Translations under genes and position numbers: made by a program
Part shown: positions 1 through 64,000 of the stretch, piece by piece
Layout: each line of letters starts with the position of its first letter
Position numbering within the stretch: the first letter of the stretch is position 1
NCBI RefSeq assembly: GCF_022812285.1
Contig: NZ_CP093300.1
Location: forward strand, 2,108,001-2,172,000
Reading direction: 5' to 3'
DNA from: Alkalihalobacillus sp. LMS39
GTDB taxonomy: Bacteria; Bacillota; Bacilli; Bacillales; Bacillaceae_F
DNA length: 64,000 nt
The notes under the pieces: model-generated
Databases searched by the model: none
What the model was told of the DNA's origin: nothing
Seen by the model: only the letters and a program-made list of their open reading frames with translations

Positions 1-97
1 TATGAATTTTGTGAGAAGAAATAGAGCTTTTTGCTTGTAATGTGCTGTATGAAAGGGTATTTTAAATGAAGATAGTATTGAGATGGAGGAAATACAT

Positions 98-1216
98 ATG
101 ATTAATGAACAACGATTAGTGGACGAGTTTATTCAACTTGTCCAAATTGATTCTGAAACAAAACATGAAGGAAAAATTGCGTTACGTTTAAAAGCATTAT
201 TTTCTGAACTTGGTGTTGAAGTTATTGAAGATGACACGACAGAGGTTACAGGCCATGGGGCAGGAAATCTAATCTGTACATTACAAGGAACAAAACAGGA
301 AGTTGACACCATTTATTTTACATCCCATATGGATACGGTTGTTCCTGGCAATAATGTAAAACCTTCCATTTCAGACGGTTATATTGTGACAGATGGGACA
401 ACAATATTAGGGGCAGATGATAAAGCTGGAATTGCTGCAATGTTAGAAGCGATTAAAGTGTTAAAAGAACAAAATGTCGAGCATGGTACAATTCAGTTTA
501 TTATCACAGTTGGTGAGGAATCAGGATTAGTTGGTGCAAAGGTGTTAGACCCTGCGTTATTGAAAGCAAAATATGGCTTTGCTTTAGATAGTGATGGACC
601 AGTTGGGAACATTATTGTTGCTGCACCAACACAAGCTAAAGTGAATACGATTGTGAACGGGAAAACAGCCCATGCCGGTGTAGCTCCTGAAAAAGGAATT
701 TCTGCCATCACGGTAGCTGCGAAAGCGATTTCGAAAATGCCATTAGGGCGTATTGATGAAGAAACAACGGCGAATATTGGTCGCTTTGAAGGGGGAACAC
801 AAACAAATATCGTTTGTGATTATGTAGAGATTTTTGCAGAAGCAAGGTCACTCCTTCCAGAAAAAATGAATAAACAAGTGGAAGCAATGAAATCAGCCTT
901 TGAAACAACTGCAAAGGAAATGGGAACAACAGCCGATGTTCATGTTGAAGTGATGTACCCTGGATTTAAATTAGGAGATGGAGATGAAGTTGTTGAGGTT
1001 GCCAAAAAAGCAATGGAAGCAATCGGACGAACGCCTAGATTACTAAAAAGTGGTGGTGGAAGTGATGCGAACATCATTTCGGGATTTAATATTCCAACGG
1101 TAAACTTAGGAGTCGGATATGAAGAAATTCATACGAAAAATGAAAGAATGCCGATACAAGAATTAGTGAAAGTATCGGAAGCGATTGTGGCGATTGTGAA
1201 AGAAGTGGCAAAATAA
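98..1216 (+). CDS. yqjE: M20-family peptidase, YqjE / PepT-like
   Basis: Cytoplasmic zinc aminopeptidase of the M20 family (tripeptidase T / YqjE group), expected to trim small peptides. Metal-binding signatures are visible: SHMDTV near residue 80, ILGADDKAG near 105 and GEESGLVGA near 140; the dimerisation domain follows and GGGSDANII lies near 315. I start at ATG 98 (372 aa, the length of B. subtilis YqjE) because GGAGGA at 85-90 is correctly spaced for it; an upstream in-frame ATG at 83 precedes that site. It is a single gene followed by a strong terminator. Family assignment is firm; the exact substrate is not known. Confidence 0.93.
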   Translation: MINEQRLVDEFIQLVQIDSETKHEGKIALRLKALFSELGVEVIEDDTTEVTGHGAGNLICTLQGTKQEVDTIYFTSHMDTVVPGNNVKPSISDGYIVTDGTTILGADDKAGIAAMLEAIKVLKEQNVEHGTIQFIITVGEESGLVGAKVLDPALLKAKYGFALDSDGPVGNIIVAAPTQAKVNTIVNGKTAHAGVAPEKGISAITVAAKAISKMPLGRIDEETTANIGRFEGGTQTNIVCDYVEIFAEARSLLPEKMNKQVEAMKSAFETTAKEMGTTADVHVEVMYPGFKLGDGDEVVEVAKKAMEAIGRTPRLLKSGGGSDANIISGFNIPTVNLGVGYEEIHTKNERMPIQELVKVSEAIVAIVKEVAK

Positions 1217-1222
1217 AAAAAT

Positions 1223-1255
1223 AAAACCGTCATAAGTAAAAAGTATGACGGTTTT
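1223..1255 (+). terminator. Intrinsic terminator after yqjE
   Basis: A 12-bp perfect stem (AAAACCGTCATA / TATGACGGTTTT) with a 9-nt loop lies 7 nt after the yqjE stop, followed by T-rich sequence. Confidence 0.85.
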
Positions 1256-1403
1256 ATTTCTTTTTTGTTGTATAATAGTATTAAAGTATTGTTATACAAG
1301 AAAAAATATCCATAAAAAAGATATTTAGTAAAGAAATGTTTTGAAAAATCTTTCATTTATTATTATAGTAAAAATGTAACGTTATTGGAGAGGGATGAAG
1401 CAC

Positions 1404-1892
1404 GTGGATAGTACTGTAACACATTTATTAATTAACCTGTTACGTGGTACGTATAAAGTGTTGGATGAAGATTGGCAAAAGTCAGCGCAAAAGATTGGCT
1501 TGACCCAATCTGAACAACATTTATTATGGATTGTCTATTTTGAGAAAAAAGCACCGATGTCAAGAATTGCTGAAGTTGGTTTATGGGACTTATCAACCGT
1601 TATGCAAGTAATTAAGCGTTTAAAGCATAAAGGGTTAGTTCAAACGATTAAAGATGAGAACGATCTTCGAGTTTCTTATGTTATGTTAACAGAAGAAGGC
1701 GAACAAAAACGTGTGCAATCAACAGAGTTCACGTATAAAATAACGGAGTATGTTATGAATTACTATAGTCAAAGCGAGGAAAACAAACAGTTTATTGAAC
1801 AAATGGTTACATTCTATAAAGATTTAAATCAGCATTTTCACGGGAAAGAATTTACGAACTGGATAGAAAAAACGAAAAAGTCGGACCAATAG
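1404..1892 (+). CDS. MarR-family regulator, Hpr/ScoC-like
   Basis: Winged-helix DNA-binding protein of 162 aa. The order WQKSAQKIGLTQSEQHLLWI, then ISEIA-like (MSRIAEVGLWDLSTVMQVIKRL) and a wing with DLRVSYVMLTEEGE, resembles the B. subtilis transition-state regulator Hpr (ScoC), which has an extra C-terminal helix region like the one here. I start at GTG 1404 because GGAGAGGG (1387-1394) abuts the ATG at 1395 and is correctly spaced only for the GTG. Single gene between two terminators. The Hpr relationship is by sequence resemblance; the regulon is unknown. Confidence 0.75.
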   Translation: MDSTVTHLLINLLRGTYKVLDEDWQKSAQKIGLTQSEQHLLWIVYFEKKAPMSRIAEVGLWDLSTVMQVIKRLKHKGLVQTIKDENDLRVSYVMLTEEGEQKRVQSTEFTYKITEYVMNYYSQSEENKQFIEQMVTFYKDLNQHFHGKEFTNWIEKTKKSDQ

Positions 1893-1936
1893 TTGCTTTA
1901 CATAGGCAGCTTCATCTTTCTAATAGATCAAAAAAG

Positions 1937-1960
1937 ACCAACAGCAATGTTGGTTTTTTT
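1937..1960 (+). terminator. Intrinsic terminator after the MarR gene
   Basis: Stem ACCAACA / TGTTGGT (1937-1943 / 1948-1954) with a 4-nt loop, preceded by an A run and followed by TTTTTTT. Confidence 0.85.
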
Positions 1961-1986
1961 TGTGGATCCAATCAACATATCCCAAT

Positions 1987-2013
1987 TAAGTTTCAGATTA
2001 CTGTGACCGATAT
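1987..2013 (+). promoter_or_regulatory. Sigma-D-type (flagellar) promoter
   Basis: TAAG (1987-1990), 15 bp, then ACCGATAT (2006-2013). The sigma-D consensus is TAAA-N15-GCCGATAT, so 3/4 and 7/8 positions match at ideal spacing. It lies 36 bp before the start of the FliK-like gene. Confidence 0.72.
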
Positions 2014-2048
2014 ATATAAAAGATGGATAAAGTTCGGGAGTGATGAGA

Positions 2049-4436
2049 ATGGAAATTCGCAATCAGTGGGCTGCTTCACAGCAAAATGGACAAGCTTGGA
2101 AGCCACGTGAAGGTGATATTGTAAAAGCAACGATAAAAGAAAAAACTTCAGCTAATGAAGCGACGGTTTCCATTCGTGGACGAGAATTTCAAGCTGTTTT
2201 TTCAGATAAAGTACCAGCAAATGGAGAACGTGTTCAATTACAAATAGGTGCCATTCAAAATGACAATCAAATTCGAGTAACTCAAGTACAAGAGGATAAC
2301 TCAAAATCAGAAGCAACGAAGGAAGAAAAAACAAATGCAAGAGGAAATCAACCGTCAGTTCAACCGGTTTCTTCTGAAGTTAAACAAGCTGTTCAAGTAT
2401 TGCAAGATAAAGGAATTCCTCTAACAAAAGAAGGGATAAAAGCGTTATCAGAGTTTTTCCAACAAGCAAGTGGAACAAATGCAGAAAAGCTAGATACAGT
2501 GACTGCTATTGCGGCTAAACATCTTGATGTGACAAGTGATCACCTTCGTTCAGTTCATGAAACTCTTCACGGTAGGCATGTTCATGAAGTCATGAAAGAC
2601 TTAGTCAAATCAATTGACCCAGCAGCCATTCAAAGAGAGGCTGGTTCAAGAGGAGCACAGGCAGACCGAATGATTCAAGAGTTTAGCCAAGGTTTAAAAA
2701 ATGGAGCATTTACTGAGCAAAATCGTGAAAGTGTCGAGAAAGCATTGCAAGATGCTCGTGCACAACAGGATGCAAGTAGGGCTCATATTCAACAAGCAAT
2801 GAAACAAGTCATGCAATCAGCAAATCGAACGATAAACGACATCATTCAAGCGAATAGTCATAACTTAATGACTGAAGAAGACATGGAATCTCTTATTCAG
2901 CAATTGAAGCAGGCAGGAGCCAATGCTTCTCAACTAGCATTGCTTGAAACAGCTAAACAGCAACTAGGTCAAGTCGCTCAATCGACTTCGAATATACTAG
3001 TGGAATCGATTATGACAGCACAAGTAGAACAACGAAGTTCTTCGTCCATGGAACAAATGCGACAAATAGTGTTACAAGAGCCGAATTTAGAAACGGCAAT
3101 CGGGCAATTACAAAAGCAATTGGACGGGAAGGGTCAAGCGGAAATCGAGAAAGCTCAACAGCTCTTATCTTCCGGAAGAGAGCTTTCCGCAAGGCAAGTG
3201 TTAGTTGACCTCGTAAATCAATTTGAAAAAGAATCAGTACAAGGACAAGTTTATTCTAATCAAGAAATGTTCCAGACAAGCGCACAATCGGCATCAAAAG
3301 CAATTGCAGTTACAACAATTACCGAAAAAGTGGCGATTGCAACCGAGCAGTTTAAGCAAGTACAACGTGAATTGACGCGAAATTTAGATGCCATGGTTCG
3401 ATTAGTGGATCAATTTAAACACCAAGCACACCATCAAGTAAAACCGATGTTAGAATCGACGATCCACAAACTAGATCAAGCGATTTTAAAAAGTGAAATG
3501 ATGATGCTAACGGACATGAAAACAGAAAAACAATTGATGCAAGCAAGCGGTCAACTAGCGGAAGCGAAAAAATTACTGCAAAAAGGACAATATCAAGAAG
3601 CTAGACAAATTGTAAATGATGTAAAACAAGTAGTTGAGCGGATTCAATTTAAGCCGTCAGATACAAAGGTTATGCACATGTTAACGGCAGAACGCAATTG
3701 GCAAACTAATCGCACACCACAGCAACAGCTTGCTCAACAGTTTGTCGATACGATTCGACCGCCCCAAGAACCATCTGCACGGCAAATGTTTGAGATGGTT
3801 CGAGGAATGGGACTTAATCGCGAAAGTGAAATTGGACAAATGTTATCTTCTTCAAACTCCAATCGTGACTTTTCGCAAGATAGCGGGAACCAACGAAATG
3901 TGAAAGCGATGCTTCTACAGCTTATGCAATCGGAACAAGAAGGAAGCCGGATTGCTCAACAAGCAAATCAAGCTTTATCGAATATTACCGGTCAACAATT
4001 ACTAAGTAAACCAGACCCAAGTTCAACACAACAAACAATGCTCATGCAGCTACCGTTTTTACTCCAAGAAAACGTAGAAAACTTGCAAGTGTTTGTTAAC
4101 TCTCGGAATAACGGTGACCAAGTTGATTGGGAAAATTGCAATTTGTACTTTTTACTTGAGACGAGAAAACTTGGTGAAATTGGAATTCTAGTTACAGTGC
4201 AAGACCGGAACTTAACGATTACGTTAAAAAATGATAAAGACGAGTTTAAAAATAAGATGGAGCCATTAGTTGAACAACGTGTAGACAACATATCTGAGAT
4301 TGGTTTCACATTAAATGGGATAAAGTTCACGAAATTAGCAGCAGAAAAAGCGCAAACTGATGGAGCACAATCAATAAATACTGAAACGAAACAAAGACCT
4401 CTATTTACAGAGAAAGGGTTTGACTTTAAAATATGA
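2049..4436 (+). CDS. FliK/YlqG-like flagellar export-associated protein
   Basis: A 795-aa, Gln-rich, largely helical protein. The N-terminus (about residues 15-75) looks like a small beta domain; the long middle is coiled-coil-like with many AxxQ repeats; the last ~150 residues (LPFLLQENVENLQVF, NLYFLLETRKLGEIGI, LTITLKNDKDEF) look like the C-terminal FliK/YlqG domain, which in flagella controls hook length and export switching. Three starts are possible; GGGAG at 2036-2040 best fits ATG 2049. The stop overlaps the next gene, an FlhB C-terminal homologue, by 4 nt, matching the ylqG-ylqH pair of B. subtilis. A sigma-D-type promoter precedes it. The link to FliK is moderate; a hook-length role is inference. 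Confidence 0.62.
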   Translation: MEIRNQWAASQQNGQAWKPREGDIVKATIKEKTSANEATVSIRGREFQAVFSDKVPANGERVQLQIGAIQNDNQIRVTQVQEDNSKSEATKEEKTNARGNQPSVQPVSSEVKQAVQVLQDKGIPLTKEGIKALSEFFQQASGTNAEKLDTVTAIAAKHLDVTSDHLRSVHETLHGRHVHEVMKDLVKSIDPAAIQREAGSRGAQADRMIQEFSQGLKNGAFTEQNRESVEKALQDARAQQDASRAHIQQAMKQVMQSANRTINDIIQANSHNLMTEEDMESLIQQLKQAGANASQLALLETAKQQLGQVAQSTSNILVESIMTAQVEQRSSSSMEQMRQIVLQEPNLETAIGQLQKQLDGKGQAEIEKAQQLLSSGRELSARQVLVDLVNQFEKESVQGQVYSNQEMFQTSAQSASKAIAVTTITEKVAIATEQFKQVQRELTRNLDAMVRLVDQFKHQAHHQVKPMLESTIHKLDQAILKSEMMMLTDMKTEKQLMQASGQLAEAKKLLQKGQYQEARQIVNDVKQVVERIQFKPSDTKVMHMLTAERNWQTNRTPQQQLAQQFVDTIRPPQEPSARQMFEMVRGMGLNRESEIGQMLSSSNSNRDFSQDSGNQRNVKAMLLQLMQSEQEGSRIAQQANQALSNITGQQLLSKPDPSSTQQTMLMQLPFLLQENVENLQVFVNSRNNGDQVDWENCNLYFLLETRKLGEIGILVTVQDRNLTITLKNDKDEFKNKMEPLVEQRVDNISEIGFTLNGIKFTKLAAEKAQTDGAQSINTETKQRPLFTEKGFDFKI

Positions 4437-4729
4437 TGATTTCAAAGCACTTTAATCATAAACAGAGAAAAATAGTTAATGGACCAACAGCGGCTGTTCT
4501 TCGTTATGAAAATGAAGGGGAAGCACCAAAAGTAATTGCGAGTGGAAAAGGTCATGTTGCCAATCAAATTATTGAAGTCGCAAAGAAAAATAATATTCAT
4601 ATGCAAGAGGACCCTTTGCTTATAGAGAACCTTCTAGATATGGATTTAGGGGAAAATATACCGCCACAATTGTTTTCGGTAATGGCAGAAATTTTACTCC
4701 TTATTGAGGATATGGAAAAAAACTATTAA
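4433..4729 (+). CDS. Free-standing FlhB C-terminal domain (YlqH/FlhX-like)
   Basis: 98 aa corresponding to the cytoplasmic export-switch domain of FlhB without its membrane part. VNGPTAAVLRYENEGEAPKVIASGKG and the later LLIENLLDM and IPPQLFSVMAEI segments follow the FlhB/YscU C-terminal pattern. In full FlhB the NPTH motif self-cleaves; here the place reads N-G-P-T, so autocleavage is unlikely. The ATG overlaps the stop of the FliK-like gene (ATGA), implying translational coupling. Known relatives (YlqH, FlhX) can partly replace the FlhB C-domain. It probably cooperates with the upstream protein. Confidence 0.82.
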   Translation: MMISKHFNHKQRKIVNGPTAAVLRYENEGEAPKVIASGKGHVANQIIEVAKKNNIHMQEDPLLIENLLDMDLGENIPPQLFSVMAEILLLIEDMEKNY

Positions 4730-4753
4730 ACAATTAAACGCAATGTCCGATAC
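4727..4753 (+). promoter_or_regulatory. Sigma-D-type promoter for fliS-hag
   Basis: TAAA (4727-4730), exactly 15 bp, then TCCGATAC (4746-4753). This matches TAAA-N15-GCCGATAT at 4/4 and 6/8 positions and lies just upstream of the flagellin chaperone and flagellin genes, as sigma-D control predicts. Confidence 0.8.
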
Positions 4754-4785
4754 AATCAATAGAGATAATAATAGGAGGGATGAAA

Positions 4786-5211
4786 GTGTTTCAAGTCATT
4801 ACAAAAGAAGCACTTCATAAGAAATCACCAGAAGAAATAACAGCACTACTTTATGAAGCCCTTTGTGTAAATTTAGAACAGGCCATAACGGCCATTGAAC
4901 AAAAAGAATTTGTGGAAGCTAATCAAAAATTGCAAAAAGCAAACGATATTGTTTGTCGATTAGGTGCAGGCATTAATTATGAAGCAGGGATTATTGCTGA
5001 CCAATTAGATAACTTGTACAACTATATTTCCGATAAAATTATCGAAGCCAATTATACAAAAGAAGTACGATATGTGGAAGAAGCTTTAAAGATTGTGACA
5101 GAATTACTGTCCTCTTGGAATAAAGCAATGAAAAATAAAGATGATGCACAAACAAAAGCAAATAAACGTACAGCGAATGCGTACGAACGAAATGTTCTAG
5201 TAGACCAATAA
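4786..5211 (+). CDS. fliS: Flagellin export chaperone FliS (divergent)
   Basis: A 141-aa all-helical protein with the FliS pattern: SPEEITALLYEALCVNLEQAITAIE near the N-terminus, then ANQKLQKANDIV, LDNLYNYISDKIIEAN and VTELLSSWNKAM. FliS binds the flagellin C-terminus and keeps it unfolded for export. It lacks the usual N-terminal NPYxxYQ stretch. Start GTG 4786 is chosen because AGGAGGG (4773-4779) abuts the ATG at 4780 but is properly spaced for the GTG. It lies 20 nt before flagellin and behind a sigma-D-type promoter. Confidence 0.85.
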   Translation: MFQVITKEALHKKSPEEITALLYEALCVNLEQAITAIEQKEFVEANQKLQKANDIVCRLGAGINYEAGIIADQLDNLYNYISDKIIEANYTKEVRYVEEALKIVTELLSSWNKAMKNKDDAQTKANKRTANAYERNVLVDQ

Positions 5212-5231
5212 AACAGTTAGAGGTGTAGTTA

Positions 5232-6602
5232 ATGAAAATTAATAATAATATTCAAGCGCTAAATGCGTATCGTAACTTAAACCAAAACCAAGTTCAAACA
5301 TCAAAAAACTTAGAAAAATTATCATCTGGCCTTCGAATTAACCGTGCAGCTGATGATGCGGCTGGATTAGCCATTTCAGAAAAGATGCGCTCGCAAATTC
5401 GTGGATTAAAAATGGCTGAGCGTAATGCAATGGATGGGATTTCCCTTTTACAAACAGCTGAAGGTGCATTAACGGAAGTTCATGCGATGTTACAGCGTAT
5501 GCGTGAATTAGCTGTACAAGGAGCAAATGACTCCAATACAGATTATGACCGTGAACAAATTCAAAAAGAAATCGACCAATTAAAAAAGGAAATCGATAGC
5601 ATCTCGCAAAAAACAGAATTTAACACTCGTAAATTACTTGACGGAACAAGTGCTGTTATTAGTCATTTGCAAGTGAATGAGGCTAATGTAGCAACTGGTT
5701 TTCCTAATGTGCAAAATGCAGAATTTCCTTCAGGGGACTATCTGTTAAATGTAACACAAGCACAATTAAATTCTACTTTAAACCAGCCAGGAGCAGGATT
5801 TACTGCTGACGCTGTTGCTTTTACTGACGGTACTCAATCAAAGTTAGGTCAATACACGTTTGTCGTTAGTAATGTAACGACGGTTGATGATGTAAGAAGT
5901 GCTAAAATAGAAGTGTTTGACCCAGATGGATTTTCGCTAGGAACAAAAACAACTGACCTTGCAGAAAATACAGAGGTTGTAATTGGTGGAGTGAGAATTG
6001 ATACTGAAAACTTAACAGAAGGAACTGCGAAAATTTCATTAGAAGCAAATGTCCAAGTGCAACTTTCTCGAGTTAGCGATGGTACACCAGATGCAATTTC
6101 TACAACGGCTAACATAACAACAACAAAAGGACGTATTATTCATGAAGGTATCGAATACCAATTTGGGAGTAATGTTAGTACAGGTAATGTAGAATTCAGT
6201 ATTACGAATAATTCATTATCCTTCCAAATCGGGGCAAACACAAACCAAAACGTTATGATTGATATTCCAGCAATGGATTCGCAGAAATTAGGCGTAGACA
6301 AAGTAAAAGTGACAACATTATCATCAGCAAATGATGCCATTTATCAACTAGACCAAGCCATTAATGCAGTATCAGATGCGCGTGCAAAGCTTGGAGCTAT
6401 TCAAAATCGAATGGAACATACGATAAATAATTTACAAGTCACACATGAAAACTTAACGGCAGCAGAATCTCGAATTCGTGACGCTGATATGGCTCTAGAA
6501 ATGACAATCTTTACTCGAAACAACATTTTAAATCAATCTGCAACAGCGATGTTGGCACAAGCGAATCAATTACCACAAGGAGTATTACAGCTTCTTCAAT
6601 AA
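5232..6602 (+). CDS. hag: Flagellin
   Basis: Filament subunit of 456 aa. Conserved N-terminal D0/D1 helices (MKINNNIQALNAYRNLN, LSSGLRINRAADDAAGLAIS, ISLLQTAEGALTEVHAMLQR) span residues 1-140. A variable, beta-rich surface domain covers about 141-375. The C-terminal D1/D0 helices (LGAIQNRMEHTINNL, ESRIRDADMALEM, QANQLPQGVLQLLQ) close the protein. It is larger than B. subtilis Hag (304 aa) because of the central insert. The 20-nt fliS-hag gap leaves no room for the long CsrA-binding leader known from B. subtilis hag. Confidence 0.97.
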   Translation: MKINNNIQALNAYRNLNQNQVQTSKNLEKLSSGLRINRAADDAAGLAISEKMRSQIRGLKMAERNAMDGISLLQTAEGALTEVHAMLQRMRELAVQGANDSNTDYDREQIQKEIDQLKKEIDSISQKTEFNTRKLLDGTSAVISHLQVNEANVATGFPNVQNAEFPSGDYLLNVTQAQLNSTLNQPGAGFTADAVAFTDGTQSKLGQYTFVVSNVTTVDDVRSAKIEVFDPDGFSLGTKTTDLAENTEVVIGGVRIDTENLTEGTAKISLEANVQVQLSRVSDGTPDAISTTANITTTKGRIIHEGIEYQFGSNVSTGNVEFSITNNSLSFQIGANTNQNVMIDIPAMDSQKLGVDKVKVTTLSSANDAIYQLDQAINAVSDARAKLGAIQNRMEHTINNLQVTHENLTAAESRIRDADMALEMTIFTRNNILNQSATAMLAQANQLPQGVLQLLQ

Positions 6603-6618
6603 TATAAACAAGGGTCTA

Positions 6619-6643
6619 GCCGAAAGGTTCGGCCTCTTTTTTT
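6619..6643 (+). terminator. Terminator after hag
   Basis: GCCGAA (6619-6624) / TTCGGC (6628-6633) with an AGG loop, followed by CTCTTTTTTT. It lies 17 nt after the flagellin stop. Confidence 0.78.
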
Positions 6644-6664
6644 AACATTTAAGAAAACATAATA

Positions 6665-6787
6665 ATTTGGTGAAGCTGTGAAGTTTTGAAAGTTTATTCT
6701 ATTCAAAGACGTTCCCGCGTTTTTCTAGAAAACATAAGAAAAGTTTTGGTCTAGCAGTGAAGTTTTAAAAGCTTATTCTAGAAGGTG
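6665..6787. repeat. Two copies of a short dispersed intergenic repeat
   Basis: Copy 1 (6665-6726) carries TGTGAAGTTTTGAAAG and a tail GACGTTCCCGCGTTTTTCT. Copy 2 (6744-6785) carries TTTTGGTCTAGCAGTGAAG and AAAGCTTATTCTAGAAG. Related copies lie at 7556-7690 and 8848-8942. The region between hag and the next gene (about 190 bp) is mostly made of this element. Confidence 0.6.
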
Positions 6788-6796
6788 GCGAGAATT

Positions 6797-7024
6797 GTGA
6801 CAAAAACATATAATGAGAATTTGCAAACATCGAAGTGGTTAGCCATCCAAATTGAATTATTAGTGATGATTGAGGAAAAGTTAAAGGAAATGAAGTTATT
6901 AGCTGAACGAGCTGTCCAAGCACAAGAAAATCGAGAAGAAATTGCACAAATACAATCGAAAATGATGATACTTACTGAAGAAATTGCTCTTTTAGAACGG
7001 GAACAACAATTTGTTCTGCACTAA
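6797..7024 (+). CDS. Small coiled-coil protein in the flagellar block
   Basis: A 75-aa helical, Glu/Gln-rich protein of unknown family. Two amphipathic helices can be read: about residues 14-42 (WLAIQIELLVMIEEKLKEMK) and 48-72. Its size, helicity and place between flagellin and YaaR resemble small flagellar chaperones of the FliT type, but no clear motif supports that. I start at GTG 6797, 8 nt after AAGGTGG (6782-6788), not at the earlier GTG 6785, which overlaps that site. Function unassigned. Confidence 0.6.
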   Translation: MTKTYNENLQTSKWLAIQIELLVMIEEKLKEMKLLAERAVQAQENREEIAQIQSKMMILTEEIALLEREQQFVLH

Positions 7025-7034
7025 ATAGGGGACA

Positions 7035-7043
7035 TGGTATAAT
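7035..7043 (+). promoter_or_regulatory. Extended -10 promoter for yaaR
   Basis: TGGTATAAT fits the TGnTATAAT extended -10 pattern, 26 bp upstream of the YaaR start. The -35 region is weak. It suggests sigma-A expression separate from the sigma-D units upstream. Confidence 0.5.
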
Positions 7044-7069
7044 AGATGGCGTAAAAAGGTGGGATTAAC

Positions 7070-7507
7070 ATGGATGTGCAACGAATTAATAAAGCGAATA
7101 TGACTCGTGTTGAACAGAAAAAACAAGCGCCAACAGGCAGTGTATCATTTGCAGAAGTCATGAACAAGCAACGAGATGAAAAAGCGTATGAACGCTTGCA
7201 TGGTATGATGCAAAAAATTGATGACCAAGGAAAAGTATTGGCTGATTCTCGTACGGTTGAGGAATTACGGAAATATAAACAGTTAGTTAAAGAATTTATG
7301 GAAGATGCTGTTGCTTTTGGTCTTCAACTTGAAGAGCGACGAGGCTTTAATCGTAGAGGTCGAACGAAAGTGTATAAAATTGTTCAAGAAGTCGATCGTA
7401 AATTACTTGATTTAACAGATGCAGTGCTTCAAAAGGAAAAGAAGGGTTTAGAAATTCTAGATATGGTTGGAGAAATAAAAGGGTTACTCGTTAATATTTA
7501 TGCATAA
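7070..7507 (+). CDS. yaaR: YaaR-family protein (DUF327)
   Basis: 145 aa, mostly helical, matching the DUF327/YaaR family of Bacilli in length and in its conserved core (SFAEVMNKQRDEKAYERLHGMM, KYKQLVKEFMEDAV, RRGRTKVYKIVQEVDRKLLDLTD). Its biochemical role is unknown. Here it follows flagellin and a small helical gene, which suggests an envelope or motility connection but does not prove one. AAAGGTGGG provides the ribosome binding site. A strong bidirectional terminator follows. Confidence 0.85.
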   Translation: MDVQRINKANMTRVEQKKQAPTGSVSFAEVMNKQRDEKAYERLHGMMQKIDDQGKVLADSRTVEELRKYKQLVKEFMEDAVAFGLQLEERRGFNRRGRTKVYKIVQEVDRKLLDLTDAVLQKEKKGLEILDMVGEIKGLLVNIYA

Positions 7508-7510
7508 GAA

Positions 7511-7549
7511 AAAGCGGTTATGAGAGAAAACTCATAACCGCTTTTTTTC
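7511..7549. terminator. Bidirectional terminator between yaaR and the CPBP gene
   Basis: 14-bp perfect stem (AAAGCGGTTATGAG / CTCATAACCGCTTT, 7511-7524 / 7531-7544) with T runs on both strands. Confidence 0.88.
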
Positions 7550-7555
7550 AAAAGA

Positions 7556-7690
7556 GCTAGAAGTGAAGTTTTGAAAGCTTGTTCTAGAAGAACGAAGGTT
7601 GCGCTCCTGCGCGTTTCATCCATTCACTGTCAAAAGTGGGCAGGGCTCCGCACTTCGCTTGAAAGAAAAGGCGCTTCCGCGTTTTTCTTA
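7556..7690. repeat. Dispersed repeat copy (head and tail parts)
   Basis: Contains GAAGTGAAGTTTTGAAAGCTT and TTCTAGAAG (head), GGCTCCGCACTTCGCTTGAAA, and the tail GGCGCTTCCGCGTTTTTCT, all shared with the copies at 6665-6787 and 8848-8942. It ends exactly at the CPBP protease stop. Confidence 0.6.
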
Positions 7691-8287
7691 TTAAAGGATT
7701 GGAAAAATTACTAATAAAAACAAATCAAAAATCACGTGAGATGCAATCGCGAGCAAAAGGTTATTCGTTCTTATGTAAATATATCCCCAAACGAGTCCGC
7801 CGACAATTGCAGCTGCGATTAATAGAACACTTCCAGCATAAAGATGGGCGGATGCATACAATAGCGTTGCTCCAATAACAGCAACAAAAGGAGAATACGA
7901 TTGTTGAAGTCGTTTTTGAACGAACCCACGCCAAAATATTTCTTCCCCAGGGATAATGAAAAGAAATAAAACAAGATAATGCCACCATTCTCGTGGTTTA
8001 ATGATTGTAGCTAGCTGATCAAGTGCTGTTAGGAACGGAAGAGATAATAGGATAACGAGATATTTCCCGAAAACAATAAGTAAATATAGGGCTACACCAG
8101 TAAAAGCACTTAACAAGAGGGATGTAATGGTCGGTCTGGTCCAGTTCATCGTTTCAAACGATAAAGAATAAAGAACCATCACAAATAAGGAAAATGGGAA
8201 TAACAACCAAAATTCAAACGGTTGCCAATAAAAACTAACGAAAAGAAGGAGATGCGCGAGCGCTATCCCGCTTAATAAACGAAACAT
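7691..8287 (-). CDS. CPBP-family intramembrane metalloprotease
   Basis: 198-aa integral membrane protein with about six hydrophobic segments. The CPBP (Abi/CAAX protease) signatures are present: GEEIFWRGFVQKRL near residues 113-126 with the EExxxR motif, an H in ASAHLYAG, and HVIFDLFL near the C-terminus. Members cleave membrane substrates or confer self-immunity to peptides; no partner is visible here. Monocistronic, convergent with yaaR. Confidence 0.85.
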   Translation of the reverse strand: MFRLLSGIALAHLLLFVSFYWQPFEFWLLFPFSLFVMVLYSLSFETMNWTRPTITSLLLSAFTGVALYLLIVFGKYLVILLSLPFLTALDQLATIIKPREWWHYLVLFLFIIPGEEIFWRGFVQKRLQQSYSPFVAVIGATLLYASAHLYAGSVLLIAAAIVGGLVWGYIYIRTNNLLLAIASHVIFDLFLLVIFPIL

Positions 8288-8374
8288 GTAATGCCTTCTT
8301 TCTTAACGAATTTCTTTCGTTGTACTTTTTAACCTATTACTACTACAATAAATAAACAAGAGGGAGTGATCAAG

Positions 8375-8806
8375 GTGGGGAAAGGTATATTTTCATATAA
8401 AACAATCATTCATGCACAAAAAGATGAAGTTTGGCGCTTTTTTTCAACTGCAGAAAACTTAGCAAAAATTACGTCTTTCCCAAAAGTTAGAATCACATCT
8501 GACCCTGAAACGAAAAAAGGGAACCATATCGTAATGGAACTTCAGTTTTTTCTTTTCACTTTTCATTGGACAGCTATTATTACAGCTGTAACAGACGATT
8601 ATTTTATTGATGAAGCTATTAAAGTGCCTTTTCCTCTCATCGCATGGAAACATAAGCATCATCTGCATGCAGAAAATGGAGTAACCGTCATGACAGATAC
8701 TGTTGAGTATGAATCTATCATTCCGTCATCTTTATTAAAACCTTTTTTCTATGGGATGTTTCAGAGCCGAAAAAAAGCGATTCAGCATTATTTTAAAAAC
8801 CAGTAG
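8375..8806 (+). CDS. SRPBCC-fold ligand-binding protein
   Basis: 143-aa soluble protein of the START/Bet v1-like (SRPBCC) fold: F-TIIHAQKDEVWRFFSTAENLAKIT at the N-terminus, central beta strands, and a long C-terminal helix (MFQSRKKAIQHYF). Such proteins bind lipids or other hydrophobic ligands. Start GTG 8375 is set by AGGGAG at 8361-8366; the in-frame GTG 8366 overlaps that site. Monocistronic; the ligand is unknown. Confidence 0.75.
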   Translation: MGKGIFSYKTIIHAQKDEVWRFFSTAENLAKITSFPKVRITSDPETKKGNHIVMELQFFLFTFHWTAIITAVTDDYFIDEAIKVPFPLIAWKHKHHLHAENGVTVMTDTVEYESIIPSSLLKPFFYGMFQSRKKAIQHYFKNQ

Positions 8807-8827
8807 GGATGAGTTTCCTACTGGTTT
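8797..8827. terminator. Bidirectional terminator after the SRPBCC gene and namA
   Basis: 11-bp stem AAACCAGTAGG / CCTACTGGTTT (8797-8807 / 8817-8827) overlapping the SRPBCC stop codon. The T run is better on the minus strand. Confidence 0.75.
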
Positions 8828-8847
8828 ATATTGAAAGATAAGAAAAA

Positions 8848-8942
8848 TTTTGGTGTAGCAGTGAAGCCTTGAAAGCTATTTCAAGAAGAGAGAAGGCTCC
8901 GCACTTCACTTGAAACGAAAAGACGCTCCGTGTTTTTCTTAT
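8848..8942. repeat. Dispersed repeat copy
   Basis: Carries TTTTGGTGTAGCAGTGAAG, GGCTCCGCACTTCACTTGAAA and ACGCTCCGTGTTTTTCTTA, the same three blocks as the copy at 7556-7690. It ends next to the namA stop. Confidence 0.6.
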
Positions 8943-8946
8943 TATA

Positions 8947-9957
8947 TTACCAGCCTCGTTCGTATTGTACGGGGCTTTGAATCGACGTATGAAGTTCACT
9001 TGCAGCCACTCGTGGCCAATATGGATTTCGTAACAACTCTCTTGCAATAAAAATTAAGTCTGCACGCTTGTTTTGTAAAATTTCCTCTGCTTGTAATCCA
9101 GAAGTAATTAAACCAACGGCCCCTGTTGCGATATTCGCTTGTTCTCGAATCGTCTCTGCATGTTTTACTTGATAACCTGGATATGGTTGAATAGGAGCAG
9201 ATACAACACCGCCAGTGCTACAATCGATTAAATCGACACCTTGATTTTTCATCCAAACGGATAACGTCACGAAGTCTTCCATTGAATTTCCACCCTCTGC
9301 ATACTCTTCTGCCGATATACGGACCATTAATGGTCCATCCCAAACGGTTTGAACAGAAGTAATAACTTCAGATAAAAAGCGATAGCGATTTTCTAAAGTT
9401 CCTCCGTATGAGTCGGTTCGCTTGTTTGTAAGTGGTGAAAGAAATTCGTTAATTAAATAACCGTGTGCTGCGTGTAGTTCAATAACATCAAAACCCGCTT
9501 GCTTCGCCCGTAAAACACTGTCGCGAAACGCTTTAATCGTATTTTTGATGTCTTGTTCGTTCATTTCAATAGGGACTTTCATTGTATCGCTATATGGAAT
9601 CGGAGAAGGGGCATAGACATCACCATCTGCCATCCCTTTGCGGCCAGCATGGGCAATTTGAATAGCTACCTTTGATCCATACTCATGAACCCCATTCACA
9701 ATTTTTTGTAAGCCTTCAATTTGTTCGTCTTCCCAAATTCCTAAATCAGAATTGGAAATTCGCCCTTCTTTTGTAACCGCGGTTGCTTCCACCATAATTA
9801 ATCCGACTTGTCCAACGGCTCGACTAACATAATGGGTAATATGGAAATCTGTTACTTTTCCATCTTGGTGAGCTGAATACATACACATAGGAGACATGAC
9901 GATTCGATTTGGCAATGTTACACTTTTGATTGTGTATGGTGAAAATAATGTTGTCAT
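8947..9957 (-). CDS. namA: NADPH dehydrogenase NamA (old yellow enzyme, YqjM)
   Basis: FMN-dependent ene-reductase of 336 aa that reduces alpha,beta-unsaturated carbonyls with NADPH and is linked to detoxification. The YqjM-subclass cysteine is present in [10 protein letters not shown] (Cys25), with the nearby Tyr27; the substrate histidines sit in [28 protein letters not shown] follows. AAGGGGTGG precedes the ATG. Monocistronic. Confidence 0.95.
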
Positions 9958-10018
9958 ATGTAAACCACCCCTTATTTTTCGTGTTTCAAAATAAATAGTA
10001 TCATGTTCAAAAACAAAA

Positions 10019-10050
10019 ATAAAACAAGAGAGCCTGGTATACTCTCTTGT
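10019..10050 (-). terminator. Terminator after cbpB
   Basis: Stem ACAAGAGAG / CTCTCTTGT (10024-10032 / 10042-10050). Read on the minus strand it is followed by TTTTATTTTTG, so it serves the CBS-domain gene. Confidence 0.82.
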
Positions 10051-10493
10051 TATTTTTCTTTTTGTAAATACCGATTGATTAAAGCTAAAATCGAACGTCT
10101 AGTCAAAATACCAATAAAGGAATTATCTTGGTCTACTATGCAAATAAAAGGGTGGTTAATAGACATCGCTAATGCTTTTGAGAATTTAGCTTCTTTTGGA
10201 ATCCAAGGTATTTTCGTATCCATTACATCTTCAACTTTACGCTCATGTAAACGATCCATTTCAATTCGTTCAAGCCCTAATATAGAATCTAAGATTAGTG
10301 ATTTACTAATTTGACCATGGAGTTTGTAATTCGAATCAAGGACAGGAATAGCAGAATAACCTGATTTTATTAGTACAAGCAAAGCGTGGTCAAGAGGATT
10401 ACCTAGTTGTACGTGAGCAACTTTATCCACAGAAATCATCAGTTTTTGTATTTCATTATCCATGATGTTGCTATCTTTGAGTTCTTGCATCAT
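10050..10493 (-). CDS. cbpB: c-di-AMP-binding CBS-domain protein CbpB (DarB/YkuL)
   Basis: 147 aa, the length of B. subtilis DarB, made of two CBS motifs. [31 protein letters not shown] and GLERIE are near-diagnostic of the CbpB/DarB group. In B. subtilis the apo form binds Rel and pyruvate carboxylase and c-di-AMP releases it. The second CBS motif is more divergent ([15 protein letters not shown]). ATG 10493 or 10490 could be the start. Confidence 0.9.
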
Positions 10494-10534
10494 GTTAGCA
10501 TCACTCTTCTCTCATTTTTTCCTAACCAACTATT

Positions 10535-10563
10535 ATAGTAGGTTGAAAGAGTATTTTTGTCAA
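10535..10563 (-). promoter_or_regulatory. Sigma-A promoter for cbpB
   Basis: On the minus strand, TTGACA (10563-10558), 17 bp, TACTAT (10540-10535), about 40 bp before the start. Confidence 0.6.
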
Positions 10564-10675
10564 CAAGAAAGCGTTTTCATTGTAAAAAAGTTTATGGAAA
10601 TTCATGAATATATGGCTTATTTTTTTAGGAAAGGTTAACAATAAGAAGTGAATAAATGGAAAGTGGGTGACAAAA

Positions 10676-10918
10676 GTGCATACAAAACAAACGGTAAAGT
10701 ATATATGCGAAAAATACCCTTCAGGAAATATATATTATTATAAACAAGAAATTATTACACATAATTGTTGGCAGGACGTTTCTTCTCTTTCTTGGTCTGC
10801 TAAACGTCCGATTTCAAAACAAACGTACTCAAAACGAAAAAAAGAAGGGTATTACACGGAAGAACTCGCCATTTCAAAACAACCTGCAGAAGTTATTCCT
10901 TTTGTCACAAAAAAGTAA
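10676..10918 (+). CDS. Small hypothetical protein
   Basis: About 80 aa, basic and Tyr/Lys-rich, with no signal peptide or membrane segment. I do not recognise a family. AAGTGGGTG at 10661-10669 is a fair Shine-Dalgarno site for GTG 10676; an in-frame GTG at 10667 is the alternative. It is divergent from cbpB and lies 74 nt before a lipoprotein gene. No clear terminator follows, so co-transcription with that gene is possible. Confidence 0.5.
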   Translation: MHTKQTVKYICEKYPSGNIYYYKQEIITHNCWQDVSSLSWSAKRPISKQTYSKRKKEGYYTEELAISKQPAEVIPFVTKK

Positions 10919-10992
10919 TGCATACAAGTATACCATTGTGAATCGATATGCTATTGTTATTCTTTAGGAAGAGAAAAAAGGGGAATTTAAAA

Positions 10993-11754
10993 ATGAAAAT
11001 TAAACTTTTTTTATTTGTTAGTTTACTATTTATATTGTCAGGTTGTAATATCGTTCAAGTTGAAGAAGAAAAACGTTTTTCTTTAGCTAGTGAAGGGATC
11101 GATTCCATACAACTATCACTATCCTATGGTGATGTTCAAGTAATAGGAGAGGCGGATCGCACAGAGATAGAAGTAGTTGCTACTTTTTTTGCGTATGGAG
11201 AAGAAATGGATGAAGCAGCTGGTTTTCTTGAAAAGAATTTACAACTAACGTTGGAAAAAAAGGAGAATCAAGCAGTTCTTCAAACGAAAATTGACCGAAG
11301 TGAAATGACAACAAATGATGGTCGTTTGCATCTTGTTCTCTATGTTCCTAATTCATTGGCTATCCATCATCGACAAGAATCAGGGATGTTATCGGTGCAA
11401 CATATTCGTAACGAAATCGACATTGTTCATGGAGCAGGTAATATAGAAATTGCCGATGTTGATGGGAATATTAAAATTGTAGATAGTGTAGGTACGATTA
11501 CGGCTGATAACGTAACAGGTGATTTAGAAATCAATAATAATTCGGGTCAACTAACGATTAATGAACTTGTTGGCAATGCTAAATTAATTGCGGGTAAGGG
11601 AGATTTGGAAGTCCATCATGTGATAGGAAATGTTAGTTTACGAAGTGGTTCGGGATCAGTTGAAATGAATGACATTAAAGGAGATGTTGACATCCTTGAA
11701 AATGCTGGTGGTGAGATCAACATAACAAATGTAGAAGGTACGATATTTGAATAA
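10993..11754 (+). CDS. DUF4097-type adhesin-like lipoprotein
   Basis: 253-aa lipoprotein: MKIKLFLFVSLLFILSGC ends in a clear lipobox with Cys18. The rest is a right-handed beta-helix-like repeat typical of DUF4097 proteins (GDVQVIGEADRTEIEVVATF, then repeated turns such as GNIEIADVDGNIKI, GDLEINNNSGQLTI and GSVEMNDIKGDVDI). Family members are often linked to envelope stress, but no partner is seen here. The start follows AAAAGGGGA; an in-frame start 45 nt upstream lacks this spacing. Confidence 0.82.
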   Translation: MKIKLFLFVSLLFILSGCNIVQVEEEKRFSLASEGIDSIQLSLSYGDVQVIGEADRTEIEVVATFFAYGEEMDEAAGFLEKNLQLTLEKKENQAVLQTKIDRSEMTTNDGRLHLVLYVPNSLAIHHRQESGMLSVQHIRNEIDIVHGAGNIEIADVDGNIKIVDSVGTITADNVTGDLEINNNSGQLTINELVGNAKLIAGKGDLEVHHVIGNVSLRSGSGSVEMNDIKGDVDILENAGGEINITNVEGTIFE

Positions 11755-11781
11755 CTAATCCGAAGTGCGATACTTGGAATT

Positions 11782-11812
11782 AAACCTTTCACCACGGTGA
11801 AAGGTTTTTTTG
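11782..11812 (+). terminator. Terminator after the DUF4097 lipoprotein
   Basis: Stem AAACCTTTCACC / GGTGAAAGGTTT (11782-11793 / 11796-11807) followed by TTTTT. Confidence 0.85.
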
Positions 11813-11865
11813 TTATATAATGTTGTAATCCTTATGTTATCTAGGTATACAGCGCGAAAGAATCA

Positions 11866-11894
11866 TTGACTTTTTGGTGAATGATGGATATAAT
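11866..11894 (+). promoter_or_regulatory. Sigma-A promoter for the sulfate assimilation operon
   Basis: TTGACT (11866-11871), exactly 17 bp, TATAAT (11889-11894). It leaves a leader of about 140 nt before cysH. Confidence 0.78.
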
Positions 11895-11899
11895 TCTAT

Positions 11900-12042
11900 T
11901 AAACTTATAATCCTGATAAAAATACAAGGAATTAAATATTGTGTTGGGCCACAATATGAGCGAAGTCCTAAGACTAAAATCTAAGTGGCAATTTTTTGGG
12001 ATATGTATACAATAACAAAGACTATAGCGGAGGGGGACTACA
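11900..12042 (+). promoter_or_regulatory. cysH leader with possible operator and weak hairpin
   Basis: The leader contains ATAATCC...GGAATTA (about 11909-11936), an interrupted inverted pair that could be a CymR-type operator. It also has GCCAC (11948-11952) able to pair with GTGGC (11985-11989), followed by AATTTTTT, a weak attenuator-like element. No S-box (SAM riboswitch) motifs are present, unlike the B. subtilis cysH leader. Confidence 0.3.
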
Positions 12043-12756
12043 ATGAGCGTTCCAACGTTTACATCGTTAACGGCTGAAGAATATGTTGAATTAAATGATG
12101 AAAAGCTTGCCCGAAAAGATGCGATTGACGTCTTGAAATGGGCCTATGAAACGTACGGAGATGATCTTGTGTATGCCTGTAGTTTCGGTGCTGAAGGTAT
12201 GGTGTTAATTGATTTAATTAGTAAAGTTAAAAAAGATGCAACCATCGTATTTTTAGACACCGATTTTCATTTTAAAGAAACATATCAATTAATTGATGAA
12301 GTAAAATCAAAATACCCAACTTTACAAATTCAACTAGTGAAACCTGAGCTGACACCAGAACAGCAAGCTCAAGAATATGGTGAAGAATTATGGAAAACAA
12401 GTCCAGATCAATGTTGTAAAATTCGAAAGCTCGTCCCACTTGAAAAAGAGTTAAGCAAGTATAGCGCTTGGATTTCAGGTTTGCGACGTGAGCAATCACC
12501 AACAAGGAAAAACACACAATATGTTAATAAAGATAATCGGTTTCAATCAGTTAAAATCTGCCCGTTAATCCACTGGACATGGGAAGAAGTTTGGATGTAT
12601 ATCCGTTTACACAAGCTTTCTTATAATCAGCTTCATGACCAAAATTATCCTAGTATTGGCTGTGAAAACTGTACATTGCCTGTTTCAAATGGTGGAGATT
12701 CACGGGAAGGTCGATGGGCAAATAGCCAAAAGACAGAGTGTGGCTTACACCAATAA
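12043..12756 (+). CDS. cysH: Phosphoadenosine/adenosine phosphosulfate reductase CysH
   Basis: 237-aa thioredoxin-dependent reductase converting PAPS or APS to sulfite. [12 protein letters not shown] gives the nucleotide loop and [12 protein letters not shown] follows. The cysteine pairs DQCCKIRK and GCENC, typical of the [4Fe-4S] APS-type enzymes, are present, and the catalytic Cys lies in the C-terminal ECGLHQ. The B. subtilis enzyme of this type accepts both substrates. First gene of the sulfate operon; GGAGGGGG precedes the ATG. Confidence 0.95.
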
Positions 12757-12792
12757 AAAAATCGAATGACAATGATGAAGGAGTGGAATTTT

Positions 12793-13938
12793 GTGAGTAC
12801 AAGTAAACCACATGGAGGAACATTAATTAACCGAATGGATTTGAATTACGATGTAACAACAATTTCGAAGGAAGTTGAACTAGATGATTTTGCATTATCT
12901 GATTTAGAACTAATTGCCAATGGGGCATTTAGTCCATTAACTGGCTTTTTAAATGAAGCTGACTATCGTTCAGTTGTTGACTCAATGCGTCTAGCCGATG
13001 GGACGGTTTGGAGTATTCCAATTACACTACCCGTTACAGAAGAAAAAGCGAATGAATTGACGATTGGAGATAAAGTGAAATTAGTGAAAGATGGTCAAGT
13101 GTATGGTGTGCTTGAACTATCTGAAAAATGGAGACCAGATAAAGAAAAAGAAGCTGAAAATGTGTATCGAACAAAAGATACTGCACATCCAGGCGTAAAG
13201 AAATTATTTGAACGTCCAGATGTGTATTTAGCTGGCCCAATCACTCAAGTAAAACGAGTTGAGCGCGATAAGTTTGAAACATACTACTTAGATCCAGTTG
13301 AAACAAGAGCAAAATTCAAAGAGCTAGGATGGAAACGTGTCGTAGGGTTCCAAACGAGAAATCCTGTCCATCGTGCTCATGAATATATTCAAAAATCAGC
13401 ATTGGAAATTGTCGACGGGCTCTTTTTAAATCCACTAGTCGGTGAAACAAAATCGGATGATATTCCAGCAGATGTTCGTATGGAAAGTTACGAAGTGTTA
13501 CTTGATAGTTATTATCCAAGAAATCGAGTGTTTTTAGCTGTATTTCCTGCCGCTATGAGATATGCAGGACCACGAGAAGCGATTTTCCATGCGATGGTTC
13601 GAAAAAATTATGGATGTACTCATTTTATTGTTGGTCGAGATCATGCTGGTGTTGGTGATTATTACGGGACGTATGATGCACAGTTAATTTTCTCTAACTT
13701 TACAGAAGATGAACTCGGTATTTTACCGTTGTTTTTTGAACACAGTTTTTATTGCAAAAAGTGTGGAAATATGGCTTCTACTAAAACATGTCCACATCCA
13801 AAGGAAGACCATGTTATTTTATCGGGGACGAAGGTGCGAGAAATGTTAAGTAATGGTCAAACGCCACCACCTGAATTTAGCCGTAAAGAAGTAGTTGAAG
13901 TGTTAATTAGAGGGATGCGTGCTAAAGTACAATCATAA
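12793..13938 (+). CDS. sat: Sulfate adenylyltransferase
   Basis: ATP sulfurylase of 381 aa making APS from sulfate and ATP. Catalytic motifs [12 protein letters not shown] and [11 protein letters not shown] are intact, and a C-terminal zinc knuckle ([16 protein letters not shown]) is present. The start is GTG 12793 ([14 protein letters not shown]), preceded by GAAGGAGTGG; the ATG at 12766 lies upstream of that site and adds nine residues absent in relatives. Confidence 0.95.
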
Positions 13939-13969
13939 TGAATGGAACAAATAGAGAAAGGTGAGCGTT

Positions 13970-15049
13970 ATGACATTAACAATCGTAGCATTTGCTATCG
14001 CCCTATTTTTTGCCATGAACATTGGAGCGAGTGGCACTGCTGCTGCAATGGGACCTGCATATGGTGCAGGAGCAATCAAAACGAAACGAACAGCAATGAT
14101 TCTTGTTGCCGTGTTTGCCTTATTAGGGGCTTTAGCTGGAGGAGAAGTTGTAAAAACAATTGGCAGTGGTATCATTCCAGCTGAAATAGTTGATGTTCCG
14201 GTTGTTATTGTTATTCTTGCTGCAGCTTGCCTGTCATTGTTTATTGCAAACTTATTAGGCATCCCCCTTTCAACGAGTGAAGTTGTAGTAGGCTCAATCG
14301 TTGGAGCGGGTATTGCATATCAAGCTTTATATTTTGAGCGACTCATCGTCATTGTTTCATTTTGGGTTATTGTTCCTATCGTTGGTTTTCTTCTTGCTTT
14401 TATTGCAGGAAAGTTCATCCAAACTGCAGAAAAAAAATGGCCTCAAATTAAAGGAAGAGGAAAATGGCATAAGTGGCTAGTCTTTTTGCTTATTTTAGCG
14501 GGATGTCTTGAAGCTTTTGCTGCCGGAATGAACAATGTCGCTAATGCTGTTGGTCCATTAGTTGGTGCTGGATTGATTGGTGTAAATTCAGCAGTCATTG
14601 TTGGGGGTATTTTTGTTGGATTAGGAGCTATTTTTCTTGGAGGAAGAGTACTTGAAACGAACGGTAAAAAAATAACGAGTTTAAGTTTGTTACAAGGAAC
14701 AGCCGTTTCGACAACAGGTGGAACACTTGTTATTATCGCTTCTATCTTTGGGTTACCGGTTCCATTAACTCAGGTGACAACATCTGCCATTGTTGGAATT
14801 GGAACAGCAGAAAATGGCTTTCGACTTTGGCAAAAATCGATTATAAAAAAAATCGTAAAAGTATGGGTTGTATCTCCTGTTTTTTCACTTGTTTTATCGT
14901 ATGGACTCATTGTCTTGTTTTTACAATCAGATTATTATACGATTTTTGTTATCATAAGTGTGTTTATTGCCACGGTAGGTGCAATAAGTTTAGCACGTGC
15001 ATCGAAAAAAGAAAATAGTGCCATCCATGATCAAGGTGGCGGGATTTAA
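13970..15049 (+). CDS. cysP: Sulfate permease of the Pit family (CysP)
   Basis: 359-aa membrane protein of the inorganic phosphate transporter (PiT) superfamily with two internal repeats, each carrying the family signature (GASGTAAAMGPAYGAGAI and GMNNVANAVGPLVGAGLI). Between sat and cysC, as in B. subtilis where CysP imports sulfate, sulfate is the likely substrate. AAAGGTG places the start at ATG 13970. About ten membrane spans. Confidence 0.9.
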   Translation: MTLTIVAFAIALFFAMNIGASGTAAAMGPAYGAGAIKTKRTAMILVAVFALLGALAGGEVVKTIGSGIIPAEIVDVPVVIVILAAACLSLFIANLLGIPLSTSEVVVGSIVGAGIAYQALYFERLIVIVSFWVIVPIVGFLLAFIAGKFIQTAEKKWPQIKGRGKWHKWLVFLLILAGCLEAFAAGMNNVANAVGPLVGAGLIGVNSAVIVGGIFVGLGAIFLGGRVLETNGKKITSLSLLQGTAVSTTGGTLVIIASIFGLPVPLTQVTTSAIVGIGTAENGFRLWQKSIIKKIVKVWVVSPVFSLVLSYGLIVLFLQSDYYTIFVIISVFIATVGAISLARASKKENSAIHDQGGGI

Positions 15050-15143
15050 TGAAAGAGGGATTTGTTGACAAAGTGGGTGATTCCCTCTATCTTAAATACA
15101 GAGTAAATCAATATGATTTATGATAAATGGGACGGTGAATAAA

Positions 15144-15746
15144 GTGTCAACTGAAAATAAAAACATTGTATGGCATGAAACGACAGTATCAAAACAAGAA
15201 CGTCAGGAAAAATATAATCATAATAGCGCTGTGTTATGGTTTACAGGACTATCAGGAGCAGGGAAATCGACGCTAGCAAATGCTGTTGAGCATAAATTAT
15301 TTGAACGTAACGTTCATAGTTATGTCCTTGATGGTGATAATATCCGTCATGGTTTAAACAAAGGATTGGGTTTTAGTGATGAAGACCGAAAAGAAAATAT
15401 TCGCCGCATTGGAGAAGTCGCAAAATTATTTGTTGATGCGGGTGTAATTACATGTACAGCGTTTATTTCGCCGTTTCGTGAAGACCGTGACAATGTGAGA
15501 GCGATTTTAGAAGATGGTGAATTTATTGAAGTTTATGTAAAGTGTGCGTTAGAAACGTGTGAGCAACGCGACCCTAAAGGACTATACAAAAAGGCTAGAT
15601 CAGGTGAAATTCCTGAATTTACAGGAATTAGTTCTCCTTATGAAGAACCACAATCACCTGAATTAATTGTCGAAACAGATAAGGTATCAATTGAGGAAGC
15701 TGCCGAACAAGTGTTATTATATTTAGAGAGCAAAGGAATTATATAA
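15144..15746 (+). CDS. cysC: Adenylylsulfate kinase
   Basis: 200-aa APS kinase. The Walker A loop [12 protein letters not shown], the [10 protein letters not shown] motif and FISPFREDR are all intact. It phosphorylates APS to PAPS ahead of CysH. GTG 15144 gives the family-typical N-terminus ([16 protein letters not shown]) and follows GGGACGG; the ATG at 15120 adds a non-conserved extension. Confidence 0.94.
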
Positions 15747-15772
15747 GTTTGCTACAATAAGGGGGGAATATA

Positions 15773-17392
15773 ATGGCTTACGAAAAAGTATGGGCTCAAG
15801 ATACGAGTAAGTTAAATAAAGATGAATTAAAAAAGCTGGAGAAAGATGGCTTAACGATTCTTGATGATATTCAAGTTTATGCAAAACAAGGATTTGATGC
15901 GATTCCAAAAGAAGACTGGAGTTTATTCAAGTGGGCTGGTCTTTATTTACAAAAGCCAAAAGAAGACGGCTATTTTATGATGCGTGTTAATATCCCGTCT
16001 GGAATTATTACGAATGAGCAAGCAGAAGTTCTAGCTGGAATCGGTCGTGATTATGGACGAGATGTTATCGATATTACAACACGCCAAGCGATTCAATTTC
16101 ACTGGTTAACGATTGAACAAATGCCAGATATTTTTGACCGCTTAAAAAGTGTTGGTTTATCTTCTGTTGGTGCATGTGGAGACATTCCAAGAACGATTGT
16201 TGGAAATCCGTTAGCTGGAATTGACCCAAATGAATTGTTTGATACGAGACAAATTGTCGACGATATTTATTGGTTTTTCCAAAGTAACGAAGAGTTTTCA
16301 AACTTACCGCGTAAATATAAAATGTCAATTTCTGCGAATGTTAATAATGCAGGACACGACCGCATTAACTGCTTAGCATTTACACCAGCAGTAAAAGAAA
16401 TTGATGGAGAAGAAGTGCTTGGGTTCCATATTAAAGTAGGGGGCGGATTATCGTCTAAACCTTACTTAGCCGAAGAACTAGATGTGTTTGTTACTAAAGA
16501 GCAGACGAAAGATGTAGCAATTGCGATTACAACGATTTATCGTGATTTTGGCTATCGTGAAAAACGACACCGTGCTCGCTTGAAGTTTTTAATTGCGGAT
16601 TGGGGTCCTGAAAAATTCAAGGAAAAATTACTTGAGTACATTGAGCTTCCTTCAAAAGGAACTTGTCAAATTAAAGAGTGGAATGCTGGTTATTTCTATG
16701 GTGCTCATAAACAAAAGCAAGAAGGGCTAAGCTATGTTGGATTTAATGTCCCAGTTGGACGAATGGATTCTGCAGAATGGTTCGATCTTGCCCGCATAGC
16801 AAAGGAATACGGAAATGGTGAGATTCGCACGTGTAACTCACAAAATCTTGTTATTCCAAATGTTCCAGATGAAAAGGTTGAAGCACTCCTACAAGAGAAG
16901 TTATTTGAGCGAATTACAACGTCACCAAAAAACTTCATGGCCTATTCTGTTTCCTGTACAGGAATTGAATATTGTAACCTTGCTTTAGTTGAGACAAAAG
17001 AACAAATGAGACGTGTGGCAGCATACTTGGATGAAAAAATCGATATTGATGTCCCAGTTCGTATTCATATGGTCGGTTGTCCTAACTCATGTGGTCAACG
17101 TCAAATTGCGGATATTGGTTTGCAAGGAATTAAAATGAAGACGAAAGATAAAGGTATGGTCGAAGCATTTGAAATTCATGTTGGGGGAACGTTAGAAAAA
17201 GACATCGCCCAATTTAATGAAAAATTAAAAGGGAAAATCAGTGCCGATGATATTTCAGACGTCCTTGTTCAGTTATTACAATATTTCAAAGACAACAAAG
17301 AAGCAAAAGAGGATTTTTATCATTTTGTGAAACGTGTTGGCATTGAAACATTACAAACGCAATTAGATGGAATTCTTGGTGAGGCTTCTTAA
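15773..17392 (+). CDS. Ferredoxin-type sulfite/nitrite reductase (siroheme, [4Fe-4S])
   Basis: 539-aa monomeric reductase with two ferredoxin-like half domains and siroheme/Fe-S catalytic domains. Cluster ligands are visible as SCTGIEYC and GCPNSCGQ. It belongs to the ferredoxin-dependent nitrite/sulfite reductase family and not to the CysJI type. Its place after cysH-sat-cysP-cysC makes sulfite the likely substrate, although such proteins are often annotated as nitrite reductase. Siroheme could come from the genes at 22.7-25.6 kb. Confidence 0.88.
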   Translation: MAYEKVWAQDTSKLNKDELKKLEKDGLTILDDIQVYAKQGFDAIPKEDWSLFKWAGLYLQKPKEDGYFMMRVNIPSGIITNEQAEVLAGIGRDYGRDVIDITTRQAIQFHWLTIEQMPDIFDRLKSVGLSSVGACGDIPRTIVGNPLAGIDPNELFDTRQIVDDIYWFFQSNEEFSNLPRKYKMSISANVNNAGHDRINCLAFTPAVKEIDGEEVLGFHIKVGGGLSSKPYLAEELDVFVTKEQTKDVAIAITTIYRDFGYREKRHRARLKFLIADWGPEKFKEKLLEYIELPSKGTCQIKEWNAGYFYGAHKQKQEGLSYVGFNVPVGRMDSAEWFDLARIAKEYGNGEIRTCNSQNLVIPNVPDEKVEALLQEKLFERITTSPKNFMAYSVSCTGIEYCNLALVETKEQMRRVAAYLDEKIDIDVPVRIHMVGCPNSCGQRQIADIGLQGIKMKTKDKGMVEAFEIHVGGTLEKDIAQFNEKLKGKISADDISDVLVQLLQYFKDNKEAKEDFYHFVKRVGIETLQTQLDGILGEAS

Positions 17393-17586
17393 TGTATCTT
17401 TTTAAAATGGAAGTTGTACTTGATATTGGAAATGTCGTTGTCATTGTCTGTGCGAAAGACGATGAATCTGCTTTTTCGTTAGCTGAAATCGAGATTGAAC
17501 AACATTATTTAAAACTTCCAGACATTAAAGAGCTTAGTATTGTCGAAAAGAAGCCGGTTCGAAAAGGCGCTGGATTTGTAATTTAA
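17392..17586 (+). CDS. DUF3906 small protein
   Basis: 64-aa protein starting within the stop of the reductase gene (TAATG), so translationally coupled. The fold looks like a small alpha/beta domain (MYLFKMEVVLDIGNVVVIVCAKDDESAFSLAEIEI). The family is found in Bacillaceae next to this reductase; the function is unknown, perhaps as a partner or assembly factor. Last gene of the sulfate operon. Confidence 0.75.
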   Translation: MYLFKMEVVLDIGNVVVIVCAKDDESAFSLAEIEIEQHYLKLPDIKELSIVEKKPVRKGAGFVI

Positions 17587-17588
17587 AT

Positions 17589-17634
17589 AACCCCCCAAAA
17601 AGGTGTGGAATAGAAACCTTTGGGGGTTTTTTGT
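17589..17634 (+). terminator. Terminator of the sulfate operon
   Basis: AACCCCCxAAAxAGGT-type arm at 17589-17604 pairs with ACCTTTGGGGGTT at 17616-17628, followed by TTTTTTG. Confidence 0.85.
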
Positions 17635-17650
17635 TTTAAAATGATACGTT

Positions 17651-17829
17651 CGGACATATGCTCCGTTATTTATTGCTTTTTCACATGGTTGGACTTTCAT
17701 TCGGACATTCATTCCCCTATTAAAAGCAATTCTACAAGAGTCTCCCTTAAAAAGCTATGATAGCGGAACGTACGTCCGTTAAAGTTTCAAAAGTGATATC
17801 TTTTAATTGAATAGCGGAACTTATGTCCG
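17651..17829. repeat. Nested inverted repeats with CGGACATATGTTCCG-type arms
   Basis: Four arms: CGGACATATGCTCCG (17651-17665), CGGACATTCATTCCC (17702-17716), then in opposite orientation CGGAACGTACGTCCG (17764-17778) and CGGAACTTATGTCCG (17815-17829). The same arm pair occurs at 63066-63131. The stretch fills the gap between two convergent genes; I see no coding sequence in it. Confidence 0.75.
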
Positions 17830-17859
17830 AACGAGTCTAACAGTAACTTTCCATTCTTA

Positions 17860-18327
17860 TTATTGCGTTAATCGTGCTTTTTCTAAACCGTATTGCAAAG
17901 CATACAATAAATAGGCTTTATAATGGATGTAAATAAAAAACTGAACATAGTTTAACCGATCTAATTGTAGGATTTTTATTGTTTTTAGAAATGGCATAAA
18001 TACAAATGTGAAAAACGCATTAGTCAAAGCATTAAGTAAAACAAATTTTTTGAAATTCCCATACGATAAAGAAAGCATCCAAATCGAAAGGGGCATGTAA
18101 GGGCCGAGGTCAAACGGGAGTTCGTCCTTTAAAAAGGATTTAGGTTTATCATAAAATTTCCACCAGTTTCGTTGATGGCCATAAATATGATTTATAATTT
18201 CAAACATGCCAATTATCACACTTGATAAAGCGTATCGTCTAACTTTTGTTTTATCTACAAAGCATAAGGATAACCAAGGGATTAAAATCATAACGATGTT
18301 AAATATTGTATGGCGTCTTGCTAACAT
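17860..18327 (-). CDS. Small multi-pass membrane protein (CBO0543-like)
   Basis: 155 aa with about four hydrophobic segments (for example IFNIVMILIPWLSLCF and FVLLNALTNAFFTFVF) and a conserved-looking loop with YGHQRNWWKFYDK. It resembles the CBO0543-type hypothetical membrane proteins of Firmicutes; function unknown. A perfect AGGAGGTGA site (18335-18343) fixes the start at 18327, 93 nt inside the longest reading frame. Confidence 0.65.
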   Translation of the reverse strand: MLARRHTIFNIVMILIPWLSLCFVDKTKVRRYALSSVIIGMFEIINHIYGHQRNWWKFYDKPKSFLKDELPFDLGPYMPLSIWMLSLSYGNFKKFVLLNALTNAFFTFVFMPFLKTIKILQLDRLNYVQFFIYIHYKAYLLYALQYGLEKARLTQ

Positions 18328-18411
18328 GAATAGTTCACCTCCTATATAAAATTTCTTCTTTTTTAAACTATCCAAATTAAATAAAACCATTCTTACAAAA
18401 GACAACAGAAA

Positions 18412-18436
18412 CAGGACCATTAAAAAAATGGTCCTG
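18412..18436 (-). terminator. Hairpin after the S8 protease gene
   Basis: Stem CAGGACCATT / AATGGTCCTG just downstream of the protease stop on the minus strand. The T tract is weak (TTTCTGTTGTC). Confidence 0.6.
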
Positions 18437-18442
18437 CTTTCA

Positions 18443-20218
18443 TTATCTCAATTTTTGAAGGGCATTAGAAACGTTAATTTCACCATGACCATAAAAAGGG
18501 TCTCGTCCTCTGCGTCCTAAATCTTCAGATGATTTTTTTATAATGCGGTAAATTTGCTTATTTGTTAATTCGGGGTTTGCGGCTTTTATCAATCCAGCTA
18601 GTCCTGCAACGTGAGGGGCGGCCATTGATGTTCCTGACATAACGACGTAATTGTTATTAGGAAAAAGGCTTGGAATATGTTCCCCAGGTGCAGTAACGTC
18701 GATATGCCCTCCGTAATTGGAGAAAAAGGCCCGTTCACGGTTTTCTGTTACAGCACCAACTGTCAGTACTTCTTTATATCTAGCAGGGTACATTGGTGTG
18801 CTAACATTATCGTTTCCACTAGCAGCAATTAAAATAACATCATGTCTATCTGCATATTTAATCGCATCATGTAAGGCAAATGAACTGTGATAATCACCTA
18901 AACTCATGTTTATGACTTGAGCGCCATTGTCAACAGCCCAGCGAATGCCTCTAGCGACTTCAAATGATGTTCCTTCTCCATTTTCATCAAGAACCTTTAT
19001 CGGTAAAATTAAATTTTCCCATGCGACACCGGCAATTCCTGTCACATTATTTGTTAGAGCGGCAGCAATCCCTGCCACATGAGTACCGTGTCCGTGTTCA
19101 TCTGTTGTGTCAGAAGAACCGTCGATGGCATTAAACCCTTCTAACACTTTACCCGCTAAATCTTGATGGTCTGGGTCAACCCCTGTGTCAAGAATTGCGA
19201 TAATAATATCTTCATCACCACCAGAAAAATTCCATCCGCTTTCAGCAGAAATTTGACTTAAGTTCCATTGATAAGGGGCAAAAAATTCATCATTAGGCAC
19301 AGTCACTTGAGTTGTCGCTTGTTTTGTAATGACATAATTAGGTTCGACAAAATCAATTTCAATCTCATGTGGAAGCATTTGTACTAAATCAACGGTTTCA
19401 TATTCTGTTGATTCGATTACATAGTAGGGAGAACTATCTTCCATTATTGCTAATGTTTCATTATTGTCTAACCATTGTAATCCTTCTTCTTCATTAGTAA
19501 ATTTAACAACCGCTTGCCTTGGGTAATATTCCCTTTGTTCTTGTCCTTCTTCGTCAGAGTGTACGACAATTTGCCAACCAAGTTCTGGTACGGTTTGCGC
19601 TGTAATATTTTCTGGTAAGTCTTTTGTCGAGGTCCATTTTGCTTTTGTGTTATCACCACCAGAAATAAAAAAGTTTCCATTTCCATCTGCTACTGAAGCG
19701 ATTTCTTTCACATAAGATGTAACAAATTGTAAATCAATCACACCAATCACATCTTTTGTTTCTGATAATGGTTCTCTCATCACCATATACTGTTTATCAT
19801 CGTATTGATATGGAGAAGAGTACGTGGCATTTTTTGTTGTTATTTCTTTCACTTTGTCATCTTGAACATGACCAACAGAAACTGTTATATCATCTTCTTC
19901 TACAATGGCAAACCCTTCAAAATGAGGATGTTCCCCTAGTTCTTCTTCGAATTTTGTTCGCAAAGTAGTGGTACTTATATCTTGTTCAGCCCAGCGTTGT
20001 AATTGAAGAGACAATTGAGACAGAAACATCGAAGTTGTCATCGATAAGTCATCAGCAAGAACTTGATCCATTCCAGTATGTTCAAGCTCCTCTTGTTTAT
20101 CATTCGAAAGAGGGGAGTAGCCCGTACCTTGTTCTTGTGATTGGTTTACATTGGAAAACACTAATCCAATAATGAGTAGGAATAGTGCTCCAATGACAAT
20201 CATTGATTTTTTAGTCAT
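18443..20218 (-). CDS. Membrane-anchored subtilisin-family protease with Cache-like sensor domain
   Basis: 591 aa. An uncleaved-looking signal anchor (residues 5-23) is followed by an extracellular region (about 45-215) resembling a single Cache/PDC sensor. Next comes a propeptide-like segment (about 231-300, [20 protein letters not shown]) and a complete S8 domain. The catalytic triad is intact: Asp344 in AILDTGVD, His377 in HGHGTHVAG and Ser531 in [12 protein letters not shown]. The enzyme is expected to act outside the membrane. The start overlaps the stop of the YibQ-type gene by 4 nt (ATGA), so the two are coupled. The Cache assignment is from fold pattern only; the S8 assignment is firm. 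Confidence 0.85.
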
Positions 20219-21030
20219 GATTGAACCTCCTTATTTCTAGGATGCCAAAATTCAGCTGGGTTTTTCTCGATTTTGCTGTCGAGCAAATGTGACATTGGTA
20301 CTATGATAATATTATGGTCAGTTAAATAGCCTAACCCATTTTGAATCCCTTTTACCGTTTCTTCTCCTTTAATCCCAACATGGCCAATGCCAATCGCTGT
20401 ACCTTTATGGCGCGCGATATTTGCTAATTTTTTCATTTGTGTTGTCACATGTCCACGTGATGAATGAGTATCATCTAAGAAAATATCTCGAACAGCCCAT
20501 GGGATACCTAATTCATCTGCCACTTTAGGGATAAAGGATTTATTGCTTGTCCCACTATCAATGACATATAAATTCCGTTCTTTAGCGACTTCTAGTATTG
20601 CTTTCACTATTTCTTCGTCTTCTACAATTTTTGAACCCATATGATTGTTCAACCCAACCGCAAAAGGAACAGAATCAATCGCTAAATGAACACGTTCCTT
20701 CACTTCTTCAACTGAAAGATCGCTTGTGATTGGGTTTGGTCCGAGCCATGATTTCTTTCCTTTTTTCGGTTCAAGCGGAAGGTGAACCATCACTTCAAAC
20801 CCGAGCTCATGTGCTTTTGTTGCTTGTTGTTTAGATTGCTCTAAAAATGGCATAACAGCAACGGTAATCGGAATGTTTGAAGAGAAAAAAGAATCGACGC
20901 CTCCCACATCACCACCGAAATCATCAATGATGATGGCTACTCGTTGTTCCTGTTGCTCAGCTGCAAATATCCCGTCTAACGGAAAAAAACAAAGAAGTAA
21001 TGTTGTGATTAATATAAACTGTCGTTTCAT
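20215..21030 (-). CDS. Divergent polysaccharide deacetylase (YibQ-type)
   Basis: 271-aa secreted protein. A signal peptide (residues 1-23, ending FAAEQQ) precedes the domain, which starts with [14 protein letters not shown] and includes [29 protein letters not shown] and [15 protein letters not shown], all typical of the divergent deacetylase family. The metal-binding Asp pair and HxGxx motifs are present, but substrates of the family are not settled. It is coupled to the downstream membrane protease and may share its envelope role. Confidence 0.85.
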
Positions 21031-21050
21031 AGTGTATGTTTCCCTCTTTC

Positions 21051-21941
21051 TTATAACAAACTTTTATGAATCCAAATGGCTGCCTGTGCACCGTCACCCA
21101 TTGCAATCGAAAGCAATTGTGAATGGGCAATGGCATCTCCGACGGCAAAGACATGAGGAATATTCGTTTCTTTTGTACGTGGGTTGACATTGATATGGTG
21201 ATTTTCAAGTCGTTCCACACCTATTGATTTCGTCATGGTCGTATTTACTTTAGAACCGGACATCGCAAGGAAGGCATGTTTCACTTCGATTTTTTTCCCG
21301 TTCTCGAGCCGTACACCTTGTAAGTGTGATTCATTTTCCACTTGGATATCGTTAACTTTTTCATTATAGATTGGGATATTATGTTTTTTTAATATATGTT
21401 TATGTTTATCATCAATTGGGGCCTTATCATGATTAATAAACAAAATATCTTTAGACCAATACGTAAGAACCGCAGCCATGCCCGCTCCTTTATTTCCCGA
21501 TCCGATGACGACTGTTTTTTTATTTTTAATTTCATAGCCATCACAATCAGGGCAAAGGAAAATGCTTTTCCCTAAACAAGGTTTAATTCGGTCAATCGGA
21601 GGAAGACGATCTTCAATTCCTGTTGCGATTAAAATCCGTTTTCCGTAAAAAATAGAACTTTCGGCTATCACTTTGAATCCATCAGGAGATTTCATTACAT
21701 CTTTTACTTCTTCAAATATAAATTCAACTCCGTATTGTTCTGCTTGTTTTCTACCGACAGTTCGGAAATATTCTCCTGAAACTCCGTCTGGCCATCCTAA
21801 TAAGTTATGGTACTCTTGACATAACTCTGAACGTCCACCACCTTTATCAATTACAAGGATTTTATGGTCGTATCGTCCTAGCTGAATGGCAGCTTGTAAT
21901 CCTGCAATTCCACCGCCGATGATGACACAATCAAAGATCAT
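21051..21941 (-). CDS. Thioredoxin-reductase-like FAD/NAD(P) oxidoreductase
   Basis: 296 aa with an FAD-binding [16 protein letters not shown] near the N-terminus, NAD(P) motif [12 protein letters not shown], and a C-terminal FAVGDAIA. The redox site reads CPDCDG instead of the CATCDG of classical TrxB, so a disulfide redox function is plausible, but the partner may not be thioredoxin. It lies 20 bp upstream of the YibQ-type gene on the same strand and may share a transcript with it. Confidence 0.82.
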
Positions 21942-22013
21942 CCCATTCCAATCCTTTCTGTTCTAAAAGTTATTGTTAGCTTTCCATAAAGGAAATGAAG
22001 TTATGAAAAAAAT

Positions 22014-22051
22014 AAAACACGACTAACAAAAAATGTTGTTAGTCGTGTTTT
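22014..22051 (-). terminator. Terminator after tnrA
   Basis: 14-bp stem AAAACACGACTAAC / GTTAGTCGTGTTTT overlapping the tnrA stop; T-rich flank on the minus strand. Confidence 0.85.
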
Positions 22052-22352
22052 ATTTTCGGATATTAAAAGCAGCATTAATTTGACCACGAAGCATCCGTTC
22101 ACGCACTTCTTTTTTACGAATGGCTTTTTGTTCCATTCGACGAATTTCATACGTTTGCATCCCGTCTTCCATTTTATTGGCGATGTCAACTAATCGCTCG
22201 ACATCTAAAAAAGAATATTTTCGTGTGCCTCCTTTTGAACGTTCGGGAAAAATTAATTTTCGTTCTTCATAATAGCGGATTTTTCGTTCAGATAAGCCTG
22301 TTAATTCACTTACGATTCCAATCGTAATTACTTTTTTATCTCTATAGGACAC
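22050..22352 (-). CDS. tnrA: Nitrogen regulator TnrA (MerR family)
   Basis: 100 aa. The DNA-binding part ([43 protein letters not shown] given in pieces: [37 protein letters not shown]) is nearly that of B. subtilis TnrA. The short C-terminus ending in [15 protein letters not shown] matches the TnrA segment that binds feedback-inhibited glutamine synthetase. The start is GTG 22352 after GAGGAGTGG. No glnA is nearby, so this is TnrA and not GlnR. A perfect TnrA box lies upstream at 22435-22451. Confidence 0.93.
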
Positions 22353-22399
22353 GTATTGCCACTCCTCTCGAAAACAATGATGCTATTGGAATTACATTT

Positions 22400-22405
22400 A
22401 CTATA
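22400..22405 (-). promoter_or_regulatory. -10 element of tnrA
   Basis: TATAGT on the minus strand. The implied start point near 22393 puts the TnrA box centre (22443) about 50 bp upstream, the position from which TnrA activates. The -35 is poor, as in activator-dependent promoters. Confidence 0.5.
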
Positions 22406-22434
22406 TCACATCATTTTCAGAAAAGGAGACGTAG

Positions 22435-22451
22435 TGTTAGATAATCTAACA
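22435..22451. promoter_or_regulatory. TnrA box
   Basis: TGTTAGATAATCTAACA matches the TGTNA-N7-TNACA consensus at every fixed position and is fully palindromic. It lies between tnrA and the siroheme operon. Confidence 0.88.
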
Positions 22452-22476
22452 AAAATCATAGATGCCGAAAATAGCA

Positions 22477-22485
22477 TGTTATAAT
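22477..22485 (+). promoter_or_regulatory. Extended -10 facing the siroheme operon
   Basis: TGTTATAAT fits the extended -10 pattern with no recognisable -35. A start near 22492 would again place the TnrA box centre about 49 bp upstream, so activation in this direction is plausible too. Confidence 0.45.
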
Positions 22486-22564
22486 AAAATGACATTAGCA
22501 CAGAATTCCATATAAAAAGTTGTAACGAAATGTGACAACAAGGAGAAAATAAGGGAACAATATA

Positions 22565-22592
22565 TTGAATTATGGTGGGAATTTGGTATACT
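22565..22592 (+). promoter_or_regulatory. Sigma-A promoter for the siroheme operon
   Basis: TTGAAT (22565-22570), 16 bp, TATACT (22587-22592), 79 bp before sumT. It would give TnrA-independent expression. Confidence 0.6.
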
Positions 22593-22670
22593 TTATAAAA
22601 CATATCTATTAACTCGGAAATAGACCGTGCGTGCGGAAATGATAAGGAACAAGGGAGAGGAGCGGTTCAG

Positions 22671-24119
22671 ATGAGCGGAAAAGTATATTTAGTCGGTGCA
22701 GGACCTGGAGATATTGGATTAATTACAGTAAAGGGGAAGGAAAGCTTACAAAAAGCCGATGTTGTTCTATATGATCGACTTATTAATCCAGTATTACTGT
22801 CTTTTGTAAAACCAAATACGGAACTTATTTATTGTGGAAAACTTCCTGACAGGCATTTTTTACGACAAGAAGCGATTAATGCACTGTTAGTTGAAAAAGC
22901 ACTTGAAGGGAAAACCGTTGTGCGATTAAAAGGTGGTGACCCGAGTGTATTCGGGCGTGTAGGTGAAGAAGCAGAAGAGCTTGTCCTTCATAATATCGAG
23001 TATGAAATTGTTCCTGGGGTGACATCAAGTATAGCTGCAGCTTCTTATGCGGGAATTCCTGTCACACATCGCGAATATGGTTTTTCCTTTGCGGTTGTAA
23101 CCGGTCATGATAAATCGAGAACGGGGAAGCCCATTATTGATTGGGCCGCATTAGCTGGAATTGATACAATTGCCTTTTATATGGGAGTCGGCAATATAGA
23201 GTATATTACAGAACAATTGATGTCTCATCAAAAATCACCAGATACGCCTGTTATTTTAATACAATGGGGAACGTATGGGAGGCAAAAAACATTAGAAGGA
23301 ACATTAGCAACGATATCTCAGAAAGTCGCTGATGTGAAGTTTTCTAACCCGGCCATTACGCTAGTCGGAAACATTGTCGCATTACGAGAAAAATTAGCCT
23401 GGTTTGAAAACAAAAAACTACATGGAAAGCAAATAATTGTTGCTAGGACAGGTACGGGGGAAAGTGAACTCGGCAAAAAACTCGAAGAATACGGGGCAGA
23501 GGTTGTCCATTATCCACAATTTACATCAGTAAAAAAGGAAGAATTAGCAACAAGTTCAATACAAAGCATAGAACAATATGAACAAGTATTATTTTTATCA
23601 CCGGAAAGTGTTCGCTTCTTTATGGAATCATTGGTTGCTATAAAAAAGGACATTAGAAAGGTTCAAGCAGCCTTTGTTGTCAACTCTGTGAAATCTGAAC
23701 GGGAATTATTGAAATATGGCTGTTTTTGCGAGCCTTTTAATACATCCAAACGATCGCTTGTTGTAGGAACGAGTGCACAATATAAATCCTGTGATTATCA
23801 GACGATGGACTTTTATGAAACGCATCATACCGTTATTAACGAAACGAGTCATATTATTGTTCAGCGACTTTTTGCGGATGATACGGTCAATACGGTTGTT
23901 TTTCCAAGTTCAGCTTCTGTTTCAACATTTGTTGACGCAGTATGTAAGGTCGAACCGAATATCGTTGAAACGCTGCAACGAAGTCAAATTATATGTTTTG
24001 GACAAAAATCGTATGACGCTGCAGTAGCGCATGGCTTTAAACATGCACAAATGGCAAACGAGCCAACAGTAGATTCTGTTGTGGACATTATATTGAAGGA
24101 AACGATACAAACAAAGTAG
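22671..24119 (+). CDS. Uroporphyrinogen-III C-methyltransferase fused to a uroporphyrinogen-III synthase-like domain
   Basis: 482 aa. Residues 1-240 are a SUMT/CobA tetrapyrrole methylase (KVYLVGAGPGDIGLITVKG, VVRLKGGDPSVFGRVGEEAE, VPGVTSSIAAASYAGIPVTH), making precorrin-2 from uroporphyrinogen III. Residues about 250-480 follow the HemD fold (GKQIIVARTGTGESELGKKLEEYGA cut here; VVFPSSASVSTFVDAV). The HemD half is divergent and may be inactive or regulatory. First of three siroheme genes; it is the only SUMT in the window, so it probably also feeds cobalamin synthesis. Confidence 0.92.
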   Translation: MSGKVYLVGAGPGDIGLITVKGKESLQKADVVLYDRLINPVLLSFVKPNTELIYCGKLPDRHFLRQEAINALLVEKALEGKTVVRLKGGDPSVFGRVGEEAEELVLHNIEYEIVPGVTSSIAAASYAGIPVTHREYGFSFAVVTGHDKSRTGKPIIDWAALAGIDTIAFYMGVGNIEYITEQLMSHQKSPDTPVILIQWGTYGRQKTLEGTLATISQKVADVKFSNPAITLVGNIVALREKLAWFENKKLHGKQIIVARTGTGESELGKKLEEYGAEVVHYPQFTSVKKEELATSSIQSIEQYEQVLFLSPESVRFFMESLVAIKKDIRKVQAAFVVNSVKSERELLKYGCFCEPFNTSKRSLVVGTSAQYKSCDYQTMDFYETHHTVINETSHIIVQRLFADDTVNTVVFPSSASVSTFVDAVCKVEPNIVETLQRSQIICFGQKSYDAAVAHGFKHAQMANEPTVDSVVDIILKETIQTK

Positions 24120-24128
24120 GTGGGGAAT

Positions 24129-24938
24129 ATGCAAGCAGTCTTATATATAGGTCATGGTACGAGGATTAAAGAAGGGGTTACTCAATTTGAGTTATTCATT
24201 GAAAAAGTAAAAGCAGCTGTTGATGTGCCAATTCAACACCATAGTTTTATTGAACTAGCCGAACCGAATATTGAAGATGGGATCGCTGCTTGTGTTGAAC
24301 AAGGGGCAACATCGATTGCGGTTATTCCAGTTTTATTACTAGCAGCTGGACATGCTAAGCTTGATATTCCGGAAGAAATTGATAAAGCAAAAGTGAAATT
24401 TCCTACGGTTTCAATTCAATATGGTCGTGTTATTGGAATTGATAAACGAATGACGGATATGGTTGTTGACAGACTTGTTCAACAAGGCTTACCGTTACAT
24501 GCAGATGAACAAAGCCAGCAGCAAACAGCTGTATTGTTAGTTGGTCGTGGAAGTAGTGATCCAGATGCGAATAGTGATCTTGCTAAACTAGCTCGGTTGA
24601 TTTGGGAATCGGCTCCTGTTGACCATGTTGAAACTTGTTATTTAGCTGCGACCAAGCCAACCTTTGACCAAGGGCTAGAACGTGTGCAATATCTCCCGCA
24701 TAATAAAGTTTATGTCATTCCTTATCTTTTGTTTACTGGAATTCTATTAAAGCAAATGGATGCTAAAATCACAAAATTAAATGAAAAATTAACAACGAAA
24801 GACATTGTTCTTTGTGATTATTTAGGATATCACCCAGACTTAATCAATGTGATAAAAGACAGAGTGAAAGAAACGATAGCAAATGAAGTACCGGTCAATT
24901 GTGATGCCTGTAAGTACCGTATGGCTATTTCGTCGTAA
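24129..24938 (+). CDS. sirB: Sirohydrochlorin chelatase, SirB/CbiX type
   Basis: 269-aa type II chelatase with two CbiX-like halves (AVLYIGHGTRIKEGVTQF and AVLLVGRGSSDPDANSDLAKL). The active-site His is in YIGHG and a second is in LLAAGHAKLDIP. A C-terminal CDACKYR carries a CxxC pair shared with the longer paralogue at 29407-30288. Between sumT and sirC it most likely inserts ferrous iron into sirohydrochlorin. Start ATG 24129 follows GGTGGGGA. Confidence 0.9.
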   Translation: MQAVLYIGHGTRIKEGVTQFELFIEKVKAAVDVPIQHHSFIELAEPNIEDGIAACVEQGATSIAVIPVLLLAAGHAKLDIPEEIDKAKVKFPTVSIQYGRVIGIDKRMTDMVVDRLVQQGLPLHADEQSQQQTAVLLVGRGSSDPDANSDLAKLARLIWESAPVDHVETCYLAATKPTFDQGLERVQYLPHNKVYVIPYLLFTGILLKQMDAKITKLNEKLTTKDIVLCDYLGYHPDLINVIKDRVKETIANEVPVNCDACKYRMAISS

Positions 24939-24949
24939 GGAGAATAAAG

Positions 24950-25576
24950 ATGTCATTATATCCAATTATGCTCCAGCTTGAAAATAAAGAGGTCTTCGTT
25001 GTTGGTGGAGGAAAAATCGCTTTAAGAAAAGTGATTGGCCTTCTCGATGCTAATGCAACTGTGACTGTTATTTCCCCAACATTACATGAGCAATTAATAG
25101 AACTTGTTACAGCTCACAAAATAAACTGGATACAAGATATTTTTAAACGAGAGTATATTCAATCTGCAGTTTTTATTTTTGCTGCGACAAATGACTCCGA
25201 AATAAATGAAATGGTGTATAAAAGTGCAAATGAATATCAATTTGTTAATCGTGTTGACGATCAAAAACAAAGTGATTTTTACTTACCTTCCGTATTACAA
25301 CGTGGCAAGTTAATGATTACTGTATCAACAAATGGAGCAAGTCCCACGTTGGCAAAAAAAATAAAACAGGAACTTGAACACCATTATGATGAAAGCTATT
25401 GTGAGTATGTCGATTTTTTAGCTTGGGCAAGAACTGAAATCAAACATAAAATCAATGATGAACGAGATCGAAAGTTTTTATTAAAACGAATTATTGACGA
25501 TGAAGTATATAAAACAAATGAAAAATATGAGCAAGTGAAAAAATGGATAAGAGAAAACGACCTGAAACTAGATTGA
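24950..25576 (+). CDS. sirC: Precorrin-2 dehydrogenase SirC
   Basis: 208 aa with an N-terminal NAD-binding Rossmann domain (VFVVGGGKIALRKVIGLLDA) and the typical VNRVDDQKQSDFYLPSVLQRGKL split by DF-LPS, then a helical dimerisation domain. Oxidises precorrin-2 to sirohydrochlorin. Last gene of the siroheme operon. Confidence 0.9.
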   Translation: MSLYPIMLQLENKEVFVVGGGKIALRKVIGLLDANATVTVISPTLHEQLIELVTAHKINWIQDIFKREYIQSAVFIFAATNDSEINEMVYKSANEYQFVNRVDDQKQSDFYLPSVLQRGKLMITVSTNGASPTLAKKIKQELEHHYDESYCEYVDFLAWARTEIKHKINDERDRKFLLKRIIDDEVYKTNEKYEQVKKWIRENDLKLD

Positions 25577-25595
25577 CTGAAGGTCGTTTTTTATT
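25554..25595 (+). terminator. Terminator of the siroheme operon
   Basis: AAAACGACCT / AGGTCGTTTT (25554-25563 / 25581-25590), overlapping the sirC stop and followed by TTA TTG. Confidence 0.78.
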
Positions 25596-25689
25596 GAAAT
25601 AAAAGCTAGTTACATTCAAGATGTTTTTACAATAGGGATGCGGTTTGGTACTCTATTGGTAGGAATAAAGATGAATGGTGGAGAAGCTA

Positions 25690-26493
25690 ATGACGAGAAA
25701 TGAAGAGGAGAAGAACGAGCACCTTCCTGATGAGGAAATCGAGGAATCTTATGTGCCGACAGCAGAAGATTTTTTATTCGATGAAGAAGAGGATGAATCG
25801 ACAATAAAGAAAAAGAAAAGGCGAACGAAGCTTAAAAGATGGATTGCCATCGGTGTTGCTTTTGTTCTTTTTCTTAATGGATTTGCATTTATTTTTCAGC
25901 AGTATAGTATGGATACAATAGAGTTTTTAAAAACATCATACCGACTTTCTCAACAAGAGGATATTCAAACATATAAACAAGCGGTCGTCACCATTCAAGG
26001 AGAGCGCTTAAAAGGGACGGGTTTTAACATAGCAGAAGATGGCTTAGTTGTGACAAATCACCATGTTATTGAAGGTTTACAAGGCATTGGTGTTTCTTTT
26101 CCTAATGGAGAGATGTATGTTGCTACTCTTATAGAATCATACCCTGAGATTGATATTGCCTTTTTGCAAATAGAAGGAGAGCATTTACCCTTTCTCCCAT
26201 TGCGTGAAAATAGCGGAGAAGTGGACGAACATATTTATGTCATTGGGAATCCGTTATCCTTTGCTTGGATAAGTAATGAAGGGGAAATTTTATCGTATGA
26301 AGAAGAAGTTGTGACGATTTCCGCCCCGATATATCGTGGGAATAGCGGTAGCCCTGTTATTGGTGCAGATGGGGAAGTTGTTGCTGTTGTCTATGCAAAA
26401 ACAGTCCCAGCAATCGGAAGTGGAGATTCCTCTGTTGGCTTGGCGGTTCCAATTGAAGAAGTGAGAAAAAAACTAGCAGACATAAACGAGTAG
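25690..26493 (+). CDS. Membrane-anchored trypsin-like protease (HtrA-like, no PDZ)
   Basis: 267 aa. An acidic, disordered cytoplasmic N-terminus (residues 1-42, rich in Glu) is followed by KKKRR and one membrane segment (about 50-68), then an extracytoplasmic protease domain. The triad is intact: His in VVTNHHVIEG, Asp in PEIDIAFLQ, Ser in YRGNSGSPVIG. HtrA proteins normally add a PDZ domain; here the protein ends after the protease domain. Start ATG 25690 follows GGTGGAG. Monocistronic. Confidence 0.88.
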   Translation: MTRNEEEKNEHLPDEEIEESYVPTAEDFLFDEEEDESTIKKKKRRTKLKRWIAIGVAFVLFLNGFAFIFQQYSMDTIEFLKTSYRLSQQEDIQTYKQAVVTIQGERLKGTGFNIAEDGLVVTNHHVIEGLQGIGVSFPNGEMYVATLIESYPEIDIAFLQIEGEHLPFLPLRENSGEVDEHIYVIGNPLSFAWISNEGEILSYEEEVVTISAPIYRGNSGSPVIGADGEVVAVVYAKTVPAIGSGDSSVGLAVPIEEVRKKLADINE

Positions 26494-26517
26494 TTTTCTC
26501 GTTTATGTTTATTTTTT
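26480..26517 (+). terminator. Terminator after the protease gene
   Basis: ACATAAACGAG / CTCGTTTATGT (26480-26490 / 26498-26508) overlapping the stop, followed by TTATTTTTTC. Confidence 0.82.
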
Positions 26518-26574
26518 CGTATAGGCGGTTATGGAATACTAGAAAGCAATCATAAAAACTTGAAGGAGTGATAG

Positions 26575-27372
26575 ATGATGCTATTCTATTCTAGTTCTTT
26601 AGAAAGGTATTCCATTGAAGCAAAAGACGGTTCGATTGGAGTAGTGGAAGATGTGTATTTCGATGAAGACAATTGGACAATTCGTTATTTAGTTGTCAAC
26701 ACGAACCCGTGGTTACCCGGACAAAAAAGGTTAATTAGCCCAATTTCAATCGAAACGGTCGATACGTTAGTCAATATGGTACGTGTAGATTTAGCAAAAG
26801 AAGAAATTAAAAATAGCCCCTCTATTGATACTCATTTGCCTATATCAAAGCAATATGAAAAAAAGTTTCATGATTTCTATGGGTATCCTCCTTATTGGGT
26901 GGGACCAGGTGTATGGGGCAATGAAACATATGCTAGAGGGTTAATGCTACAACATGCAGAAGTTGCCGGTGGAGTAGTAAAAGAAGACTTTATGAAACGG
27001 GAGATTGATAAATATGAAGAGGAAGGCAAGTCACTTTTGCATAGTGGCAAAGAAATAACTGGCAAAATCAATGGCTATCGGATTAATGCAAAAGGTGAGA
27101 CATTTGGACAAGTCGTTGATATTCTCATTGAAAAAGATACATGGACGATACGATATTTTCTAGTGGAAACAAAGAAATGGCTTCCTTCAAAAGAAGTCAT
27201 CGTTTCGACAGACTGGATTCAGTCTGTGAATTGGGAAACTAGAGAAATTCAAATGGATATCACGAAAGAAGCTGTAGAAAATAGTCCACAATTTATAAGA
27301 GACAAGCATCCAGACCGAGAATTTGAACATCAATTGTTTACCCATTATCGACGCCGAAAATATTGGGATTAA
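26575..27372 (+). CDS. Protein with two PRC-barrel domains
   Basis: 265 aa in two halves joined by an acidic linker. Each half has a PRC-barrel pattern: GVVEDVYFDEDNWTIRYLVV (about 23-42) with PWLPGQKRLISP, and GQVVDILIEKDTWTIRYFLV (about 180-199) with KWLPSKEVIVS. PRC barrels occur in photosynthetic reaction centre subunits, RimM and stress proteins; no catalytic residues are expected. Preceded by GAAGGAGTG. Role unknown. Confidence 0.82.
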   Translation: MMLFYSSSLERYSIEAKDGSIGVVEDVYFDEDNWTIRYLVVNTNPWLPGQKRLISPISIETVDTLVNMVRVDLAKEEIKNSPSIDTHLPISKQYEKKFHDFYGYPPYWVGPGVWGNETYARGLMLQHAEVAGGVVKEDFMKREIDKYEEEGKSLLHSGKEITGKINGYRINAKGETFGQVVDILIEKDTWTIRYFLVETKKWLPSKEVIVSTDWIQSVNWETREIQMDITKEAVENSPQFIRDKHPDREFEHQLFTHYRRRKYWD

Positions 27373-27374
27373 CA

Positions 27375-27401
27375 TTGACAACATTTTCATCTTTCTATAA
27401 T
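27375..27401 (+). promoter_or_regulatory. Promoter of the cobalamin operon
   Basis: TTGACA (27375-27380), 15 bp, TATAAT (27396-27401). Both hexamers are perfect, but the spacer is 2 bp short of ideal. Confidence 0.55.
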
Positions 27402-27429
27402 CTAAAGAAAGGAAAATGAATAGTTTGGG

Positions 27430-27650
27430 AAAAGGTGAAGATGAACGTTATCATTCTTCTAAATGGGAAGTCGGTGAAAGTCCGACGCGGTCCCGCCACT
27501 GTAAGTAGGTTGTTTTTTTAATATCCACTGTTTCAATTCTGAAATGGGAAGGTAAAAAAACGAAAACTACGAGCCAGGAGACCGGCCTTTTCTAACGACA
27601 CTGATTGACCTACGGGAGATAGGAAGGTGTTAGAGAGCGGCGTCTCATCT
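27430..27650 (+). ncRNA. Cobalamin riboswitch
   Basis: The conserved core is clear: GGTGAAAGTCCGACGCGG, CCCGCCACTGTAA (27492-27504) and the B12 box GAGCCAGGAGACC (27571-27583). The P1-closing and accessory regions extend on both sides. It precedes an intrinsic terminator and the cobinamide genes, so adenosylcobalamin should switch the operon off by premature termination. Confidence 0.95.
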
Positions 27651-27688
27651 AAGATTAGAAGTTAATTTTTCAACTCTTATACGTCCAA

Positions 27689-27726
27689 GCATCTCTAACC
27701 CTATCTTTGGGTAGAGATGCTTTTTT
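27689..27726 (+). terminator. Riboswitch expression-platform terminator
   Basis: GCATCTCTAACCC / GGGTAGAGATGC (27689-27701 / 27709-27720) followed by TTTTTT. Located between the riboswitch and cbiH60. Confidence 0.88.
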
Positions 27727-27767
27727 ATGTTTTTTTCATAATAAAGCTAAAAGGAGGAGTTCGCGTG

Positions 27768-29384
27768 ATGACAAATAAAAAAGGGAAGCTGTTAATCGTC
27801 GGGTTTGGTCCAGGTCATGAACAGCATATGACAGCTCGAGCGAGAGAAGCTATTTTAGAAAGCGATTCGATTATTGGCTATAACACGTATATTGATTTAA
27901 TTCGACCATTATTGACAAACCAAGAAATTGTTCGAACAGGCATGACAGAAGAAGTGAGCCGTGCGCAAGAAGCCGTTAAACAAGCGGAGGCAGGAAAAGT
28001 AGTAGCTGTTATTTCAAGTGGTGATGCTGGTGTTTACGGCATGGCAGGACTTGTATATGAGGTGCTCATTGAAAAAGGATGGAAGGAAGAAACAGGTGTT
28101 GCTGTTGAAATTATTCCTGGTATTTCAGCCATTAATTCGTGCGCAGCGCTTCTTGGTGCACCGATTATGCACGATGCCTGTACGATTAGTTTAAGTGACC
28201 ATTTAACTCCATGGGAATTGATTAAACGTCGAGTCGAAGCGGCAGCACAAGCGGACTTTGTCATTGCATTGTACAATCCAAGAAGCGGGAGAAGAACGAA
28301 ACAGATTGTAGAAACACAACAAATTCTATTAAAATATCGTTCTCCTAAAACTCCTGTTGGGCTAGTAAAAAGTGCGTTTCGAGAAAGACAAGTTGTTATA
28401 ATGACAGATTTAGAATCGATGCTAGAACATGAAATTGGGATGTTAACAACAGTCATTATCGGGAATAATTCGACGTTCATGTATGACGGAAAAATCATAA
28501 CGCCACGAGGATATCAAAGGAAATATACCCTTTCAGCTGAAGAACAACCGTTAAAGCCACATCAACGGTTAAAAGAAGAAGCGGAACCATGGGCGATGCA
28601 TCAAGGTCAATCCGAACAAGAGATACCAAAAACAACTTCTGTGCTTGAGTTAGCTGAAGAAGCGCTTGAAAAAGTGATAGGGAAATCTGAAGTAGCAGCA
28701 ACGGAAGTACAAGAAAAATCTGGATCGTTTCAACAAACAGCTGTATTTGAATTTGCGGTGTCACCAGGAATTGTTTCGAAAAAGCTATCACCGAAGCAAA
28801 TGTTAACGTTAGTAGGAGCGGTTGGAGAAGAGGCAACGATTGAATATACACCAGATCATCAGTTGAAAGTGTCTGTTGAAACAAATGATCCAAGTGGGAT
28901 AACGGAAAAATTACGAGCAGAAGGGTTACTTCTCTTACCGATAGGGGATGTTGTAACGATTAAAGCTTGTGATTTCTGTGACGGAGAAAAAGCAGATTCA
29001 ATACCACAAGCAGAAGAACTGCAGCAATTAATTGGGGGAGATAGTGTTCCTAAACAATTGCATATCGGCTTTAATGGCTGTGGCATGGCTTGTTACGGTG
29101 CACCTATGAATGATATCGGTTTAATTTACCGGAAAAAAGCGTTTGATTTATTTATTGGCGCGAAAATAACTGGAAGAAATGCACATGTTGGACAACTTGT
29201 GGCTGAAGGAGTAGCACCAGATAAAATCGTGGAGCTTGTTGTTTCGATCGTTAATGATTATAAAAAACGTGGCTTGCCGAATGAACGTTTTCATAAATTT
29301 TTCAAGAGAGTTCAAAGCGTAGAAGGATTTACATACAAAGAAGTTCCTGATCAAGTTGTTGTAGATGCAGTTTGTGGTGATTAA
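27768..29384 (+). CDS. cbiH60: Precorrin-3B C17-methyltransferase with ring-contraction Fe-S domain (CbiH60)
   Basis: 538 aa. Residues 5-245 are a tetrapyrrole methylase (LLIVGFGPGHEQHMTARA, VVAVISSGDAGVYGMAG, LYNPRSGRR). Residues about 325-538 form a sulfite/nitrite-reductase-like half with likely [4Fe-4S] ligands Cys401, Cys404, Cys438 and Cys442. This is the layout of Bacillus megaterium CbiH60, which methylates C17 and contracts the ring. AAGGAGGAG sets the start at ATG 27768; the longer frame reaches into the terminator. First gene of the operon. Confidence 0.92.
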   Translation: MTNKKGKLLIVGFGPGHEQHMTARAREAILESDSIIGYNTYIDLIRPLLTNQEIVRTGMTEEVSRAQEAVKQAEAGKVVAVISSGDAGVYGMAGLVYEVLIEKGWKEETGVAVEIIPGISAINSCAALLGAPIMHDACTISLSDHLTPWELIKRRVEAAAQADFVIALYNPRSGRRTKQIVETQQILLKYRSPKTPVGLVKSAFRERQVVIMTDLESMLEHEIGMLTTVIIGNNSTFMYDGKIITPRGYQRKYTLSAEEQPLKPHQRLKEEAEPWAMHQGQSEQEIPKTTSVLELAEEALEKVIGKSEVAATEVQEKSGSFQQTAVFEFAVSPGIVSKKLSPKQMLTLVGAVGEEATIEYTPDHQLKVSVETNDPSGITEKLRAEGLLLLPIGDVVTIKACDFCDGEKADSIPQAEELQQLIGGDSVPKQLHIGFNGCGMACYGAPMNDIGLIYRKKAFDLFIGAKITGRNAHVGQLVAEGVAPDKIVELVVSIVNDYKKRGLPNERFHKFFKRVQSVEGFTYKEVPDQVVVDAVCGD

Positions 29385-29406
29385 AAAATAATAAGGGGTT
29401 GTTTAC

Positions 29407-30288
29407 ATGGATGCCATTTTATTTATTGGACATGGTAGTAAAGTAAAAGAAGGAAATGAACAAGTATTACAATTTGTAGAATCAATGAGACAAGGTATCA
29501 AGGTTCCGATTGTAGAAACCTGTTTTTTAGAGTTTGCGAAACCGACAATTCCAGCAGGTATCGATGCAGTTGTTGCTAAAGGTGCGACAAGAGTTGCTTT
29601 AGTTCCAATGATGTTCTTTTCAGCAGGACATAGTAAAATACACATTCCTCATGAAATTGATGAAGCAAAAGAAAAATACCCTCATGTCCAATTTACATAC
29701 GGTCGTCCGATTGGAGTCCACGATAAATTATTTGATATTTTAGTAGGAAGATTACAAGAAGTCGGATTTGCGCCTACTGAATATGATGAGAAAAAGGCCG
29801 TACTGCTCGTTGGTCGCGGGAGTAGTGATGCAGATGCAAATAGTGAACTTTATAAAATATCGAGATTATTATCAGAACGTTTGCATATGACAAACGTCGA
29901 GTTATCTTTTATTGGGGTGACGAGCCCAACCGTAGAAGAAGGAATCGAACGCTGTTTGAAGTTAGATGCAACATCAGTTTATATTGTTCCATATTTCTTC
30001 TTTACGGGAGTGCTAATGGAAAGAATGGAAGAAAAACGGAGACAGTTTGTTGCTGACTATCCAAACTTTGAATTTCATATGACGTCATTTTTTGGTTTTC
30101 ATCCTGAATTAAAAACGATTTTTATTGACCGGGCATTGGAAGCTTTAGAAGGTGAAGCAAAATTAAATTGTGATGTATGTCAATACCGTCTTCATGCATT
30201 AGAACATATGGATGTGCATCACCACCACCACGACCATGATCATGATCATCACCATCATCATGACCATGAACACGAGCCTGTAAAGTAA
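29407..30288 (+). CDS. cbiX: Cobaltochelatase CbiX (long form, His-rich tail)
   Basis: 293-aa sirohydrochlorin cobaltochelatase with two chelatase halves (AILFIGHGSKVKEGNEQV and AVLLVGRGSSDADANSEL). The C-terminus carries CDVCQYR followed by a tail of about 24 residues rich in His and Asp (HHHHHDHDHDHHHHH), presumably metal-storing. The same features, including an Fe-S site near the CxxC, are known from B. megaterium CbiX. It inserts cobalt at the start of the anaerobic pathway. Confidence 0.93.
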   Translation: MDAILFIGHGSKVKEGNEQVLQFVESMRQGIKVPIVETCFLEFAKPTIPAGIDAVVAKGATRVALVPMMFFSAGHSKIHIPHEIDEAKEKYPHVQFTYGRPIGVHDKLFDILVGRLQEVGFAPTEYDEKKAVLLVGRGSSDADANSELYKISRLLSERLHMTNVELSFIGVTSPTVEEGIERCLKLDATSVYIVPYFFFTGVLMERMEEKRRQFVADYPNFEFHMTSFFGFHPELKTIFIDRALEALEGEAKLNCDVCQYRLHALEHMDVHHHHHDHDHDHHHHHDHEHEPVK

Positions 30289-30302
30289 AGGAAGGGATAA
30301 CA

Positions 30303-31073
30303 ATGATATTTTTGCTTGCAGGTACGAGTGATGCGAGAGAACTAGGTTTGATGCTTCAGCAAGAAGGATATGATCTTGTAACCTCTGTCGTGACAGAAAA
30401 CGCAGGAGAAGTGATGAAGCAACATGGCCTTCGTGTTTTAGTAGGACGATTGGATGCCAAACAATTAATAAGTGTCGTTAGCGAGAATGAAGCTTCTATT
30501 ATTGTTGATGCAACACATCCATTTGCAGAGGAAGCGTCGAAAAATGCGATGGCGGCAGCAAGTCAGCTTGAAATTCCTTATATTCGATTTGAACGAAAAT
30601 CATTTGAAGGGCAAGATTCTCTTATCACTGAAGTAGCCTCTTATGAGGAAGCTGCCGTTCTTGCGGCAAACCGTGGTGGAGTCGTTATGCTAACAACAGG
30701 AAGCAAAACCCTTCAAGTGTTTGCAAAGCATTTATTGCCACTTGAGAATGTTAGAATGATTGCAAGAATGCTACCAAGAAAAGACAATATGGAAAAGTGT
30801 GAACAACTAGGAGTCGAACAAAAAAATATTGTTGCGATTCAAGGACCGTTTTCAAAGCAATTAAATCAAGCCCTTTACATGCAGTATAGTGTAACCCAAG
30901 TTGTTACAAAAGAAAGCGGGAAAGTCGGCTCAGTTGATGAAAAAGTAGAGGCGGCAAAAGAGCTAGGGATTCCTATTATTATGATTGCTAGACCAAAAAT
31001 AGAGTATGGGAATGTGTATCATTCTTTTGAAGATATCATAAATACGATTAAAACGATGGAGGTGTCGGTGTAA
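30303..31073 (+). CDS. cbiJ: Cobalt-precorrin-6A reductase CbiJ
   Basis: 256 aa. IFLLAGTSDARELGLML gives the nucleotide-binding start and IIVDATHPFAEEASKNA the family motif; TTGSKTL follows. It reduces the macrocycle after ring contraction. Its stop overlaps the cbiC start (TAATG). Confidence 0.9.
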   Translation: MIFLLAGTSDARELGLMLQQEGYDLVTSVVTENAGEVMKQHGLRVLVGRLDAKQLISVVSENEASIIVDATHPFAEEASKNAMAAASQLEIPYIRFERKSFEGQDSLITEVASYEEAAVLAANRGGVVMLTTGSKTLQVFAKHLLPLENVRMIARMLPRKDNMEKCEQLGVEQKNIVAIQGPFSKQLNQALYMQYSVTQVVTKESGKVGSVDEKVEAAKELGIPIIMIARPKIEYGNVYHSFEDIINTIKTMEVSV

Positions 31074-31723
31074 TGGATTTTCAAACAGAATTTAAACCGT
31101 TAACAGTACAACCGCAGGAAATAGAAGGAAAGAGTTTTGAGATGATTGATGAGGAAGTGGGAGAGCACTCTTTTACAGAAGAACAATATAAAGTGGTCCA
31201 ACGAATTATTCATGCTTCAGCAGATTTTGAATTAGGAAAAAGTGTAGTGTTTCATCCAAATGCAGTGCAAGCTGGAATTGAAGCAATTCGTTCAGGAAAA
31301 ATGGTTGTTGCCGATGTACAAATGATCCAAAGTGGTATCAGTAAGCCACGAATTGAAAAATATGGTGGACATGTTCGTGTGTATATTTCTGATGAAGATG
31401 TAATGGAAGAAGCGAAACGCTTAAATACAACAAGAGCGATTATTTCGATGCGCAAAGCAATTAAAGAAGCAGAAGGTGGGATTTTTGCGATTGGAAATGC
31501 TCCTACCGCTTTATTGGAACTCATCCGTCTAGTGAAAACAGGGGAAGCTCGTCCAGGATTAATTGTTGGGATGCCGGTTGGATTTGTGTCTGCTGCTGAA
31601 TCAAAAGAAGAATTAGCGAAATTAGATGTTCCTTTTATAACGAATATGGGTCGAAAAGGTGGAAGTCCTGTAACCGTTGCTGCGGTTAATGCGATTTCTT
31701 TATTAGCGCAAAAGCAGGGATAA
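31073..31723 (+). CDS. cbiC: Cobalt-precorrin-8 methylmutase CbiC
   Basis: 216 aa. The catalytic His is in QRIIHASADFE; later FAIGNAPTALLELIRL and GMPVGFVSAAESKEEL are characteristic. Moves the C11 methyl to C12 to form cobyrinate. Overlaps cbiJ by 1 nt. Confidence 0.93.
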   Translation: MDFQTEFKPLTVQPQEIEGKSFEMIDEEVGEHSFTEEQYKVVQRIIHASADFELGKSVVFHPNAVQAGIEAIRSGKMVVADVQMIQSGISKPRIEKYGGHVRVYISDEDVMEEAKRLNTTRAIISMRKAIKEAEGGIFAIGNAPTALLELIRLVKTGEARPGLIVGMPVGFVSAAESKEELAKLDVPFITNMGRKGGSPVTVAAVNAISLLAQKQG

Positions 31724-31724
31724 A

Positions 31725-32849
31725 ATGAAAAAGCAAACAAAAGACCCGAAGGAAATGAGACGCGGCTATACAACAGGTGCAAATGCAACAGCAGCAACGA
31801 AAGCGGCATTAATGTCTTTATTGTTACAAACAAAAGTACGGACGGTTGAAATTACGTTACCAATAGGGGAAGACATTTCTTTTTCAATGGAAGAAGTAAT
31901 GTTTACTCAAAAGGAAGCCTCTGCGAGTGTCATTAAAGATGCTGGTGATGACCCTGATGCAACACATAAAGCAAAAATTGTGTCAACAGTTACATTTACG
32001 AGTAAAGAGGGCATCGAAATTGATGGTGGAATTGGAGTGGGCCGGGTGACGAAACCTGGTCTTCCTGTTCCTGTCGGGGAAGCGGCAATTAATCCGGTTC
32101 CTCGCAAAATGTTAAAGGAAACGGTTCAAGAATTACTAGAACACTTTGGTGTCTATCAAGGAATCCGTGTTGTCATTTCTGTTCCAGACGGGGAAGAGAT
32201 TGCAAAAAAAACATTAAATGCAAGGCTTGGCATTATTGGCGGAATTTCGATTTTAGGAACTCGAGGGATTGTTGTACCATTTTCTACTTCTGCTTACCGT
32301 GCGAGTGTGGCCCAAGCGATTAATGTTGCTGTGACAAATGGGTGTGAGCGATTGTTTTTAACAACGGGTGGACGAAGTGAAAAATATGCAATTGCATTAT
32401 ACCCTGACCATCCTGAAGAAGCCTTTATTGAAATGGGTGACTTTGTCGGCTTTGCCCTTAAGCAATGTAAAGCAAAAAAAGTGAAGCACGTAACCCTTGT
32501 AGGTATGATGGGGAAATTTTCAAAGGTTGCTCAAGGAATTATGAATGTCCATTCTAAAAGCGCACCTGTTGATTTTAATTTTTTAGCAGATGTGGCAAAG
32601 GATGCTGGTGTGGAAGAAAGCTTATTAGATGAAATTAAACAAGCCAATACCGCATCACAGGTCGGAACGATGATGTTTGAACATGGTTATTCCTCATTTT
32701 TTTCAAAGTTATGTCAATACGGTTCTGAATCAGGATTAAAAGAAGTTCGAGGCGGAATGGAAATCGAAACGATTATTACGTCAATGCAAGGAGATGTATT
32801 AGGGAGGGAAACAGTGTCATGGGACAACCTATCAAAATCATCGGAGTAA
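31725..32849 (+). CDS. cbiD: Cobalt-precorrin-5B C1-methyltransferase CbiD
   Basis: 374 aa with [18 protein letters not shown] at the N-terminus, [18 protein letters not shown] and [12 protein letters not shown], all family signatures. It starts 1 nt after cbiC. Its last 31 nt overlap cbiET. Confidence 0.93.
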
Positions 32850-34024
32850 CGGAAAGTGGCATCGCTAGCTTGCCTCAACAGTACCGAGAATGGATTGAAG
32901 AAAGTGAACAATTAGTTGGTGGTGAACGTTTGTTAGATTTTTTTCCTTCTTATAAAGGAGAAAAGATTGTTGTGAAATCTGGCCTTTCAAAGATGGTGGA
33001 GACACTTCAACAAACATCCAAAAAAACAGTAGTCTTAGCTTCGGGTGATCCGTTGTTTTTTGGGATTGGTGGGTATTTAGCAAAGAAAATTGATGTTGAG
33101 ATTTATCCTAATATTAGTTCGCTTCAACAAGCGTTTGCCAAAATGAAGGAAAGCTGGCATGATTGTTTCTTTGTCAGTGTCCATGGCCGCAATATTAAAG
33201 GACTCGCGCAAAAAATCGATGGCCATGAAAAAGTTTGTCTGTTAACAGATGAAACAAATACCCCGAAAGCAATTGCCTCTTATTTACTTGAATTTGGAAT
33301 GGATGAATATGAGGCTTTTATTGCAGAAACGGTTGGAGGAGAGTCTGAAAAAACAACGTTTATGACACTATCAGACATGATGTCATATGACGCCCACCCG
33401 CTAAATGTAGTCATTTTAAAACGAAAAAAAAATCGGGAAAAATGGGCTTTAGGAATTCCAGATGAAGAATTTTCTCAACGAAAGCCGGATAAAGGGTTAA
33501 TCACGAAAAAGGAAATTCGTGTATTGAGCTTATCGGAATTACAATTACATAAATCAAGTACTGTTTGGGACATCGGGACGTGTACAGGTTCGATGGCGAT
33601 TGAAGCAGCAAGAATCGCAAAAGAAGGACAAGTATTTGCGATTGAAAAAAATGAAAGTGACTTGCAAAACTGCTATGAAAATATGAAAAAATTTCAAGCT
33701 GATATTACCGCAATTTGTGGGAAAGCCCCTGCTAGATTAAATGAGTTTCCAGACCCGGATGCTATTTTTATCGGGGGAACAGGCGGTGAAATGAAAGAGT
33801 TATTATCAGTTTGTGCTAGTCGATTAAAGCCGCATGGGCGGATCGTGTTAAATGCAGCTACGATTGAAACGTTATATGAGGCAACAGAAATTTTAAAGCA
33901 ATTGAAATTAAAGGTTTCGATAACACTCGCACAAATTTCAAGAAGTAAACCAATTTTACATATGACTCGATTTGAAGGATTGAATCCTGTTTACATTATT
34001 ACAGCAGCAAAAGAGGAGGAGTAA
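32819..34024 (+). CDS. cbiET: Cobalt-precorrin-7 methyltransferase/decarboxylase CbiET fusion
   Basis: 401 aa. Residues 1-200 are the CbiE methylase ([31 protein letters not shown]). Residues about 215-401 are CbiT ([34 protein letters not shown]). Together they methylate C5 and C15 and decarboxylate ring C. Start ATG 32819 is set by AGGGAGGG (32801-32808), inside cbiD. Confidence 0.92.
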
Positions 34025-34025
34025 T

Positions 34026-34733
34026 ATGCCACTAGGAACCGTTTATGGTGTAGGAGTTGGTCCAGGAGACCCGGAATTAATTACGGTAAAAGCGTACCGA
34101 ATGATGAAGGAAGCGGATGTTGTCGCTTATCCGAAAAAACGAAAAGGGGCAAAAAGTTACGCGTATCAAATAATTGAGCAATATGTGAATCCAAATGAAA
34201 AAGAAATGTTAGGGTTAGTTTTTCCGATGACAAAGGATAAAGACGTCCTTGCACGAGAATGGAACCGAATTGTTGAGCAAGTATGGATTTATGTAAAAGA
34301 AGGGAAGTCGGTTGCATTTGTTACGGAAGGTGACCCGATGTTATATAGCACCTTTATTCATTTGTACCGTTTGCTAAAACAAAAATATCCCGAAGTAGAA
34401 GTGAAATCAATTCCAGGCATATCATCTGTAAATGGAGTAGCCTCACAATTAGGAATTCCTCTAGCTGATGGAGATGATTGGACAGCGGTCATTCCTGCAA
34501 CAGAGAATAGAGAGGCCATGAGAAAAGCATTAAAAGACCATGATGGTATCGTATTTATAAAAGTAGCGAAAGTGCTACCGATGATGATTGAACTACTAGA
34601 AGAGCTTGAACTCGTTGACAAAGCTACGGTTGTGACGAAAGTGACTTCCAGTGAAGAAGTCGTATGGAAAGATATAACGGAACTTCGCCATGCGGATTTA
34701 GAATATTTAACACTAATGCTCGTAAGAAAGTAA
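34026..34733 (+). CDS. cbiL: Cobalt-factor-2 C20-methyltransferase CbiL
   Basis: 235 aa: GTVYGVGVGPGDPELITVKA, AFVTEGDPMLYSTFIHL and IPGISSVNGVASQLGIPLA are typical of the CbiL/CobI branch. Adds the C20 methyl that is later lost in ring contraction. 1-nt gap to cbiET. Confidence 0.93.
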   Translation: MPLGTVYGVGVGPGDPELITVKAYRMMKEADVVAYPKKRKGAKSYAYQIIEQYVNPNEKEMLGLVFPMTKDKDVLAREWNRIVEQVWIYVKEGKSVAFVTEGDPMLYSTFIHLYRLLKQKYPEVEVKSIPGISSVNGVASQLGIPLADGDDWTAVIPATENREAMRKALKDHDGIVFIKVAKVLPMMIELLEELELVDKATVVTKVTSSEEVVWKDITELRHADLEYLTLMLVRK

Positions 34734-34743
34734 GGTGACTAAA

Positions 34744-35532
34744 ATGGAATTAGAAGCAAAAGTTTATATTGTTGGATCAGGTCCTGGAGACCCAGATTTA
34801 ATTACAGTAAAAGGATTAAAAATACTCGAGAAAGCCGATGTCATTTTATATACAGACTCTCTTGTAAATCCTGTGTTAATGGAAAGAGCGAAAAAAGATG
34901 CTCTTATTTTTAAAAGTGCTGGGATGAATTTAGAAGAATTAGTAGATTGTATGGAAGAACATGTAAAAAGCGGAAAAAGTGTTGCGCGAATGCATACGGG
35001 AGACCCGGCAGTGTACGGTGCGATTTATGAACAAATGAAAAAGTTAAAACAACGTGGCATTGCTTATCAAATCATTCCTGGCGTTAGTTCTGTTTTTGCT
35101 GCAGCGGCAGCCGCTGAAGTGGAATTAACGATTCCAGAATTAACGCAAACCGTCATTTTAACGCGAGCAGAAGGTCGAACCCCGATGCCAGAAAAAGAAC
35201 AACTAAAAGATTTAGCTGCTCATCATTGTTCCATCGCCTTATTTTTAAGTGCAACATTAATAAAAAAAATCGTAAAAGAGTTTTTAGAAGCAGGATGGAA
35301 CGAAGAAGATGCGGTCGTTGTAGTGTATCGCGCTTCATGGCCAGATGAAAAAGTTGTTCGCACAACGTTAGGATCTCTTGATGAAACGATGCGAAAAGAA
35401 GGAATTCGTAAACAAGCGATGGTCATTATTAGTAAAGCAGCAGATGAAGCGCTTTTAGAAGAAGGAACGTTTGAGTCAAAGCTATACGATAAGTCCTTTA
35501 CGCATGGTTATCGTAAAGGAGAAAGTGTGTAA
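34744..35532 (+). CDS. cbiF: Cobalt-precorrin-4 C11-methyltransferase CbiF
   Basis: 262 aa: KVYIVGSGPGDPDLITVKG, MHTGDPAVYGAIYEQM, IIPGVSSVFAAAAAAEVELT (split at SV) identify CbiF. ATG 34744 is preceded by TAAGGTG; a GTG at 34735 is upstream but overlaps that site. The stop overlaps the cbiG start. Confidence 0.93.
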   Translation: MELEAKVYIVGSGPGDPDLITVKGLKILEKADVILYTDSLVNPVLMERAKKDALIFKSAGMNLEELVDCMEEHVKSGKSVARMHTGDPAVYGAIYEQMKKLKQRGIAYQIIPGVSSVFAAAAAAEVELTIPELTQTVILTRAEGRTPMPEKEQLKDLAAHHCSIALFLSATLIKKIVKEFLEAGWNEEDAVVVVYRASWPDEKVVRTTLGSLDETMRKEGIRKQAMVIISKAADEALLEEGTFESKLYDKSFTHGYRKGESV

Positions 35533-36608
35533 TGGAAAATATTGCATTAGTCGCAATTACAAAACACGGTGTTCAAATGGTGCGGAAATTACAAGAAAGC
35601 ATACAGACGGCGGACGTATATTATATGACAAAGTTCGAACATGGCGATGAAAAGGAAAAAGGCATTTATATGTTTGAAGGTTCTGTTCGGTTAATTTTAC
35701 CTGATTTATTTAAAAAGTATGATGGTATTGTAATGGTGATTTCACTTGGTGCTGTTGTTCGCATGATTGCACCAATATTAAAAGATAAAAAAACAGACCC
35801 TGCCGTTGTTGTTGTCGATGATAAAGGACAGTTTGTCATCAGTGTGCTATCTGGTCATATTGGTGGAGCAAATGAGTTAACGCACGAATTATCAGAGCAC
35901 TTACAAGCGACACCTGTTATAACAACGGCATCTGATGTCAATAAAACGATTCCTGTTGATATTTTCGGACGAGAATTTGGCTGGATTGTCGAGTATGAGA
36001 AAAAAGTCACACCAGTGAGTGCAGCTGTTGTGAATGAAGAACCGATCGTCATCGTTCAAGAATCAGGAGAGCGGAACTGGTGGAAACATAATAAGCCACT
36101 TCCGTCACAAATGAAAGTCGTCTCAAGCTGTAAGGAGGCGATGATGCTTGATTTTTCCGCAGCTTTAGTTATTACCCATCGGCTGTTAACAGAAGACGAA
36201 CAATCGATGCTGTTACAAAATGGTGTCCTATACAGGCCGAAGTCAGTGTATTTAGGAATTGGCTGTAATCGTGGGACGAGTGCCACAGAAATAAATGCTG
36301 TCATAGATGAAACATTATATGAATTAGGCATCTCAAAAACTTCTGTAAAAGGAATTGCCACGATTGACTTAAAAAAGGATGAAGAAGGCTTGCTCGACGT
36401 GTGTGAGCAAAATAAGTGGACGTTTCAATATTTTACACCGTTAGAGCTAAACGCGGTTCCGATTTCAAACCCATCAGAAACCGTTTTTAAATATACTGGG
36501 GCATACGGGGTGAGTGAACCTGCTGTTTTATTAGCATCTGGTGCAAAGCAACTAACATTAGAGAAGAAAAAAAGTGGGAATGTAACGATTTCGATTGCAG
36601 TGAAGTAA
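35532..36608 (+). CDS. cbiG: Cobalt-precorrin-5A hydrolase CbiG
   Basis: 358 aa. VMVISLGAVVRMIAPIL and FVISVLSGHIGGANELTHEL mark the N- and middle domains; the C-terminal domain begins LGIGCNRGTSATEI. Opens the delta-lactone and releases acetaldehyde. Overlaps cbiF by 1 nt. Confidence 0.93.
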   Translation: MENIALVAITKHGVQMVRKLQESIQTADVYYMTKFEHGDEKEKGIYMFEGSVRLILPDLFKKYDGIVMVISLGAVVRMIAPILKDKKTDPAVVVVDDKGQFVISVLSGHIGGANELTHELSEHLQATPVITTASDVNKTIPVDIFGREFGWIVEYEKKVTPVSAAVVNEEPIVIVQESGERNWWKHNKPLPSQMKVVSSCKEAMMLDFSAALVITHRLLTEDEQSMLLQNGVLYRPKSVYLGIGCNRGTSATEINAVIDETLYELGISKTSVKGIATIDLKKDEEGLLDVCEQNKWTFQYFTPLELNAVPISNPSETVFKYTGAYGVSEPAVLLASGAKQLTLEKKKSGNVTISIAVK

Positions 36609-36625
36609 GAACGGAGGGGTAGTGT

Positions 36626-38011
36626 ATGCAACGAAGAATTGTGATTGCGGGGACAAATAGCGGAGTCGGGAAAACAACGCTGACATTAGGGTTAATGTCA
36701 GCACTCCGTCAGCGTGGCTTGGTCGTTCAAGGATTTAAGTGTGGTCCAGATTATATTGACCCTAGCTATCATACTGCTGTAACAGGTCGACATTCCCGTA
36801 ATGTTGATAGCTGGATGTTAGAGCATGATGTAGTGAAAGAAGTGTTTTCATCTGCTTCCCAAGGCGCGGATATTGCGATAATTGAAGGAGTTATGGGGGT
36901 TTATGATGGAAAAAGTCCAGAGAGTAATACAGGAAGTACGGCTGAAATCAGTCAACTTCTGGAGTCTCCCGTTCTTTTAATTGTCAATATTAGTAGTATG
37001 GCAAGAAGTGCTGCAGCCATTGTGAAAGGGTTTCAGATGCTTGATGAGTCCATTACAATTGCAGGTGTCATCGTAAACCAAGCGGGAAGTAAAGGTCATT
37101 ATGAACTTTGTAAAAAAGCGATTGAAAAAGAATGCGGTGTGAAAGTGCTTGGGTACTTATTAAAAGGAGATACACCAAAGATTCCTTCTCGTCATTTAGG
37201 GTTAATTCCAGCAATTGAAAGAGGAGAATTAGATGGTCTGTTTACAGAGCTAGGAGAAAAAATCGCTGAACGAATTGACCTTGATGCTGTTGTTCATATT
37301 TCAGAACAAGCGCAAGAAATCAAATACGATCCGGTGTTATTTTCTGACGAGTTAGTAAAACCAACAGTGAAAATTGCAGTTGCCCATGATGCTGCCTTTA
37401 ATTTTTATTATGAAGAAAATTTGCATTTGTTGCGACAAGCAGGAGCAGAGTTAGTTTATTTTAGTCCTCTTGCAGGTGAAACATTACCTAAGCAAGTGGA
37501 TGGATTGTACATCGGTGGAGGATTCCCTGAAGAGTTTGCTAAAGAACTTTCTGAACATACAGAATTACAAGATGACATTCGAGCCGTTGCGCGTGAGCTC
37601 CCTATTTTTGCGGAATGTGGCGGATATATGTATTTAACTGAGCGCATTATTACAACTGATGGTCAATGTTATCCAATGGTCGGGGTTATTCAAGGAGAAG
37701 TCACAATGCAATCAAAGCTTGCAGCTTTAGGATATCGGGAAGTCACGTCACTTCAAGACAATATTATTTTGCAGTCTGGCGAAAAAGCAAGAGGACATGA
37801 GTTTCATTACTCGACATTTGCTTGTGCAAATGACAACAAGCAAAAGGCGTATCATGTGAAAGCTCTTCGGAAAGATGGAGAAGAAGGGTACTCCTCAGAA
37901 AATATTGTTGCAGGATATACTCATCTTCATTTTGGGTCAAACCGAAATATTGCAAAAAGGTTCGTTCGTGCTTGTGAAACATATCAGCAAAAGAGAGGAA
38001 GCAAAGGATGA
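36626..38011 (+). CDS. cbiA: Cobyrinate a,c-diamide synthase CbiA
   Basis: 461 aa. N-terminal P-loop-like ATP site (VIAGTNSGVGKTTLTLGL), GFKCGPDYIDPSYH, and a C-terminal class I glutamine amidotransferase domain with the nucleophile Cys in FAECGGYMYL and GHEFHYS. Amidates cobyrinate at a and c. GGAGGGG precedes ATG 36626. Confidence 0.94.
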   Translation: MQRRIVIAGTNSGVGKTTLTLGLMSALRQRGLVVQGFKCGPDYIDPSYHTAVTGRHSRNVDSWMLEHDVVKEVFSSASQGADIAIIEGVMGVYDGKSPESNTGSTAEISQLLESPVLLIVNISSMARSAAAIVKGFQMLDESITIAGVIVNQAGSKGHYELCKKAIEKECGVKVLGYLLKGDTPKIPSRHLGLIPAIERGELDGLFTELGEKIAERIDLDAVVHISEQAQEIKYDPVLFSDELVKPTVKIAVAHDAAFNFYYEENLHLLRQAGAELVYFSPLAGETLPKQVDGLYIGGGFPEEFAKELSEHTELQDDIRAVARELPIFAECGGYMYLTERIITTDGQCYPMVGVIQGEVTMQSKLAALGYREVTSLQDNIILQSGEKARGHEFHYSTFACANDNKQKAYHVKALRKDGEEGYSSENIVAGYTHLHFGSNRNIAKRFVRACETYQQKRGSKG

Positions 38012-39054
38012 GAAAGCTAGATGAAATCATTCAAGCGATCGAACCGTTAAACAAATCGGTGATGGAAAAAGTCGCTAATCATATTGACAACTTGACGAAG
38101 CCAGTCGGTTCATTAGGAAAAATCGAGCAATTAGCAATTCAATTAAGTGGGATAACGGAAGAAGAAAAGCCAAACGTCTCAAATCCTGCTGTTATTGTTG
38201 CTGCTGGTGACCATGGCATCGTAGCAGAAGGTGTTTCGGCTTATCCCCAGGAAGTAACACAGCTCATGCTGGCTAACTTTATAAAAGGAAAAGCTGCGAT
38301 TAATGTTTTTGCCAATCAAATCGGTGCTTCGGTGTATGTTGTTGATGTCGGTGTAAAAGGTCCGGTTGATATCCAAACGGTCATGCAGTGCAAAGTGAAA
38401 AATGGAACAAATAATTTTTTACATGAAGCTGCAATGACAGAAGAAGAAGCCCTTGAAGCAATCCAAGTAGGGATAGATGTCGCTGAAACTTTAATTAAAA
38501 ATGGTCATAAGCTTTTGATTACTGGTGAAATGGGCATTGGAAATACGACTGCGAGTAGTGCTGTTTTTGCAGCGCTTACAAATGAGAAAATAGAAGATGT
38601 CGTTGGGGTTGGAACAGGTTTAACAGCTGATGCGTTACATCATAAAGTCAATGTCATCAAACAATCACTCGAAAATCGAAAACCAACTTCATCTAATCCG
38701 CTTGATGTGTTACATAAAGTAGGTGGGTTAGAAATTGCAGCATTAACAGGGGTCATATTAGCAGGAGCAAAAAAACGAGTTCCTGTTTTAATCGATGGAT
38801 TTATCTCTTCAGTTGCCGCTCTTGTTGCGACAAGTTTTTGTCCAGTTATCCATGATTATTTGATAATAAGCCATCAATCTGCTGAACGAGGTCATTATCT
38901 GTTACTGCAACAATTAAAACAAGAACCGCTACTTTCATTAGGGTTGCGTTTAGGAGAAGGTACGGGAGCCGCTCTTGCTTATCCACTGTTACTTGCGGCG
39001 ACAAAGATCGTATCGGAAATGGCAACATTTGAAGAGATGGGAATACAAAAATAA
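38008..39054 (+). CDS. cobT: Nicotinate-nucleotide--dimethylbenzimidazole phosphoribosyltransferase CobT
   Basis: 348 aa: LTKPVGSLGKIEQLAIQL, VAAGDHGIVAEGVSAYPQ, GEMGIGNTTASSAV and RLGEGTGAALAYPLL are hallmark CobT motifs. Activates the lower-ligand base. The start overlaps the cbiA stop by 4 nt. It ends the cobalamin operon as I read it; no intrinsic terminator follows before the next promoter. Confidence 0.94.
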   Translation: MRKLDEIIQAIEPLNKSVMEKVANHIDNLTKPVGSLGKIEQLAIQLSGITEEEKPNVSNPAVIVAAGDHGIVAEGVSAYPQEVTQLMLANFIKGKAAINVFANQIGASVYVVDVGVKGPVDIQTVMQCKVKNGTNNFLHEAAMTEEEALEAIQVGIDVAETLIKNGHKLLITGEMGIGNTTASSAVFAALTNEKIEDVVGVGTGLTADALHHKVNVIKQSLENRKPTSSNPLDVLHKVGGLEIAALTGVILAGAKKRVPVLIDGFISSVAALVATSFCPVIHDYLIISHQSAERGHYLLLQQLKQEPLLSLGLRLGEGTGAALAYPLLLAATKIVSEMATFEEMGIQK

Positions 39055-39072
39055 AAACGTTTTGAAAAAAGG

Positions 39073-39101
39073 GTGACAAGTTTCTACTAAAATTATATAA
39101 T
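39073..39101 (+). promoter_or_regulatory. Sigma-A promoter of the Zur-controlled transporter operon
   Basis: GTGACA (39073-39078), 17 bp, TATAAT (39096-39101). The predicted start near 39108 falls inside the Zur operator. Confidence 0.7.
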
Positions 39102-39103
39102 CT

Positions 39104-39124
39104 AAATCGTAATAATTACGATTT
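39104..39124. promoter_or_regulatory. Zur operator
   Basis: A perfect 10-1-10 inverted repeat with core TCGTAATAATTACGA, which equals the Bacillus Zur consensus TCGTAATnATTACGA. A Fur box would read TGATAATnATTATCA. It begins 2 bp after the -10 element, so bound Zur would block transcription when zinc is sufficient. Confidence 0.85.
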
Positions 39125-39143
39125 ATTAAAAGGTGAAAAGGTT

Positions 39144-40220
39144 ATGAATCAGACAGGACCAATTAAAAATCGAATCTCGTTTTCATTGTTGCTACTTGTT
39201 TTAATGATTTTATTGCTTTTGTCTATGACGTTTGCAGTTATGATTGGCCCGGTGTCTATTCACCCTCTTACGGTTTGGCAAATTCCACTTTCAAAGCTTT
39301 CAATTTTTGAAACTGCATTTGCCCAAGACTGGACAAGGGCGCAAGAACAAATCATATGGGAAATTCGATTTCCTCGGGTAATTTTAGGTGTGTTAGTCGG
39401 AGCAGGATTAGCTGTTGTGGGAGTTACAATACAAGCTCTTGTCCGCAATCCTTTGGCAGAGCCGTTTATTCTCGGGATCTCTTCAGGTGCATCTGTAGGA
39501 GCAACGATGGTCATCGTGTTTGGAGCGTTTTCCATCTTTGGTTCATATGCGGTTTCGTTAGCTGCTTTTTTGGGAGCATTACTATCTGTTTTCTTCGTTT
39601 TTTTCTTAGCTCAAGTTCAAGGAAGAATTTCAACGGTTCGCTTACTATTAGCAGGGATTGCGATTTCTATGATGTTAAGTGCATTAACGAATTATATCGT
39701 TATCTCGGCACCACGAGCTGAAGGAATTCGAGATGCGATGTTTTGGATGATGGGTAGTCTAGCAGCTGCTAAATGGAGTCAACTGTTCATTCCGACAGTT
39801 ACGGTGATCGTGGGACTAGCTATCCTTCTTTGTTTATCAAGACCATTAAATTTATTACTTTTAGGAGAAGAAGCTGCATCTCATTTAGGGTTGAACAGTA
39901 ATGTATTTAAAAAAATTCTTATCGTACTAACCGCATTATTAACAGGTGTATTAGTAGCGTTAAGTGGTGCGATTGGTTTTGTCGGTTTAATGATTCCTCA
40001 CATTGTCCGGTTATTAGTTGGGTCTGATCATCGTCGTGTACTCCCTGTTAGTGCGTTACTAGGTGCAATTTTTTTACTTTGGGCTGATGTTGTTGCAAGA
40101 ACGATAGTTGCGCCACAAGAACTACCTATTGGGATTGTTACGGCCATTTGTGGAGGTCCATTTTTTATTTGGCTATTACGAAGAAGCAATTATTCTTTTG
40201 GTGGAGGTGGTTCAAAGTGA
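39144..40220 (+). CDS. FecCD/BtuC-type ABC permease
   Basis: 358-aa membrane protein with about ten spans. Family signatures include WEIRFPRVILGVLVGAGLAVVG split around VGA, QALVRNPLAEPFILGISSGAS and GFVGLMIPHIVRLLVGSDHR. This class imports siderophores, haem, corrinoids and other metal chelates. AAAAGGTGAAAAGG precedes the ATG. First gene behind the Zur box; the ATPase gene overlaps its stop. Confidence 0.92.
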   Translation: MNQTGPIKNRISFSLLLLVLMILLLLSMTFAVMIGPVSIHPLTVWQIPLSKLSIFETAFAQDWTRAQEQIIWEIRFPRVILGVLVGAGLAVVGVTIQALVRNPLAEPFILGISSGASVGATMVIVFGAFSIFGSYAVSLAAFLGALLSVFFVFFLAQVQGRISTVRLLLAGIAISMMLSALTNYIVISAPRAEGIRDAMFWMMGSLAAAKWSQLFIPTVTVIVGLAILLCLSRPLNLLLLGEEAASHLGLNSNVFKKILIVLTALLTGVLVALSGAIGFVGLMIPHIVRLLVGSDHRRVLPVSALLGAIFLLWADVVARTIVAPQELPIGIVTAICGGPFFIWLLRRSNYSFGGGGSK

Positions 40221-41038
40221 CATTAAAAGCGTCCAATGTAGCAGTGCAAATAGAGAAAACGATGATTATTCAAAATCTATCTCTTCATTTACATGAAGGA
40301 GAATTTATCGGATTAATTGGTCCAAATGGAAGTGGAAAATCTACCTTTTTAAAAACATTATATCGGTCATACTTTCCATTGCAAGGGACAGTGACCCTTT
40401 ATAATAAAGAGTTACCTTCATACTCTTTTCGTGCGTTTGCGAAAGAGGTGGCTGTAGTAACACAGGAAAGTAGTGTCCCGTTTGACTTTAGTGTACTTGA
40501 AATCGTGTTAATGGGCCGTCATCCACACCAACGCTTTTTTTCAAAAGAAGAAAAGAAGGATTATGATGCGGCATATGAAGCTCTTGCCTCTGTTGATTTA
40601 ACTGATTATGCCGAGCGAAGTTTTTCATCTTTATCTGGTGGAGAGAAACAGCGCGTTTTGATTGCAAGAGCGCTAGCGCAACAAACGAATATATTGCTTT
40701 TAGACGAACCGACGAATCATCTAGATATCCATCATCAATTGCAATTGTTAAATACAGTGAAAAACAGTGGCTTAACTGTTGTTTGTGCGATGCATGACCT
40801 TAATTTAGCGGCAGCGTATTGTGATCGGATCATCGTAATCAACAAAGGGGAAATGGTCTTTGAAGGAACGCCGAATGAAGTCATAACTGAACAGATGTTA
40901 AAAGAAGTGTTTGAAGTAGATACCGTTGTTATTCGCCACCCACAAACAGGAAAGAAACAAATTTTATTTACTCCAGAAGATGAACTCCAGTCTTTGGTCG
41001 TACCAATGGAACGAAAACGAGAACGGAGTGGGTTGTAA
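40217..41038 (+). CDS. ABC transporter ATPase (FecE/BtuD type)
   Basis: 273 aa with Walker A (GPNGSGKST), signature LSGGEKQRVLIARAL, Walker B LLLDEPTNHLD and the switch His in CAMHDLN. The true start is GTG 40217, after GGAGGTGG (40203-40210) and overlapping the permease stop by 4 nt; the upstream in-frame stretch is the permease read in another frame. Confidence 0.93.
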   Translation: MTLKASNVAVQIEKTMIIQNLSLHLHEGEFIGLIGPNGSGKSTFLKTLYRSYFPLQGTVTLYNKELPSYSFRAFAKEVAVVTQESSVPFDFSVLEIVLMGRHPHQRFFSKEEKKDYDAAYEALASVDLTDYAERSFSSLSGGEKQRVLIARALAQQTNILLLDEPTNHLDIHHQLQLLNTVKNSGLTVVCAMHDLNLAAAYCDRIIVINKGEMVFEGTPNEVITEQMLKEVFEVDTVVIRHPQTGKKQILFTPEDELQSLVVPMERKRERSGL

Positions 41039-42085
41039 ATGAGTGTGTATACTTGTTCTTTTTGCCAATTTACGTATGATGAGTGGCATGGTGATAGTAA
41101 AAATGGCATTCCAAAACAAACGCAATTTTCAGCGCTATCTGGTAGCTTATGCTCCCGTTGTGGTATGCAAGGAGAACGTCATCAAAGACAACCGGTAACT
41201 TCGTATAAAGGTGAAGAAGCAAAAACATTTGATCTGTTTGCTGGGAAAGCTGGAATTTCATTTTATATGGAATGGCTGCACTCATCTAAAGATCCGGTTA
41301 CTTTATTAGAGCTTGGATCGGGAACAGGAAGAATGACGGTCCCCTTTTTACAAAAAGGGATTCACGTTCAACCCATCGATGTTAGCCATGAAATGAATGA
41401 AATCGCAAAGAAAAAACTTGAACGCCTCGACCTACCAATTACGATTATCGAAGAAGATATTCTTTCACTTCAGCTAGAGGACACGTATTCTCATATTCTA
41501 CTTGCGGATGGATTTCTTCAACATTTTCTAACGATAGAAGAGCAAAAAAAATTGTTAGCCTTTGTTTATTCTCATGTAAAGCAAGGCGGCCAAATAGCGC
41601 TTGATATTATAGTTCCGCCAAATACAAAGTGGAAAACGGTAAAGAAGAAGCGAATGACAAATAAAAAAACAGTTATGCAAACAATAGAAGGAGAAGCCAC
41701 ATTTAGTAAACAACTAATGGTGTGTGCGACTATGATTACGAGTGTAGTCGACGGTTATATTGACACTACTTATCATGTAGAAAGAGAATATAGTCTACTT
41801 ACGCCAAGAGAAGTCGTTTATTTACTTGAAATCGTCGGCTTTGACATCATAAACATGACGGAAAACTATAAAGCACAACCATGGGAAACTGTTGTACCAG
41901 CTTCATTACAAAAACAAAAGCCTGATTTGCCCATAGATCAAACATTAGTAGAACAAGATCAAGATTCGAATCTACATCCTTATGTTGAAAATGTTTGGTC
42001 AACTGGCCATTACATATATCAAGAGGAAGAACAAAGAGAATGGACAACGGTCACAATTTTCGCAAAAAAGAAAGAGGAGAGATAA
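41039..42085 (+). CDS. Rubredoxin-domain / class I SAM methyltransferase fusion
   Basis: 348 aa. Residues 1-45 form a rubredoxin-like metal site: Cys6-x2-Cys9 ... Cys38-x2-Cys41 with NGIPKQTQFSAL between, close to the spacing of true rubredoxins (6, 9, 39, 42). Residues about 75-345 are a Rossmann methyltransferase with motif I LLELGSGTGRMTVPFL and ILLADGFLQHF. The rubredoxin site could hold Fe or Zn. It lies directly between the transporter ATPase and the binding protein, so it likely acts on the imported compound or its chelator. Substrate unknown. Confidence 0.8.
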   Translation: MSVYTCSFCQFTYDEWHGDSKNGIPKQTQFSALSGSLCSRCGMQGERHQRQPVTSYKGEEAKTFDLFAGKAGISFYMEWLHSSKDPVTLLELGSGTGRMTVPFLQKGIHVQPIDVSHEMNEIAKKKLERLDLPITIIEEDILSLQLEDTYSHILLADGFLQHFLTIEEQKKLLAFVYSHVKQGGQIALDIIVPPNTKWKTVKKKRMTNKKTVMQTIEGEATFSKQLMVCATMITSVVDGYIDTTYHVEREYSLLTPREVVYLLEIVGFDIINMTENYKAQPWETVVPASLQKQKPDLPIDQTLVEQDQDSNLHPYVENVWSTGHYIYQEEEQREWTTVTIFAKKKEER

Positions 42086-42088
42086 AAG

Positions 42089-43066
42089 ATGAAAAAAATC
42101 GTATTTTTATTAAGTTTACTCATATGGATAACGGCTGGTTGTGGGCAAGAGACAACAGGAGAAGAAGGGAACCAAGAAAAACAAGAAGCAAACGAATCAT
42201 ATGGTGTTGTTGAAATTGAAAATAATGGGCGGACTTTACAATTTGATGAAATTCCAAAGCGTGCTGTTACATTAAATCAACATGTAACAGAAATCATGTT
42301 AGCATTAGGGTTAGAGGATCATATGGTTGGTACAGCTTTTATCGATGATGAGATTTTAGAAGAGTATAAAACTGCATATGAGAGTATCCCGGTGATTGCA
42401 GACCAGTATCCAAGCCAAGAAGTGTTTTTAGAGCAAGAACCAGATTTTGCCTATGCGGGTTGGGCTAGTGCGTTTCGCGAAGATAATATTGGAACAGTGG
42501 AGCAATTAGAGGAGTTTGGCATTCATGCGTACCTTCATGAATCATCGACTATCATCGGTCCAACAGTTGAGGATATTTATACAGATATCCGAAACATCGG
42601 AAAAATTTTTAAAGTTGAAGATCGTGCTGAAGCATTAATTGAAGAGATGGAAGCGAGAATCGAAAAGAAAAAAGAAGAGATTCCACAAGGCGCTGTTGGA
42701 AAGCAAGTGTTCATTTATGATAACGGAGAAGCGGCCCCTTTTACGTCAGCTCGAAACTTTTTAAATGAACTTATTTCTTTAACAGGGGCTGAAAATGCGT
42801 TTGCTGATATCGATAAAAACTGGGCGGAAGTTAGTTGGGAAGAAGTAGTTGAGCGAAATCCTGATCTTATTGTCATAATTGATTACGGTGAAACAACAAT
42901 AGAAGAGAAGAAGAATATTTTACTTAATCATCCTGCTCTTACCGATGTTCCTGCTGTGAAAAATGAACATTTTATTGTCATCCCACTCTCGTCTGCAGCA
43001 GAAGGTGTTCGTATTCCAGATGCCTTTGAATTACTAGTGGATGGGCTCATTGAAAATGGATTTTAA
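42089..43066 (+). CDS. Periplasmic-binding lipoprotein (FepB/BtuF class)
   Basis: 325-aa lipoprotein with signal peptide and lipobox ITAGC (Cys18). The mature part is a class III binding protein: GRTLQFDEIPKRAVTLNQHV split at P, TEIMLALGLEDHMVGTAF, and DLIVIIDYGE; the central long helix is rich in Glu/Lys. It would deliver the ligand to the FecCD-type permease. AGAGGAGAG precedes the ATG. Confidence 0.9.
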   Translation: MKKIVFLLSLLIWITAGCGQETTGEEGNQEKQEANESYGVVEIENNGRTLQFDEIPKRAVTLNQHVTEIMLALGLEDHMVGTAFIDDEILEEYKTAYESIPVIADQYPSQEVFLEQEPDFAYAGWASAFREDNIGTVEQLEEFGIHAYLHESSTIIGPTVEDIYTDIRNIGKIFKVEDRAEALIEEMEARIEKKKEEIPQGAVGKQVFIYDNGEAAPFTSARNFLNELISLTGAENAFADIDKNWAEVSWEEVVERNPDLIVIIDYGETTIEEKKNILLNHPALTDVPAVKNEHFIVIPLSSAAEGVRIPDAFELLVDGLIENGF

Positions 43067-43080
43067 TGCTGAGGTGCCAC

Positions 43081-43926
43081 ATGAAAATTGATGTAAACGA
43101 CAAAGTTGATTTTGTTCATTTATGGCAAGAGGGGATGAAAGGGTGGAATGGGCAAATGCCAGAACGAATGGTTAATGACGAGTTAGAAGATTCGTTTTGG
43201 AAAGAAGTTGTTATGAGAAAATCACTAGACCCGAAAATGGACGAGCATGTCATTCCACTTTTTACAAAATTAAAAACTCATATAAAGTCATCTGATCATG
43301 TGTTAGAAATTGGTCCTGGATGGGGAAATTATACTTTTTCATTGTTGCCAGACGTGAATACTTTAACATGCATTGATAGTTCAAGTCATATTGTCGAATA
43401 TTTACAACAAGTTAAAAATGAAAAAAAAGGGACTCAGTTAGAACTTATCCATCACAAGTGGGAGGAATGGGACAAGACAGAAAAATATGATGTAGTTTTC
43501 GGAATAAATTGTTTTTACCGTATGTATCATATTAAAACGGCATTACAAAAGATGAATGAAACAGCCCGTCGCCTAGCGATTATTGGAATGACAACAGGCC
43601 CGATGAGACCGCATTATCTTGAATTATTACAAACAACGAATCTTGCTATTAATATACCGAGAAGAGATTATATTCACTTACTAAATATTTTATATGAATT
43701 AGGAATATATGCACAATGTGAGACCGTTGAGCTTCAACGTACGTTCACATATCATTCCTATGAAGAGTTAATTAAAGCAAATACGATAAAAATAAGAGAA
43801 GAAAAGTATGATCGAAGGCTGGTCGAAAAAGTGATTGAAAAATATTCTTATTATCAAGACGGAAAATATTATTATCCTCATCAATTTCATGGTGTTTTAT
43901 TGCATTGGCAACCGAAAAATCAATAA
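43081..43926 (+). CDS. Class I SAM-dependent methyltransferase
   Basis: 281 aa. Motif I is VLEIGPGWGNYTFSLL (about residue 80); VVFGINCFYRMYHIKTAL follows. It has an N-terminal helical cap (VDFVHLWQEGMKGWNGQMPE). Start ATG 43081 follows GAGGTG; an in-frame ATG at 43066 overlaps the binding-protein stop. Different subfamily from the rubredoxin-methyltransferase upstream. It appears to be the last gene of the Zur-controlled unit; substrate unknown. Confidence 0.8.
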   Translation: MKIDVNDKVDFVHLWQEGMKGWNGQMPERMVNDELEDSFWKEVVMRKSLDPKMDEHVIPLFTKLKTHIKSSDHVLEIGPGWGNYTFSLLPDVNTLTCIDSSSHIVEYLQQVKNEKKGTQLELIHHKWEEWDKTEKYDVVFGINCFYRMYHIKTALQKMNETARRLAIIGMTTGPMRPHYLELLQTTNLAINIPRRDYIHLLNILYELGIYAQCETVELQRTFTYHSYEELIKANTIKIREEKYDRRLVEKVIEKYSYYQDGKYYYPHQFHGVLLHWQPKNQ

Positions 43927-43996
43927 GTGTTGTTCATTGATTCCTAATTGAAATCATATTACACTAGCAACATGACCAGTAGAAAGAGGGATATCG

Positions 43997-44332
43997 TTGA
44001 AACCGATTAGGATAGTAATTGGCATTGGTGTTTTTGTACTCCTCCTTAGTAGTTTTCTCATTCAAACGACACCAAAGGCTCCTATGAATACAAGAATGAT
44101 TGTTGACCATACGTATGGGGTTTACATTGCACCTCCTTGTTTTAATGATGCGGAAGTAACGAATTATTTAGAAGAAACGACATTGGGACGAGCGATTGAA
44201 ACAGGATATGAACCTGAATCTATTTGTACGGAAAATTCGTTAACCGCCGAAAATCAGCCTTGGATATACAATATGTTTGAAAAAATTGGGTTTATTCAAG
44301 GGAAATGGGACCGTGATGGCGAATGGAAATAA
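43997..44332 (+). CDS. Small secreted or membrane-anchored protein
   Basis: 111 aa from TTG 43997, 6 nt after AAAGAGGG. An N-terminal hydrophobic segment (residues 4-22) is a signal peptide or anchor. The extracellular part has two cysteines (APPCFND and ESICTEN) that could form a disulfide. I do not recognise a family. Its 70-nt distance from the methyltransferase without a terminator leaves co-transcription open. A terminator follows. Confidence 0.65.
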   Translation: MKPIRIVIGIGVFVLLLSSFLIQTTPKAPMNTRMIVDHTYGVYIAPPCFNDAEVTNYLEETTLGRAIETGYEPESICTENSLTAENQPWIYNMFEKIGFIQGKWDRDGEWK

Positions 44333-44346
44333 GAGAATAGTTGACG

Positions 44347-44377
44347 AGGTACTCGATTTTGAGTACCTTTTCTTTTT
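44347..44377 (+). terminator. Terminator
   Basis: AGGTACTC / GAGTACCT (44347-44354 / 44361-44368) followed by TTTCTTTTT. Confidence 0.8.
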
Positions 44378-44442
44378 ACATCCTCGGTCATGTTATCTTG
44401 TTAAGACTTGGACAAACTACTAAGAAATCAAGGAGGGAGTTC

Positions 44443-45162
44443 ATGGGACACTATTTTAGCTATGGTTCTCAACCATTTCCGTTTGACATGTTTTCGATGA
44501 GTCATCTCGTTGTATTGCTCCTTTTTCTTACTTTATTAGTAGGGCTTTACTTGGGCCGTCCTAGGATGAAACAAAAGGGAAAGACGCTTATTAGGTATAT
44601 TCTAATTGTAATTTTAATTAGTTGTGAAGTTTCATTTCATTTATGGTTTATTCTACATGATCAGTGGACAGTTAGAGGAAATTTACCATTGCAATTATGT
44701 AGTATTTCCATTTATTTATGTACATTTATGTTACTTACAAGAAACCACTCGTTATCAGAAGTGACGTTTTTTTTCGGTATCGGTGGTGCGATTCAAGCGA
44801 TGATTACACCAGAATTGTTTTATGGGTTTCCGCATTATCGATTTTTTCATTTTTTTATTGCACATATGGCTATATTGTATGCTTGCTTTTATATGATTTG
44901 GTATGAGCGTCTTCATCTCACGTTTCAGTCTGTCATCAAAGCGTGGGTGTCGTTAAACGTTATTGCTATTTTTGTCTTTTTTGTTAATCACTTAACAGGC
45001 AGTAATTATATGTTTCTTGCTAGAAAGCCGACAAATCCGACAATCATTGATTGGTTAGGACCGTATCCATGGTATATACTTTCATTAGAATTGTTAGCAT
45101 TCCTTATTTTTACAATCGTATATTTCATTTTTGGAAAAAATCGTCTAAAGCTGAAACGATAG
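44443..45162 (+). CDS. TIGR02206 / YwaF-type membrane protein
   Basis: 239-aa protein with about seven membrane spans. MSHLVVLLLFLTLLVGLYLG, the NLPLQLCSISIYLC segment, PHYRFFHFFIAHMAILYA and a conserved GSNYMFL identify the YwaF family of unknown function. AGGAGGGAG at 44431 fixes ATG 44443; the longer reading frame begins in the preceding terminator. Confidence 0.85.
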   Translation: MGHYFSYGSQPFPFDMFSMSHLVVLLLFLTLLVGLYLGRPRMKQKGKTLIRYILIVILISCEVSFHLWFILHDQWTVRGNLPLQLCSISIYLCTFMLLTRNHSLSEVTFFFGIGGAIQAMITPELFYGFPHYRFFHFFIAHMAILYACFYMIWYERLHLTFQSVIKAWVSLNVIAIFVFFVNHLTGSNYMFLARKPTNPTIIDWLGPYPWYILSLELLAFLIFTIVYFIFGKNRLKLKR

Positions 45163-45213
45163 TGAGAACATGATAAACTATAACAAGGAATTCTGATAAA
45201 GGGGGATTAAGTT

Positions 45214-46239
45214 TTGGGGGAAAAAAAGCAACAACAGCACGTTGATATACAAGGTGTGACATATGGGTTTAACGTTGAGGAAGGAGAAGTTCAGTTCGAA
45301 GGTCATGACGTTCTCATTTTTTGGATTGAGTCCGCCATGAAATCTTTTCTTGATACGATAGAAGAAGTGTCGGGTGATGATGCGGCGAATGTCGTCATGC
45401 ATAGTGCGGGATTTCGAATGGGAGAAATTGTTGGTGAATATTTTGAAAAGTATGAGATAGAAAACATTATGGAACTGTTTCCAAAGATTTATGCTTCCGC
45501 AGGTTGGGGAGCGTTTACGGTAGTAGAGTTTTCACCTGAAAAGGCGAGCCTTGTTATTCGAATGAAAAATAGCTGGGAGTATAAAATAAATAAGCTTCAG
45601 GGCAAAACACAATCTGGTTCCTTTCTGACAGGCCATTTAGCAGGAATCTTTACAAGATTATTTAAGCAAAACATCGGTTGTGAGCTTGCGAAAAGTCAAT
45701 TAACTGGAGCGGAGTATGATGAGTTTCATTGTCGTCCCTCTTCCGTTTGTCCGATTGATAACATACATAATTACGCAAGAAAACAAGAACAAAAAGAAAT
45801 TGAAAAGCTAGAAGAAAAAGTGAGAGAACGGACACAAGACTTAACGAAACTTGTCAAGGACATCTCATCACCGATTATTCCGGTATTAGATCAAATCGTT
45901 GTTGTTCCACTTCTTGGAAAATATGATGAGTTACGTTCAGAAGATATGATGATGCAAATTATGGAGAACTTACCGAAGTATACGGCAAACTATTTAATTC
46001 TTGATGTTACCGGAATTGATGAAGTCGTGGACGAATATACGATTAATCTTATCCGGAAGTTAACAGATGCTACTAGTTTACTAGGAACAAAAAGTATTTT
46101 AGTTGGTGTGTCACCTCAGCTTGGGATAACGTTAACACAAAGTGCATACGATTTACGGTCGATTGAATGTTTTTCGACGTTAAAACACGCCATTCATTAT
46201 GCATTAGCACAAGAAGGTAAAATGATTACAGATAAATAA
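45214..46239 (+). CDS. V4R-domain / STAS-domain signalling protein
   Basis: 341 aa from TTG 45214 after AAGGGGG. Residues about 20-185 look like a V4R (4-vinyl reductase) small-molecule domain with GCELAKSQLTGAEYDEFHCRP near its end. A short coiled coil (QEQKEIEKLEEKVRERTQDL) leads to a C-terminal STAS domain (about 215-335: IPVLDQIVVVPLLGKYD, YLILDVTGIDEVVDEYT) like that of RsbR proteins. It probably relays a ligand signal to a stressosome-type partner. Monocistronic. Confidence 0.8.
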   Translation: MGEKKQQQHVDIQGVTYGFNVEEGEVQFEGHDVLIFWIESAMKSFLDTIEEVSGDDAANVVMHSAGFRMGEIVGEYFEKYEIENIMELFPKIYASAGWGAFTVVEFSPEKASLVIRMKNSWEYKINKLQGKTQSGSFLTGHLAGIFTRLFKQNIGCELAKSQLTGAEYDEFHCRPSSVCPIDNIHNYARKQEQKEIEKLEEKVRERTQDLTKLVKDISSPIIPVLDQIVVVPLLGKYDELRSEDMMMQIMENLPKYTANYLILDVTGIDEVVDEYTINLIRKLTDATSLLGTKSILVGVSPQLGITLTQSAYDLRSIECFSTLKHAIHYALAQEGKMITDK

Positions 46240-46249
46240 AAGGAAAGAG

Positions 46250-46281
46250 ATTCTCTCTAGCCAAGAGAGAATTTTTTTTTT
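46250..46281 (+). terminator. Terminator after the V4R-STAS gene
   Basis: ATTCTCTCT / AGAGAGAAT (46250-46258 / 46264-46272) followed by nine T. Confidence 0.87.
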
Positions 46282-46350
46282 ATCGGGAACTTCTTACTAC
46301 TTTCGTTTATCTAATGAGTAGAAAGATGAAAAGGAGGGTGTTGGACTGAA

Positions 46351-46884
46351 ATGGAGACCGATATGTTACGACTCGTAAAAAAAGCGCAAAAAGGAAATAA
46401 AGAAGCATTTGTTTCGTTGATCAAACAAAACGAATCACTATTATACCGTGTGGCAAGGTCCATTTTACAGAATGACAATGATTGCTTAGATGCGATTCAA
46501 GAAACAATTTTAAAGGCCTATCAAAATATTGAAACGGTGAGGGAACCTAAGTATTTCAAAACATGGATTGTTCGAATCGTAATGAATGAATGTTATTCAA
46601 TGCAAACACTGAAGAGGAAAGTTGTTCCTCTTGAAAAAACGGAAGAACCTAGTTTTAAAGATACAACATCTGAAACAATGATTATTCATGAAGCGATTGA
46701 TTCCTTACATGAAGATTTTAGAAGAGTAATTATGTTATTTTATTTTGAAGACTTGTCAATTAAAGACATCGCAAGTTTATTAGAAATTCCTGAAAGTACT
46801 GTTAAAACAAGATTGCACCGAGCAAGAAATCAGTTAGATACGTGGTTAACGAACACGGATAAGGGAGGGTGTTCTAATGGATAA
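46351..46884 (+). CDS. ECF-type RNA polymerase sigma factor
   Basis: 177 aa with sigma region 2 (SLLYRVARSILQNDNDCLDAIQ split at ND; KYFKTWIVRIVMNECY) and region 4 (FRRVIMLFYFEDLSIKDIASLL, PESTVKTRLHRAR). Resembles the B. subtilis SigV/SigM group. AAGGAGGGTG precedes ATG 46351. Overlaps the next gene by 8 nt, which encodes a transmembrane DUF4179 protein that should be its anti-sigma factor. Confidence 0.92.
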   Translation: METDMLRLVKKAQKGNKEAFVSLIKQNESLLYRVARSILQNDNDCLDAIQETILKAYQNIETVREPKYFKTWIVRIVMNECYSMQTLKRKVVPLEKTEEPSFKDTTSETMIIHEAIDSLHEDFRRVIMLFYFEDLSIKDIASLLEIPESTVKTRLHRARNQLDTWLTNTDKGGCSNG

Positions 46885-48211
46885 ACTGGAACAAATGTTG
46901 AAAAAGGCGAAAACAGATGCTTCTGCGCAAGTTCCAACGAGCATAAGTGAGGGCATTGACAGTGTTTTAGAAACATTGCCGAAGAAAAGAAAGAAAAAGC
47001 AAATGCTAATGGTTTATACTGCAAGCTCTATTGTTATAGGAATAGGAGTCATATTAGGAGCTTCCCAAGTTTCACCGTCTGTTTCACAAGGAATGCAAAA
47101 GCTTCCTATTATAGGATCCGTGTTTGAATTTGTCTCCGATAAAGGATTAAATAAAGCTCAAGAACAGGAGTTAACAAATAAAGTAGATAAACAAATCGTC
47201 AGTGGAGATACGACGTTAACGTTTACTGATGTGTTCCATGATGGGACGAGATTATCTGTAGGATATGTGATGGAAGGAGTATCTTCCGAACAAGACGTAA
47301 GGAATACATTTTATGATGAAACATTCACATTGAAAATTGACGGGCAAAAAATTTATAATTTGAATTATATGCGAATATCAGTAACAAAAATGGACGATAA
47401 TCAATTTATTGGTGTGCTAGAATTAACAAATCGAAATTTTCCTGATTCATTTGAGCTTACTCTTGATTTTTATAACATTGATTCGAAAAAAGGGGAATGG
47501 TCATTGTCTTTTCCTGTCATAAAAACGAAAGATATTTTCCATTATCAAGTGAACGTACAACAAGAAGTAGGAGATTATGATGTGAAAATAAATGAAGTGA
47601 CGTTAACTCCAGCAACAACCGAGCTGAAATATACTGTTTTTCAAGAAGTTAAAGGAGAGACGGTAGAAGGGTTGATTCCATCTTTGTTACTATTTGATGA
47701 TAAAGGAAGACAATATAAACATGGAGCTGGTGGGAGTAAAGGTGGAATGAATGTATTACCGAATGGCACAGGGATTACACAAGCGTTTGAGCAATATGAG
47801 CCAATGGAAGAAAAACCAGAGTATATTGTGGTTCAGCCTTATATGATCGGGAATGGCAACTCAAACGTCTCGTCGGGAGAACTCGGAAGTACGATACCGC
47901 TTAAGCTTGAGCAAGGGGAGAAAGGCTCCCTTACTGTTTTGGATGTAGCCGGTAATCAAGATGATTTGATCATAACATATCAAGTTGAGGGAACATTGCC
48001 ATTCTATCAAGCTTGGGTTTGGCTAGAGGATCGGGATGGAAATGAGACGTATTCAACCCAAGCACCACAATTAGTCGACCGTGAATCTTATACGTTTACA
48101 CAACGTTTTTCTAATATCGATATCGATAACATAAGTCAATATAAAATCCATACTAATGACTTAGAAAATATTACGTTATATCCAGAAACGATAAAAATCA
48201 CACTAGAATAA
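46877..48211 (+). CDS. DUF4179 transmembrane protein, probable anti-sigma factor
   Basis: 444 aa. A short cytoplasmic N-terminus (1-40) is followed by KKRKKK and one membrane segment (about 42-62), then a DUF4179-like extracellular domain (residues 75-205) and beta-rich C-terminal repeats (205-444). Proteins with this layout, encoded just after an ECF sigma gene, sequester the sigma factor at the membrane. The 8-nt overlap suggests coupled production. Confidence 0.82.
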   Translation: MDKLEQMLKKAKTDASAQVPTSISEGIDSVLETLPKKRKKKQMLMVYTASSIVIGIGVILGASQVSPSVSQGMQKLPIIGSVFEFVSDKGLNKAQEQELTNKVDKQIVSGDTTLTFTDVFHDGTRLSVGYVMEGVSSEQDVRNTFYDETFTLKIDGQKIYNLNYMRISVTKMDDNQFIGVLELTNRNFPDSFELTLDFYNIDSKKGEWSLSFPVIKTKDIFHYQVNVQQEVGDYDVKINEVTLTPATTELKYTVFQEVKGETVEGLIPSLLLFDDKGRQYKHGAGGSKGGMNVLPNGTGITQAFEQYEPMEEKPEYIVVQPYMIGNGNSNVSSGELGSTIPLKLEQGEKGSLTVLDVAGNQDDLIITYQVEGTLPFYQAWVWLEDRDGNETYSTQAPQLVDRESYTFTQRFSNIDIDNISQYKIHTNDLENITLYPETIKITLE

Positions 48212-48216
48212 AAGCA

Positions 48217-48255
48217 AAACCGGCTTTGAGAATTTTTACTCAAAGCCGGTTTGTT
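48217..48255. terminator. Bidirectional terminator between the anti-sigma gene and thiC
   Basis: AAACCGGCTTTGAG / CTCAAAGCCGGTTT (48217-48230 / 48239-48252), a 14-bp stem with T-rich flanks on both strands. Confidence 0.87.
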
Positions 48256-48283
48256 TAACGAATAGACGCTATCGCGTTTTTCA

Positions 48284-50068
<1,785 letters not shown>

Positions 50069-50180
50069 CTAATTTTGGTCAAAACGATAATTTGGTGTTT
50101 GAACTGATTAAGGAGGAGGGATATACATGATAGATGGTCTGAACTCGTATCTATTTGCGTTTGAGTGCACAAAAAAATAC

Positions 50181-50203
50181 AAAAAGACCGCTAGCAAGCG
50201 GTC
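50181..50203 (-). terminator. TPP riboswitch terminator
   Basis: GACCGCT / AGCGGTC (50186-50192 / 50197-50203); read on the minus strand it ends in TTTTTGTATTTTTTT. Confidence 0.85.
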
Positions 50204-50228
50204 AAATAGACAGACGTGTTTAAGAAAA

Positions 50229-50316
50229 CTTCATCCCTCCGCTAGCATTACCTAGATCAGGTTCACCGGTCGACAGCAGTATCAGCTATCCTCTCAGCTT
50301 GTTTCACAAGCTCCCG
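50229..50316 (-). ncRNA. TPP riboswitch (THI element)
   Basis: On the minus strand the conserved CTGAGAGGA (near 50297-50289), ACCTGATCTAGGTAATGCTAG (in parts) and CGGAGGGATGAAG occur in the right order. It lies 170 nt before thiC and next to a terminator. Confidence 0.95.
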
Positions 50317-50333
50317 TTTTTTCTTTCTAGGTA

Positions 50334-50362
50334 ACTATAGCAAACTATGGAAACGAATTCAA
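50334..50362 (-). promoter_or_regulatory. Sigma-A promoter of thiC
   Basis: Minus strand: TTGAAT (50362-50357), 17 bp, TATAGT (50339-50334), just before the TPP riboswitch. Confidence 0.7.
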
Positions 50363-50427
50363 TGATAAATTTAGATTATTAGGGAAAAAACGGTAAAAAC
50401 TTTTCTGAATTTACAAAGAATAAACAA

Positions 50428-50456
50428 TAGTCAATTTTCATCTTTTCTTATATAAT
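50428..50456 (+). promoter_or_regulatory. Sigma-A promoter of the aspartokinase gene
   Basis: TAGTCA (50428-50433), 17 bp, TATAAT (50451-50456). The start near 50463 gives a leader of about 225 nt. Confidence 0.65.
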
Positions 50457-50473
50457 CAGAATAACTATTTAGT

Positions 50474-50631
50474 AGGTAACTGTAATTTTGACCATTTGGG
50501 AGCCATTTGGATGGATACTGGAGAAATTTATGGCATTTTACTTTTAATTATTCTCAGCGTGATATATCGAGTCAGAGCCATGTAAATCAAAGATAGGCAG
50601 CTTTGCGGGATGGAGTTTGCCTATGTTACCT
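50474..50631 (+). ncRNA. Candidate structured leader RNA of the aspartokinase gene
   Basis: A 7-bp closing stem AGGTAAC (50474-50480) / GTTACCT (50625-50631) encloses about 145 nt. Inside, ATAGGCA (50593-50599) pairs with TGCCTAT (50618-50624) directly next to the closing stem. ATGGC (50530-50534) can pair either with GCCAT at 50502-50506 or with GCCAT at 50577-50581, two exclusive states. I find none of the lysine riboswitch, T-box or SAM motifs. No U-rich terminator follows. Confidence 0.45.
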
Positions 50632-50688
50632 TTATAAATGTTGAAAGTTCGGAAAATAAAAGAAACTAACAGGAGTTGGAGAACAAAA

Positions 50689-52059
50689 ATGAAAGTAGCG
50701 AAATTTGGGGGATCATCGGTAGCAAGCGCAGAACAAATTCGAAAAGTAGCAAGTATTATTGAAGAAGACCGAAGTAGAAAGATCGTCGTCGTATCAGCAC
50801 CAGGAAAACGAAATAGTGAAGATACGAAAGTAACAGATTTATTAATTGCATTAGGGGAAACGATGCTTTCCCAAGGTCATGCTGAGAAAGAGCTTCAAGC
50901 GGTTGTAAAACGATATGAAAGTATTGCAAAAGGGCTCGAACTAGCACCTGATATTATTGAAACGATTGAAAATGATTTAAAAGAGCGTGTTTCATTTGAT
51001 CGTAGTCACCCTGGAAAGTATATGGACCAGATGAAAGCTAGTGGAGAAGATAACAATGCTAAGTTGATTGCAGCTTATTTTGCAAGCAAAGGAATGGAAG
51101 CTCACTACGTGAACCCGAAGGAAGCAGGTTTACTTGTTAGTGATGAACCAGGGAATGCGCAAGTATTACCAGAAAGCTATGATTATTTAGCTAAGCTACG
51201 TGAACGGTCAGGTGTTTTAGTGTTCCCAGGATTCTTTGGATACTCCAAAGAAGGAACGCTTGTTACTTTCCCGCGTGGTGGGTCTGACATTACCGGTTCT
51301 ATTTTAGCAGCGGGTATTGATGCGGAATTATATGAAAACTTTACGGATGTTGATTCAGTGTTTTGTGCAAATCCGAATGTTGTAGAAAACCCTTGTGAAA
51401 TTAAAAAAATGACATATCGAGAAATGCGTGAACTTTCATATGCAGGTTTTTCTGTATTTCATGATGAGGCGTTAATTCCAGCGTTTCGAAAATCAATTCC
51501 GGTTTGTGTGAAAAACACCAATAACCCACAAGCGAGTGGAACAATGATTATTGCAGAGCGAGAGTGCTTTGTTAATCCTGTTATTGGAATTGCGGCGGAT
51601 TCTGGGTTTTGTACCGTATTTGTGCGTAAATACTTAATGAATAGAGAAATTGGATTTGGTCGTAAATTACTTCAAATTATCGAGGATGAAGGAATATCAT
51701 ATGAGCATATGCCTTCAGGGATTGATGATACATCGGTTATCCTTCATCAAGCTCAGCTAGATGATGAAAAAGAACAAAGAATGATTGCTAGAATACAAGA
51801 AGAGTTAGATGTAGATGATGTTTATGTGGAGCGAGACTTTGCGATGATTATGATCGTAGGTGAAGGTATGCATAATACAGTGGGGATTGCATCACGTGCC
51901 ACGTCGGCTTTATCAAAAGCCGGAGTGAATATCGAAATGATTAACCAAGGTTCTTCTGAAGTAAGTTTAGTATTTGGAATTCACCAACAAGATGCTGATG
52001 AAGCTGTCCGTTCACTATATGAAGAATTTTTTGGCTCATCGAACGGTTCATTAGAATAA
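50689..52059 (+). CDS. Aspartokinase (class III, ThrD/YclM-like)
   Basis: 456 aa. Kinase motifs KVAKFGGSSVASAEQI and FPRGGSDITGSILAAG; two C-terminal ACT domains (IGFGRKLLQIIEDEGI, NTVGIASRATSALSKAGVNI) that sense amino acids. It phosphorylates aspartate for Lys, Met and Thr synthesis. The N-terminus and length match the monofunctional YclM class. ATG 50689 is preceded by AGGAGTTGGAG; the longer frame begins inside the leader RNA. Confidence 0.93.
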   Translation: MKVAKFGGSSVASAEQIRKVASIIEEDRSRKIVVVSAPGKRNSEDTKVTDLLIALGETMLSQGHAEKELQAVVKRYESIAKGLELAPDIIETIENDLKERVSFDRSHPGKYMDQMKASGEDNNAKLIAAYFASKGMEAHYVNPKEAGLLVSDEPGNAQVLPESYDYLAKLRERSGVLVFPGFFGYSKEGTLVTFPRGGSDITGSILAAGIDAELYENFTDVDSVFCANPNVVENPCEIKKMTYREMRELSYAGFSVFHDEALIPAFRKSIPVCVKNTNNPQASGTMIIAERECFVNPVIGIAADSGFCTVFVRKYLMNREIGFGRKLLQIIEDEGISYEHMPSGIDDTSVILHQAQLDDEKEQRMIARIQEELDVDDVYVERDFAMIMIVGEGMHNTVGIASRATSALSKAGVNIEMINQGSSEVSLVFGIHQQDADEAVRSLYEEFFGSSNGSLE

Positions 52060-52076
52060 ATTAAATGATTAGTTTT

Positions 52077-52115
52077 AGGTGTTTTAAGCTTATCAAAAGC
52101 TTAAAACACCTTTTC
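52077..52115 (+). terminator. Terminator of the aspartokinase gene
   Basis: 15-bp stem AGGTGTTTTAAGCTT / AAGCTTAAAACACCT followed by TTTCATT. Confidence 0.87.
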
Positions 52116-52133
52116 ATTGTTTAGGGTAATTAA

Positions 52134-52314
52134 GCGGCCATGAAAACCGTTATCTGTGAACATTGCTAGCGTTTTGGAACGTTGGCGGCCACTGGATCAG
52201 TTAATCGTAATTTATCGCCAGGAATTGAATGGATTTTGCGTTAATAAGCGCTCCTGTGTCCGCAAAAAAAAGGAAACCCGTATCATGTTCACAAATAACG
52301 GCTGCTCTGACCGC
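52134..52314. repeat. Inverted pair of a dispersed repeat unit
   Basis: CCGTTATCTGTGAACAT (52147-52163) matches the complement of 52285-52301 at 16/17 positions. GCGGCCA (52134-52140) and GGCGGCCACTGG (52184-52195) correspond to TGACCGC (52308-52314) and CCTGTGTCCGC (52253-52263) on the other arm. Two diverged units face each other. The following AT-rich region to 52700 holds no gene I can support. Confidence 0.55.
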
Positions 52315-52560
52315 AAAAATGAGAGATGTGGAATCAAGAGAACCTAATTGTTTGTACAAACTATTTATTCGCGTGTCCAAACCTTGAATTTGTTCTTTTA
52401 CTATAAACAATTTATTTTGTTAGCTTTGTTAGTTATTTTGTTTTTATTTTTGTAGTGTTTGTTTGCTTCTTTTTCAATAATATAATAAAATTATTAAGGG
52501 AATAACTAGTGTAAAGGTATTTCGTTATTTAGGAATAAAACTCATTTTATTTTCAAAAGT

Positions 52561-52687
52561 TTTCCATGTTTACTACATAAGTTTTTTATTCATGGAAAGT
52601 TAAGTTGAAGTATAAAAACATGACTTATCCGACAAAGTAGTAAAGAATGCTATCATTACTTTCTATGGAGTTATGAGAGTTGTCGGA
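52561..52687. promoter_or_regulatory. Two inverted repeats upstream of the glucosidase gene
   Basis: TTTCCATG (52561-52568) / CATGGAAA (52591-52598) and TCCGACAA (52628-52635) / TTGTCGGA (52680-52687). Either could be an operator or RNA hairpin controlling the downstream gene; no terminator T run follows them. Confidence 0.3.
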
Positions 52688-52732
52688 ATACCTAACGATC
52701 ATTACATACTAACATAAATGGAGGGAATCATT

Positions 52733-54079
52733 GTGGCAATTATTCAATTTCCGAAAGAGATGAAGTGGGGAGCAGCAACCGCTTCTTATCAAATAGAAGG
52801 TGCTGTTGATAAAGACGGCAGAGGACTTTCCATTTGGGATACTTTTTCAAAAACACCGGGCAAGGTTGTGAATGGCGATAACGGTGATGTTGCTTGTGAC
52901 AGTTATCATCGTTACAAAGAAGATGTAGCCATTATGAAAGATTTAGGGATTAGCATGTACCGCTTTTCCGTATCGTGGCCACGGATTTTTCCGAATGGTA
53001 CAGGGGAAGTGAACAAAAAAGGACTGGAGTATTACCACAATTTAGTGGATGAATTACTAGCCAATGGCATTGAACCATTATGTACATTGTATCATTGGGA
53101 TTTGCCCCAAGCTCTTCAAGATAAAGGTGGTTGGGATAACCGTGAAACAATCGATGCGTTTGTCGAGTATGCTGAGCTAATGTTTAAAGAGTTTAAAGGG
53201 AAAATTAAATATTGGATTACATTTAATGAACCATGGTGTGTCTCCTTTTTATCAAACTTTATTGGGGCACACGCACCCGGATACCAAGACTTACAACTAG
53301 CTACAAATGTAGCGCATCATCTTCTTGTTGCTCATGGTAAAACGGTAAAATCGTTTAGACAGCTTGGTGTGGAAGGTCAAATCGGTTATGCACCAAATGT
53401 AGAATGGAATGAACCGTATAGCAATAAGCAAGAAGATATCGATGCGTGTCGACGAGCAGGTGCTTGGTTTATTGAGTGGTTTTTTGACCCAGTATTTAAA
53501 GGTTCCTATCCACAGTTTATGGTGGAATGGTTTGAGAAAAAAGGTGTAAAAGTGAAGATAGAAGATGGTGACATGGAAACGATTCACCAACCAATCGACT
53601 TTTTAGGGATTAACTATTACACAGGTAGCGTTGGGAAGTATGCTGAAAATAGTGGATTGTTTGATCATGAGCGTGTCGATGCAGGCTATCAAAAAACAGA
53701 TATCGGTTGGAATGTTTTTCCTGAAGGATTTTATAAAGTGCTAACTTATATTACTGAGAAATATGGTCAAGTTCCTATCTACATTACTGAAAATGGTTCT
53801 TGTTATAATGATGAGCCTGAAAACGGTGTAGTAAATGACCAAGGGAGAATCGATTATTTACAACAACATTTAATTTCCTTAAACCGAAGTATTAAATCAG
53901 GTGTAAACATTAAAGGGTACTTAACATGGTCTTTATTAGATAATTTTGAATGGGCAGAAGGATACACGATGAGATTCGGTATTGTTCATGTTAACTATCG
54001 TACATTAGAGCGGACAAAGAAAAACAGTTTTTACTGGTATAAACAAACCGTGGCAAATGGCTGGTTTGAAGTTAAATAA
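52733..54079 (+). CDS. GH1 beta-glucosidase
   Basis: 448-aa retaining glycosidase of family GH1. Acid/base Glu is in WITFNEPWC and the nucleophile Glu in IYITENGSCYNDE. MKWGAATASYQIEGA is the family start motif. GTG 52733 follows GGAGGG; the ATG at 52718 lies before that site. No PTS or 6-phospho-specific features are evident, so it likely acts on unphosphorylated beta-glucosides in the cytoplasm. Monocistronic. Confidence 0.93.
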   Translation: MAIIQFPKEMKWGAATASYQIEGAVDKDGRGLSIWDTFSKTPGKVVNGDNGDVACDSYHRYKEDVAIMKDLGISMYRFSVSWPRIFPNGTGEVNKKGLEYYHNLVDELLANGIEPLCTLYHWDLPQALQDKGGWDNRETIDAFVEYAELMFKEFKGKIKYWITFNEPWCVSFLSNFIGAHAPGYQDLQLATNVAHHLLVAHGKTVKSFRQLGVEGQIGYAPNVEWNEPYSNKQEDIDACRRAGAWFIEWFFDPVFKGSYPQFMVEWFEKKGVKVKIEDGDMETIHQPIDFLGINYYTGSVGKYAENSGLFDHERVDAGYQKTDIGWNVFPEGFYKVLTYITEKYGQVPIYITENGSCYNDEPENGVVNDQGRIDYLQQHLISLNRSIKSGVNIKGYLTWSLLDNFEWAEGYTMRFGIVHVNYRTLERTKKNSFYWYKQTVANGWFEVK

Positions 54080-54179
54080 TGAATCGTAAAAAAAGGGGAC
54101 TCATATGATAACGGGTTCAGTTTCCTACCGCAAAAATCTAATTACACATTAAAATGTAAGTGAAAATAAATAACTAATT

Positions 54180-54203
54180 GCACCGTATTTGCGGTGCTTT
54201 TTG
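54180..54203 (+). terminator. Terminator downstream of the GH1 gene
   Basis: GCACCG (54180-54185) / CGGTGC (54192-54197), then TTTTTGTTG; 100 nt after the stop. Confidence 0.65.
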
Positions 54204-54217
54204 TTGTGAAAAAAATA

Positions 54218-54244
54218 AAATCGCCTAGCTGAACTAGACGATTT
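54218..54244 (-). terminator. Terminator after the phosphotransferase remnant
   Basis: AAATCGCCTAG / CTAGACGATTT with one mismatch; the minus strand continues TTATTTTTTTC. Confidence 0.7.
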
Positions 54245-54330
54245 CCATATTATTTTTATTTGCTTATTCAACTAAAGCTTCCCGTTTGTTTAAGTACGAA
54301 GTTTCACAAACGTATTTTTCGGTCAAAGTA

Positions 54331-55628
54331 TTATTTAATATCTAAAGCTTTTATCCAACTTTTTACGTAACCATTGATTATTGCTTGTTTATCCCAATTA
54401 TCATTAAAAGATGGAAAAATAAAGGTTTGATACACGGTTAGATAGTAGGCTGGTGCAATTAATTTTATTATCTCGTACTCTTTAATCAATTCTTCTTTTG
54501 TATCAAATTCACTCCACTTAGTTAAGTAATCATCTAATAAGGATAAAGATGTGGTTTTAGAAAAAAATTGTTCCACTTCTTCTAAGAATACAACGATACT
54601 TAAAAATGGATGTGAAAGAGAACAATCAGACCAATCATATATAATGGGTCTTCCACCTTGGATAATAATATTACCTCCAAAAAAATCACCATGCTCTAAT
54701 GATAGAGGAATATTAGTTGACTCTAAAAAATTCAGCTTATTTATTATATAGTCATTGCTATTAATTAATGTATTGTATACTTCCCTACTAATATCTTTGT
54801 TAATAGCTAATTCATTCAGTGAATTCTCTAGATGATGTTGAATAACGCAAGTTACAGGTCTAACAGGACACTTTAACTCTTCCAGTTTTTTTCGATGAAT
54901 AACTGAATGCTGTTGGATGTCTGCCAATCTGAGAATTGCCTGTTTCCAATACTCCAAATTGTTTGTCCTTCCAAGTAAAGGTCCTTGTAATTCTTTCATG
55001 ATGTACCACTTTTTTTCGACCTCTATATTTATTATTTCTGGTACATAGGTGGGGTGATTTTGAAATAAAAATGACTTATGAGAGGTTCGTGTGAAAATAT
55101 ATCTGGTACAGCTTTAAAGTAATAATTTTCCCTCGCAGTATTAATTTTATATAAAGCTGACCTCTCCCAACTCCTTATCTGCTCAATGCTAAAAGAATTA
55201 TCTGATAATATTTTTTTAAGCCATGTTTCCATTTCTTTCTTCCAACCAAACTTAAACCATGGCAGGACGTTTTGAGTAGAAGTATTTAACCACTCTTTCA
55301 ATATTTCTTTCTCCCAATCACTAAACCCGTCCAATTGATTACTACTGGTAATCTGTAACCACCTAGTATTAGAAGACGTTAATTTATATCCCTTTAAAAG
55401 TTCAACTAAATAAACTCGTTGTCCATCTTTTTGAAGATAACATTTTAAAACATTTGTCTTTATATTATACTCACTCTCAAGGTAACGATTAATATGATTA
55501 GTTACTGCAACATGTGACGTTATAGGCTTATACGATGGGAGTGAAATACAATTTGAATCGATATTAACTAGTATTTCCTTGTCCTTTTTTGAGTAAATTA
55601 CAAACTTATATAAAAATAAATCATCCAT
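54331..55628 (-). pseudogene. Aminoglycoside-phosphotransferase-family protein, frameshifted
   Basis: Two adjacent frames read as one protein of about 432 aa. The upstream part (55628-55032) holds an N-terminal domain and the first kinase half (ARENYYFKAVPDIFSHEPL). The downstream part carries the catalytic LEHGDFFGGNII and IIYDWSDCSLSHPF of APH-like kinases. The second frame continues upstream of its ATG as VPEIINIEVEKKWYIM, so the break is a single missing base at the A5 run 55067-55071 (T run on the coding strand). It is a recent inactivation or a sequencing slip. Substrate unknown. Confidence 0.8.
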
Positions 55629-55902
55629 CCTTAATCATCCCTCTTAATTGGAATCGGTATGTGAACTATTCTCCCCGTTAGTGTAAGTACATTTCTTCAC
55701 ATTCTCTATATCTATTTTAACATAAATATCCAATGACCTTCATTCGTAATGTGCAGTCAATACCTTTTTGGATAGTAATTTGCACTTAAAAATGTAGTTG
55801 AATTTGATGATATATACTAGCCAGTATACACTTACAATTTTACATTCATTTTGCTATACAATTTTTAATATAAACGCCATAGAAATCCCAATACATCAAC
55901 AA

Positions 55903-55943
55903 AAAATGGCTATCAAATTATTAAACAATTCGATAGCCATTTT
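55903..55943 (-). terminator. Terminator downstream of the 23-codon gene
   Basis: 12-bp stem AAAATGGCTATC / GATAGCCATTTT (55903-55914 / 55932-55943); the minus strand ends in TTTTTTG. It begins 4 nt after the small gene's stop. The stretch 55629-55902 holds nothing else I can support. Confidence 0.82.
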
Positions 55944-55946
55944 AAC

Positions 55947-56018
55947 TTACATTTTCTTTATTTGCGATAGGTAACGGAACCCTTTACTCATATGAGTTCT
56001 CTTTTTTTTCGCCACCAA
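55947..56018 (-). CDS. Very small basic peptide gene
   Basis: 23 codons from TTG 56018 (or GTG 56015) to TAA. The peptide is strongly basic with AKKKRTHMSKGFRYLSQIKKM. A near-perfect AAGGAGGGA lies at 56034-56026, 7 nt before the start, and a strong terminator follows the stop directly. These flanking signals, not similarity, are the evidence. It is divergent from the DeoR-family gene. Confidence 0.55.
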   Translation of the reverse strand: MVAKKKRTHMSKGFRYLSQIKKM

Positions 56019-56160
56019 TGTAATGTCCCTCCTTAATAAATCTATCGTTATATTATCATATTTTGGTTTTTGAGCATGATAAAAGTTTGCTAAAAAATAA
56101 AGAAGGACAAAGAGTTGAAATAAATTTTTACACGATTTTAATTTTTTTAGTAGATATACA

Positions 56161-56169
56161 TGATATAAT
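56161..56169 (+). promoter_or_regulatory. Extended -10 promoter of the DeoR-family gene
   Basis: TGATATAAT fits TGnTATAAT; -35 weak. Confidence 0.5.
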
Positions 56170-56180
56170 TTGTTTGAATA

Positions 56181-56200
56181 GTTGCATTTAGTTGCATTTT
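56181..56200 (+). promoter_or_regulatory. Tandem 10-bp repeat at the DeoR-family promoter
   Basis: GTTGCATTTA then GTTGCATTTT, directly downstream of the -10. One helical turn apart and overlapping the likely start point, so a candidate autoregulatory operator. Confidence 0.35.
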
Positions 56201-56226
56201 CAATGATGTATAGAGGGTGATGGAAT

Positions 56227-56991
56227 ATGTTTGCTAAAGAACGACAAGAGACCATAATAGAGCTGTTAAAACGAAATAAATCAGTCAAAGTTTCTCAATT
56301 AACAAAGCGATTTCAAGTCTCGCTTGAAACAATTCGGAGAGACTTAGAATTTTTGGAAAAAGAAGGGCTAATAAAGCGAGTCCACGGTGGTGCAGTGCTT
56401 GAAGAAACAACAAGTCATGAAACAACTTTTATTGAAAGAGAAACGATTCATATTGAAGAAAAAAAAGAAATCGCAAAAATAGCGACAAGGTTTGTCACGG
56501 AAGGACAATCAATTGCCTTAGATGTAAGTACAACAAATACTGAGTTTGCAAAAGTACTAAAAGAATCATTTACAAGATTAACGATTGTGACCAATTCACT
56601 TCCGATAGCAAACATATTAGCTGAAATGCCAAACTATACGATTATATTGCCTGGAGGGGTATTACGAAATCAGGAATTATGTATTGTCGGAGAAATGGCA
56701 GAAGCGTTTGTTTCGCAATTTCATATTGATACGTTTTTTATGAGCATGAGTGGTATTTCTTTATCGGCTGGTTTAACCGATTATGGTATTGGAGAAGTTC
56801 AAATGAAAAGTAAGATGCTACATGCGTCACAAAAAGGAATTGTCCTTGCAGATAGTAGTAAGTTTGACGTTAAATCATTTTTAAAAGTATGCGATTTAGA
56901 ACGAGTAGAGTGCATTATTACAGATAGTAAGTTGAAACAAAGTATTTTTGAAAAATATGAAAAAGCTGGAATTGAGATTATCAATGACTAA
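56227..56991 (+). CDS. DeoR/GlpR-family repressor
   Basis: 254 aa. N-terminal helix-turn-helix of the DeoR type (RQETIIELLKRNKSVKVSQL, RFQVSLETIRRDLEFLEKEG, KRVHGGAV) and a C-terminal phosphosugar-sensing domain (IALDVSTTNTEFAKVL, LTIVTNSLPIANIL, LPGGVLRNQE). It most likely controls the ABC/hydrolase genes downstream in response to a phosphorylated metabolite. Confidence 0.9.
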   Translation: MFAKERQETIIELLKRNKSVKVSQLTKRFQVSLETIRRDLEFLEKEGLIKRVHGGAVLEETTSHETTFIERETIHIEEKKEIAKIATRFVTEGQSIALDVSTTNTEFAKVLKESFTRLTIVTNSLPIANILAEMPNYTIILPGGVLRNQELCIVGEMAEAFVSQFHIDTFFMSMSGISLSAGLTDYGIGEVQMKSKMLHASQKGIVLADSSKFDVKSFLKVCDLERVECIITDSKLKQSIFEKYEKAGIEIIND

Positions 56992-57003
56992 GTCGAAACT
57001 CAC

Positions 57004-57032
57004 CCATTATGGATTACCATAATGGTTTTTTT
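57004..57032 (+). terminator. Terminator after the DeoR-family gene
   Basis: CCATTATGG / CCATAATGG (57004-57012 / 57017-57025) followed by TTTTTTT. Confidence 0.83.
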
Positions 57033-57057
57033 GTGTGTTTTTATTGTGTTGATTTTA

Positions 57058-57097
57058 TTTACATTCATTTAATTGTGTTTTTACATACAGTTAACAC
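57058..57097 (+). promoter_or_regulatory. 22-bp-spaced direct repeats before the transporter operon
   Basis: TTTACATTCATTTAATTG (57058-57075) and TTTACATACAGTTAACAC (57080-57097) agree at most positions and are two helical turns apart. Candidate binding sites for the DeoR-family protein. Confidence 0.35.
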
Positions 57098-57201
57098 TTT
57101 TATAACAATTGAGTGGTACGATTCTAGTAATAAATGTGTGATTATGTTGGAAAGTGAGGTTTTGAACGTGTGTTTGCTTGTGGAAACTTGGAGGTGTAGG
57201 A

Positions 57202-58107
57202 GTGGAAGTGTTGTCTACGCGTCTAGAGAGAAGAAATAAGTTCAAATCTATCGGAGTTCCATTACTTTTTATTATCCCAGCTTTACTCCCTTTAGCTGTA
57301 TTTTGGATATGGCCGATGCTTTATTCATTTTATATTAGTTTTACAGACTGGGATTTTATGTCACCAACCTTCCATTTTGTTGGATTAGAAAATTATATTG
57401 GATTGTTTACGAGTGCAGAGTTTTATCGTGTATTAGGAAATACAATTTATTTTTCTGTTGGTACCGTCATTCCTACGATTATTGGTGGATTGGCTTTAGC
57501 TCTTTTACTGAAGAATAAATTAGCAGGCATTGGCATTTATCGGACGATTTTGTTTTCGCCATGGGTCACACCAATGGTTGCTGTTTCCATTGTATGGTCA
57601 TGGATTTTTGAGCCAAGAGTGGGGATGGCCAATTGGGTGTTATCGATATTGTATCTACCGAAGCTTGAATGGGCGAGTAGTACAACATGGGCTATGGTTG
57701 TCATTATTATCGTAACGGTGTGGAAAGGAATCGGCTGGGCGATGATTTTTTATTTAGAATCATTGCACCGTGTACCGCAAGAACTTTATGAATCTGCTAG
57801 CTTAGATGGTGCATCTTGTTGGAATCGCTTAAAGCACATCACATTACCACTTGTTTCGCCAACCACCTTTTTCTTAATGATTATTTTAACGATTGAAGCT
57901 TTGCAAGCATATGACCAAATACAAGTGTTAACACAAGGTGGACCAGCTGGGAGTACAAGGACGATCCTTTATATGTATTATCAAGCAGCGTTTGAACGGT
58001 TTAATATGGGACAAGCAACGGCAGTAGCCACTGTACTTATTTTTATTACTGCTTTATTGGCACTCGTTCAGTTTTTGTCTTCGAAACGTTGGGTTCATTA
58101 TGAGTAA
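57202..58107 (+). CDS. ABC sugar permease, UgpA-like
   Basis: 301 aa, six membrane spans. The EAA loop reads ELYESASLDGASCWNRLKHITLPL. MALFWIWP-like start region (LLPLAVFWIWPMLYSFYISF cut) and LENYIGLF are typical of the carbohydrate-importer subfamily. GTG 57202 is set by GGAGGTG (57189-57195). Pairs with the next permease. Confidence 0.88.
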   Translation: MEVLSTRLERRNKFKSIGVPLLFIIPALLPLAVFWIWPMLYSFYISFTDWDFMSPTFHFVGLENYIGLFTSAEFYRVLGNTIYFSVGTVIPTIIGGLALALLLKNKLAGIGIYRTILFSPWVTPMVAVSIVWSWIFEPRVGMANWVLSILYLPKLEWASSTTWAMVVIIIVTVWKGIGWAMIFYLESLHRVPQELYESASLDGASCWNRLKHITLPLVSPTTFFLMIILTIEALQAYDQIQVLTQGGPAGSTRTILYMYYQAAFERFNMGQATAVATVLIFITALLALVQFLSSKRWVHYE

Positions 58108-58121
58108 GGAGGATTTATGAA

Positions 58122-59033
58122 ATGAATGGAGTTAATGATCCAGTTGTTGTTAAACCGAAAAAAACGTCAATCGAACTACAAACGGTTCATGTGAGCAAAA
58201 AATGGAAAAAAGGGAGTATCCAAGTTTTACGTCACCTTGCCTTACTCTTATGTTCGTTATTGATGGCTTTTCCTTTTTTATGGATGTTACTAAGCGCGAT
58301 TAAAACAAAGGATGAAATGTGGCAATTTCCGCCAACCTTTTGGCCAGCTGTTCCCCAATGGCACCACTTTTTAGAAGCATGGAACGCTGCACCATTTGGA
58401 TTGTATATATTTAATAGTATTTTTACAGCGGTTGTTATTGTTGTTATTCAAGTTGTGAATTCAGCAATGATTGCGTATGCCTTTACCCAATTAAAATTTA
58501 AAGGGAAAAATTTGTTGTTTGTTATGATTTTAGCGACATATATGCTACCGACAGCAGCTACGTATGTTCCTAGTTATATTTTATTAGCGAAATTAGGAGT
58601 ACTAAACAGCTATGAAGGATTAATTCTATCTAATGCGGTGAGTGTGTTTGGGATTTTTCTTATCAGGCAAGCGTTTCTTCAAGTATCTAAGGAGGTGGTT
58701 GAAGCGGCAAAAATAGATGGAGCTGGTCATTGGAGAATGTTATGGCAAGTATTATTTCCGCTTACGAAAACATCGTTTATTACATTTGGTTTGATCAGCT
58801 TTGTACAAATGTACAATAACTATTTGTGGCCGTCACTCATTATTAAAGATGAGAAATATTATTTAGTTACTGTAGGTTTAAGGCAGTTTTTTATTCAAGG
58901 TGGAGCCTACGGGATTCAATGGCCGCTTGTTATGGCAGCAAGTACATTTGCTGTACTTCCTTTATTGCTATTGTTTTTAGTTGCACAAAAATGGTTTGTG
59001 AAAGGCATTAGTGATCGAGGAATTAAAGGATAG
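58122..59033 (+). CDS. ABC sugar permease, UgpE-like
   Basis: 303 aa. FPFLWMLLSAIKTKDEMWQFP at the first span, and the EAA loop VVEAAKIDGAGHWRMLWQVLFPL. AAGGAGG precedes ATG 58122, 15 nt after the first permease. The operon has no ATPase, so a shared MsmX/UgpC-type ATPase encoded elsewhere is implied. Confidence 0.9.
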   Translation: MNGVNDPVVVKPKKTSIELQTVHVSKKWKKGSIQVLRHLALLLCSLLMAFPFLWMLLSAIKTKDEMWQFPPTFWPAVPQWHHFLEAWNAAPFGLYIFNSIFTAVVIVVIQVVNSAMIAYAFTQLKFKGKNLLFVMILATYMLPTAATYVPSYILLAKLGVLNSYEGLILSNAVSVFGIFLIRQAFLQVSKEVVEAAKIDGAGHWRMLWQVLFPLTKTSFITFGLISFVQMYNNYLWPSLIIKDEKYYLVTVGLRQFFIQGGAYGIQWPLVMAASTFAVLPLLLLFLVAQKWFVKGISDRGIKG

Positions 59034-59063
59034 TAGATACATAGAACCGAGGAGGAAAAACAA

Positions 59064-60401
59064 GTGAAAACTTCAAAAATTATAGGGATTCGTTTACTTT
59101 CTATCTTAGTACTTATCACTCTTTTTACTGGATGTAGTACAGGAGGAGAACAAAGCAGCACAGAGGCGAAACCGTCAGAAGGAAAAGCGGAAAAAGAGCG
59201 AGTAGAAATTGAGTTTTGGTATGGGTTAGGTGGCCAATTAGGAGAAAATGTAGAAGACTTTATTCAACAATTTAATGAATCTCAAGATGAAATCACTGTA
59301 AAAGGAGTAGCGCAAGGAAATTATGATGAAACATTCCAAGCGCTACAAGCGGGGATTGCTGCTAATGATGCTCCAGCTGCAGTATTACTTACACATGATA
59401 CGATGTACGGATTAGCACAAAGAGAATTATTAACGCCATTGTCTTCGTTTATTGCAAGTACAGAAGGTTTTAACCAAGATGATTTTGTCCCGGCGTTTTT
59501 AAACCAAGGAAAAATTGGAGATGAGCTTTATTCCCTTCCTCTTTTTGGTACAACACAAGTATTATATTACCGTCATGACTTATTTGAAACAGCGGGTGTA
59601 AATCCAGAATCATTACAAACGTGGGAATCTTTATACGAAGCGGCAGCAACGTTAACAGAAAAAGACGGAAGTGAAGTTTCTGTTTATGGTTGGGAACCGA
59701 TGTGGGGTAGCGGGAATATGATTGATGCTGCGCTTAGTCGTGGTGCCAAATATATAAGTGATGATGGAAAAGAAGTGTTACTTGATGCCACAGAGTGGAT
59801 TGAGACATGGGAATTTTTTAGAAAAGCAATTCATGATGATAATATTATGCGTATCCATCATGGTGGCCAAGGATGGGAATATTGATATAACACGATTGAT
59901 GATGTGATGCAAGGTCGGGCTGCTGGATATACAGGTTCGAGCGGTGACCAAGGTGACTTAGACTTCTCTATCATTACCGCTCATCCACAACCAGGTTGGG
60001 AGCAGCATCAAGCGGCACCACATGCGTCCGCTCAAACGATTAGCATTCCTTCTATTGTTTCTGATGAAGAAAAAGAAGCAGCATTTAAATGGATGGAATT
60101 TTTCACGAGTGCTGAAATGACAGCGGAATGGTCGATGCGTACGGGGTATATCGCGGTTCGTCAATCGGCACGTGATGTAGAAGCTTTTCAAGCATTTGCA
60201 AAAGAAAACCCACAAATATTAGTACCTTTACAACAAGCAGAAATAGCGACACCACCATTTATTGACCCTACAGGCGGCCAAATCTATGATGCACTTTCAA
60301 TCGCGGCAGACCGTGTTCAAATTGAAGGGGTGTCAGCAGAAGTGGCATTAAAAGATGCGAAAGAAGAAGCGCAAAAAGCGTTAGATAAAGTAAATCAATA
60401 G
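59064..60401 (+). pseudogene. UgpB-like binding lipoprotein with in-frame TGA
   Basis: The frame from GTG 59064 to 60401 encodes a complete extracellular sugar-binding protein of about 445 residues, broken only by TGA at 59883-59885 (context GWEY-stop-YNTIDDVMQGRAAGY). Both sides keep frame and family motifs: lipobox LFTGC; IEFWYGLGGQLGENVEDFIQ and GNYDETFQALQAGIAANDAP, as in UgpB; and EKEAAFKWMEFF. TGG (Trp) is the likely ancestral codon. GGAGG precedes the start. Without readthrough only a 273-aa fragment is made. Confidence 0.85.
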
Positions 60402-60411
60402 GAGCATATTA

Positions 60412-61899
60412 ATGAAAACAGTGATTAATGGGATGATAGGTAGCGAACATACGCTACCTATCAATATTCATACATTTACAGTAGAAGAAAAAGTAGAGTG
60501 GATTGGCTTTGTTGTTCATGTAACAAAGAAAAAATGGTTAGGATTTTTATTATGGGATTCTAATGATCGACTTCGTGCGCAATATTTATCAGGAAAAGCT
60601 CCAAAAGAAATCTTACTTCATGAAAGTGCGCAACAATCTAGTATTCTTACGATTCCTGGTGAGATTACAAAAGGAGAATGGCGCTTGGAAGTCGTTGTTG
60701 CTGACGCTAGCACTCCAACGAAAGTGACTGATATTCCGTATGAAATCATAATAGAAACAGGTTTGGGGTCCTCTCCATTTGATAGCCATATTCACAAACT
60801 CGGCCAATGTTGTTGGACAACATTGGAAGAACAACAATTGGCATTTGGAAATTATGATTGGGAGCGTTCGTATTGTGATGAAACACGTTGGTACAAAGGT
60901 GATTTTCACACCCATACGATCCAGTCTGATGGAAAAATGACTCCTTCAGCCAATGTTGAACAAGCGCAAAAAAATGGACTTGATTTTTTTGTTGCCACTG
61001 ACCATCATGTGATGACAACAGGATGGTCATCTGATGAGTTTCTTGTTCTACCGGGGATTGAAATTACGTCAACGAAAGGTCATTTTAATGCACTTGGGCC
61101 AAAAGGTTGGATTGACTGGCGTTTTTACGAACATGATGGGGGGATGGAAACAGAAGAAGGCATGAATCGGGTTCTTCAGGATACAAAGCAAGTAGGTGCC
61201 CTTCGATCGCTCAATCATCCTTTTCTAAAGCCTTGGCATTGGGCGTTTCAAGAAACGAAACTAGAGGGATTTGATTGTATAGAAATTTGGAATGACCCGA
61301 CGTATCAGCAAAACACAGCAGCAACGGAAGATGCTCTCCATGTTTGGAGTGTGTTATGGAATGAAGGATATTTACTTCCGGGTATAGGTGGGTCAGATTC
61401 TCATTTATTACCGACAGAAAGCTATAAAAAAAATGGCCCTCCTTCTGTCATTGGGGACCCTGCGACATATGTTTTTTCTAACGGACTCTCCGCCAATGAA
61501 ATCTTGCATGCTGTGAAAAAAGGGCGTGTGTATGTTTCAAGAGGACCTGTTCTTGATATGTATATTAAAGTTGGAAATGAAATAAAACCGCTTGGAACTG
61601 ATTTATCAACGTATCATGGCAAACAAGTTGAATTTGTTATTAACTATGAGAATGTAAAGTTAGGAAGTCAATTGCAATTCATTTCTAAAGGTGAAGTCGT
61701 ATCACATCATGTTTTAGAAAAAGAAGGTCAAGTTGAACTACCATTTCAAGTGACAGATGAGTTCGGGTGGTATCGAATTGACATTAGGGATGAACAGGGG
61801 GAGCTACTTGCTTTTTCTAATCCTGTCTATTACGGAAAAAGGAAGAGAGACATTATCACATGGTCACAATTACTCGAAAAAGCCGGTTACCAGAAGTAA
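60412..61899 (+). CDS. PHP-domain metallohydrolase, CehA/McbA type
   Basis: 495 aa. The N-terminal ~165 residues are beta-rich. The PHP domain starts at WYKGDFHTHTIQSDGKM, with DFFVATDHHVM, LPGIEITS, GHFNALG, and GGSDSHLLP as metal ligands. Family members hydrolyse phosphoesters or carbamates. In this operon, where ugp clusters usually have the phosphodiesterase UgpQ, a phosphodiesterase role is likely but inferred. GGAGCATATT precedes ATG 60412. Overlaps the next gene by 40 nt. Confidence 0.85.
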   Translation: MKTVINGMIGSEHTLPINIHTFTVEEKVEWIGFVVHVTKKKWLGFLLWDSNDRLRAQYLSGKAPKEILLHESAQQSSILTIPGEITKGEWRLEVVVADASTPTKVTDIPYEIIIETGLGSSPFDSHIHKLGQCCWTTLEEQQLAFGNYDWERSYCDETRWYKGDFHTHTIQSDGKMTPSANVEQAQKNGLDFFVATDHHVMTTGWSSDEFLVLPGIEITSTKGHFNALGPKGWIDWRFYEHDGGMETEEGMNRVLQDTKQVGALRSLNHPFLKPWHWAFQETKLEGFDCIEIWNDPTYQQNTAATEDALHVWSVLWNEGYLLPGIGGSDSHLLPTESYKKNGPPSVIGDPATYVFSNGLSANEILHAVKKGRVYVSRGPVLDMYIKVGNEIKPLGTDLSTYHGKQVEFVINYENVKLGSQLQFISKGEVVSHHVLEKEGQVELPFQVTDEFGWYRIDIRDEQGELLAFSNPVYYGKRKRDIITWSQLLEKAGYQK

Positions 61900-62651
61900 A
61901 TATTAAAGGAATTTTGTTTGATAAAGATGGCACTTTATTAGACTTTCATTCTGTTTGGTTAACTCTTGCCAAACAGCTTGTAGAAGCGATTGTAACAAAA
62001 ACAGGATTCAAAAACCGTTTGTTAGAAGAAAAGCTGTTACGGTCGGTTGGGGTTTGTGGAACTGTCATTGAAAGTAATGGGATATTAGCTGGAGGAACAA
62101 CAAAAGAGATGGCAAAGGCATTTTGTCAATTTGTTGATATTGATGCTCTCGGTTATTCTACTTTTTCCTCCTTCCATGAATGGTTGTCACAAGAAATGGT
62201 TGAACTAACGAAACAGAACATTGATTCAGTTCAACCGACAACGGATTTACAAGCGACATTAAGCCAATTAATAGACAAAAATATCATTTTAGGTATCGCA
62301 ACTGCTGATGACCTTGCCACGACAATTTTATGTTTAGATAAATTAAACATTGGCCAATTTTTTTCGTTTGTTGGGGCAGCTGATAATGTTCCAAAGCCTA
62401 AACCAGATCCGGTTACATTACAGCATTTTTGTCGTAAATTTGGATTAGAATCGAGTGAAGTGATTGTAGTTGGTGACACATTAAAGGATATTTCACTAGC
62501 TCGGAATGCCAACGCCGGATTAGCAGTCGGTGTGTTATCGGGTGTAAGTAGTGAAGACGATTTAATGCCAGTTGCAGATATTGTGATTCCTACTATTTCA
62601 CATTTACTTAATGACGACGGTGAGTTTATTTGGAATACAAAAAGCGAATGA
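61860..62651 (+). CDS. HAD-family phosphatase
   Basis: 263 aa. HAD motif I FDKDGTLLDFHS, motif II IATADD, motif III Lys region KPKPDP, and motif IV VVGDTLKDISLA identify a Gph-like phosphatase with a helical cap. The start lies inside the PHP gene, after AAGGAAGAGAG. It probably dephosphorylates the product of the PHP enzyme. Confidence 0.87.
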   Translation: MVTITRKSRLPEVNIKGILFDKDGTLLDFHSVWLTLAKQLVEAIVTKTGFKNRLLEEKLLRSVGVCGTVIESNGILAGGTTKEMAKAFCQFVDIDALGYSTFSSFHEWLSQEMVELTKQNIDSVQPTTDLQATLSQLIDKNIILGIATADDLATTILCLDKLNIGQFFSFVGAADNVPKPKPDPVTLQHFCRKFGLESSEVIVVGDTLKDISLARNANAGLAVGVLSGVSSEDDLMPVADIVIPTISHLLNDDGEFIWNTKSE

Positions 62652-62685
62652 AGATGATAGTCTTAACTAGAGGGGAGGAAATGAT

Positions 62686-63000
62686 TTGGGTTGGTTATTG
62701 TTAGTTGTCACGATTGTATTAGAAGTAGCTGGGACAATCGCAATGAAAGAATCGTTTGGATTAACAAAAGTCGTCCCTTCTGTTTTACTCTTTGTCTTTT
62801 ATGGGCTTTGTTTTAGTTTATTTGCTATTGTTGTGAAAACTATCGACTTAAGTGTGGCGTATGCTATATGGGCTGGTGTTGGGACGTTATGTGTCAGTTT
62901 GATTGGGATGTTTTATTATGGAGAAACGGTGTCAGTAGTTAAGCTGCTTTCCATTTCTCTTATTATCATTGGCGTCATTGGGTTGAAAATAGCAGGGTAA
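62686..63000 (+). CDS. SMR-family small multidrug transporter
   Basis: 104 aa, four membrane spans, with the essential Glu14-equivalent in VTIVLEVAGTIAMKES and YAIWAGVGT in span 3. Single protein, so homodimeric or paired with a partner elsewhere. TTG 62686 is used, 7 nt after GGGGAGG; the nearby ATG 62681 is in another frame and soon stops. Confidence 0.9.
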   Translation: MGWLLLVVTIVLEVAGTIAMKESFGLTKVVPSVLLFVFYGLCFSLFAIVVKTIDLSVAYAIWAGVGTLCVSLIGMFYYGETVSVVKLLSISLIIIGVIGLKIAG

Positions 63001-63002
63001 TC

Positions 63003-63043
63003 AAAAACACCTTTGAGAAATGGGTACTCAAAGGTGTTTTTAT
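63003..63043. terminator. Terminator after the SMR gene
   Basis: 15-bp stem AAAAACACCTTTGAG / CTCAAAGGTGTTTTT (63003-63017 / 63027-63041). Confidence 0.88.
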
Positions 63044-63065
63044 GTTATATCATGCATTGTTGGTT

Positions 63066-63131
63066 CGGACATGTATTCCGCTATTTCGTAGAATTCAAGC
63101 TTTTTTGAAAAGCTAACGGAACATATGTCCG
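63066..63131. repeat. Inverted repeat element with CGGACATATGTTCCG-type arms
   Basis: CGGACATGTATTCCG (63066-63080) faces CGGAACATATGTCCG (63117-63131). Same arms as the 17651-17829 region. It lies between convergent genes. Confidence 0.75.
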
Positions 63132-63152
63132 ATACCAATTGAACTTTAATGA

Positions 63153-63980
63153 TTAATGAGTAGAATCTTTTTTCGTTTGGTTGGCGTTCATGGCTAATAG
63201 GATATCTTTAAGCTCGGATACTTGTTTTTGTAATTCCTTTAACTCTTCTTTTGTTTCATCGATTTCATCTTCTGCATTTGCTTTTTCAACATTACTTACG
63301 ATAACCCCGATAAATAAGTTAAACACAATAAATGTTCCAACAAGGATAAAGATGACAAAGTAAAGCCATGACCATGGTACTTCTGCAAAGATTGGTCTCA
63401 TAACACCACTTGCCCATGATTCAAGGGTTACAACTTGGAATAGGGTAAGAAGAGATAATTGTAAGTTGCCAAAATACTCTGGTGCCACCTCTTTAAACAA
63501 CATCGTTCCAATGACGGCAAAAATGTAAAAAATGATGCTCATTAAAATCATAATGTTTCCTAAGGCAGGAATGGTGAGTAGAAGGGCATCAACTAATTTG
63601 CGTAGTGATGGAATCACAGAAATGGCCCGTAATACACGAAGCACACGCAAAATACGAAGGACGGTAACAAAATGCGCTCCAACAAAAATATGGCCAGCTG
63701 CAACGATAATAAAGTCAAACCAATTCCAGCTATTTGTAAAGAATCGTTTCGGACCTGCTGCAATAAATCGTAAGGCAATTTCGACAGTGAATATCCAAAG
63801 GAGGATATTATCCATAAAATAAAACCAGTTTTTATGTGCAGAATAAAGGTTAGGGTAAGTCTCTAACCCTACGATAATGGCGTTCACAATAATTAAAGCG
63901 ATAATCGTACTTGTAAATACTTTATGTTCAACAATTTTCTTGCTAACAGATTTTACTGTTGAAAATTTGTTTTTGGTCAT
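63153..63980 (-). CDS. Voltage-gated sodium channel, NaChBac family
   Basis: 275 aa, the length of B. halodurans NaChBac, with six membrane segments. S4 carries arginines at every third place (Arg109, 112, 115, 118). The pore filter TLESWAS spans residues 185-191, identical to NaChBac and sodium-selective in that channel. The C-terminus (235-262) is an acidic neck plus coiled coil (EELKELQKQVSELKDILLAM). In alkaliphiles such channels return Na+ to support flagellar motors and pH homeostasis. GGAGGAAG precedes the ATG. Confidence 0.96.
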   Translation of the reverse strand: MTKNKFSTVKSVSKKIVEHKVFTSTIIALIIVNAIIVGLETYPNLYSAHKNWFYFMDNILLWIFTVEIALRFIAAGPKRFFTNSWNWFDFIIVAAGHIFVGAHFVTVLRILRVLRVLRAISVIPSLRKLVDALLLTIPALGNIMILMSIIFYIFAVIGTMLFKEVAPEYFGNLQLSLLTLFQVVTLESWASGVMRPIFAEVPWSWLYFVIFILVGTFIVFNLFIGVIVSNVEKANAEDEIDETKEELKELQKQVSELKDILLAMNANQTKKDSTH

Positions 63981-64000
63981 TTTCTTCCTCCAGTGAACAG

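Follow-up and report, generated by a model that had tools for sequence, protein, structure and literature searches.

A Zur-boxed FecBCD-type importer operon with a rubredoxin-methyltransferase, behind a cobalamin operon, as a candidate metal importer of the B12 pathway

What does a transporter operon import that carries a perfect Zur operator and follows directly behind a cobalamin biosynthesis operon? The question is raised by a locus of Alkalihalobacillus sp. LMS39, described here in the coordinates of the window, the whole 64,000-nucleotide stretch of DNA that was analysed. The operator, the promoter-like sequence, the gene order, the conserved cobalamin and Zur signals and the co-occurrence with corrin synthesis are observed. 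They lead us, tentatively and with a confidence just short of even, to a B12-pathway metal importer, likely for a cobalt chelate, with a ligand-processing methyltransferase, which would be expressed when either B12 or zinc is low.

RESULTS

Operon structure and promoter region

The features of the locus and of the cobalamin operon in front of it are the following.

27416..27604, plus strand, cobalamin riboswitch heading the cobalamin operon (Rfam RF00174, 112.5 bits against a gathering threshold of 31.5)
27717..39054, plus strand, cobalamin biosynthesis operon of 11 closely packed ORFs, the last being cobT
39073..39101, plus strand, sigma-A promoter GTGACA-17-TATAAT (-35 at 39073-39078, 17-nt spacer, -10 at 39096-39101), 11 of 12 consensus matches, the top promoter-like match in 27000-45500, where the number of such matches overall is about that expected by chance (52 found, 49.1 expected)
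39104..39124, no strand assigned, Zur operator AAATCGTAATAATTACGATTT, a perfect 10-1-10 palindrome (not equaled in any of 300 resamplings of the upstream sequence)
39144..40220, plus strand, FecCD-type permease, permC (PF01032, 7e-100)
40217..41038, plus strand, ABC ATPase, its GTG start overlapping the permease stop (PF00005, 4.9e-34)
41039..42085, plus strand, rubredoxin-methyltransferase (RubMT), an N-terminal rubredoxin domain fused to a class I SAM methyltransferase
42089..43066, plus strand, FecB-type substrate-binding lipoprotein (SBP; Pfam Peripla_BP_2)
43081..43926, plus strand, second class I SAM methyltransferase, MT2 (PF13649, Methyltransf_25, 1.2e-8)
43997..44332, plus strand, 111-residue protein of a family without a name, with a hydrophobic stretch near the N terminus (judged by eye) and conserved downstream of SBP or MT2
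44346..44369, plus strand, terminator-like stem-loop of 10 pairs followed by TTCTTTTTAC, weak when taken alone (10 such sites against 12.1 expected)

Pfam confirms the predicted gene content of permease, ATPase, rubredoxin-methyltransferase, binding lipoprotein and second methyltransferase, while two gene starts were revised, that of the ATPase to the GTG at 40217 and that of MT2, with less certainty, from 43066 to the ATG at 43081, which is like the starts of its relatives. The ATPase exceeds the cut-off of the NCBIfam heme ABC ATPase model NF010068 (274 against 261 bits). RubMT matches the Pfam families Rubredoxin and Methyltransf_25, with the rubredoxin cysteines at C6, C9, C38, and C41 and an N-methyltransferase fold in the methyltransferase part. 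The 111-residue protein gave no match in Pfam and has homologs at five of the compared loci (L069, L070, L073, L074, and L188); the transcription unit probably extends through it to the terminator-like stem.

The Zur box begins 2 nt past the -10 hexamer and so covers the likely transcription start point, as originally proposed. Allowing up to 3 mismatches, the 21-mer operator occurs at 10 places in the 4.85-Mb genome against 1 for a reversed control pattern, and the site upstream of permC is the sole perfect one among the 10. The 15-mer core alone, at the same tolerance, has four matches in the window against a chance mean of 4.45, so that only its zero-mismatch match counts. The other nine boxes lie at znuA, folE2, S14, COG0523, cntA/cntE-like, and nikA-like genes, the CntA- and CntE-type genes both scoring above their NCBIfam cut-offs, and on this sequence evidence the genome has a genuine Zur regulon.

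On the cobalamin side, CobT is recognized by TIGR03160 (449 bits), and CbiC is encoded inside the cobalamin operon (G000:2139118). No terminator-like site (a class of site at chance level, 10 against 12.1 expected) was found on the plus strand from 34905 to 39549, which makes read-through possible and bears out the suggested link between the two operons. The cobalamin operon is thus a probable second transcript source for the importer operon, whose riboswitch control would run solely via the riboswitch 11.5 kb upstream.

Conservation of the cobalamin and Zur signals

The operon was compared with RubMT loci of other genomes. Among 61 genomes, all 61 of which gave matches, full-length RubMT orthologs (E < 1e-76) are present in 7 genomes (8 loci), the rest being generic methyltransferases, and another homolog search matched 22 loci, comprising 11 RubMT relatives and 11 partial matches only. 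L091 is a weak relative with the rubredoxin and the methyltransferase in two ORFs. Duplicates were counted once (L126 with L084, L081 with L069, and L087 to L090 with L073, L074, L072, and L075, respectively), and L141, at a contig end, is outside the count of upstream signals, which covers 30 regions of 31 loci.

A cobalamin riboswitch lies ahead of 19 of the 31 loci and nine are in or behind a cob operon (the cob genes of L083 and L086 read by eye), giving a cobalamin link in 28 of 31. A Zur box is found in 13 of the 30 regions tested. Within the genus and family of the host, each of the seven RubMT operons that were read is preceded by one, with 0 to 3 mismatches, as are six Paenibacillus operons, but none of the remaining loci. 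With 17 regions lacking the box and 19 loci behind a riboswitch, the wider theme is cobalamin, with zinc as a lineage-specific addition. The predicted zinc control of the operon is therefore upheld by sequence, through the boxes across its family and the Zur regulon of its own genome, whereas the box is shared by only part of the orthologs, and many of them are of the kind that the original prediction had named as contrary evidence, without a box and following cobalamin.

In three Paenibacillus loci (L130, L132, and L133), the riboswitch and the Zur box stand in series, the box following the riboswitch at 201 to 220 nt, an arrangement to be expected if it marks a second promoter. The same series occurs in one further FecBCD operon, and three further Paenibacillus have a box before the SBP gene in a different gene order. 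Five of the 15 boxed regions (the window, L069, L188, L130, and L132) have a promoter with 10 to 11 of 12 matches and the -10 hexamer 2 to 8 nt before the box; the promoters of the other 10 match at just 7 to 9 positions. One operon thus joins zinc and cobalamin control, either by a riboswitch and box in series or by a Zur-boxed promoter placed after the last gene of a cob operon. Two Zur reviews, searched by term, named neither cobalamin nor cobalt importers among the Zur targets.

Co-occurrence with corrin synthesis

The class survey of 398 genomes, whose identity across searches is inferred from shared genome labels, gave RubMT matches in 22 genomes. G428, G336, and a second match in G436 were excluded for having no rubredoxin, leaving 20 genomes; these include G073, which has the rubredoxin part only but together with SBP, permease, ATPase, and riboswitch. 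Up to five candidates were scored per genome, so misses are possible. CbiC is present in 20 of 20 RubMT genomes against 139 of 398 overall (hypergeometric P of 3e-10 by genome and 0.0014 by genus). It is also present in 31 of 31 genomes of a second set, which takes in every RubMT genome tested from outside the survey, an Enterococcus among them, and also G002, which has MT2 but not RubMT. As a control, BtuF-like SBPs were found in 296 of the 398 genomes at E 1e-15, a net that may include some other FecB-type proteins, and at least 157 of these genomes lack CbiC.

Comparison with known transporters

The nearest characterized importer is probably CbtJKL, a cobalt ABC system of Sinorhizobium meliloti. 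Assigned initially to cobalamin transport, it carries Co(II) and is governed by an adenosylcobalamin riboswitch; the same source describes cobalt uptake as general among de novo B12 makers (PMC7689651). An S. meliloti gene run consists of a riboswitch, SBP, permease, ATPase, and, 3 bp on, a SAM methyltransferase, and its SBP is probably CbtJ. The operon studied here shares with CbtJKL the FecB/FecC/FecE-type subunits, the cobalamin riboswitch (in its orthologs), and the B12-maker setting, and with the run taken for CbtJKL the SAM methyltransferase gene, which there ends the operon. It differs in the rubredoxin domain of RubMT, which the S. meliloti methyltransferase lacks, and in its Zur box, Zur control of CbtJKL not being reported in the text of PMC7689651 available to us.

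The operon SBP, like the probable CbtJ, is closer to TIGR03868 than to BtuF (203 against 58 bits, and 183 against 26.5 for the S. meliloti protein), whereas the genome's own BtuF-like SBP scores 77 and 119 bits, both SBPs of this genome falling below the BtuF cut-off of 234. The operon SBP and the S. meliloti SBP, itself just probably CbtJ, are 27% identical (5e-31), and the tree does not group them. In this tree, which is of modest support and has long-branch warnings, three BtuF rows make up a separate clade (92/81) that does not include the operon SBP. BtuFCD resembles the operon as a type II ABC importer, and the orthologs of the operon share its B12 riboswitch; it differs in that RubMT occurs in the survey with corrin makers alone and that the genome encodes BtuFCD-like proteins elsewhere, in an operon headed by a riboswitch and including cbiB.

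A Klebsiella pneumoniae plasmid region (L201) contains a TIGR03868-like FecBCD operon adjoining a SAM methyltransferase and a ZigA-like (COG0523) GTPase, with a Zur-like palindrome; a cobalamin riboswitch was looked for in the region and not found. Its SBP is 32% identical to the operon SBP, and in BLAST its methyltransferase is not significantly similar to either RubMT or MT2. The region may correspond to the Zur-regulated cluster listed on plasmid pLVPK (PMC2770081).

The staphylopine-type CntA/CntE genes, at a separate locus in the same genome, are likewise Zur boxed for metal-chelate import, but CntA belongs to the SBP_bac_5 (NikA/CntA) family and the operon SBP to Peripla_BP_2, which sets the operon apart from the opine zincophore (Cnt) systems. 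The models of the putative F420-0 transporter (TIGR03868/03869/03873) are the best NCBIfam matches for permease and SBP and the third for the ATPase; all three stay below cut-off (302 of 437, 203 of 392, and 261 of 372 bits, respectively).

DISCUSSION

Proposed function

From these observations we infer the substrate, the roles of both methyltransferases, the methylated compound, the either-or logic of expression, and any transport of zinc. An accessory FecBCD-type (type II) ABC importer would supply cobalt, most likely chelated, to B12 synthesis, being expressed in this lineage at low B12 by read-through from the riboswitch-controlled cob operon and at low zinc from the Zur-repressed promoter at 39073-39101. 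The SBP would bind the metal complex outside the cell, and the permease and ATPase would import it. RubMT, with the fold of small-molecule N-methyltransferases, may then methylate the ligand and release the metal; the four-cysteine rubredoxin site could hold or sense the metal or supply an electron. Corrin synthesis would receive the freed metal. If the ligand were a carrier of zinc as well, this would account for the Zur control; alternatively, low zinc may raise the need for cobalt.

The co-occurrence with de novo B12 synthesis favors the import of cobalt for B12 synthesis over that of a zincophore or of finished B12. CbiM, counted only for a strong match (91 of 107 listed genomes), is present in 19 of the 20 RubMT genomes, which weakens the cobalt case. 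The fusion of rubredoxin and methyltransferase in RubMT, and its occurrence in B12 makers, hint at an enzyme that unloads or otherwise processes metal chelates; metallophore unloading by ligand N-methylation was not met in the literature searched. If the proposal is true, it raises the question why zinc starvation calls for cobalt and makes RubMT a testable enzyme.

Alternative explanations

The original choice of a zincophore or a corrinoid as substrate survives in its second half. A second corrinoid importer, for cobalamin, cobinamide, or a precursor that RubMT and MT2 would process, is a live rival, although we consider it unlikely. Zur control would then reflect the sparing of zinc by B12, for instance through MetH replacing the zinc-demanding MetE or through less tetrapyrrole synthesis. 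The riboswitch and cob-operon linkage fits this, and a further cobalt importer looks redundant beside the widespread CbiM. CpaM, a corrinoid-protein-associated methyltransferase, is among the nearest named NCBIfam models of the methyltransferases, which fall far below its cut-off. Cobalamin riboswitches precede both metE and nrdE in this genome, and MetH is present, so that more B12 would switch off MetE; MetE sparing is, however, not a general reason, as the Zur-boxed G003 to G006 have no MetE match. Against a corrinoid importer speak the restriction of RubMT in the survey to genomes with corrin synthesis, though nonmakers need B12 import most, the separate BtuFCD-like operon, and the exclusion of the SBP from the BtuF clade by the modestly supported tree.

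We give a somewhat lower chance to a shared importer of cobalt and zinc chelates under either-or control, in which the riboswitch would report the need for cobalt and Zur that for zinc, RubMT freeing the metal inside the cell by SAM-dependent N-methylation.

That the operon imports a zinc chelate methylated around uptake, with the cobalamin operon as a mere neighbor, seems doubtful. The conserved Zur boxes, the Zur-boxed CntA- and CntE-type genes, which make metallophore use plausible, and the K. pneumoniae region with the listed pLVPK cluster point this way; the 17 box-less regions, the cobalamin link in nearly all loci, the opine synthase not seen in the operon, and the dissimilar Klebsiella methyltransferase do not, and a zincophore is no longer the best reading.

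The two methyltransferases, expected to co-occur, proved to be separate modules. RubMT tracks the transporter, and MT2, found in just 2 of 31 RubMT loci, also occurs in another FecBCD operon and, Zur boxed without a RubMT-type transporter, in G002 of the same genus, where a perfect box behind cobT leads directly into MT2 and a small protein. That the box serves mainly MT2 and the 111-residue protein, or general metal balance, with the transporter inserted between box and MT2 in some lineages and its zinc control incidental, is nevertheless very improbable, given the differently ordered Paenibacillus boxes before SBP and the loci L070 to L074, L083, L085, and L086, where the box precedes the transporter and MT2 was not found in the stretch read.

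Operon layout and predicted zinc control

Behind the cobalamin operon of LMS39 lie genes for a FecCD permease, an ABC ATPase, a rubredoxin-fused SAM methyltransferase (RubMT; rubredoxin plus class I methyltransferase domains in Pfam), a FecB-type lipoprotein (SBP), a second methyltransferase (MT2), and a 111-aa protein matching no known Pfam family, in this order past a Zur operator. The sites that frame this run are:

27416-27604, cobalamin riboswitch heading the cobalamin operon
39054, stop of cobT, the final gene of the cobalamin operon
39073-39101, promoter-like GTGACA-17-TATAAT, downstream of cobT
39104-39124, perfect 10-1-10 Zur operator, 2 nt after the promoter-like sequence
44346-44369, terminator-like stem at the downstream end of the run, past the 111-aa protein

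The original prediction described the operator, promoter, and gene set correctly, with a perfect 10-1-10 box and Pfam-supported genes, and its statement that no terminator separates the two operons agrees with the + strand scan, which returned no terminator-like site from 34905 to 39549. Promoter-like (52 versus 49.1 expected) and terminator-like sites (10 versus 12.1 expected) both occur at chance level in the scan, so each is worth only what its place lends. The window also holds a TPP riboswitch (50217-50327, - strand).

Genome-wide, the 21-mer box with up to 3 mismatches is found at 10 places, versus 1 for the reversed control. The other nine boxes belong to a CntA-type SBP operon with CntE, one COG0523 gene, znuA, the stretch separating an S14 gene from a nikA-type operon (three boxes), two further COG0523 genes, and folE2/COG0523. 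This gene set amounts to a Zur regulon, and the proposed zinc control of the window operon is real by sequence. The box at G000:C1:698490-698510 in the host genome precedes an operon (L076 5491-11864) encoding a binding protein of CntA type (948 bits against a cut-off of 800) and an opine exporter of CntE type (694 against 235), so LMS39 probably handles an opine metallophore.

Association with corrin synthesis

Among the 31 distinct RubMT loci read, 30 include an SBP and 29 a permease plus ATPase; L141 begins at a contig end, and the L128 stretch comprises RubMT and SBP only. A cobalamin riboswitch precedes 19 loci, in six of which other genes intervene (ATPase-RubMT distance, 1.4-4.6 kb), and nine loci are located within or downstream of a cob operon, seven by BLAST match to the window's cob genes and two (L083 and L086) by eye. 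Outside both groups are L071 (a second copy in the relative G005), L085, and the truncated L141. The A. marmarensis operon, behind a gene read as cobO, has no Zur box. In Enterococcus sp. PF1-24 (L091 5673-9796), the rubredoxin and methyltransferase are separate adjoining ORFs of a cobalamin-riboswitch operon. In G002, of the same genus as the host, a perfect Zur box after cobT is followed directly by the genes for MT2 and the 111-aa protein, and the transporter is absent (L188 15434-16714).

Of the 398 genomes in a class survey, 20 have RubMT, with two generic matches left out, and all 20 carry CbiC, a marker of corrin-ring synthesis, versus 139/398 overall; by genus, the figures are 7/7 versus 59/146 (P 0.0014). 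Another search gave CbiC in 31/31 genomes, including Enterococcus sp. PF1-24 and G002, which has MT2 without RubMT. A BtuF-like SBP query (E 1e-15) matched 296/398 genomes, so B12-type SBPs are not limited to B12 makers. The co-occurrence of RubMT with CbiC argues for a substrate of B12 synthesis, most simply cobalt. The case for a simple cobalt role is weakened by CbiM, present in 19/20 RubMT genomes versus 57/119 other corrin makers. The conserved function is bound up with B12 synthesis; the zincophore guessed at originally is the weaker reading.

Zur boxes in relatives

A Zur box lies upstream of 13 of the 30 RubMT regions tested (13/23 operons in one set, 0/7 in an additional set), and boxed and unboxed regions are well separated (0-5 versus at least 7 mismatches). 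The sister species (L069) keeps both the promoter and the box, the latter with 0 mismatches, and the relatives G003-G006 have boxes with 0-3 mismatches ahead of the permease gene, with mostly weak promoter matches (7-9/12 in the scan). In three Paenibacillus loci (L130, L132, and L133), a riboswitch is followed 201-220 nt downstream by a Zur box adjoining a promoter-like TTGCNA-17-TATAGT, giving two successive switches, of which the second could initiate a transcript independently. The same riboswitch-then-box order heads a further FecBCD operon in G005 (L182 469-8895), a second zinc-and-B12 operon. Its run of genes also includes a COG0523 gene, a homolog of MT2, and a permease with distant likeness to SO_0444 exporters. 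In G045, a Zur box with 1 mismatch (L075 16256-16276) precedes an alcohol dehydrogenase-like gene; a riboswitch-controlled RubMT operon lies roughly 4.5 kb away from the box.

Proposed working

At low B12, relief of the cob riboswitch would let its transcript read through into the import operon; at low zinc, Zur would be lifted and transcription would start at 39073-39101. We infer B12-OR-zinc logic, although bound Zur might instead block the read-through. The importer would take in a metal chelate, with cobalt the best guess and zinc possibly too, RubMT would modify the ligand, and the metal would be set free. According to passages of PMC7689651, Zur can respond in vitro to Co(II), which would even allow it to sense the metal brought in. 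MetE sparing fails as the reason for zinc control, since G003-G006 are without MetE.

Related systems

The term matches in PMC6103462 and PMC8000910 include no cobalamin importer among Zur targets, PMC6711530 yields no term matches, and the B. anthracis Zur regulon, in the part of PMC6336718 describing it, includes one permease and no operon of the window's kind. In Paracoccus under zinc depletion, several Fe/B12-type ABC genes are modestly up, according to passages of PMC5387054, with no Zur motifs marked for them in its table passages. On S. meliloti pSymB, a FecBCD operon led by a cobalamin riboswitch, with a SAM methyltransferase gene directly after (L199 21247-25332), is probably cbtJKL, the cobalt ABC importer. 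Passages of PMC2770081 link COG0523 to zinc and mention a Zur cluster on pLVPK. A K. pneumoniae plasmid (L201 3628-9876) carries a TIGR03868-like FecBCD operon adjoining a SAM methyltransferase and a ZigA-like GTPase, and a Zur-like palindrome lies there ahead of a COG0523-like remnant.
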